Shown here piece by piece: positions 1 to 32,321 of a DNA stretch of 32,321 bases. The stretch is from the NCBI GenBank assembly GCA_009781515.1, contig WQXY01000024.1, positions 1-32,321 on the forward strand. Direction: 5' to 3'. The position numbers and the translations under genes are program-made. Source of the stretch: Oscillospiraceae bacterium. GTDB taxonomy: Bacteria > Bacillota > Clostridia > Oscillospirales > Oscillospiraceae. The notes under the pieces are model-generated. The model saw nothing but the letters and a program-made list of their open reading frames with translations, did no database searches and had not been told where the DNA came from. Positions within the stretch are counted from its first letter, which is position 1; every line of letters begins with the position of its first letter.

Positions 1-1
1 T

Positions 2-970
2 CAGCCTCATTCAGGTGCTTCTGCCAACTATGCGGCGTTTATGGTGCTGACAAATCCCGGTGATACGGTGCTTGGCATGAACCTCGACCACGGCGGGCAC
101 TTAACTCACGGAAGTGCGGCAAATTTCTCGGGTAAGTACTACAACATCGTATCTTACGGTGTTCGTGCCGATAATCAGCTCATTGATTATGACGAAGTGG
201 CTAAAATTGCAAAAGAGTGCAAGCCAAAGATGATTATTGCGGGGGCTTCTGCATATCCGAGATTAATCGATTTTGAGAAATTTTCAAAAATCGCAAAGGA
301 TGTTGGCGCTTCACTTTTTGTTGACATGGCTCATATTTGCGGACTTGTATCTGCCGGACTTCACCCCGACCCTGTGCCGTATGCAGACATTGTAACGAGC
401 ACAACGCACAAAACCCTGCGTGGCACACGCGGCGGTATCATAATGACAAATAATGAAGAGCTTGCGAAAAAAATCAACTCCGCTGTATTCCCCGGAGCAC
501 AGGGCGGTCCTCTTATGCATATAATCGCTGCAAAAGCGATAGCATTCGGCGAAGCGCTAAGGCCTGATTTTAAGGAATATCAGCATCAGGTGAAAGCAAA
601 CGCAAAAGCACTTTCGGAGGCACTGATTAAACGCGGGTTCAACCTTGTTTCAGGCGGCACGGATAATCATCTTATGCTCATTGACCTTCGTAATTTTGAT
701 GTCACGGGTAAAGATATGGAAATAAATCTTGACCTCGCTCATATCGCTACAAATAAGAACAAAATCCCGAATGACCCGCAGCCCGCGTCAATTTCAAGCG
801 GTATTCGTATTGGTACACCTGCAGTTACAACACGCGGTTTTAAAGAACCCGAAATGGATAAACTTGCAGAGTTGCTTTTCCTTGCGGCATCTGATTTTGA
901 CAAAAATGCCGAACAAATACGTGGCGAAGTGAGCATTTTGTGCGATAAATTCCCACTTTATGAGAATTGA
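2..970 (+). CDS. glyA: Serine hydroxymethyltransferase, 5'-truncated by the window edge
   Basis: PLP enzyme that interconverts serine plus tetrahydrofolate with glycine plus 5,10-methylene-tetrahydrofolate in the cytosol, the main source of one-carbon units. The frame is open from base 2, so an ATG at 41 is internal: the residues before it ([13 protein letters not shown]) match the conserved SHMT segment that precedes the PLP pocket. About 322 of roughly 410 residues are visible. The PLP-lysine motif [12 protein letters not shown] is present, with the Schiff-base Lys codon at 410-412, and the upstream aspartate motif (FVDMAHICG) is intact. The C-terminal half, with the folate-site segment [14 protein letters not shown], is complete. 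The next gene starts 9 bp after the stop, so the two are probably co-transcribed. Identification is firm; only the N-terminus is missing. Confidence 0.97.
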
Positions 971-979
971 TAATATACT

Positions 980-1480
980 ATGAGTTTTTCTTTGATACCA
1001 AAATATACATTTCGTTCGCTTACCGATATAACACCGGATTTCTTAAAATGTATTGGTGTAAAATTTCTTATGGTAGACCTTGATAATACAATTGCGACAT
1101 ACCGCGAGCAGATTGTCTCGGACGCTGTGTTTCAATGGGTAAAGAGAATACGCAGGCGGGAGCTTGAACTGATTATTGTTTCCAACAGTTCACGGGCAAA
1201 CAGGATTGAGGCTTTTGCAAAGGAGCTTGGAGCCGGGTTTGTTATGAGGGCACGCAAGCCGTCACCTGTCAATCTTCTGCAGGCAATGAAAATAGCAGGT
1301 TTTGATGTCGGCGAGTCCGCACTTGTGGGCGACCAGATTTTTACCGATACTCTCGCTGCAAACCGTGCAGGTATTATTTCAATACTTGTTCACCCGAAGC
1401 GTTTCACAAATCCTTTTCTTGCACTGCGATATTACATTGAAGTGCCGTTTCGTGCATTATGCGGAAACAAGAGGTTATAG
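980..1480 (+). CDS. YqeG-family HAD (subclass IIIA) phosphatase
   Basis: A 166-residue cytosolic HAD-superfamily hydrolase of the YqeG type, common in Firmicutes; its physiological substrate is not settled. HAD motif I is DLDNT (nucleophile D33, acid/base D35), motif II is VSNSS near residues 67-71, the motif III lysine is K93 in ARKPSP, and motif IV is GDQIFTD (D118, D123). There is no cap domain, as expected for subclass III. The start is the first ATG after glyA, 9 bp downstream, with only a weak GAGAA-like ribosome site, so translation may be coupled to glyA. The next gene has its ribosome site at this gene's stop codon. Placement next to a proline peptidase and efp is a common clostridial arrangement. 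Family call is strong, exact reaction unknown. Confidence 0.9.
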   Translation: MSFSLIPKYTFRSLTDITPDFLKCIGVKFLMVDLDNTIATYREQIVSDAVFQWVKRIRRRELELIIVSNSSRANRIEAFAKELGAGFVMRARKPSPVNLLQAMKIAGFDVGESALVGDQIFTDTLAANRAGIISILVHPKRFTNPFLALRYYIEVPFRALCGNKRL

Positions 1481-1485
1481 TTTTT

Positions 1486-2550
1486 ATGAACAATATTCAA
1501 AAAATTCAAAAAGCTCTGCCCGAATATGAGGCAGATGCAATACTTATCAAAGACCCGACAAACAGACTTTACGCTACAGGTTTTTCGTCAAGTGCCGGAG
1601 CACTTCTTATAACAGCCGAAAATGCGTGGTTTGTTATAGACTCCCGCTATTTCGAGGCTGCGCAGAAGCAAATATCGGGCGCACAGGTGCAGCAGCTTGA
1701 AAAAGGCAGCAAGTATGACGATCAGGTTGATAGGCTGATTAAAGAAAATAGCATTAACTCTATCGGCTTTGAGGAAACCACACTTACATATTCTTCCTAC
1801 CAAGCATGGTCTGAGAAGTTTGGTGTCCGCCTTGTTCCTGCTCAAAAGCTGATTAACAATCTGCGCAACATAAAAAGCCGCCTTGAGGTTGATAAAATGA
1901 TTAAGGCTCAAAGGCTTGCGGAAAAGGTCTTTGATGAGATACTGCCGATAATCAGCACAGATATGACGGAAAAGGAGTTATCGGCCGAGATTGTTTACCG
2001 CATGTTAAAAAATGGTGCTGATGAAACTGCATTTTTACCTATTGTTGTATCGGGAGCTAACTCAAGCAGGCCCCATGGTGTGCCCGGTGATGATAAAATC
2101 GCCGAGGGTTTTATCACTCTTGATTTTGGTGCATGTCTTGACGGGTGGCGCAGCGATATGACAAGAACCCTTTGTATCGGGAAACCAACCGACGAAATGG
2201 TCAATGTTTACGATACGGTTCTTAAGGCGCAGCTGTCCGGCATAGCTGCGGTGTTTGGTGGTGTTCGAGGCGTTGATGTTGACGCCGCCGCACGAAACGT
2301 AATCGAAGAAGCCGGATACGGCGAGTTTTTCGGACATGGCTTTAGCCATTCCATAGGTCTTGATGTGCACGAAACCTTGAGCGCATCACCTTTGTCGGAA
2401 GACATTCTTCCTGCAGGCGCAATGATTTCAGCAGAGCCCGGCATTTACCTCCCGGGTCGTTTCGGCGTCAGAATAGAAGATGTTTTGTACATAACAGACG
2501 ACGGCTCCGAGAATATAACGAGCATATCCAAGACCTTAACTGTACTGTGA
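1486..2550 (+). CDS. Aminopeptidase P family (Xaa-Pro) metallopeptidase
   Basis: M24-family 'pita-bread' peptidase that removes an N-terminal residue preceding proline, with two metal ions in the active site. The N-terminal creatinase-like domain covers roughly residues 1-130 and the catalytic domain the rest of 354 residues. With the start used here, the five metal ligands are D213 and D224 (in DFGACLDGWRSD), H288 (GHGFSHSIG), E317 (ISAEPGIY) and E331 (GVRIEDV). An upstream in-frame ATG at 1459 lies inside the preceding gene; the ATG at 1486 is preferred because AGAGGT lies about 10 bases before it and the product then begins with a normal N-terminus. No signal peptide, so cytosolic. It is followed by efp, a linkage often seen in Firmicutes, since both proteins deal with proline peptides. 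Confidence 0.93.
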   Translation: MNNIQKIQKALPEYEADAILIKDPTNRLYATGFSSSAGALLITAENAWFVIDSRYFEAAQKQISGAQVQQLEKGSKYDDQVDRLIKENSINSIGFEETTLTYSSYQAWSEKFGVRLVPAQKLINNLRNIKSRLEVDKMIKAQRLAEKVFDEILPIISTDMTEKELSAEIVYRMLKNGADETAFLPIVVSGANSSRPHGVPGDDKIAEGFITLDFGACLDGWRSDMTRTLCIGKPTDEMVNVYDTVLKAQLSGIAAVFGGVRGVDVDAAARNVIEEAGYGEFFGHGFSHSIGLDVHETLSASPLSEDILPAGAMISAEPGIYLPGRFGVRIEDVLYITDDGSENITSISKTLTVL

Positions 2551-2562
2551 TTTATCTGCAGC

Positions 2563-2591
2563 TTGCAATAAAAGCATTTATAGTTTAGAAT
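2563..2591 (+). promoter_or_regulatory. Candidate sigma-A promoter for efp
   Basis: TTGCAA at 2563-2568 and TAGAAT at 2586-2591 are separated by 17 bases, in the short gap between the peptidase stop and efp. This would let efp be transcribed separately from the upstream operon. By-eye match only. Confidence 0.45.
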
Positions 2592-2630
2592 ATTTATCGG
2601 TAAATACCTATTTTAGGAAGGAATAATAAT

Positions 2631-3194
2631 ATGATTTCTGCAGGCGATTTTAGAAACGGTGTGACCTTTGAATGGGACGGCAAGGTTATGCAGGTCGTTG
2701 AATTTCAACATGTTAAGCCCGGAAAAGGTGCTGCATTTGTTCGTGCCAAGGTCAAAAATGTTATCACCGGAGCTGTTATTGAAACTTCATTTAACCCGTC
2801 GGAAAAGTTTGAAAGCGCATTCGTCGAACGTGTTGACATGGAATACAGCTATAATGACGGCGATTTGTATTACTTCATGAACCCCGAAACATATGAGCTT
2901 GAGCCTGTTAATAAAGATTTATTAGGCGATAGTTTTAAGTTTGTTAAAGAAAACACCATTTGCAATATTCATTCATATAAGGGCAAGGTCTTTAATGTTG
3001 ACCCGCCAAATTTTGTTGAGCTTGTTATAACAGCCACCGACCCCGGTTTTAAGGGCGACACGGCTACCAATGTTATGAAGCCCGCAACCGTTGAAACAGG
3101 TGCCGAGGTTAAGGTTCCGCTTTTTATCAGCGAGGGCGAAAAAATCCGCATAGACACAAGGTCCGGCGAATACATGGAACGCGCAAAAGGATAA
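2631..3194 (+). CDS. efp: Translation elongation factor P
   Basis: EF-P binds ribosomes stalled on polyproline stretches between the P and E sites and stimulates peptide-bond formation. The 187-residue length is standard for the three-domain factor: a KOW-like N-terminal domain (about 1-65), a central OB domain (about 66-130) and a C-terminal OB domain (about 131-187) ending in [19 protein letters not shown]. The loop at the tip of domain I reads [10 protein letters not shown], with K32 at the position that is modified in many bacteria; no epmA/epmB-type modification gene is visible here. The start ATG follows AGGAAGG with good spacing. A poly-Asp zinc-ribbon gene follows 46 bp downstream, as in many Clostridia. 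Confidence 0.98.
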
Positions 3195-3240
3195 AAAATC
3201 CAAATAAAAATGTTTGTATAAATAATGGAGGTACACTACT

Positions 3241-3843
3241 ATGACAATTAAGGAACAAGTCGCTTATCTGCAAGGCTTAGCCGAGGGTCTGAACATCGGC
3301 GCCACAGACGAGGGTAAGCTGTTTTCCGCAATCATCGACACACTTGATGATATTGCAGATGAAATCGCAGAATTAAACGAAAATGCACTCGATATCGGTG
3401 AGGAGCTTGACGCGATATCGGACGACCTCGCTGATGTTGAAGACTTCTTGGAAGAACTCGACCTTGACGACGATGATTTCGACTTCGATTATGACGATGA
3501 CGATGATGACTGGGACTGGGACTATGACGACGAAGATGACGAGGACCTCGACGAGGACGAGCTTGACGAAGACGATGACTGGGACGACGACCAAGATGAG
3601 CTTCGCGCTTGTGACGGTTGCGGCGGCAGTGTAAAGTTTTCCATAAACGTTAATTGCCCGGAATGTAACGCCGAGCTTGAGCTTGATGATGAAGATATCG
3701 CAAAAGAACTGGTCACTTGCCCTGCCTGCGGCAAGAACATAGAGCTTGAAATTGAAGAAGTCGACGTGGATTTGGACGAAGACGACGATGACGGGGACAG
3801 CGATAACGGGCAGTCCGACAGCGGCGTCGAGTATTTAGGATAA
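3241..3843 (+). CDS. CD1247-type protein with poly-Asp linker and zinc-ribbon CxxC pairs
   Basis: A 200-residue cytosolic protein of unknown function, of the kind found next to efp in Clostridia (CD1247 N-terminal domain family by my recollection). Residues 1-72 form the conserved helical N-terminal domain (TIKEQVAYLQGLAEGL and acidic helices). Residues 73-120 are almost entirely Asp/Glu with Trp, Tyr and Phe interspersed. Three CxxC pairs follow: C124/C127, C139/C142 and C160/C163, which suggests a zinc-ribbon fold or more. The C-terminus is again acidic. A strong GGAGG precedes the start. The 3' end overlaps the convergent kinase A gene by 9 bp. Very acidic, RNA-polymerase-delta-like composition is notable, but no function is known to me. 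Reading-frame shadows across the GA-rich stretch are artefacts. Confidence 0.85.
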   Translation: MTIKEQVAYLQGLAEGLNIGATDEGKLFSAIIDTLDDIADEIAELNENALDIGEELDAISDDLADVEDFLEELDLDDDDFDFDYDDDDDDWDWDYDDEDDEDLDEDELDEDDDWDDDQDELRACDGCGGSVKFSINVNCPECNAELELDDEDIAKELVTCPACGKNIELEIEEVDVDLDEDDDDGDSDNGQSDSGVEYLG

Positions 3844-5703
3844 ATAATTACGCAGCACTTCAAATACCCGTTCAACATCAAGCGGTTTGCTTAGGTGGTC
3901 GTTCATACCGGCTTCAAGGCACTGCTCAATATCATCCTTAAACGCATTAGCCGTCATTGCAATAATTGGCGGCTTATTGTTTTGGGGTGAATACAAGGTG
4001 CGTATTCGCCGGGTTGCTTCAAGGCCGTCCATAACAGGCATTTGAACATCCATTAAAATAATATCGTACATGTCAGCTTCTGCTTCTATTATGTCTAAAG
4101 CTTCTTTTCCGTTCCCTGCGCTGTCAATAAGGATGCCTGTATGTTCTAAAATCGATACAATAATTTCTCTGTTGATTTCAATATCCTCGACAATAAGCAT
4201 CTTTTTCCCGTCAAATCTTATGTCCATATGACTTATATCATCGGACTTCGCGGCTATGGCATCGGGGTTTTCGCTTATATAATTTTGTCCTCTTATTTTT
4301 TGCAATACTTTGACCGTAAATATAAAACGCGCACCACTGCCTAACTCCGATTCGACCCATATGTTGCCACCCATAAGTTCAACAATTCGCTTTGAAATTA
4401 CAAGTCCAAGCCCTGTGCCGCCAAACTTGCGGCTTGTGTCGTCTTCAGCTTGTGCATACATTTTGAATAATCTGCTTTGTTGTTTAGGAGAAATACCTAT
4501 GCCGTTATCGGCTACATCGATACGTAGACGGCACTCATCACCGGACTGCTCGACTACATAGGCTGTAAGCTCTATTCTGCCATTTTCCGGCGTAAACTTT
4601 ATCGCATTTGATAACAGATTAGTTACCACTTGTGCCAAATGCTGGTCATCTGCAACAATACGCTCAGGTACATTACTGTCAATATTAACAGTCAAAAGCT
4701 GCCCTTTTTCTTCTGCACGGTAACTTACGACTTCAACTACTTTTTGCAGCATTTTTTCAAAATCGAACTCTACGGGCGACAGTTCAAGCTTGTTCGCTTC
4801 AATTTTTGCCATATCAAGCACTTCATTAATAACACCAAGTAATTGAAAAGATGCGTTTTCAATCTTGTTAAAAGCACGGTCTTTTTTGTCTATCTCTTGT
4901 GCTTTTTTTCCAATTGCCGTCATCCCTATTACTGCGTTTAAGGGGGTGCGTATCTCATGGCTCATTGTTGAAAGAAATTGACTCTTGGATAAACTTGCGT
5001 TGACGCTTTGAATGGCTTTTTTATTGTACGAGCGCATACAAAGATATCCTGACAGAACCGAAACAAGTAAAGAGAATATCAACATAAATCTCATTATTCT
5101 TATGTTGCTTCGCATAGTTACAAGAACTTCATCACTTATATCAACACCGGCTCCGCAATATACCGTGCCGTCATCATTAAACACCGGTACCACTGCGGTA
5201 AGAAGATCGTCCCAAGAGTCTGTATAGACACCTAAATCCGTTATCCAGCTTTTTCCTGCCTCAATTGCGAGAGCAGCTTCGGCAGAAATCTCGTCGGCTT
5301 CAAGTGAAAAAAACATAGCAGGATGTACCATATATTCTTCGTCTTCGTCATTATCTATAATGTATTGAATATAACCGTCCCCTGTGTAACGCCAATAATA
5401 CACATAGAGCACCTGAGTATCCTCAGCAAATTTTTGCAATCTTGTACGTATTTCTTCCCACTCGGGTCTTTCCATATCTTCTTCCGTATGGAAGAGGTCT
5501 AATTCATCAACTGTGAGGTAAACTGAAGCGTGATGAGCAGCAGTTAATAGATGCTTTTGGATACTGCCAAGTGTTTCTCTTTCCATACCGCTTATATAAA
5601 AAGAAAAAACTACAGCGACAAGTAACATAAACGCTGAAGATATAAAAAACAGTGCATATACGAGAGAAATTTTGACACTTGAGTTACTTTTTTCTTTTAC
5701 CAC
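3835..5703 (-). CDS. Kinase A: membrane hybrid histidine kinase (Cache-like - HisKA - HATPase - receiver)
   Basis: A 622-residue sensor kinase. TM helices at about 12-37 and 204-222 flank a roughly 165-residue extracytoplasmic domain whose end (PVFNDDGTVYCGAGVDIS) looks like the distal part of a Cache-type ligand domain. The H-box [18 protein letters not shown] puts the phosphorylated histidine at H249; the HATPase spans about 355-470 with G-boxes DNGIGI and GGTGLGL; a receiver covers about 508-622 with acceptor D552 in MDVQMPVMDG. There is no HPt domain, unlike kinases B to E, so phosphate must move to an HPt elsewhere or the receiver acts as an internal brake. The start is GTG, with GGAG 8 bases upstream. 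It is monocistronic, convergent with the CD1247-type gene and divergent from the acidic repeat protein. Its closest relative here in tail sequence is kinase F. Confidence 0.93.
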   Translation of the reverse strand: MVKEKSNSSVKISLVYALFFISSAFMLLVAVVFSFYISGMERETLGSIQKHLLTAAHHASVYLTVDELDLFHTEEDMERPEWEEIRTRLQKFAEDTQVLYVYYWRYTGDGYIQYIIDNDEDEEYMVHPAMFFSLEADEISAEAALAIEAGKSWITDLGVYTDSWDDLLTAVVPVFNDDGTVYCGAGVDISDEVLVTMRSNIRIMRFMLIFSLLVSVLSGYLCMRSYNKKAIQSVNASLSKSQFLSTMSHEIRTPLNAVIGMTAIGKKAQEIDKKDRAFNKIENASFQLLGVINEVLDMAKIEANKLELSPVEFDFEKMLQKVVEVVSYRAEEKGQLLTVNIDSNVPERIVADDQHLAQVVTNLLSNAIKFTPENGRIELTAYVVEQSGDECRLRIDVADNGIGISPKQQSRLFKMYAQAEDDTSRKFGGTGLGLVISKRIVELMGGNIWVESELGSGARFIFTVKVLQKIRGQNYISENPDAIAAKSDDISHMDIRFDGKKMLIVEDIEINREIIVSILEHTGILIDSAGNGKEALDIIEAEADMYDIILMDVQMPVMDGLEATRRIRTLYSPQNNKPPIIAMTANAFKDDIEQCLEAGMNDHLSKPLDVERVFEVLRNYLS

Positions 5704-5753
5704 TACAGAAACTCCGTTTAATAATTATCACTAAAATACTTTGATATAGTAAA

Positions 5754-5781
5754 ATTATACATTTTTTAATGAATAATGCAA
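5754..5781 (-). promoter_or_regulatory. Candidate promoter of kinase A
   Basis: On the minus strand TTGCAT (5781-5776) and a perfect TATAAT (5759-5754) are 16 bases apart, giving a leader of about 45 bases before the GTG start. It sits back to back with the plus-strand promoter at 5794-5822. Confidence 0.5.
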
Positions 5782-5793
5782 GAAAAATATGCT

Positions 5794-5822
5794 TTGACAG
5801 ATGCATGATGCTACTTTATACT
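5794..5822 (+). promoter_or_regulatory. Near-consensus sigma-A promoter of the acidic repeat protein
   Basis: TTGACA (5794-5799), a 17-base spacer and TATACT (5817-5822), followed about 43 bases later by the ATG. This is one of the best promoter matches in the window, which argues that the unusual downstream ORF is expressed. Confidence 0.65.
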
Positions 5823-5865
5823 GAGATACAGATATGCAGTTTATGGAAATGGAGTGAAACCGTAA

Positions 5866-6681
5866 ATGGATGATACAATATTACCGAGCGAAGCTGATGT
5901 AGCAGAATTACTTGACAGTATAGGTGAAACTGACCCGATGCTTGAAGTTGACCCCATGCTTGAACCGGAAGCTGAGCTTGATGCAATGCTTGAGGCTGAC
6001 CCTATGCTCGAAGTTGACCCCATGCTCGAGGCTGACCCCTTGCTTGAAGCTGACCCTATGCTTGAACCGGAAATCGAAGCTGAGCTTGAAGCTGTTATAG
6101 AACCCGAACTTGAAGCGGTTGTAGAACCTGAGCCGGAAATCGAACCTGAGGCGGAAACCATTCCGGAACTTATTTCCGAGCTCGACCAAGTGCTTGAGCC
6201 TGACCCCATGCGCGAGCCGGACCCTGCATTTGCGACCGAACCCGAGCCGGAACTTGAAATTGAACCCATGCCGGAACTTGAAGCAGAGCCTCTGCCCGAA
6301 ATAGAGTTTGAACCCGAGCCGGAGCCGGAGCTTCCTCCTGCTAAGAGCAAGGTTGACTGTGTTGAAACGGAAACTTCGCAGCTTGCTACAAACATCCGCC
6401 ATAAAATGAGTGTTATTGAGACAATATCTCATCTGCTCTCCGGTGCCGGCAGCGAGGTTGCGTCCGCTGTGGCACAGGCAATAGGCTCTGAAGAAGCAAT
6501 GCCTCTCGAGAGCACAAGTGCTTACGAGATTAAAGTAGACGCAATTGAAGAAAGCCTTGCCGAGTTTGCTGAGAGCATACGGCAAGACTTAAAAGTTATG
6601 GATGCAATTTCAAATTTACTCTCCGGAGCAAAAGATGAACCGTCAGCTGTGGGGACAAAAAGCAAGAAATCAACCAAGTGA
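5866..6681 (+). CDS. Acidic DPMLE-repeat protein with two C-terminal helical repeats, function unknown
   Basis: A 271-residue protein I do not recognise. Residues 1-22 look like a short amphipathic start; residues 23-67 hold tandem five- to six-residue units of the form (A/V)DPMLE; residues 68-157 are a looser Glu-Pro-Leu/Ile array; 158-170 is a short linker. Then two copies of a roughly 25-residue helical motif follow, at 173-197 (core IRHKMSVIETISHLLSGA) and 234-258 (core IRQDLKVMDAISNLLSGA), 61 residues apart, and a Lys-rich tail. There is no signal peptide, TM helix or catalytic motif. It has its own near-consensus promoter and a GGAG 11 bases before the ATG. It is the only intact plus-strand gene inside the kinase block and its 3' end overlaps kinase B by 12 bp. 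Likely disordered N-terminus with two docking helices; scaffold or adaptor role is inference. Confidence 0.7.
   Translation: MDDTILPSEADVAELLDSIGETDPMLEVDPMLEPEAELDAMLEADPMLEVDPMLEADPLLEADPMLEPEIEAELEAVIEPELEAVVEPEPEIEPEAETIPELISELDQVLEPDPMREPDPAFATEPEPELEIEPMPELEAEPLPEIEFEPEPEPELPPAKSKVDCVETETSQLATNIRHKMSVIETISHLLSGAGSEVASAVAQAIGSEEAMPLESTSAYEIKVDAIEESLAEFAESIRQDLKVMDAISNLLSGAKDEPSAVGTKSKKSTK
5932..6066 (+). repeat. In-gene tandem repeat encoding (A/V)DPMLE units
   Basis: Imperfect 15-18-base units of the form GCTGACCCTATGCTTGAA recur in frame and encode residues 23-67 of the acidic protein. Unit-to-unit differences are largely silent (CTT/CTC, CCT/CCC, ATG/TTG), so the peptide is more conserved than the DNA, which suggests selection on the protein. 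Confidence 0.75.
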
Positions 6682-9600
6682 CAATTTTTCAAGTGCTTTT
6701 AGCGCTGACTTAAAGTCGAAATCTTCTATATACATAACGAGATCTTCAGTGCCTTGTATCAGTCTGAGACTGTCTACAAACTCAAGACATTCCGAACTGC
6801 TTGATTTAAGCAGGGGTTCGAGCTTCTCAAGCACCCGAGCAGCGTCGCCGCCTAACAGCGAGGCTGCTTCTTTTTTTCCTGTCTGCAGCTCTTCTACCTC
6901 CGGCTCAAGCTCTGCGAGCACAGCACTCAGCTGTGTTTTTAAGTTTGCGAGCTGTTTCATTGATACAACACTTTTATCGCCCGAAAGACTGCTTTCGACT
7001 TCCTCGGCTGCCTGCTGCAGCTGCGTCTTTTTAAGCTGTCCTGCATTGCCTTTGAGAGTATGTGCAATTCTGTGCGCTAATTTTATATCGCCGTCTTCTA
7101 TGGCTTTAATAAGCTCGTCATATTTAGTTTTATTCTTTTTGACAAAGCTTATTTTCAGACGTTTGAGAAGTTCGTCATCTGCCGAACTTTGCCGCCGCTC
7201 ATTAATGGTAGTATAACTTTTTGCAGCAATGTATGTGAGCAGGCAGCTCCACAATTCCTGTGATGTAAAGGGCTTTCCGAGTGTATCATACATTCCTGCC
7301 TGCCTGTAAATTTCCATGTCATTTGTCATTATGTTGGCGGTCAGAGCAATTATCGGGGTTTTGACCCCCATTTCAATCATCAGCGAAGCTGCTTCAAGTC
7401 CGTCCATGACAGGCATATGAATATCCATAAAAATCAAATCAAACGGCTTTTCACCCGCTTCGCGCTTCTTTTTGACAATATCCACACCCACCTGCCCGTT
7501 TTCGGCAATAACGGCTTTTATACCCACTCTCGCCAAGTGGTCGCAAATAACCTGCTGATTGAGACTGTTATCTTCACAAATGAGGATTTCACCGTCAAAG
7601 TTTGGTTTTTCGAAATCGCTGAGAATTATTTTCGAGGGAACCATGTCGGCTGTTTCTTCGGTTAAATCAAATGTTATATCAAAGCTGAATTTACTGCCGA
7701 CCCCGACCATGCTCTCTACAACGAGAGTGCCGCCCATAAGCTCTATGAAGTTTTTGGTGATAGCAAGCCCTAAGCCTGTGCCGCCAAATCTGCGTGTAAC
7801 GGAGTCGTCAGCTTGCATAAACGGCTCAAAAATCCTTGTGATTTGTTCGGGCGTCATTCCTATTCCACTGTCTTTTATCTCAAAATGCATTGTTGCCGTG
7901 TCCTCACTTGTTTTTACAAGAGAGGCTAATAGCTTTACTATACCGCTGTTTGTAAATTTTACGGCATTAGAGAGCAGGTTTAGGAAAATCTGGCGAAGCC
8001 TAACGGGGTCTCCAAGCAGCTTTTTTTCAACAGACGGCTCGGCATAGCAGTAGAGTGAAATTCCTTTTTCTTCTGCTTTCGGAGCAATTGACATTTGGCA
8101 ATGAGAAAAAATATCGGGCAAATCGAACGGTACTTTTTCCAAGACAATTTTGCCGGACTCTATCTTGGAAATATCTAAGATATCGTTGATTATATTAAGC
8201 AGCCCTTTTGCACTGTCTTGAATGTTATCGAGGTATTCCTTTGATTTTTGCGGAATGTCATCGTCTTGTGCAAGCTCCGAAAACCCGATGATGCTGTTCA
8301 TCGGGGTTCTTATTTCATGACTCATGTTTGCGAGGAAAACAGACTTGGCAGCATTTGCGTGCTCGGCAGCCTCGCGCGTTTTTTCAATCTCTTCCAAGTG
8401 TGACTTTTGCTCTCTTAAATCTCTTAAAAACTCAGCGATAAGATACCCGTCCTTATGCTTGACGCGCACAAGTGTAACTTCGCACGGCAGAAGCTCCCCG
8501 CTTGTGGACTGATGCATCCACTCCTGACGGATATATCCCTCATCAAAGGCACGTCTGACCATTTCAAACTCGCCTGTGTCACTTTTCAAACCGTTTGGCT
8601 GATACTCAGGCGACAGTGCTGCATTATCGTCCAAGGCTTCCCTTTTTGTGACGCCGAAAAATGTCAATGCTTCTTCGTTACAGTTGATAATTTTTAAGTT
8701 TTCATCCCACAAAACGCAGCTCATAGGAGTGGAGTCAAACATAAGTCTTGCATATTCGTCTGAGGCGCGAATTTCGGTCATCATATTATTTAGCCGCTCT
8801 TCAATAGCTTTGGATATGAACATTGCTATTATTACACATGCCGCAAAAACAAAAAGTGTTATAGCCGCTCCAATCACAATAAAAATTGCAATTTTCTGAG
8901 TATCCTCTTGTGTGTAAAATCCTGCAAATACCATGCCGATAATCTCATCATCGGCGCCAAAAAGCGGAATGTATTTAGCTAATAAATCTTTGCCGAAAAG
9001 CTGTATTCTGTCAAAAAACGGCTCTCCTGCGAGCACCTTTTCACTTACATAATCTGCTACATTTGTTCCTATTATATGCCTGCCGTCTTCACCGACAACT
9101 GTCGAAGAAACACGCTGTGTTCCCAACAACATTGTTACTTCGCATCCTGTCTGTTCCTTTAGCTTATATACAAAGTTTTGGGTATCGAGCCGCAGTCCCA
9201 ATGATATGACACCAACAATATTCATATTATCGTCAAATATAGGCGCTCCTGCCATAATGCCAAGACGTATGGAGTCTCCTGATGCAATGTATGACTCAAT
9301 TTTGCCCTCAAATGCGGATTTAACATGAGACTGCTCGGCAATATTGTCACCAAAGTCGCCGAGGTCATAGGTTCTAACCAAAACAGTTCCCGTGTTGTCA
9401 AGTACCGTGCAAAAATCGAGCTGTGCGGTTGCCTTAAACGCGCTGACTACATCTGCAATCCTGTTTATATCATTGTCTGATATCGCTTCGCTCAAACTAA
9501 AGTTGTCTGTTGCCGCAAATGCCGCAAGACGTGCTTTTGCAGTCATCTCGTTGATTTCCGACTCGATGATTTTCATAGCAGTGTCAACTTTTTCCCGCAT

Positions 9601-9711
9601 GGAGTTATTAAGTTCTCTGCTGAAAAGAAAAATAGAAGAAAGGAGCACTGCAGCTCCGCACAGAACTACCAGCACAACCATAGGGACGAGAATTCGTTTT
9701 TTGATATTCAT
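6670..9711 (-). CDS. Kinase B: Cache-PAS hybrid histidine kinase with receiver and HPt
   Basis: A 1013-residue membrane kinase. TM1 (8-30) and TM2 (274-298) enclose a large Cache-type extracellular domain with features of single-Cache chemoreceptors (the segments RTYDLGDFGDNIAEQSHV and APIFDDNMNIVGVISLG). A PAS domain follows at about 318-432, then the H-box [18 protein letters not shown] (H465), HATPase at about 567-682, a receiver at about 707-825 (acceptor D763 in [10 protein letters not shown]), an HPt at about 850-935 (H884 in AHTLKGNAGQL) and a conserved C-terminal tail. All relay residues are present, so it can run His-Asp-His internally. It is the last gene of the five-gene operon, its ATG overlapping the stop of the lipoprotein gene (ATGA). 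The lipoprotein is a good candidate to present ligand to its outer domain, though that is inference. Confidence 0.94.
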   Translation of the reverse strand: MNIKKRILVPMVVLVVLCGAAVLLSSIFLFSRELNNSMREKVDTAMKIIESEINEMTAKARLAAFAATDNFSLSEAISDNDINRIADVVSAFKATAQLDFCTVLDNTGTVLVRTYDLGDFGDNIAEQSHVKSAFEGKIESYIASGDSIRLGIMAGAPIFDDNMNIVGVISLGLRLDTQNFVYKLKEQTGCEVTMLLGTQRVSSTVVGEDGRHIIGTNVADYVSEKVLAGEPFFDRIQLFGKDLLAKYIPLFGADDEIIGMVFAGFYTQEDTQKIAIFIVIGAAITLFVFAACVIIAMFISKAIEERLNNMMTEIRASDEYARLMFDSTPMSCVLWDENLKIINCNEEALTFFGVTKREALDDNAALSPEYQPNGLKSDTGEFEMVRRAFDEGYIRQEWMHQSTSGELLPCEVTLVRVKHKDGYLIAEFLRDLREQKSHLEEIEKTREAAEHANAAKSVFLANMSHEIRTPMNSIIGFSELAQDDDIPQKSKEYLDNIQDSAKGLLNIINDILDISKIESGKIVLEKVPFDLPDIFSHCQMSIAPKAEEKGISLYCYAEPSVEKKLLGDPVRLRQIFLNLLSNAVKFTNSGIVKLLASLVKTSEDTATMHFEIKDSGIGMTPEQITRIFEPFMQADDSVTRRFGGTGLGLAITKNFIELMGGTLVVESMVGVGSKFSFDITFDLTEETADMVPSKIILSDFEKPNFDGEILICEDNSLNQQVICDHLARVGIKAVIAENGQVGVDIVKKKREAGEKPFDLIFMDIHMPVMDGLEAASLMIEMGVKTPIIALTANIMTNDMEIYRQAGMYDTLGKPFTSQELWSCLLTYIAAKSYTTINERRQSSADDELLKRLKISFVKKNKTKYDELIKAIEDGDIKLAHRIAHTLKGNAGQLKKTQLQQAAEEVESSLSGDKSVVSMKQLANLKTQLSAVLAELEPEVEELQTGKKEAASLLGGDAARVLEKLEPLLKSSSSECLEFVDSLRLIQGTEDLVMYIEDFDFKSALKALEKLSLG

Positions 9712-10685
9712 TTATGTGTCCATTTCTCCAAAAGTCTTTCTTTTTCCTCAGAGGTATTATTAGACATATCGGCATAAATAATGCCTACAGGATAATTGGG
9801 GAGCGAAAATTCTCTTTCTTTATATATCCTTTCGGGACAAAACAGCACTTTGTCCATTTCAGTCCATTTTGTGACAATATAATCGAAAACTTCGCTGACC
9901 TCACGCTTTGTTTCTTTTCCTTTAACAATACCTTTGCCGTACAGCGAAAACGGAGAACCCTCTTCAAAGAAGCTAATTCTGAGAGGATAACCGTTGTTGA
10001 TTTCATTGACTGTTTGAGCAGTCATAGCAAACCCTATTGCCACCTCTTCATTTTTGAGCGCATTTACAGGACCTGAGCCGGAGCTTGTGAAAGCTGAAAT
10101 ATTCTTTGACAGCTTCTCAAAGTAGTCAAATGCTTTGTCTTCGCCCCATGCATTAACAAGGCTCTTTAGGAACATATATCCCGTGCCCGATGACTGCGGA
10201 TTTGGCATGGAAATAAGCCCCTCATATTCGGGTTTTAATAAATCCTCATAGCTTTCAGGAACAGCCAGATTTCTTTCAGAGAGAACTGTTCTGTTGATTG
10301 CGATGCAACCGCCGTTACGGTACCATGGCAGGTATTTAGGGACATGAGGTATCATATCTTCAGTATAAATATCGGTATCATATGCTGATAAATCAGCCAA
10401 GACATCGGTAATTCTTGCAAGATTGCCATATTCCATTTCACCGATGATATCACATTGTGTGTCTGTACCGTTTGTGAGCAGCTCAGCTAACAAATCACCT
10501 GTTGAATAGTATATGATTTGAATGTCGTAGTTTGGAAACTGAGCATCAAGGTCTTTTTGCATTGCTTCAATACGGTGATCTTCCGCACTGCTGTAAATCA
10601 TAACTGTGGGCGGCATTTTTCCGCCGCATGCAACCAAAGCCGCCATAATACACGCTGCCAAAAAAAGGCAAACAATTTTTTTCAT
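9708..10685 (-). CDS. Solute-binding lipoprotein (type 2 periplasmic-binding fold, Fe3+/AfuA-PgtC-like)
   Basis: A 325-residue extracytoplasmic binding protein anchored by lipid. The signal peptide ends in a lipobox LVAC with the modified cysteine C20. The mature part has family-1 binding-protein features: MIYSSAEDHRIEAMQKDLD, a CDIIGEMEYGNL stretch, the hinge-region segment SMPNPQSSGTGYMFL and a GSGPVNALKNEEVAIGF segment, like iron-type and phosphoglycerate-sensor (PgtC) proteins. No permease or ATPase gene accompanies it. It begins directly after the stop of kinase C (TAAATG) and its stop overlaps the start of kinase B (ATGA), so it is made in step with two kinases. By analogy with PgtC-PgtB, where a binding protein feeds a kinase, it is likely a sensory rather than a transport protein. 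Ligand unknown. Confidence 0.88.
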   Translation of the reverse strand: MKKIVCLFLAACIMAALVACGGKMPPTVMIYSSAEDHRIEAMQKDLDAQFPNYDIQIIYYSTGDLLAELLTNGTDTQCDIIGEMEYGNLARITDVLADLSAYDTDIYTEDMIPHVPKYLPWYRNGGCIAINRTVLSERNLAVPESYEDLLKPEYEGLISMPNPQSSGTGYMFLKSLVNAWGEDKAFDYFEKLSKNISAFTSSGSGPVNALKNEEVAIGFAMTAQTVNEINNGYPLRISFFEEGSPFSLYGKGIVKGKETKREVSEVFDYIVTKWTEMDKVLFCPERIYKEREFSLPNYPVGIIYADMSNNTSEEKERLLEKWTHK

Positions 10686-12899
10686 TTATTTTTCCAACTC
10701 CGCTAAAAACGCTTCAACTGCACTTTCCGCTTCTTCAAAATCACTGAGCAGTATATGCTCTTTTACATTTTCAAATGCTTTTTTCTTCTTGTCAAAATGC
10801 CTTATGATACCGGACAAGGTGTCGAGCGTTCCTTTTCTGTTATACTCGGCACACATTGCCTTAAACGCTATAAGACTCTCCCGCAGGTCTGTTATATCGT
10901 CACCGTCATCTGTTGCTTCCTGTCTAAGTTCCAGCTTTTGAAGCAGCTGCTTGAGACCCTCTACAAAACCGGGCGTGGTTTGTTCAATAAATCCGATGTT
11001 TTTGTCACGTGCGGCATCTTCCAAATCGGAAGCAATTTGAGACAGCTGCGGCTCGCCGATGTTTCCGAGTGAGCTTTTCATTCCATGGACAACTGTTGCA
11101 AAGTTGCGCAGTTCGTTGTCATCATCTGCCTTGCTATTTTTACAGAATTCTTCCAATGTGTCAATTGCTTTTTTTGTATCTCTTGTTGCAGACTCGATAA
11201 GGAGCGGCTCCATGGCTCCGATGGTGTCGTGTGCGTCGTGCGCACTGCCGTTTTGCTCCTGTGCCGCTTTTATGGTTTCGGGTGATTGTTTATCTTTTAT
11301 GTGCTTATTCAAAACACGATCAAGCTCGCGTGTATCTATCGGTTTTGAGATAAACTCATCAAAACCGCCTGCGAGGAAAATTTCCGCCTGTCCTGTCATT
11401 GCATTTGCCGTCAGTGCTACTATGGTTCCGCAGTACCCCTTGTCGCGAAGAAGCTTTGTTGCTTCCATTCCGTCCATTTCCGGCATCATATGGTCCATAA
11501 AAATTATATCATATATTTTGCCGTCAATGCATTTATCAACGGCTTCCCGCCCGCTTATTGCCGTTTCCACATTCAGTTTATAGGGCTTCATAAGCTTTTC
11601 GGCTACAAAAATATTTGTTTCCGTATCATCAACAATTAAAACCTTACCGTATGGCATAGGTTCACGTTTGAACTTATTTTTCTCTCTGTATGATGAATTA
11701 CTCTGCCTGAACCGCCGCAGGTTTTCGGCTACATCTTTACCCAAAACTTCATCATTTATTGTTTCCTGCGGAAGTCGTATAGTGACCGTGGTGCCCACAT
11801 TTGGTTCACTTTCAACTTGAAGCTCACCGTGCATAAGATTAACAAGGCGTTGTGTAATGGACAAACCAAGCCCCGTGCCTTCAATGCTGCGGGTGGAGTT
11901 TTCGTTAAAACGGGAGTATTCGTCAAACATTTTATCGAGCTGCTCTTTGGTCATTCCGTGTCCTGTGTCTTTAACGACCAAAACAAGGTTCGCATTTTTA
12001 CCGTCACTCTCGCGATTTGCAATAATTGATAAAGAAACCTTGCCTGCGCTTGTGTACTTAAAAGCATTGGATAAGATATTATTAAGTATTTGCTTGATAC
12101 GGAGCTCATCGCCTATAAGCTTCGCGGGGATATCATCTGTAATATTAAGTTCAAATTCAATGGGTCTGTTTCCGATACGCATCATATTCAGATGAATAGC
12201 ATCGTTGACCATGCTTGCAACCTGATATGTTGCAGGTAATATATCAAGCTTGCCCGCTTCAATTTTTGAAAAGTCCAAAATATCATTAATAATCCCGATG
12301 AGCATTTCGCTTGAAGCGTATACCTTATCAAGACCCTCTGCTATTTCGTCAGATAATGTTTCGTTTTGCATCAAAATATCGGTGATACCCATAATGGCAT
12401 TCATCGGTGTGCGGATTTCATGACTCATGTTCGCCAAAAATGAAGATTTTGATTTATTGGCGGCTTCTGCAATTTCTGCGGCAGACTCCGCTGCTTCCAA
12501 AGCACTTTCAAGTTCACGTTGAAGATTGACGATTTTCAGCTGCTGACCGACTCTGAGTTTAACAACCGTTGCGTCAAAGGGCTTGCGGATATAGTCAACC
12601 GCACCGATTGCCAGACCCTCACTCTCATTGACCGCATCTTTCATTCCCGTTATGAAAATGACTGGGATTGATTTTGTTCGCTCCTGCTTCTTAAACTCGG
12701 CGATAACCTCAAACCCGCTCATGTCGGGCATGATAACATCAAGCAAAATAATATCCGGCAAAAACTCATTTGCGTTTTCGAGCGCAGACATGCCGTCTTT
12801 GACCGAACGGATTTTGTAATCCTCCTTGAGAATATGTATGAGTTCCATGAGGTTTGAGGGATCATCATCTACAATCAGTATACTATTTTTCTTTTCCAT
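10686..12899 (-). CDS. Kinase C: cytosolic receiver - HisKA - HATPase - receiver - HPt hybrid kinase
   Basis: A 737-residue soluble kinase with no TM helix. An N-terminal receiver (about 5-120, acceptor D54 in LLDVIMPDMSG, acidic pocket DDD at 11-13) leads through a signalling helix (113-150) into the H-box [18 protein letters not shown] (H160), HATPase (about 262-385), a second receiver (about 417-530, D469 in MDHMMPEMDG) and an HPt (H605 in VVHGMKSSLGNIG). The receiver at the front means its input is a phosphoryl group, so it is built to collect signal from other kinases' HPt domains, making it the likely integrator of the operon. It starts 9 bp after the kinase D stop, with the ribosome site AGGAG overlapping that stop codon. 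Its C-terminal tail is related to, but more diverged than, those of B, D and E. Confidence 0.94.
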   Translation of the reverse strand: MEKKNSILIVDDDPSNLMELIHILKEDYKIRSVKDGMSALENANEFLPDIILLDVIMPDMSGFEVIAEFKKQERTKSIPVIFITGMKDAVNESEGLAIGAVDYIRKPFDATVVKLRVGQQLKIVNLQRELESALEAAESAAEIAEAANKSKSSFLANMSHEIRTPMNAIMGITDILMQNETLSDEIAEGLDKVYASSEMLIGIINDILDFSKIEAGKLDILPATYQVASMVNDAIHLNMMRIGNRPIEFELNITDDIPAKLIGDELRIKQILNNILSNAFKYTSAGKVSLSIIANRESDGKNANLVLVVKDTGHGMTKEQLDKMFDEYSRFNENSTRSIEGTGLGLSITQRLVNLMHGELQVESEPNVGTTVTIRLPQETINDEVLGKDVAENLRRFRQSNSSYREKNKFKREPMPYGKVLIVDDTETNIFVAEKLMKPYKLNVETAISGREAVDKCIDGKIYDIIFMDHMMPEMDGMEATKLLRDKGYCGTIVALTANAMTGQAEIFLAGGFDEFISKPIDTRELDRVLNKHIKDKQSPETIKAAQEQNGSAHDAHDTIGAMEPLLIESATRDTKKAIDTLEEFCKNSKADDDNELRNFATVVHGMKSSLGNIGEPQLSQIASDLEDAARDKNIGFIEQTTPGFVEGLKQLLQKLELRQEATDDGDDITDLRESLIAFKAMCAEYNRKGTLDTLSGIIRHFDKKKKAFENVKEHILLSDFEEAESAVEAFLAELEK

Positions 12900-12908
12900 T
12901 AAAAACTC

Positions 12909-15900
12909 CTAATTCAACCCTTTTAGCTTTGAAACTATTTCAAGAGCCGCCTTAAAATCAAATTCTTCCATTTTTTCAATGAGCATGGCAGTATCCGGTA
13001 TTTGTCTGAGCTTGTCCGTAAATGTAAAACACTCAGTATCACCCTCCTGCAGATACGGTATCAGCTCATCGAGCAGTTTGTCCGCTTCCTCTTTGCTGAG
13101 CTTCTGTACATCTTCGTTTTCTTTTGCGCTTACAGAAACCCTTGGCTCAAGCTCTTTAATGACTTTATTCAGTTCTTTTCCGAACACTGTCATATGTTCA
13201 CTTTCGACAAGGTTTTTCTCGTCCTTGAGATGATACTCAATAACCTCTGCGGCTTGCTGCAAGAGCGTCTTGCCAAGCTGTCCGGCATTGCTTGCCAAGG
13301 TATGTGCAAGCCTGTGTGCCAGCTTAATATCTCCCGAGCTGATTGCATCTGTTATCTCATTATACTTGTTTTTATTACTTTTTACGAAATTATTTATAAG
13401 TTTTTGCTGCAGCTCGCTGTCAGCCTCCGTTTTTTTGGTTTTATCCTCCGCCTGCCACTCTACCGGCTCAAAATACTTGAGCAGACAATGCCACAGTTCT
13501 TGAGAGGTAAACGGCTTGCCTATGTAGTCACTCATACCGCTCATTTCGTAGACAACCTGATCGTTTGTCATGATGTTTGCCGTCATTGCAACAACGGGAA
13601 CGTCAATATTAAGCTCAAGTATTTTCCCCGCAGCTTCAAGACCGTCCATAACGGGCATATGAATGTCCATAAATATAAGGTCAAATTGTTTTTCATTTTT
13701 TTCTATCCGCTCTTTAACCAAATTAACGCCTATCTGTCCATTTTCGGCGACGCAGGTTTTGAGACCCACTCTTGCAAGATGCTCGGTTATAACCTGCTGG
13801 TTCATGCTATTGTCTTCGCATAAAAGGATTTCACCCTTAAATGACGGCTTATCCATATGAATTGGCGCTTTTTTGTGTTCGAGTACGATTTTATCATTTG
13901 CATCGATTGTTTCAAATGTAATTTCAAAGCTGAACTTACTGCCGACTCCGGGTGTACTTAGGACTGTCAGCTCGCCGCCCATCATTTCAATCAGATTTTT
14001 TGTGATTGCAAGTCCGAGACCTGTACCACCGTATTTGCGGGTTGTGCCGGTCTCCGCTTGTGTGAACATCTCAAATATATTTTCGATTTGCTCCTGTGTC
14101 ATTCCAATGCCTGTATCTTTTACCTCAAATAGCATTGTGACAGAATTTTCGGTGAATTTTCTGACAGCCGACTGGACTTTGATTAAACCTGTGCTTGTAA
14201 ATTTGATTGAGTTTGAAAGCAGGTTAACAAGCACCTGAAACAGCCTTGTCGGATCACCCAGAGGCACTCTACCTATAGACGGCTCGGCATAAAAATGAAG
14301 TAAAAGCCCCTTGCTGTCAGCCTTTGGCAAAATCATTGTGCGGCAGTCGGAAAACAGTTCATGTAAGTTAAACGGAATTTTCTCAAGCTCCAATTTGCCG
14401 GACTCGATTTTTGAAATATCCAAAATGTCGTTGATAATCTGCAAAAGCCATTCCGAGTTTTGCAGAATATTTGCCAAATAATCCTTTGCTCTTTGCGGTA
14501 TGTCTTCACCCAAGGCAAGCTCGGAAAAACCGATAACACTGTTCATGGGAGTTCTTATCTCATGACTCATTTTCGCAAGAAACTCAGTTTTGGCTTTAGA
14601 GGCAAGCTCAAGCTCCTGCGTCCGCACTCCGACAAGTTTTTCCAAGCGTTTACCTGCATTGCGGCTCCTAAAGAACAACACAATAAGCAAGGTGAGTACA
14701 CATCCGAAAAGCACAAGCACACCGATAAACAAAGGCTGCTGAGCTTCTGCAATTTGTGCACGGTAGTCGTATGTTCGACGCATCCATTGGTTTGCAATGC
14801 CGTTTGTATCTATGGATTTAAGGGCTTTGTCAATAATGGAGCACAAGATAACTTCATTTTGATTAAATCCAAATCTTGTATCAATGCTTTGGTCAAAAAC
14901 ATAGTTGAGCTTATAGCCTGTTTGCTCCTGATAGTGTGTCAGGAACATGAGTCTTCTCTCCGTAGTCATAACCATATCTACTTCGCCGTTGAGCAGGGCA
15001 ATAAAGCTCTCCTCAATGCCGTCATATTCAACGGTATTTTCATGTCCGGGAAACCACTGCAAAAACATGGCGGTATAAGCAGTGCCACGGGTTAAGCCTA
15101 CCTTCGTGTGCAGTATTTCGTTGGTTGTGATGTTTCTGTAGTCCGCTCTGGATATAAGCGCATAATAGTCGGTCTGGATTGATGTTTCGGGCCAGATAAA
15201 ATACTCCTCGCGCGCTTTTGTCCATATCAAATCAGCAACAAAAGCCACCTCACCGTCGCGAAGCATTTCCTGCATTTGTGCCCATTCGGTATTTTCATCG
15301 TTTTGAAGCTCAAAGGTCAGACCTGTGAGCGCTTCGATTTCAATGAGCAAATCAAAAAATATTCCCTGCCATTCATTGTATCGCCTGTTATAGAAGCAAA
15401 TCGGGTAGTTTGAATAAATCGCCGCAACCGGAATGGGCAGAGTGCGGGTTCGGATATGTTCACGCTCCTCGTCGGTCAGTTGATTTTGCAGCTTGTGCTT
15501 CAGAAACTCCTTGTATCCGGTGTTGTAAAGGTCAACTAAATATCTTTTACCACCGTTTTGCAAAACCTTGTCAACTACAGAAATAATTGGCTCAAATAAA
15601 TCTGTTTGCGTTGCCATTGAAAGTGAAACATAAATCAAAGGATAAAAATCCAATACCACAATATCTTCATATCTGTCAAAGTGCACCTCGGCTACTTCGC
15701 TGTAAAAATATGCGTCGATTTCCCCGCTTATGAGTGCCCCGTGCACACTTTCAAAATCGCCGAGCGTGACAATTTCAAATGTTCCGGGCTCCATAGCTTC
15801 GGTAACACGGTCAATCGTAGCTGTACCCTCCATAAAACCGCAGCGCAGCGGTCTTTTGGCAGTTATTTCCCCAAAAGGCTCGCTGTCTTTCAAGCGGTAT

Positions 15901-16352
15901 GCTTTGACATGGCGTGTTGCAATCGCACCTGTCATATGGAAAATATCTTTGCGGTCTTCCGTGGCAATCAAGTCTCCTGTAAATGCAACTTCTCCTGTTT
16001 CGAGTCCATCCAATAAATCAAGCCATTCGTACAGCTGCGGCTTAAAGGTAATCCCGAAAAGCTCTGTCAGCCACTCGCAAAACAGTGCCGAGTATCCCCT
16101 TATTTCGCCGTTTTCGTTTACAAATGCTTCGGTGCTCAGCGGCATACCGTATGTAAAGTAATCAACTTCTCTTTGCAGTGCTTCAATCGCTTGTATTTCC
16201 TGCTCGGTAATTTCGGGAACGTCCTTATATGAGGTGAAGATTATAAAGTCGTCACCGTCTGATTGCACATTTTGTGCACAGCCCGCTACAGCGGTAGCTG
16301 CGATGACAGCGGCAAGCACAATACAAACTGCTCTTTTCAGATATTTGTTCAT
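12909..16352 (-). CDS. Kinase D: dual venus-flytrap hybrid histidine kinase with lipobox (BvgS-like input)
   Basis: A 1147-residue kinase with two tandem SBP_bac_3-type ligand domains outside the cell (about 50-285 and 295-530), one TM helix (541-562), H-box [18 protein letters not shown] (H597), HATPase (about 700-815), receiver (D896 in [10 protein letters not shown]), HPt (H1017 in [11 protein letters not shown]) and a C-terminal tail. The order resembles BvgS/EvgS, but there is no PAS between TM and kinase. The N-terminus is a signal peptide with a lipobox VAGC, C25, so the protein may be lipidated outside and also span the membrane. The HPt has Ala where the usual Lys follows the histidine (HxLK to HTLA). 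Its ATG overlaps the kinase E stop (ATGA), with AGAGG upstream. Flytrap ligands are usually amino acids or similar small molecules; this one is unknown. Confidence 0.93.
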
Positions 16353-19300
16353 TGCACGTACCTCTCTTTTAGCTTCGATAGGGCTTCCATTGCAGCTTTA
16401 TAATCAAACGCTTCGATTTGTTTAATGAGTTCATTTGTGTCAGGGAATAAGACAAGCCTGTCGATAAAGTCCATACATTCACTGTCACTCTCTTTGAGCA
16501 TCGGCTCAAGCTCATCAAGCAGGCGGGCGAGCTGTGTGGTGTCTGCCTGCGTATCCGTCAAATTTGCTTTCTGCCGGTTTTCTTCGCCCGCAATCGGCTC
16601 AAATTCCGCCAGCACTTCCTGCAGTTCTTTTTTCAGCTTATCAATCTGCTCTTGTGTAACAAGATTTTTTCCGTCCTTAAGATTGTCTTCTATTTCGTCG
16701 GATATTTGAGACAGGTCATATTTGTTAAGCTGTCCTGCATTACTTTTTAAGGTATGCACAAGTCTGTGTGCAAGTTTAATGTCTTCGGAGTTTATTGCAT
16801 TTGTTATGTCTTCGAAAATTCGACAGTTGCTGCTTACAAAATTTACTATCAGCTTTTTCCTGAGCTTTTCCTCAGCTTGCGTATTTCGTGTTTTATCCTC
16901 TTCATTCCAACTGATTGGTGTGAAAAATTTCATCAAACAACGCCACAGTTCCTGTGATGTAAACGGCTTGCCGACGTAGTCAACCATTCCGCTTGATTTA
17001 TACATCTCACGGTCTTCTGCCATTATATTTGCCGTCATCGCAACAACAGGAACACCTACGTCAAGCTCAAGGATTTTAGCAGATGCCTCAAGCCCGTCCA
17101 TTACGGGCATATGCATATCCATGAATATGAGGTCAAATTGCTTTTCACCTTTTCTTTGGCGTTTTTTCACCATGTCAACACCGATTTTTCCGTTTGCCGC
17201 AACCACTGTATCAAGTCCCACTCTCGACAGATGCTCGCATATGACCTGCTGGTTCATTGAATTATCTTCACACAGCAAAATCTCGCCTTTGAAAGTGGGC
17301 TTTCTAAGTTCACTCAGAACTATTCTTGTTTCGGACAAATCATCCGTGCTCACATCTATCGTTTCAAATGTCAGCTCAAAAAAGAACTTACTGCCTACTC
17401 CGAGCGTGCTCTCTACCTTAAGCTCCCCGCCCATCATTTCGAGCAAATAGTTGGTTATGGCAAGACCGAGTCCCGTGCCGCCGTATTTTCGTGTGGTGCC
17501 GGACTCTGCCTGTATGAACGGGATAAATACCTTGTCAATCTGCTCGGGAGTCATACCTATACCGCTGTCTTTAATTTCAAAGTATATGGTTACTGTGCTC
17601 TTTTTGAGTTCTTTGATTGTGGAGTGAACTTTTACGATACCTGAGTTTGTAAACTTCACTGCATTTGAGAGAAGATTTGCAAGCACCTGACGCAGTCTCG
17701 TCGGGTCGCCGAGCGGCATTCTGCCGACAGACGGCTCTGCGTAAAAATGCATCATAAGTCCCTTTTCTTCCGCTTTTGGTGTAATCATAGTGCGGCATGC
17801 GGTAAAAATTTCATGCAGGTCAAACGGGATATTTTCAAGCTCGAACTTACCGGACTCAATTTTTGAGATATCTAAAATATCGTTGATAATATGTAAAAGC
17901 CATTCGGAATTTTCAAGGATACTTGTCAGATATCCCTTGGTTTTATCTGATATATCATCATCTAATGCAAGCTCGGAAAACCCGACTATACTGTTCATCG
18001 GAGTGCGAATTTCGTGGCTCATATTTGCAAGGAAATCACTTTTTGCCTTGTTGGCTTCCATTGCAATTTCGGATTTTCGAATTTCATCAATCAGCCTATG
18101 ATGATCTCTTAAGTCTCTTACATAACACGCTAACATATAATCATTTTGAAAGGTTGCACGGATAAGAGTAACCTCACATGGCAGCGGCTCTCCGTTTATG
18201 TCCAAATGCATCCATTCGAACTTACGGTATCCCTCTTCAAAAGCACCATCTATCAGTTCTGCTGCCATTTGGGAAGATAATCTTCCGTTAGGCTGGTACT
18301 CCGGCGTAAATTTTTCTTGCCATGTGTCGATATATTCCTGCTTGTGAGATACTCCGAATAAGTTGATAACCTCCTGATTGCAATCGATTATTTTATAGTC
18401 TCTTGTCCAGATACTCACACACATGGGTGTGGAGTCAATCATGATTTGTGTACGCTCTTCCGCTTCGCGGAGTTTTTCCACGTCACGCACAATGCAGCTC
18501 ATCGGGATATTGACCTTTAGTGCGATTTTTCTTGCCATATCTCGGCATGTGTCGCTGCCGCAAGCGCCGCAGTCCATGGTTTGTTTTTCTGTCGTATCTT
18601 TTTTTAAGAGCTTAAATGCGGCTGTGATATCGTCGTCTGTGAGTTCGGTTAATGTTGTGTTTATCCGTCGGTATTCTCTGATAAAGTGAGACGGGTTAAA
18701 TTTGTCGTTATATTCCTTATAGAGCTCCTTGTAGTAGTCTGCACCATATTTACTTGCCGCTTCTCTTTTGCGGTTATCCATTATTGTTTCGACTTCAAGA
18801 AGATTTCGTTCATGCGAGCAGCCCGTACCAACATTGCACCCGTCGATACAGTTCAAGACGTCGTACATTTCAGGTCTGTATGCGTCGTGTGTTTTGGCAT
18901 ACATGTCGAGCTTTTTATATACCGTTGAACCCTCTGCCGAATATGTGCGGATTTCTCTGTTTAAGATAAGTTCAAGATTGTCTTTAAGCCCGCCCGGCGC
19001 GGGAAAAAGAGAACCTAATGCACCAATGAGGTCAAAGTCGGTTTCTTTTATGGGAAGCCTGATGTTATTTTTTTCTATATAGCTGAGCAGACCGCTGAAA
19101 GTTATGTTGTAGTGAGGAAAGCCCACTGCCTCAAACTCGTTTCCTTTTGCTACGCACGGGGAGAGCACGGCAATTTTCCCCTGTGTTTTTTCGTACTGCC
19201 TGATGTAAATTGCTGTACACACCATAGGGCTGTGTATCGGAGAGAGATATTCGAGCAAATCATGGCGATACATTTCGCAATATGAAACAATAGCCGGACA

Positions 19301-19738
19301 CGACTGGTTGATAATCCTGATAGCGTCCGACTGTTTTATGTGATTTATTGATGCCCATACGCAAATATCAGCCCCGAATGACGCATCATATATTTTGTCA
19401 ATGCCTAAGCCTTTTAAGTATGAAAAGAACTTTTTGTATTCGGGGATATTAATTTGAATTGAAGGCGCCGCAATAACTGATATTTGAACTCCCGCTGCGA
19501 GGTCTGCAAAAAACTGCTCGGTATCGTCAACAAAATATCTTGCGTTATGGTGGCATGTATATATGCAAAGTCCGCACACAATACACTGCGTGCTGTCGAT
19601 GTTGACTTTTATGTTTTCGTCTTCATCAAGATATGTGATGTTTGCCGTTTCCATCGGGCAGCCTCTGACACATCTGTTACATCCCGTGCATATATCATGC
19701 TTGGTTTTAATAATTTCTTTCAAACTTACTTTCTCCAC
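16349..19738 (-). CDS. Kinase E: [FeFe]-hydrogenase-like sensor fused to PAS hybrid histidine kinase
   Basis: A 1129-residue soluble protein. Residues 10-65 hold two [4Fe-4S] ferredoxin motifs (C17/20/23/27 and C52/55/58/62). Residues 85-345 are an [FeFe]-hydrogenase large-subunit-like domain with all four cubane/bridging cysteine positions: C147 (QSCPAI), C195 (SPCVAK), C297 and C301 (NCIDGCNVG). Ser replaces the proton-relay Cys before C147, as expected of a sensory rather than a catalytic enzyme. A further Fe-S motif follows (C390, C393, C398, C415). Then come PAS (427-545), H-box (H575), HATPase (677-792), receiver (D874), HPt (H995) and tail. It probably reads H2 or redox state. It is the first gene of the operon. 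The GTG at 19738 lacks a clear ribosome site; a TTG at 19723 with GGAG 9 bases upstream is an alternative start. No hydE/F/G maturation gene lies in the window. Confidence 0.93.
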
Positions 19739-19777
19739 ATTTCTATGTTATCACGCAAGCTGCTTTATATTCTCAAT

Positions 19778-19806
19778 ATTATACAACTGTGCTTCACGGA
19801 AAACAA
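19778..19806 (-). promoter_or_regulatory. Candidate promoter of the five-gene kinase operon
   Basis: Minus strand TTGTTT (19806-19801), 17-base spacer, perfect TATAAT (19783-19778), leaving a leader of about 35 bases before the kinase E start. It lies in the short gap between the operon and the truncated plus-strand kinase remnant, the only non-coding space available for an operon promoter. Confidence 0.5.
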
Positions 19807-19871
19807 GAGAAAGGTTTGAGAAACGGTCTCCACTTGATGCATATCGATACGGCTATGCAAACTGTGGTGTG

Positions 19872-20459
19872 ATGTATTCAAGCATGGACGAAACTGTTGA
19901 GAGCCAAATTAAATGGGTGGACAGCATAATGCGGGCGGTGTCGCGAATGGGCGGGCTTGTCGGTGATTTATTGTCGCTTGCCCGTATGGAAGACACAGAT
20001 ACCGGACTTTTTATTGAAAAGCTTGACCTAAGCGGGATTATCACGGAAACTGTCTGTGAAATGGAGCCTGCGGCACTCGAAAAGGGGCTTTCAATAGATA
20101 GGCAAATTGAGCCCGATATTACTTTGGATAGCGATAAGGAGCATATCCTGAAAATAGTTTCCGTCTATATTGATAATGCCATTAAGTATACCGACGGCGG
20201 CGGCAAGGTCGAGGTTTCGCTGCAAAGGGATAAGCGGGAGATTGTACTTTCTGTCCGCAACACGGGCGACGGCATACCAAAAGATGACTTGGACAAGGTG
20301 TTTGACCGGTTTTACCGCAGCGACCCTTCAAGGTCGTCCGAGAGCGGAGACTTCGGGCTTGGTCTTGCAATAGCAAAGGCAGCAGCCGAGCGGATTGGCG
20401 CCGTGCTGCAAGTAAGCAGTGAGCCGGGGGAATACACGGAGTTTCGGTTGGCGATTTAA
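19872..20459 (+). pseudogene. 5'-truncated classical sensor histidine kinase remnant
   Basis: About 195 residues corresponding to the last part of a non-hybrid EnvZ/PhoR-type kinase. Visible are the second half of the dimerisation helix pair (RMGGLVGDLLSLARMED), the HATPase N-box (VYIDNAIKYT), G1 (NTGDGIP), F-box (FDRFYRSD) and G2 (FGLGLAIAK), ending normally. The sensor, TM helices and the H-box with its phosphorylated histidine are absent: upstream of the ATG at 19872 the frame stays open but shows no kinase similarity and runs into the operon promoter and the antisense of kinase E. It therefore cannot autophosphorylate in the usual way. Its stop abuts the stop of convergent kinase F with no gap. 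No ribosome site precedes the ATG. Best read as a deletion relic; an expressed HATPase-only fragment cannot be excluded. Confidence 0.75.
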
Positions 20460-22958
20460 TCAATGCATGTATTTGTGGATTTTGTTTAGCACTATGTCTA
20501 AATCTAATGGTTTGCCGATGTGGTCGTTCATGCCTGCATTTAAGCACTGGTCGATGTCTTCCTTAAACACATTGGCTGTCATTGCAATAATCGGCAACTT
20601 ACTGCCGCTTTCACGGATTTTTCTCGTAGCCTCCAAGCCGTCCATTACCGGCATTTGAACGTCCATAAATACGAGGTCATACTTGTCGGGGTTCTCTATA
20701 AGTGTCTGCAGAGCCTCTGCCCCGTTTTGTACACAGTCGATTTTTGCGCCTGTGTATTTCATTCTGTTGAGCAGTATTTCGCGGTTTATCTCTACGTCTT
20801 CCGCGAGCAAAATAGTGCAGCCCGTCAGTTCGCCGAGTTTCATTATCTTTTTGTGACGCGGTGTTTGTTCGTCTGTTTTGCTCATGCATGAGTTCATGCA
20901 GTTCATTACATCGGATGCAAACAGCGGCTTCATCAGATATTTATCAACGCCGACCTGCTCCGCTCTCTCACGTATAACCGTCCATTCGGTAGACGAAATC
21001 ATGATAACAACACTTTTTCTTTTCAGGTCGGTGCTTCTTATTTTTCTCGTAAGCTCAATTCCGTCCATTTCAGGCATTTTCCAGTCGATAAAATACATGT
21101 CGTAACCGCCTGTATTTTCAATGAGTTTAATGGCTTCTTTTCCGCTGAGAGCTACGTCACATGTCACGCCGTAACGGTCGAGAATATGCGAGAAGTATGA
21201 GAGCACCTCGGCGGAGTCATCAACCACGAGAATGCTGATGTTTTCCCAACGGATATTTTCATCGAGGAGAGATACGGGCTTTTGGTCACTGCGTTTGGCC
21301 TTAAAGTTAAATGTAAAGTTTGAGCCTTTGTCAATCTGTGAGGTGACGCTGATACTGCCTCCCATCATTTCAACAAGCCGCTTTGAGATGCCAAGCCCAA
21401 GTCCCGTGCCGCCAAATCTTCTGGATTTTCCGCTCTCGGCCTGCTCAAAGGCGCTAAAGACTCTCTTTTGCTGTTCGGGTGTTATGCCTATTCCTGTGTC
21501 AATGATTTCTACCGTAACTGTGCATATGTCTTCCGTATCATCTGTAAGATATGCGTTGAGTCGTATTACGCCTTTTTCGGGCGTAAATTTCACGGCGTTA
21601 CTTAAAAGATTGATAATGACCTGTGCCAACCGCTGCTCATCGGTGATAAGAAGCGGGGGTATAGCTCCGTCAACTGTTACATAAAATTCCAATCCTTTTT
21701 GCTCGATATTAAAATCGACAGCGTTAATTGCTTTTTTTAGCACCTGCTCAAAACAAGCGTCGCTGAGTATAAGCTCAAGCTTCCCTGCTTCAATTTTTGA
21801 CATGTCGAGAACATCATTAATGACGCCTAAAAGATGAGCCGATGCTTCGTCGATTTTTTCGAGTGCATAGTTTTTTGCTTTTAGTTCCTCTTCTTCTATG
21901 CCGATTGCAGCCATTCCCATAATTGTGTTAAGCGGCGTTCGCATTTCATGTGACATATTCGCCAAAAAGGTGCTCTTTTGCTTGCTGTCGGCATCAGCCT
22001 TTGCTTTTGCTTTGTCAATTCTCACAAGTACAGTTATTAAAACTGTCATCATAATAAGTCCCAATATGCAAAGCACAATGAACATTTCGGTTGTACCTGT
22101 GTAATATTGTGCTTTTGGAGTTAGAAGCACTAAGTGCCAATCGTTCGGCAAGCTTCTTGAAAAGGCTATTACCTCCTCGCCGCGCCAGTTTTTCATAGTT
22201 TCTTCGTATAACTCCTCGCCTTGCCTGATTTCTTCCGAATAGGACGAAATCGGTATTAGCAGCCCATTTAGCCGCTTGCCGATAAATTCCGGATTTGTAT
22301 GTGCAATAACAGTTAAATCGGGTGCTGTGAGCACTCCGTAACCACCCTCGTTTAAGGTTGTGCTTGTTACAATCCTGCCGATTTTTTCGAGCTGCACATC
22401 AATACAGACTACTGCCATATAATTGTCGTCATCATCATGAATGCAGCAGGCATATGTAATTATGTAATTTCCCGTAAATGCGTCGATATAAGGCTTTGTT
22501 TCCGTAATTTTGCCGCAGTTTTCCCGCGCAGAAATGTACCATATCTCTTTTTCCGGATGATAATTTTCGGGCGCGGTCCAGTTTATCCCGTTGAGAAATG
22601 CAGGCCGGTCATATATGCCCTCAAAATAGCCGTATAAGCCGTTTGTGTTTTGTATTCCGGACTCCTTTGACATTGCGTATTCGCTGACTAATCTGATGTA
22701 ATTTGGTAACATTTCAACATTGCCGTCACTTATCAATTGACTTACTGTGTGGCGAAATACCCCAAGCATCATCCTTGAGGCTACAAGCTCGGACTCAATG
22801 CGCTGGTGAGTAAACGACAATACACTTTCGGCATTTCGTGCTAAGTTCACTCTTACGGTATTGCTGTTAAATGTGTAGCTGAGCATCACCATTATGGCAA
22901 ATGCGATTATTGTAAAAATTACCTCTACGTATAATGACTTAAATCTATCCTTTTTCAT
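20460..22958 (-). CDS. Kinase F: dCache hybrid histidine kinase with two receivers
   Basis: An 832-residue membrane kinase. TM1 (11-30) and TM2 (289-312) bracket a double-Cache (dCache_1-like) outer domain of about 255 residues, including the typical W-Y ligand-pocket segment around EIWYISARENCGK (139-150) and the PYIDAFTGNYIITYA strand. The H-box [18 protein letters not shown] gives H337, HATPase covers about 445-560, and two receivers follow: the first at about 575-690 (D625 in IDWKMPEMDG), the second at about 715-832 (D766 in MDVQMPVMDG). No HPt. Such Cache domains usually bind amino acids, amines or similar small molecules. It is monocistronic, starts at an ATG behind AAGGGGTGA, and ends flush against the kinase remnant. 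Its C-terminal receiver closely resembles that of kinase A, so A and F are one paralogue group and B, D and E another. Confidence 0.94.
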   Translation of the reverse strand: MKKDRFKSLYVEVIFTIIAFAIMVMLSYTFNSNTVRVNLARNAESVLSFTHQRIESELVASRMMLGVFRHTVSQLISDGNVEMLPNYIRLVSEYAMSKESGIQNTNGLYGYFEGIYDRPAFLNGINWTAPENYHPEKEIWYISARENCGKITETKPYIDAFTGNYIITYACCIHDDDDNYMAVVCIDVQLEKIGRIVTSTTLNEGGYGVLTAPDLTVIAHTNPEFIGKRLNGLLIPISSYSEEIRQGEELYEETMKNWRGEEVIAFSRSLPNDWHLVLLTPKAQYYTGTTEMFIVLCILGLIMMTVLITVLVRIDKAKAKADADSKQKSTFLANMSHEMRTPLNTIMGMAAIGIEEEELKAKNYALEKIDEASAHLLGVINDVLDMSKIEAGKLELILSDACFEQVLKKAINAVDFNIEQKGLEFYVTVDGAIPPLLITDEQRLAQVIINLLSNAVKFTPEKGVIRLNAYLTDDTEDICTVTVEIIDTGIGITPEQQKRVFSAFEQAESGKSRRFGGTGLGLGISKRLVEMMGGSISVTSQIDKGSNFTFNFKAKRSDQKPVSLLDENIRWENISILVVDDSAEVLSYFSHILDRYGVTCDVALSGKEAIKLIENTGGYDMYFIDWKMPEMDGIELTRKIRSTDLKRKSVVIMISSTEWTVIRERAEQVGVDKYLMKPLFASDVMNCMNSCMSKTDEQTPRHKKIMKLGELTGCTILLAEDVEINREILLNRMKYTGAKIDCVQNGAEALQTLIENPDKYDLVFMDVQMPVMDGLEATRKIRESGSKLPIIAMTANVFKEDIDQCLNAGMNDHIGKPLDLDIVLNKIHKYMH

Positions 22959-22988
22959 AAATCATCACCCCTTGCTTTTTACACCTTA

Positions 22989-22997
22989 ATTATACCA
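22989..22997 (-). promoter_or_regulatory. Candidate extended -10 promoter of kinase F
   Basis: Minus strand TGGTATAAT (22997-22989): a perfect TATAAT with the TGn extension, about 30 bases ahead of the start codon. No convincing -35 hexamer is seen. Confidence 0.4.
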
Positions 22998-23167
22998 CTA
23001 ACACATTGCAATACATAGGTTTTTCATGTGTTTTCGATAATTTTTATTTGCTCATTTTTATGTTTCTATTCATTCAAAATTAATGCTTTCCCGATATCAA
23101 TATATAAGCAGTCGGCGGTTTGCTTTTACTGTTTTTCGATGTAATTTTTCTTTTTTGAGCATGCCCG

Positions 23168-23190
23168 AAATGTAGAGTTTTTCTACATTT
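23168..23190. other. Gap between kinase F and radC with a 9-bp inverted repeat
   Basis: The 326-base gap 22959-23284 is AT-rich. It holds a perfect inverted repeat AAATGTAGA-N5-TCTACATTT at 23168-23190, then a second TTTTTCTACA copy about 20 bases on (ending near 23212). A weak TTGAAA-N16-TATATC pair at 23220-23247 could serve radC. The repeat could be an operator for radC, but this is a guess; it does not match the Firmicute LexA box as I know it. Confidence 0.35.
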
Positions 23191-23284
23191 GCAGAGCTTT
23201 TTTCTACACTAAATTCATATTGAAATTGTGACCCCGACAGGTATATCATATTGTGTGTATTTTTTGATAAACGGAGGTGGCAGC

Positions 23285-23920
23285 ATGGGTAGCGTGACAG
23301 ATTTACCGAGAGAAAAACTCTCAAAAAAAGGTGCTTCTTCGCTCAGTGACATTGAGTTGTTACAAGCTGTGATAGGAAGCGGAGGCAAAGGGAACGATTT
23401 CAAGCAGATTGCACGAAACTTAAACTCCCTCATCGGAAAACGCGGAGCTGATAATTTGACACTCGATGATGTTAAGTCCATCCGCGGCATTGGCGATGCC
23501 AAGGCTGCCGTAGTGTTTGCAGCTCTCGAATTTTGGCGCAGAAAGTTTACAAAGCAGACTGCTCCGCTTATTGACAGCCCCGAAAAAGCAGTTTCGCAGC
23601 TTCATCACATAAAAGATAAAAAGCAGGAACATTTTGTCCTGCTTACTCTCGACGGTGCGAGAAGACTTATTAATAATAGAGTTGTGACTATCGGAACACT
23701 GCTCTGTTCACTTGTACATCCGCGTGAGATTTTTTCTTATGCGATTGAAGACAGAGCCGCGTCAATTATTGTTGCTCATAACCACCCCAGCGGGCTTGTA
23801 GATATCTCTGAAAGTGACACAGATGTAACACGCAGGTTGCGTGAGGCAGGCGACATCATCGGTATTCGTCTTGATGACCATATAATCGTCGCCGGTGACG
23901 ATTTTGTGAGCGCGTATTAG
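23285..23920 (+). CDS. radC: RadC-family JAB-domain protein
   Basis: A 211-residue RadC homologue (also known as YsxA/MPN family). A helix-hairpin-helix region lies at about 60-80 (VKSIRGIGDAKAAVV) and the JAB/MPN metal-binding motif is HNHPSG with H165 and H167, followed by D178 in SESD; the E of HPREIF is also present. The family is widespread; the old claim of a recombinational repair role is doubtful and the true function is unresolved, with links to DNA uptake and mobile elements in other genomes. The start at 23285 is chosen because GGAGGTGG lies 6-8 bases before it; an ATG at 23228 would add 19 residues with no family similarity. It stands alone, between the kinase block and small unknown genes. 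Confidence 0.92.
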   Translation: MGSVTDLPREKLSKKGASSLSDIELLQAVIGSGGKGNDFKQIARNLNSLIGKRGADNLTLDDVKSIRGIGDAKAAVVFAALEFWRRKFTKQTAPLIDSPEKAVSQLHHIKDKKQEHFVLLTLDGARRLINNRVVTIGTLLCSLVHPREIFSYAIEDRAASIIVAHNHPSGLVDISESDTDVTRRLREAGDIIGIRLDDHIIVAGDDFVSAY

Positions 23921-23935
23921 TGCCTGTTTAATTTA

Positions 23936-24112
23936 TCAAAAGCACATCGTAAGAAATCTGAGATATCTGCGAGGCTTGGTTTGTTCTGTGTCACCGAGCT
24001 TCGTTAATGCCTCTTTTTTCTCTGTCATGTATGGAAAGAAGATATCCCATATATCATCAACTTCATTTTCCAACACTTCTTCAAAATTTACGTTTTCAAC
24101 TCTTTCGTCCAT
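23936..24112 (-). CDS. Small acidic protein, 58 residues, unknown
   Basis: A short ORF starting MDERVENVNFEEVLENEVDD and ending RRYLRFLTMCF. I do not recognise it. Three things support it as a gene: the near-consensus promoter TTGACA-N17-TATATT at 24185-24213, the ribosome site GAGGA 5-6 bases ahead of the ATG, and no other gene in this interval. The N-terminal half is acidic and helical, with an aromatic patch (DIWDIFFPYMTEKKEAL), which could be a protein-binding helix. The leader is about 65 bases long and contains an overlapping 24-codon ORF in another frame starting near 24165. The gene is convergent with radC, 15 bp from its stop. No membrane helix or signal peptide. Confidence 0.5.
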   Translation of the reverse strand: MDERVENVNFEEVLENEVDDIWDIFFPYMTEKKEALTKLGDTEQTKPRRYLRFLTMCF

Positions 24113-24184
24113 TGTTTCCTCAATCCTCTCGTTTTTGTTTCGTTTAGCTTTTGGTTATCCATTGCTTATCAATCAACATTCAAT

Positions 24185-24213
24185 AATATATAGTATGACT
24201 TTATGGTTGTCAA
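24185..24213 (-). promoter_or_regulatory. Near-consensus sigma-A promoter of the 58-residue gene
   Basis: Minus strand TTGACA (24213-24208), 17-base spacer, TATATT (24190-24185). The only downstream gene candidate on this strand is the 58-residue ORF. Confidence 0.55.
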
Positions 24214-24265
24214 GTCTTTTTTTTATTATTTTTTGTAGAATTTTATATACTTTTTCTACTACAAT

Positions 24266-24970
24266 TTATGAGTTTATTAATCTTATTTTCTGATGGTCAT
24301 TAATACCTAAATCACCCAAGATATCTTCATGTTCAAGCGCGTTTGCCCAACAGCCTCCATATCTGGCTTCCCATTTATTAACTGTGTCTTCACCTTTATC
24401 GGTCAGCTTGTAGATTACATCACCGCCGGAAGCTGTTTCTCTTGTGATACTTCCGCGCGCGATAAAACCTCCCGCACCAACAAGTGTCCTGCAGTTTCGA
24501 AGACAGGCTTCTTCAAAGTCACGCTGCCCCATAACTCCTCCCGCATCACGAAGATTTGTGAGAATAGCCACAGCCCGCCCCTCACCTGCTCTGATTGTCT
24601 TAGCCCTGATTTGCGACCTTACCGCACCTGTTTCTTCGGCTCTGACATAGGCTATGGCCGTGTCAATGGCATCACGGGATTTTAATAATTCTGCAAGTAT
24701 CAATTCCCTGTTGATTTTACCGTACACTCCCTCGAAAAATTTGCCTCTATTTGGTTCTCGATAGCTAACCCATAGCTCAGCTATTTTAACAGAAAGATTG
24801 ATATTTGTCAATAAGGAAATATACTCCCGAGTGATGTAAATGTCATTTCTGAGCGGAGCATGGATGCGGAGCGGCCGCATGTGGAACGCACGGATGACGT
24901 TCTCATGCGAGAGAAATGTATTTACATTGCGAGGGAGTATTTTATTGAAATTTACATTGCTTGGGAACAT
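24266..24970 (-). CDS. Hypothetical protein with winged-helix-like C-terminus, start uncertain
   Basis: The maximal ORF has 234 codons, but the first 50 or so lie inside an imperfect palindromic element (24808-24948) and read as non-protein-like sequence. A near-consensus promoter at 24783-24811 would start RNA near 24776, so a start further in is likely; the in-frame GTG at 24727 (EGVYGKINREL) is one option, without a good ribosome site. The plausible protein part has helices rich in Arg/Glu (RAEETGAVRSQIRAKTIRAG), a small helical block (QRDFEEACLRNCRTL) and a segment YKLTDKGEDTVNKWE that looks like the wing and last helix of a MarR/PadR-type winged helix. It could be a regulator or the 3' remnant of one truncated by the repeat. 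No family recognised. Confidence 0.4.
   Translation of the reverse strand: MFPSNVNFNKILPRNVNTFLSHENVIRAFHMRPLRIHAPLRNDIYITREYISLLTNINLSVKIAELWVSYREPNRGKFFEGVYGKINRELILAELLKSRDAIDTAIAYVRAEETGAVRSQIRAKTIRAGEGRAVAILTNLRDAGGVMGQRDFEEACLRNCRTLVGAGGFIARGSITRETASGGDVIYKLTDKGEDTVNKWEARYGGCWANALEHEDILGDLGINDHQKIRLINS
24783..24811 (-). promoter_or_regulatory. Near-consensus promoter at the edge of the palindromic element
   Basis: Minus strand TTGACA (24811-24806), 17-base spacer, TAAAAT (24788-24783). The -35 box overlaps the outer end of the palindrome, so the element may have supplied half of the promoter for the winged-helix-like ORF. Confidence 0.5.
24808..24948. repeat. 141-bp imperfect palindrome, MITE-like
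   Basis: The ends TCAATAAGGAAATATACTCC and TCAATAAAATACTCCC (read inward from each side) pair over about 40 bases with a small gap, continuing through ATGTAAAT and CATTTCT on both arms. The centre holds GC-richer sequence around GCGGCCGCAT. A related 23-base unit occurs twice in direct orientation at 24920-24942 and 24950-24972 (ATTTACATTGC shared, 19 of 23 bases identical). No target-site duplication is obvious. It is unlike the other dispersed repeat at 29467 and 30888. Confidence 0.5.
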
Positions 24971-24995
24971 TTGTTATTGCATATCTAATTTTTCA

Positions 24996-25024
24996 TTGTT
25001 TTATTGAAGCTATCAATATATAAT
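24996..25024 (+). promoter_or_regulatory. Candidate promoter of the nfeD-floA operon
   Basis: TTGTTT (24996-25001), 17-base spacer, perfect TATAAT (25019-25024), about 30 bases before the nfeD start. It rules out the upstream in-frame ATG at 25004, which would lie within the promoter. Confidence 0.5.
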
Positions 25025-25054
25025 AGTATATATAGGAAGGGGTGGTCATTAATT

Positions 25055-25567
25055 ATGCCGTTAATTGAGTTATTGTCTGATGTTTCGTGGATATCAATCG
25101 TTCTTTTTGTGGTAGGCATCGCACTTGTTATAATAGAAATGCTCGACCCGGGCTTCGGGTTCTTCGGAGCATTCGGCATCCTCACACTTGTAGGTTGCAT
25201 CTTTGTAACAGCAAATACGGTTGCCGAGGGCATTATGCTAACTATCATATTTTCTGTGATACTGCTCATAATGCTTGCAATTTTTATGATTTTAGTTTCC
25301 AAGGGGAAATTACCGAACAAGTTCATTTTGAAAGACGCAGAAACAAAAGACCAAGGCTATATCGGCACGGAAGACCTTAACAGCTTCATGTGCAAAAAAG
25401 GGATTGTCACAGCTGCGTGCCGCCCCGTCGGAAATGCGGACTTTGACGGTGTTAAGCTTGAGGTTGTCAGCCGCGGCGAATTTATCGACAAGGGAATAAC
25501 AATCGAAGTTATTGAAATCGAAGGCAACAGAGTAGTAGTAAGAAGTATATTAAATAATAATACATAG
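25055..25567 (+). CDS. Short NfeD-family membrane protein
   Basis: A 170-residue NfeD-type protein, the usual partner of flotillin. Two or three TM helices lie in the first 90 residues ([37 protein letters not shown] and a third hydrophobic stretch ending ILVSKG), followed by a soluble beta-rich OB-fold domain (about 110-165: [17 protein letters not shown], then strands ending NRVVVRSIL). It lacks the N-terminal ClpP-like protease domain of long NfeD proteins. The family is thought to assist flotillin assembly in the membrane. The ATG at 25055 follows AGGAAGGGG; the ORF's earlier ATG at 25004 precedes this site and overlaps the promoter. floA starts 11 bp after the stop, so they are one operon. 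Confidence 0.9.
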
Positions 25568-25578
25568 GAGGCTTTTTC

Positions 25579-26568
25579 ATGGATGATTTTTTATTGGTAG
25601 CGGCTATAGTAACGGGAGCAATTATTTTTCTTTGGCTTTTCTTTACGTTTATCCCCGTCGGGCTGTGGATTAGCGCAGTCGCGGCAAATGTAAAAATTCG
25701 CATCGGCACACTCGTCGGAATGAAGCTTCGCAGAGTTACACCTGCCCGTATTGTCATTCCGCAGATTAAGGCTGTCAAAGCCGGTTTGGATTTGTCAATC
25801 AACAAGCTTGAGGCTCACTATCTTGCGGGCGGAAATGTTGACCGTGTGGTTAATGCACTTATCGCCGCACAAAGAGCAAATATCGGGCTTGAATTTGAAC
25901 GTGCGGCAGCTATTGACCTTGCAGGGCGCGACGTGCTTGAAGCCGTTCAAATGAGCGTCAACCCCAAGGTCATTGAGTCCCCCGGAATTTCAGCCATTGC
26001 CAAAAACGGCATTGAGCTTATTGCAAAGGCGAAAATTACGGTCAGAGCAAATATCGACAGACTTATCGGCGGTGCGGGCGAGCAAACCATAATTGCCCGT
26101 GTCGGTGAGGGTATTGTTTCTACGATAGGTAGTTCAGAGTCACATGCCGAGGTGCTTGAAAACCCCGATAACATTTCGAAGATAGTTCTCGGTAAAGGAC
26201 TTGAGGCAGGTACGGCATTTGAAATTCTCTCTATTGATATAGCTGATATTGATGTCGGCAGAAACGTGGGCGCACAGCTCCAGACAGACCAAGCCGAGGC
26301 TGACAAGCGTATTGCTCAGGCAAAGGCCGAGGAACGCCGTGCAATGGCGGTTGCCGTTGAGCAGGAAATGCGCGCCAGTGTACAGGAAATGAGAGCAAAG
26401 GTTGTTGAAGCGGAAGCCGAAGTTCCAAGGGCAATGGCAACCGCACTTCGCGACGGCAAGCTTGGTGTCATGGATTACTACAACATGATGAATGTTATTT
26501 CAGACACACAAATGCGACATTCAATCGCGGGCTCTGACGAACATAAGCGTCCCGAGCAAAGCACATAA
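25579..26568 (+). CDS. floA: Flotillin-like protein FloA
   Basis: A 329-residue bacterial flotillin (YqfA type) that forms membrane foci and organises functional membrane microdomains. One N-terminal hydrophobic hairpin (about 5-36) anchors it; the conserved central SPFH-like region runs from about 40 to 230 ([50 protein letters not shown]), and a Glu/Ala-rich coiled coil covers about 235-290 ([18 protein letters not shown]). The C-terminus, ending HKRPEQST, is near the usual length of about 330. The ATG follows AGGAGG with 7-base spacing. It lies between nfeD and a small basic protein. Identification is firm because the family is highly conserved in Firmicutes. Confidence 0.96.
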
Positions 26569-26576
26569 AGCTGCTT

Positions 26577-26795
26577 ATGGAAAAGACAGTACGAAAAAAG
26601 AATTCTGCAGCTAAAACAAGCAGTGTTTCGCGGAAGGCTGACGAAACTAATAAGAGCGCTTCAAAGCAGCCTGCACGGCACAGCAGCAAGCTCGAAACCT
26701 TAGGTATAAATCTTGACCAAAATACAGTAAAGCAGGCAATCATTTTATCCGAAATAATCGGAAAACCTGTATCCAAGCGAGGCAGACGCCGATAA
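26577..26795 (+). CDS. Small basic protein downstream of floA, unknown
   Basis: A 72-residue Lys/Arg/Ser/Ala-rich protein. Residues 1-38 look disordered (RKKNSAAKTSSVSRKADE), while 39-65 form a predicted helix pair (LETLGINLDQNTVKQAIILS followed by EIIGKPVSKRGRRR). It starts 8 bp after the floA stop and ends before a strong hairpin, so it is the last gene of the nfeD-floA operon. The ribosome site is poor, which suggests translational coupling to floA. The ordered tail reads like a conserved short motif rather than noise. Function unknown; a nucleic-acid or membrane-surface contact through the basic tail is possible. Confidence 0.6.
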   Translation: MEKTVRKKNSAAKTSSVSRKADETNKSASKQPARHSSKLETLGINLDQNTVKQAIILSEIIGKPVSKRGRRR

Positions 26796-26815
26796 ATAAT
26801 TTTATATGTAGCATC

Positions 26816-26850
26816 AAGTGTGAATAATTTGTAACGAATTATTCACACTT
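26816..26850. terminator. Hairpin ending the nfeD-floA operon
   Basis: A perfect 14-bp stem AAGTGTGAATAATT with a 7-base loop and its exact complement. The T-tract after it is weak (GTATTATG), so termination strength is uncertain, but position right after the last gene supports the role. Confidence 0.55.
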
Positions 26851-26962
26851 GTATTATGTAAACTAATTGCCTCTTTTTGAAAAATGGCGTTTTTTCGTTT
26901 AACGGACATAAGTTTTTCCTGACATTTTGGCGTTACCCGTTGAGACAACTATTCAATTTCGC

Positions 26963-26983
26963 TGTGGATAATCATGTGGATAA
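26963..26983 (+). promoter_or_regulatory. Pair of perfect DnaA boxes in a 455-bp AT-rich gap
   Basis: TGTGGATAA occurs at 26963-26971 and 26975-26983, in direct orientation and 12 bases apart; its complement TTATCCACA is the consensus DnaA box. The gap 26796-27250 otherwise contains the floA hairpin, AT-rich DNA, a second AAGTGTGAATA copy near 27130, and the yebC promoter. No ORF of note is present. dnaA, dnaN and rpmH are not in the window, so this is probably a regulatory or titration site, not the origin. Confidence 0.45.
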
Positions 26984-27199
26984 TGTTAATAACTCTTTGT
27001 ACTAATATTTTATGAAATGAATTATGTCAATCTGCAAGACGGTTATTTTCCTTACATTTCTGTAAATATTATGTAGAATTTACAATTTTTCACAGCGATT
27101 TTGACCCCTTTTTCACATTTTCTGCATACCAAAGTGTGAATATTCATCATTTGTATTCATTCGGAAATAGAGGTATACAATTTGTAATCACTTTTCATC

Positions 27200-27228
27200 T
27201 TGCGACCTGCCGTATTGTGTGGTAAACT
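27200..27228 (+). promoter_or_regulatory. Candidate promoter of yebC
   Basis: TTGCGA (27200-27205), 17-base spacer, TAAACT (27223-27228) preceded by TGG. The leader to the TTG start would be only about 16 bases, just room for the GAGGTGA ribosome site. Confidence 0.4.
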
Positions 27229-27250
27229 CATGTTTGTGAGGTGATAGTTT

Positions 27251-27985
27251 TTGGCAGGACATTCAAAATGGAAAAACATTCAACGTACAAAAGGAGCGCA
27301 GGACGCCAAGCGGGCAAAGATATTTACCAAGATTGCCCGTGAAATTATTGTTGCCGTACGCGAGGGCGCAAGCGGGGACCCCGCAAAAAACACACGCCTT
27401 GCAGCAGCTATCGCAAAGGCAAAATCCGCGAACATGCCAAATGATAATATCAAGCGGACAATCGAAAAAGCGCTCGGCTCCGGGAACACCGAGAGCTATG
27501 AGCAGGTCACATACGAGGGTTACGGTCCTCGCGGCGTTGCCGTGATTGTTGAAGCAATGACGGATAACCGCAACAGAATTGCCGCTGAAGTTCGTCTTAA
27601 TTTTGACAAGTACGGCGGGAACTTGGGGGCGACAGGCTGCGTGGCATGGTCGTTTGACAGAAAAGGTGTCATTATAATAGAAAACGAAAATGGCAGTCTT
27701 GATGAAGAAACTGTTTTTAACGACGCTCTTGAAGCAGGCGCGGATGATATTGAAATTGATGACGGGGTATTTGAGATATATACAACTCCCGAGGGGTTTT
27801 CATCTGTTTGCGGAGCACTTGAAGGGCTTGGCTACAGCTTTTTATCCTCACAAATTGAAATGGTTCCGCAAAGTTATGTCACACTCACAAATCCCGACGA
27901 TATAAAGAATATGGAAAAAATCATTGACCTTATGGAAGATAACGACGACATTCAAGATGTCTGGCATAACGCAGTAATAGAATGA
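27251..27985 (+). CDS. yebC: YebC/TACO1-family protein
   Basis: A 244-residue three-domain YebC homologue. The N-terminal signature is AGHSKWKNIQRTKGAQDAKR, then REIIVAVREGASGDPAKNTR and the family motif PNDNIKRTIEKALG; the middle part has YEGYGPRGVAVIVEAMTDNR and GGNLGATGCVAWSFDRKG. The family is long annotated as transcriptional regulator, while recent work points to a role in translation of difficult (proline-rich) sequences, which would fit functionally with efp elsewhere in the window. The start codon is TTG at 27251, set by GAGGTGA 7 bases upstream and by the conserved N-terminus. It is followed after about 45 bp by a membrane protein gene. Confidence 0.95.
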   Translation: MAGHSKWKNIQRTKGAQDAKRAKIFTKIAREIIVAVREGASGDPAKNTRLAAAIAKAKSANMPNDNIKRTIEKALGSGNTESYEQVTYEGYGPRGVAVIVEAMTDNRNRIAAEVRLNFDKYGGNLGATGCVAWSFDRKGVIIIENENGSLDEETVFNDALEAGADDIEIDDGVFEIYTTPEGFSSVCGALEGLGYSFLSSQIEMVPQSYVTLTNPDDIKNMEKIIDLMEDNDDIQDVWHNAVIE

Positions 27986-28032
27986 TTGCTTTTTTTGCGC
28001 CTAATTATAAGTAAAAGGGAACGGTCACTAAA

Positions 28033-28590
28033 ATGTTCAAACATGAAAAGGTATTATGGATTACCCGCACCGCTGTTTTCATCGCAGCAACTGTGGCACT
28101 GCAGGCACTGACAGTATCCACTATACCACCGCCGGCTACTCAGTTCGTCACAGGGGCTATCGTTAACATGATGTTAATTCTTGCCGTAATGACATGCAAA
28201 CTACCCTCGGGTTTGACTGTAGCCGCAGTCACTCCGATAATGCCCACGCTTTTGGGATTTGGCCCCCTGTGGCCTATTGTTCCGTTTATAGCAGTTTCAA
28301 ATATGGTGCTCGTTACGGCATGGCATTTCATAGGAAATATTAAGCTGCCATCACGTTACATTTCTTATATTATTGCTTTGATTGTTGCGGCAGTTGCTAA
28401 GTTTTGTGTGCTTTATTTCGGAGTTGTACAAATCGCAATACCTCATATTCTCGGATTGCCCGAGGGCAGCGCTCCTCACACTTTATTGTCATTTATGTTT
28501 TCATACCCGCAGCTTATAACCGCGTCCGCCGGTGGGGTATGTGCAGTTATTCTTCTGCCTGCAATTAAAAAAGCCGTTAGGATTGTGTGA
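28033..28590 (+). CDS. Membrane protein, probable ECF transporter S component
   Basis: A 185-residue hydrophobic protein with five or six predicted TM helices. The overall shape (short basic N-terminus, then a helix with an amphipathic AxxxA pattern ITRTAVFIAATVALQAL, six compact hydrophobic segments, basic C-terminus KKAVRIV) resembles substrate-binding S components of energy-coupling factor vitamin transporters. The segment NMMLILAVMTCKLPSGLTVA and the loop FGPLWPIVPFIAVSN are consistent with that class. No ECF A/A'/T genes and no riboswitch are visible nearby, so the substrate cannot be inferred. The ATG lies 47 bp after yebC with only a weak AAAGGGAA ribosome site. It ends before two hairpins. 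Confidence 0.6.
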   Translation: MFKHEKVLWITRTAVFIAATVALQALTVSTIPPPATQFVTGAIVNMMLILAVMTCKLPSGLTVAAVTPIMPTLLGFGPLWPIVPFIAVSNMVLVTAWHFIGNIKLPSRYISYIIALIVAAVAKFCVLYFGVVQIAIPHILGLPEGSAPHTLLSFMFSYPQLITASAGGVCAVILLPAIKKAVRIV

Positions 28591-28600
28591 CAAATCACCC

Positions 28601-28634
28601 GCCCCTGCGGGGCACCCTCTTTACTAAAGAGGGT
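28601..28634. terminator. Two adjacent hairpins after the membrane protein gene
   Basis: GCCCCTGCGGGGC (28601-28613) is a 5-bp GC stem, and 28614-28634 is a perfect 9-bp stem ACCCTCTTT with a 3-base loop ACT. The last T run is short (GGGTTTATG). It probably terminates transcription before the Bax-inhibitor gene. The sequence has the look of a dispersed intergenic repeat; a genome-wide search would tell. Confidence 0.5.
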
Positions 28635-28683
28635 TTATGTGGTAATATTACTATATAAATTACAACTTATAGGAGGTTTTTTC

Positions 28684-29460
28684 ATGGCGTACAATGATAA
28701 TCCTTACGGACAGCAGCAACAACCGAGCGAGCTGTTCCCCTCATTATGGGGCGATCAAGACGATATCGCAAGAGCGACAACTTCGTGCCTCGCACGGGTA
28801 TTTTTGAAGATGTTCTTTGCCCTGCTTGTGACGGCGGGCACTTCTTTTGCAATTTATTCAAATCAAGATCTCCTTACCATGATCTTTACAAGTTTACCAA
28901 TTCTTATTGGTTTGTTAATTGCACAGTTTGCTTTGGTAATTATTCTCTCTGCCAGAGTTATGAAGATGTCGTCTGCCGTTTCTAATGTTATGTTTTTTGT
29001 TTATGCACTTCTAATGGGTGTAACATTATCGGTAATTTTCATCACATACGAAATCGGCGTTATTTTCCAAGCTTTTGCGGTTTCGGCGCTGATGTTCGGC
29101 GCTATGGCAATATACGGCACAATCACAAAAAGAGACCTTACAAGACTTGGCAGCCTTTGTTTTATGGCTTTAATCGGCATCATCATTGCGAGTTTAATTA
29201 ATTTCTTCTTTAGAAATGAAATGATGACTATGATTATCAACTACATCGGTGTGCTTGTTTTTGTCGGTCTGACTGCTTATGACACGCAAAAGGTAAAAAA
29301 TATGCTCCATGAGGTAAACTCAGGGAGCAAAGAGTCGATTGAGGTTTCTAACCGTGACGAAGCCATTAAGAGAATTTCCGTCATCGGTGCACTTCGGCTG
29401 TATTTAGACTTCTTAAATCTGTTCCTCAAGATATTAGCAATCATGGGAAGAAGACGCTAA
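28684..29460 (+). CDS. Bax inhibitor-1 / YccA-family membrane protein
   Basis: A 258-residue seven-TM protein of the BI-1 (TMBIM, YetJ-like) family, which includes pH-dependent calcium leak channels. A soluble Gln/Pro-rich N-terminus (about 1-35) precedes the TM bundle. The conserved elements are the motif VFVGLTAYDTQKVK near the sixth helix and ALRLYLDFLNLFLKIL in the seventh, carrying the aspartates that form the pH-sensing pair in YetJ. The C-terminus is basic (GRRR). The start at 28684 is preferred over 28639 because AGGAGG lies 8 bases before it and the product then begins MAYNDNPYG. It is transcribed alone; a repeat-borne hairpin follows 22 bp after the stop. Confidence 0.93.
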   Translation: MAYNDNPYGQQQQPSELFPSLWGDQDDIARATTSCLARVFLKMFFALLVTAGTSFAIYSNQDLLTMIFTSLPILIGLLIAQFALVIILSARVMKMSSAVSNVMFFVYALLMGVTLSVIFITYEIGVIFQAFAVSALMFGAMAIYGTITKRDLTRLGSLCFMALIGIIIASLINFFFRNEMMTMIINYIGVLVFVGLTAYDTQKVKNMLHEVNSGSKESIEVSNRDEAIKRISVIGALRLYLDFLNLFLKILAIMGRRR

Positions 29461-29466
29461 ACGCAC

Positions 29467-29598
29467 CGTCATTACGAGGAGTAAAAACACATGCTAATTC
29501 ATGTAGCATGTGTTTTTTACGACGTGGTAATCCAGATTCTTACGTTACATTAAGTTTTCTGTCTGGATTGCCACGCCACTTTGTGGCTCGCAATGACG
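29467..29598. repeat. Dispersed inverted-repeat element, copy 1 (132 bp)
   Basis: Left arm CGTCATTACGAGGAG, then an inserted hairpin, then CGACGTGGTAATCCAGA; right arm (complement) CGTCATTGCGAG, short CCACAAAGTGG hairpin, CGTGGCAATCCAGA. No coding capacity. The termini resemble a repeat family spread in many bacterial genomes (CGTCATTGCGAGG...GCAATCC). Confidence 0.75.
29483..29517. terminator. Hairpin inside repeat copy 1, probable terminator of the BI-1 gene
   Basis: A perfect 14-bp stem AAAAACACATGCTA with a 7-base loop and complement ending in a run of T, read as a bidirectional rho-independent terminator 22 bp after the BI-1 stop. It also faces the convergent DUF1015 gene. Confidence 0.7.
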
Positions 29599-29632
29599 AA
29601 AAAGAGATTTCTACTATGAACTGTACCTTAAT

Positions 29633-30847
29633 CTATATCCTTCTGCACTCTAAATAATATCTTTTGTCCTTGGCGTGGCCGACCGAGAAGCTTTTTCGCG
29701 GAAAAACTCCCCTAAGTGCCACTGTTTCAAAAATATCAGACTTGTCCATTGAGGGCAAAAGCAAGCCTAAAGTGTTTTTATCTTTTGCAAGATTAATGGA
29801 AGTATCATCGCCGTGAATGTAGTCGATGATACTTCCTGTTTTTTTGACGTAATTATCCATAAAGTCCTGCATAATTGTCATCATGTCTCCGATGCACTCT
29901 GCCTTTATGCCGATTTCACCGCTTTTATCTTCAAAGTACCACTTAACTATATAATCGCTGCCCTTTGGCGCTGCATCTTCAAATGCTTTAATATATTCGG
30001 GGGCGTCTATGTTAAAGAGCACGCGGTGGATTGCTTCAAAGCTGATTGCGGGGTCGTAAACATTATTTATTTCAACGAGCGCTCTGCGTGCAGGGTGCTT
30101 TTCTTTTTCCTGCTCCGTCAGGTTCAACTTTAGCTCGTCCCAATATACTTTTGCGGCGGCGAGCGAGTGGTTGCCGTCACCCATTATCATAAGTATGTCG
30201 TTTTTGGTGTGCAGCTGCCTGATAGCCGCCATAACATTTTCCGCAGCTTCTCCCGTCACTCTGCGGCCTTTGATGTGACCGCCGCCCTCCATGAGCGAAA
30301 AGTCATAAAGCAGGGGAAGATTTTCTGCGTTTTCTGCAAGTTTTTCTATGACCAAGCCGTCTTTATCGCTGATAAATGTCATTATGTGCGGCAGTTCAAG
30401 AGATGCGGCTTTTCGGACTGCGATACGTGCGGGCAGTCTGTCGAGCACTGTTCCCTCACTGGCACGGATTGCCGCGCTTTGGTTTTTGTCGGAAAATTCG
30501 TATTCGTCAAGGTCGAGTGCTCCGACAATGCCTCTTCTGACACGTCCGTCGGGCTGGGTACGTTCGACATATATAAATGAGTTTTCTATTGTCTCGAAGA
30601 TACCGTCGCTTTGATAGTTTTGCATTGCTGTGCTGATTTGGCGGATTTGCGTCGCTTCGTCACCTTCTTCCAAATATGCCTCGGGGATAATCATGTTCAG
30701 CGCGGACGGGCTGTCGCCTGCAAAGGTTTTAACACGTTCCCAATAGTCCTTTTGTGATGAAAACTGGTCACATGCAATAACGCTCCATTTTTCCATATAT
30801 TCTTTTTTGGGTAATAATATGTCTGTTGGTGTGAAGATGTTATTCAT
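29633..30847 (-). CDS. DUF1015-family protein
   Basis: A 404-residue cytosolic protein of the DUF1015 family, found in many anaerobes, sometimes beside serine-biosynthesis genes. The family N-terminus WSVIACDQFSSQKDYWERV and the hallmark MGDGNHSLAAAKVYWDEL are present, plus RRALVEINNVYDPAISFEAIHRV. Length is as expected (about 400). No known catalytic chemistry. The ATG has AGGAG 7 bases upstream. It is convergent with the BI-1 gene and lies downstream of the homocysteine methyltransferase gene on the same strand, separated by a 129-bp gap almost filled with a dispersed repeat. Confidence 0.9.
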   Translation of the reverse strand: MNNIFTPTDILLPKKEYMEKWSVIACDQFSSQKDYWERVKTFAGDSPSALNMIIPEAYLEEGDEATQIRQISTAMQNYQSDGIFETIENSFIYVERTQPDGRVRRGIVGALDLDEYEFSDKNQSAAIRASEGTVLDRLPARIAVRKAASLELPHIMTFISDKDGLVIEKLAENAENLPLLYDFSLMEGGGHIKGRRVTGEAAENVMAAIRQLHTKNDILMIMGDGNHSLAAAKVYWDELKLNLTEQEKEKHPARRALVEINNVYDPAISFEAIHRVLFNIDAPEYIKAFEDAAPKGSDYIVKWYFEDKSGEIGIKAECIGDMMTIMQDFMDNYVKKTGSIIDYIHGDDTSINLAKDKNTLGLLLPSMDKSDIFETVALRGVFPRKSFSVGHAKDKRYYLECRRI

Positions 30848-30887
30848 TGGTAACTCCTATTTACTGGTTTTGAGATTTTGTTTAATG

Positions 30888-31000
30888 CGTCATCGCGAGC
30901 GGAGCGTGGCGATCCAGAAACTATGTTTTAATAGATGATTTTACTGGATTGCCACGTCGTCAAAGTGAAACAAGATTCACTTTGACTCCTCGCAATGACG
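30888..31000. repeat. Dispersed inverted-repeat element, copy 2 (113 bp)
   Basis: Left arm CGTCATCGCGAGCGGAG, CGTGGCGATCCAGA; right arm (complement) CGTCATTGCGAGGAG, an 11-bp stem TCAAAGTGAA with its complement, CGACGTGGCAATCCAGT. It overlaps the last 24 bases of the methyltransferase gene. The right-arm hairpin is in the same position as, but unrelated to, that in copy 1. Confidence 0.75.
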
Positions 31001-31846
31001 GATGAACGCTGCTTTTAATGCTTTGATATATTCAGGTGTTGTGCCGCAGCAGCCTCCTATTATCCTTGCTCCGATGTCGGCATATGGCAGCATTTGAGCC
31101 GCAAATTCTTCCGCTCCTGTTTTGTAATCACCGCTGACTGCATCGGGCAGTCCGGCATTTGGTTTTATGATAAGCGGGAGCTTTGTCAGTGCTGCAATTC
31201 TTTTTGCCGTATCAATCATTTGATGAGGCTCGAGAGAGCAGTTGAGACCTATTGCTGCCGCTCCGATTTTTTCGGCTGTTTCAACGAATTTTTCAGGTGT
31301 GCAGCCCATAAAGGTGTAGCCCGATTTTTCAAATGTCATAGTTGCCAGTATCGGGAGCTTCGTATTGTCTTTTACCGCTGTCATGGCGGCTTTTAGTTCC
31401 TCAATATCGCTCATTGTTTCGATAGCAACGAAGTCGGCTCCGGCTCTCTCCCCTGCTATTGCCATTTCCTTAAAAAGATCAAATGCCTGCTCAAATTCAA
31501 GTTCGCCGACAGGCTCAAGGAGTTGCCCTGTCGGTCCTATGTCTAATGCGATTTTAATAGCGTTGCGATTATTGGCGGCGTTTTTTGCATTTTTCACGGC
31601 AGCGGTGATAATCTGCTCCACTGTGCATCCTGTATCTTTCAGGTTCAAAGCGTTAGAGCCGAATGTGTTGGTACAGATAATATCACTGCCCGCTTCGATA
31701 TACATCTTGTGGATACTCTCGACTGCTTCGGGTGCTGTAATGTTCATCAAATCGGGCTTGTCTCCGGGTTTGAGTCCGAATTTTTGGAGCATTGTTCCCA
31801 TTGCTCCGTCGTAGAATATATACTTGCCGTATGAGTCAAATATCAT
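30977..31846 (-). CDS. Homocysteine S-methyltransferase (MetH N-terminal-like module)
   Basis: A 289-residue TIM-barrel enzyme homologous to the homocysteine-binding domain of cobalamin-dependent methionine synthase. The N-terminal signature FYDGAMGTMLQKFG and IICTNTFGSNALNLKDTG are present; the zinc ligands are C203 (GLNCS) and C266/C267 (GGCCGTT). It transfers a methyl group to homocysteine thiolate, and as a stand-alone module probably works with separate cobalamin and methyltetrahydrofolate proteins not in this window, or uses S-methylmethionine. The last seven residues (RHCEESK) and stop are encoded by a dispersed repeat. The ATG follows AGGAG with 8-base spacing. The barrel core is complete. 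Confidence 0.92.
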   Translation of the reverse strand: MIFDSYGKYIFYDGAMGTMLQKFGLKPGDKPDLMNITAPEAVESIHKMYIEAGSDIICTNTFGSNALNLKDTGCTVEQIITAAVKNAKNAANNRNAIKIALDIGPTGQLLEPVGELEFEQAFDLFKEMAIAGERAGADFVAIETMSDIEELKAAMTAVKDNTKLPILATMTFEKSGYTFMGCTPEKFVETAEKIGAAAIGLNCSLEPHQMIDTAKRIAALTKLPLIIKPNAGLPDAVSGDYKTGAEEFAAQMLPYADIGARIIGGCCGTTPEYIKALKAAFIRHCEESK

Positions 31847-31874
31847 TGAAGTTTCTCCTGTAGTGTGGTAAGAA

Positions 31875-31883
31875 ATTGTAGCA
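31875..31883 (-). promoter_or_regulatory. Candidate extended -10 promoter of the methyltransferase gene
   Basis: Minus strand TGCTACAAT (31883-31875): TACAAT with a TGn extension, about 30 bases before the ATG. No clear -35 hexamer. No S-box or B12 riboswitch fits in the short leader. Confidence 0.35.
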
Positions 31884-31903
31884 TATTTTTTATAAGAAAT
31901 CTA

Positions 31904-32321
31904 TTATTTTCGGCGATTTTCCCACCATTCATCTTTTTCTTTTTGTTGTTGGTCTTTTAATTCTTTAAGACCTGCCTCTCTTTTGAAACGATTTTCTTCC
32001 CGTTGTTTATCAGCTGCTTCCGTAGCTATATTCTTACGCCCATCCAGTCCTACCCGGCGGGCTGCTTCTGTTCCAAAATATCCGGCTGCAACCCACGGAA
32101 TTTTAGGTTTCTTTTGTGCGGGTGGCGCAGGAGCAGTCGCGGGGGCGTAATTCACTGTTTGCCTGCGTTGTTGATTTTTTTGCACATTTTGCGGCGTTGG
32201 TTTGCTAATAATGAGTTTATTTGTGGTCACATTTATAGATGCGTAATAAATGTAGCCTTTGTCAATCATTTCTTGTAAATCTTTTCTCACAAATTCAACC
32301 GGTTTATATGTATTGGCAGCA
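31904..32321 (-). CDS. Hypothetical protein, 5'-truncated by the window edge
   Basis: The frame stays open past the GTG at 32290 to the window end, reading AANTYKPVEFVRKDLQEMID at the visible N-terminus, so the true start lies outside. About 138 residues are visible. The segment VRKDLQEMIDKGYIYYASIN, then a strand ending KLIISKP, looks like the end of a folded domain; then a disordered Pro/Ala/Gln linker (residues around APATAPAPPAQKKPKIP) and a highly charged C-terminal helix (ADKQREENRFKREAGLKELK) ending WWENRRK. The DLQ-MI-KGY-LxxxTNxL pattern recalls clostridial XpaC-like hypothetical proteins, but this is weak memory. Function unknown. Confidence 0.6.
   Translation of the reverse strand, partial: AANTYKPVEFVRKDLQEMIDKGYIYYASINVTTNKLIISKPTPQNVQKNQQRRQTVNYAPATAPAPPAQKKPKIPWVAAGYFGTEAARRVGLDGRKNIATEAADKQREENRFKREAGLKELKDQQQKEKDEWWENRRK

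Follow-up and report, generated by a model that had tools for sequence, protein, structure and literature searches.

A five-gene block of hybrid sensor kinases from an Oscillospiraceae bacterium as a candidate many-to-one phosphorelay

Introduction

When four hybrid histidine kinases and a binding lipoprotein are encoded in one tight run of genes, do they act in a common circuit, and where does their signal go if the run holds no output protein? These questions are raised by a 32,321-nucleotide stretch of DNA (here called the window) from an Oscillospiraceae bacterium. A first-pass annotation proposed that the kinases form one network integrating redox state and external ligands, in which one kinase collects the signals of the others through an N-terminal receiver and passes them to an output encoded elsewhere. 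Such an arrangement would offer a sequence-based rule for partner choice among dozens of hybrid kinases, in which kinase/HPt class is set against receiver class. It would also provide a concrete candidate link between [FeFe]-hydrogenase sensing and cyclic-di-GMP, as well as a case of signalling hardware that different phyla of one gut have in common. Here, we describe a comparative analysis of the domains, kinase classes, receivers and gene neighbourhoods of this block and its relatives.

Results

The window corresponds to a single contig in a 57-contig, 2.3-Mb metagenome-assembled genome (MAG). The host bacterium is related to termite-gut species. The block extends from 19738 to 6670 on the minus strand and comprises five genes read in the same direction, E, D, C, SBP and B, whose junction gaps are -4 bp (E/D), 9 bp (D/C), 0 bp (C/SBP) and -4 bp (SBP/B), the ORFs being longest frames and not gene calls. 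According to Pfam, kinase E (16349-19738) comprises Fer4, Fe_hyd_lg_C, FeS, PAS, HisKA, HATPase, REC and HPt domains; kinase D (12909-16352) has two SBP_bac_3 stretches with HK, REC and HPt domains; and kinase C (10686-12899), the putative collector, reads REC1-HK-REC2-HPt, with no sensor domain found by Pfam. The SBP gene (9708-10685) encodes an SBP_bac_6/8 lipoprotein, with a lipobox-like ACGG recognized by eye, and is the partner of kinase B (6670-9711), which bears Cache_3, PAS, HK, REC and HPt domains. REC1 of C lies at 12564-12881, and profile matches place the HPt domains of E, D, C and B at 16607-16852, 13164-13400, 10932-11168 and 6913-7146, respectively, all on the minus strand. The HPt of C scored 23.7 bits in the Pfam scan, just below the cut-off of 24.6, and 26.5 bits, above cut-off, in the genome HPt scan. 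In the HPt of D the usual Lys of H-x-L-K is replaced by Ala (HTLAS) and the phospho-His is intact. A motif scan located the phospho-accepting His and Asp residues and the ATP-binding motifs in all four kinases, the N-box of B being missed by the regular expression and legible in the sequence itself, so that each kinase has the HK, REC and HPt parts of a His-Asp-His-Asp phosphorelay with intact His/Asp residues. The first-pass description of a tightly joined run of complete hybrid kinases with dissimilar inputs (hydrogenase/ferredoxin, dual flytrap, receiver only, Cache plus PAS) and no output domain of its own is therefore upheld. Names for the block kinases from NCBIfam were set aside, every match shown being below cut-off.

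The input of kinase E (residues 1-420; 18479-19738, minus strand) resembles a sensory [FeFe]-hydrogenase. Its H-domain (Fe_hyd_lg_C, 6.2e-24) contains SCP, SPC and NCxxGC motifs, which we take to be the Cys ligands of the [4Fe-4S] part of the H-cluster. A Cx2Cx4Cx16C motif occupies residues 390-415 and is followed by PAS_9 at 443-544. E reads NQSCPA, with Ser at the position, placed by motif and not by structural alignment, where group A enzymes have the proton-transfer Cys. Among the 25 NCBIfam entries listed, the sole hydrogenase model, TIGR04105, fell far below its cut-off. The portions of two published accounts that treat these enzymes (PMC5037454, PMC8163306) give as HydS traits a C-terminal Cx2Cx4Cx16C cluster followed by PAS and a proton-transfer Cys of group A that is not conserved. 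With its H-domain Cys motifs, its cluster motif before PAS and its lack of the proton-transfer Cys, E shows three sequence features of a group C HydS; together with its histidine kinase and two N-terminal [4Fe-4S] motifs, these liken it to the putative sensory, histidine kinase-linked enzymes of group C1 as described in those portions (PMC5037454, PMC8163306). E differs from them in bearing REC and HPt domains within the same protein, in having homologues 66-67% identical across a phylum border, and in its link to a shared putative collector kinase. The class table, in the portions of those sources consulted, assigns a diguanylate-cyclase link to [NiFe] group 2c, and histidine kinase, chemotaxis and phosphatase links to [FeFe] C1-C3 (PMC5037454, PMC8163306).

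The kinases of the block fall into two sequence classes. In a tree of 261 unique kinase cores (FastTree, midpoint root, identical sequences counted once), E, D and B group in a clade of 96 members (E-class, support 0.994) and C to a separate clade of 86 members (C-class, support 0.942). Loci L001-L030 and L127-L128, which are short or replaced by L147, were excluded from the trees, as were L167-L198, which were found later. HPt domains follow the same division: the nearest neighbour outside its own locus is of the same class for 146/146 unique HPts (82 E-class, 64 C-class). The proposal of a single network gains comparative support from these relationships in a refined form, E, D and B being set apart from C, with kinase/HPt sequence class serving as a proxy for partner choice. 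The two hybrid kinases flanking the block are in neither clade and were rejected as members of the system.

If class governs partner choice, the receivers encoded directly behind E-class and C-class kinases should differ. An 81-tip receiver clade (support 0.874) holds REC1 of C together with 38/40 receivers (38 genes) directly behind E-class kinases, as against 4/31 receivers (22 genes) behind C-class kinases, 18 of the 31 coming from REC-REC genes. The difference persists when genes with their own C-class kinase are excluded (28/30 vs 3/30), at 60% non-redundancy (12/13 vs 2/19), when GGDEF proteins are excluded (23/24 vs 2/29), and for receiver-first kinases alone (20/21 vs 2/6, the C-class side being six cases). 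When 60 receivers are labelled E or C on the tree, the label changes five times, compared with a minimum of 13 changes in 1000 shuffles. In a narrower, 19-tip clade around REC1 of C (support 0.966), 16 of the 18 non-hybrid receivers lie directly behind an E-class kinase and none behind a C-class kinase; the nineteenth tip (L050) belongs to an E-class kinase whose HPt is followed by a receiver in the same chain (SBP3-SBP3-HK-REC-HPt-REC), an instance of the proposed partners being joined in nature. These patterns favour the earlier suggestion that C collects signals through its N-terminal receiver.

The rule is not free of exceptions. Four receivers behind C-class kinases lie inside the 81-tip clade and two behind E-class kinases outside it. 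Receiver-first kinases with an adjacent E-class kinase have receivers in the clade in 25/26 cases, and other receiver-first kinases in 16/30, two further ones (L154) with receivers identical to others being neither tips nor part of these counts. Since 21/22 REC-GGDEF receivers fall into the clade regardless of the nearby kinase, proteobacterial ones included, its grouping partly reflects protein type, a concern that the GGDEF-free and receiver-first controls answer only in part. Where a stand-alone HPt immediately precedes a receiver-first kinase whose receiver is in the clade, it is E-class once (L149, before a C-like gene) and C-class four times (L046, L151, L152, L153), and these four count against the class rule.

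Gene neighbourhoods place C behind E-class kinases. Among the ten closest C proteins (window included), nine are encoded directly behind an E-class kinase. Adjacency counts are partly ascertained, most relatives having been found through E itself; an exception is a further locus, L196, which was found via C alone and in which an E-type kinase (E_HK 70%) likewise immediately precedes the C-like gene. The search that yielded L196 scored five candidates per genome, and its count of 5/195 is a lower bound. The sensors of the nine upstream kinases are hydrogenase (4), SBP3 (4) and Cache type (1). The tenth protein (L147, in the same-genus genome G002) has a REC-GGDEF-REC-HD-GYP gene directly upstream, in a run holding three E-class kinases. 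More broadly, 71/96 E-class kinases are followed by another gene on the same strand, which begins with a receiver in 38/71: 21 REC-kinases, 12 REC-GGDEF proteins, three lone receivers and two REC/GGDEF/HD-GYP fusions. The next gene matched none of eight local models in 10/71; Pfam found cellulase, peptidase, flagellar, Band 7 and other domains in such genes.

A different account of this pattern holds that E-class HPts have no special exchange with C and feed a genome-wide pool of REC-GGDEF, REC-HD-GYP-REC-GGDEF and REC-kinase proteins, in which C is one member. The host genome contains 13 placed E-class kinases, and five of the ten outside the window (L111, L112, L120, L121, L122) have neither a receiver nor an E-class gene directly downstream. 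Similar receivers occur elsewhere in the genome in REC-GGDEF or REC-HD-GYP-REC-GGDEF genes (L108, L114, L172); in L108, two E-class kinases, one with a Cache and one with a hydrogenase sensor, lead in the run to a REC-HD-GYP-REC-GGDEF gene with intact motifs. A pure pool, however, needs no adjacency, and an E-class kinase stands directly upstream in 9/10 of the closest C proteins and in L196; we regard the pool as a serious but rather unlikely explanation. The position taken by C in this block is occupied elsewhere by REC-GGDEF proteins (12), by REC-HD-GYP-REC-GGDEF in this genome, by REC-kinases or by a lone receiver, which together with the 9/10 adjacency suggests that C is probably a bridge between E-class HPts and C-class partners.

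Candidate partners are REC-REC and REC-HD-GYP proteins, although these directly follow C-class kinases in only 9/56 and 2/56 cases, respectively. Where a run contains a GGDEF or HD-GYP gene linked to a receiver, HD-GYP occurs in 10/12 C-class-only runs vs 1/9 E-class-only runs, and GGDEF in 4/12 vs 9/9. The separation of the two branches is imperfect: among C-class runs, L160 and L161 end with a REC-GGDEF gene, and L136 and L137 contain both kinds of output. The 668-aa protein adjoining the C homologue of G002 combines the two: its GGDEF receiver is 63% like REC1 of C, and its HD-GYP receiver 73-76% like REC-HD-GYP receivers. Comparison thus supports an output that lies elsewhere and allows likely outputs to be named, REC-GGDEF and REC-HD-GYP proteins. 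GGDEF, EAL, HD-GYP or response-regulator DNA-binding domains were found in none of the 19 ORFs scanned outside the block, nor in the kinase at 20460-22958, so that the claim of no output gene beside the block holds for this window and fails in G002, where the REC-GGDEF-REC-HD-GYP gene precedes the C homologue by a 6-bp gap. YebC, at 27251, carries the Pfam name Transcrip_reg and is not a response regulator; it had no match in treponeme genome G061.

Alternatively, the target could be an orphan DNA-binding response regulator elsewhere in the genome, and 10 Trans_reg_C, three LytTR and one AraC-type helix-turn-helix matches were present among the 38 kinase-free receiver proteins examined. The receivers of the genome were also compared with the labelled sets, in a list that omits at least one of the 85 receiver matches (G000:C10:29583). 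In 16 proteins of 220-270 aa with a single receiver, which to judge by size include most of the DNA-binding ones above, identity to these sets does not exceed 43%, compared with 47-79% for GGDEF and HD-GYP proteins, so that a transcriptional output seems quite improbable. No such regulator recurs as a neighbour in the run maps, which carried no DNA-binding models. The genome also has 14 GGDEF and three PilZ matches. A search for the GEMM-I riboswitch gave no match, its controls being silent as well.

The five genes do not travel as one fixed unit. Strict conservation of the set was not found among relatives and was rejected. Relatives of E, D, SBP plus B, and C occupy four separate places in G002 (L035, L140, L139, L147), where no receiver gene immediately follows those of E and D, and the SBP-B pair forms a module that can be separated from the rest. 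Gene order is E-D-C here and D-E-C in L033. The block could accordingly be a pile-up of duplicated and transferred kinases without a shared circuit, its short junctions reflecting compact gene packing. This reading also draws on the partial dependence of the receiver clade on protein type and on the 28 HPt matches (25 above cut-off) and 85 receiver matches of the host genome, which make a cluster of hybrid kinases less unusual here than elsewhere. It is nevertheless quite improbable, since receiver type tracks kinase class even without GGDEF proteins, and E-class-then-C adjacency recurs, with different sensors, in MAGs named Oscillospiraceae, Treponema and Defluviitaleaceae.

Compared with same-genus homologues, those from termite-gut Treponema are almost as close to E and closer to C, which points to transfer between phyla. 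Mis-binning as the sole cause of this similarity was rejected on markers of the L031 and L037 contigs, the check covering these two and not L032, L033, L034, L038, L148 or L041. The gyrB on the L031 contig is 90-91% identical to that of three treponeme genomes out of four others searched, G073 being the one with only a 34% match, and 53-54% identical to Oscillospiraceae. For the flagellin on the L037 contig, the best matches in four further treponeme genomes show 81-95% identity, compared with 43-48% for full-length Oscillospiraceae matches.

Discussion

We propose that the block encodes a many-to-one phosphorelay in which E, D and B signal to REC1 of C, and C to C-class partners, with an end effect on cyclic-di-GMP; judged from sequence comparison, the chances of this circuit are evenly balanced. 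E would sense redox or H2 via its HydS-like domain, D an extracellular ligand via its two SBP3 domains, and B its stimulus via Cache, with the lipoprotein acting as co-receptor. Each of the three would run His-Asp-His transfer inside one protein, and their interchangeable E-class HPts would then phosphorylate REC1 of C, which is predicted to gate the kinase of C itself. The C-class HPt of C may in turn phosphorylate distant REC-REC and REC-HD-GYP proteins, so that signals wired elsewhere to diguanylate cyclases would be diverted into the other branch. The likely outputs suggest that cyclic-di-GMP turnover is the likeliest end point.

A wider reading, which we regard as possible though doubtful, is that a HydS-type H2 or redox sensor and interchangeable ligand sensors are multiplexed via one collector kinase, built of an E-type receiver and a C-class kinase with its HPt, that couples the diguanylate-cyclase branch to the HD-GYP branch, in a module passed among termite-gut Oscillospiraceae, Treponema and Defluviitaleaceae. 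If so, bacteria of different phyla would detect common gut signals by means of one shared apparatus. Ballor and co-workers have reportedly described [FeFe]-hydrogenase-type H2 sensors of termite treponemes, and part of the present H2-sensor picture may already be in print through their work. In the literature collection searched, no paper joined termite, Treponema, two-component signalling and cyclic-di-GMP.

The proposed circuit resembles the converging hybrid-kinase phosphorelays of Vibrio (LuxQ-type kinases and LuxU), V. fischeri (SypF with HahK) and Pseudomonas (the Gac network), in which several sensors act on one shared relay protein. Here, in contrast, the shared element is itself an operon-encoded kinase with an N-terminal receiver (REC-HK-REC-HPt), and the sensors carry their own HPt domains. 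Similarly, SBP and B, a pair kept in G002, are reminiscent of binding-lipoprotein/kinase pairs such as HptA/HptS, in that a gene for an SBP_bac_6-type lipoprotein adjoins that of a membrane kinase; they differ in that a dedicated response regulator gene is absent and B is a hybrid kinase with REC and HPt domains.

Results

A coupled block of four hybrid kinases and a binding lipoprotein

The block comprises five genes on the minus strand (19738 to 6670) in the order E, D, C, SBP and B, where E, D, C and B are hybrid kinases and SBP is a binding lipoprotein, with successive junctions of -4, 9, 0 and -4 bp. Pfam assigns a hydrogenase/ferredoxin/FeS/PAS input to E, two SBP3 domains to D, Cache and PAS domains to B and SBP_bac_6 to the lipoprotein, and finds nothing but a receiver (REC1) ahead of the kinase in C. 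HK-REC-HPt forms the C-terminal part of all four kinases, and their catalytic residues are intact; in the HPt of D, the usual Lys after His-x-Leu is replaced by Ala. The ORFs, junctions, domains and catalytic residues thus confirm the five-gene coupled kinase block proposed in the first-pass annotation.

A domain scan of 19 other ORFs of the window and of the region upstream of the block revealed no output regulator. These ORFs are largely housekeeping genes plus one hybrid kinase, and a second hybrid kinase lies in the upstream region; both (3835-5703 and 20460-22958, -) fall outside the two kinase classes described below. Between the latter kinase and E, an ORF at 19563-20459 (+), whose 5' end overlaps that of E, encodes a histidine-kinase ATPase domain with neither a HisKA match nor a regulator partner and is probably a gene remnant. 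An ORF at 5866-6681 (+) encodes an acidic protein of 271 aa with repeated DPMLE-like units and no Pfam match above cut-off; it converges on B, overlapping its final bases.

Two kinase classes and their receivers

Loci similar to E or C were collected together with those having HPt or receiver matches in the window's genome, and yielded 266 HK cores (261 unique). In the tree of these cores, E, D and B fall together in a 96-member clade (E-class; support 0.994) and C in another of 86 members (C-class; support 0.942). The HPts are divided as the kinases are: among unique HPts, the nearest one outside the same locus is of the same class for 82/82 E-class and 64/64 C-class domains.

Each receiver, other than a hybrid's own C-terminal one, was labelled according to which class of kinase is encoded immediately before it in the same direction, at a gap of <150 bp. 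REC1 of C belongs to an 81-tip receiver clade (support 0.874) that takes 38 of the 40 receivers (38 genes) behind E-class kinases versus 4 of the 31 (22 genes) behind C-class kinases. Without genes whose own kinase is C-class the counts are 28/30 and 3/30, and after reduction at 60% identity 12/13 and 2/19 (Fisher p = 5e-6). The label changes 5 times on a 60-tip receiver tree, against at least 13 times in 1000 shuffles, and the nearest neighbor from other loci calls the class correctly for 28/30 E and 25/30 C receivers. A confounder is that 21 of 22 REC-GGDEF receivers, those in C-class runs and proteobacterial loci among them, also lie inside this clade, which partly reflects protein type. 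The contrast by kinase class nevertheless persists when GGDEF proteins are removed (23/24 E versus 2/29 C, p = 1e-11) and among receiver-first kinases alone (20/21 versus 2/6, p = 0.004), both p values treating related sequences as independent; the remaining non-GGDEF proteins, chiefly REC-REC, give 3/3 versus 0/23.

Within a tighter clade around REC1 (19 tips, support 0.966), 16 of 18 non-hybrid receivers stand directly behind an E-class kinase, and the other two, in loci L147 and L149, stand directly behind neither class. Of all the evidence that E-class HPts and receivers of the REC1 type belong together, the nineteenth tip is the most direct: in an E-class kinase of L050 (7688-11905; HK-REC-HPt-REC), such a receiver is fused behind the HPt. 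Stand-alone HPts give mixed evidence on the class rule, since those directly upstream of receiver-first kinases with REC1-type receivers are E-class in L149 and C-class in L046, L151, L152 and L153. Stand-alone E-class HPt genes are found at L111 6043-6603, L149 1615-2181 and L058 9956-10540, and C-class ones at L151-L153; that of L111, in the window's genome, adjoins a PAS-GAF-REC gene.

C as a candidate bridge to cyclic-di-GMP

A next gene on the strand is present for 71 of the 96 E-class kinases, and 38 of these next genes encode a receiver at the start of the protein. They comprise 12 REC-GGDEF genes, 21 receiver-first kinases, of which 10 are C-class, 3 lone receivers and 2 receiver fusions with GGDEF and HD-GYP. 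The rest are another E-class sensor (19), an HPt gene (3), a sensor kinase of another class (1) and genes without a match to the local models used (10). A close parallel of the block is locus L108 of the window's genome, where the genes of two E-class kinases, one with a Cache and one with a hydrogenase input, lead through overlapping junctions into a REC-HD-GYP-REC-GGDEF gene with intact GGEEF and HD/HHE-GYP motifs. These downstream genes indicate that the place of C is elsewhere held by a c-di-GMP enzyme. The same genome also has a cyclic-di-AMP receptor gene (CdAMP_rec; L112 8884-9210) that overlaps the gene of an orphan E-class kinase.

In C itself, the N-terminal receiver is of the kind found behind E-class kinases, and it is joined to C-class kinase, receiver and HPt domains. 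The direct followers of C-class kinases (56 with a next gene) include 9 REC-REC, 2 REC-HD-GYP and 2 REC-GGDEF proteins. Where a run holds a GGDEF or HD-GYP gene linked to a receiver, HD-GYP occurs in 10/12 and GGDEF in 4/12 of the runs with C-class kinases only, against 1/9 and 9/9 of the runs with E-class kinases only; there are thus two branches, with exceptions.

The ten closest C proteins form a clade from the window, Oscillospiraceae, Treponema and one Defluviitaleaceae MAG, and nine have an E-class kinase with a hydrogenase, SBP3 or Cache sensor directly upstream. The tenth, L147 of the same-genus genome G002, lies in a single run: E-class, REC-HK, E-class, E-class REC-HK-REC, REC-GGDEF-REC-HD-GYP, C, REC-REC. 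In its 668-aa neighbor, the first receiver is ~63% identical to REC1 receivers of C proteins and the second 73-76% identical to REC-HD-GYP receivers. In L196, a treponeme locus found via C alone, an E-type kinase again lies directly upstream of the C relative. Such an arrangement suggests that E-class HPts would pass phosphate to REC1 and that C would link the two branches. In L163 and L164, a C-class REC-HK-REC gene is preceded by a FEHYD gene that yielded no kinase domain; the two may represent a hydrogenase sensor separated from its kinase.

Among the receiver proteins of the window's genome that lack a kinase, 38 were examined, and they include 10 Trans_reg_C, 3 LytTR, 1 AraC-type, 4 HD_5, 3 GGDEF, 2 CheB and 2 CheW proteins. 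Receivers of 16 single-receiver proteins of 220-270 aa are at most 43% identical to the labelled sets, and those of GGDEF and HD-GYP proteins 47% (L117) to 79% (L108). The genome has 14 GGDEF and 3 PilZ matches, and c-di-GMP is, judged from sequence, the most likely end point. HydS-type sensors and converging phosphorelays are already known kinds; as far as the literature searched shows, the new elements are the rule that pairs kinase and receiver classes, a collector that is itself a receiver-first kinase, the putative connection of an [FeFe]-type sensor to c-di-GMP within an operon and the spread across phyla.

Origin of the window and spread of block members

The window is a single contig of a 2.3 Mb MAG. 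G002 is Oscillospiraceae bacterium isolate Emb289P3bin50 (WQXS01), and Emb289 is tied to the termite Embiratermes neotenicus (PMC7024585); from this label, the window's genome would also come from a termite gut.

Lateral transfer between phyla is well supported by sequence identities. YebC is 82-84% identical to that of two same-genus genomes and 44-45% to that of four treponeme genomes, with no match in the fifth treponeme genome searched. Identities for E are 69% with the homologue from the same genus and 66-67% with four proteins of Treponema. Those for C are 57% with the G002 homologue and, in Treponema, 63-64% with three proteins, 60-63% with a further three and 55% with one. The E of L041, a locus named Oscillospiraceae, is 74-76% identical to treponeme proteins and 64% to that of the window. 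Marker checks covered two of the Treponema contigs, and both passed. Close relatives of C are patchy, occurring in at least 5 of 195 treponeme-family genomes (E 1e-215).

In Treponema, the D proteins (L033 118-3582) have a kinase core that groups with E rather than D of the window, suggesting that neighboring genes have exchanged sensor and kinase parts. In Treponema locus L031 (13766-20520), an E homologue stands alone, and the DUF3375 gene beside it is followed by three ORFs (230, 1125 and 404 aa). The domain search, which covered DUF3375 only, confirmed that gene, and from the gene sizes we take these ORFs to resemble a Wadjet defense operon. A YhcG/DUF1016 nuclease gene (L034 6847-7881) lies near an x-E-C cluster.

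The SBP-B pair recurs in G002 (SBP 74% identical, B 60-83% across pieces) without E, D or C alongside, adjoining a divergent REC-HK-REC gene; it looks like a local addition, since the kinase of B groups with Oscillospiraceae at its nearest levels. Among NCBIfam models, the one nearest to SBP describes a putative 2-aminoethylphosphonate binding protein, with a score below cut-off (169.8 versus 392.75 bits), and among the PDB relatives of SBP are proteins whose names refer to Fe3+ and, in one case, to pyridoxal 5-phosphate; a phosphorylated small molecule would be our guess for the ligand.
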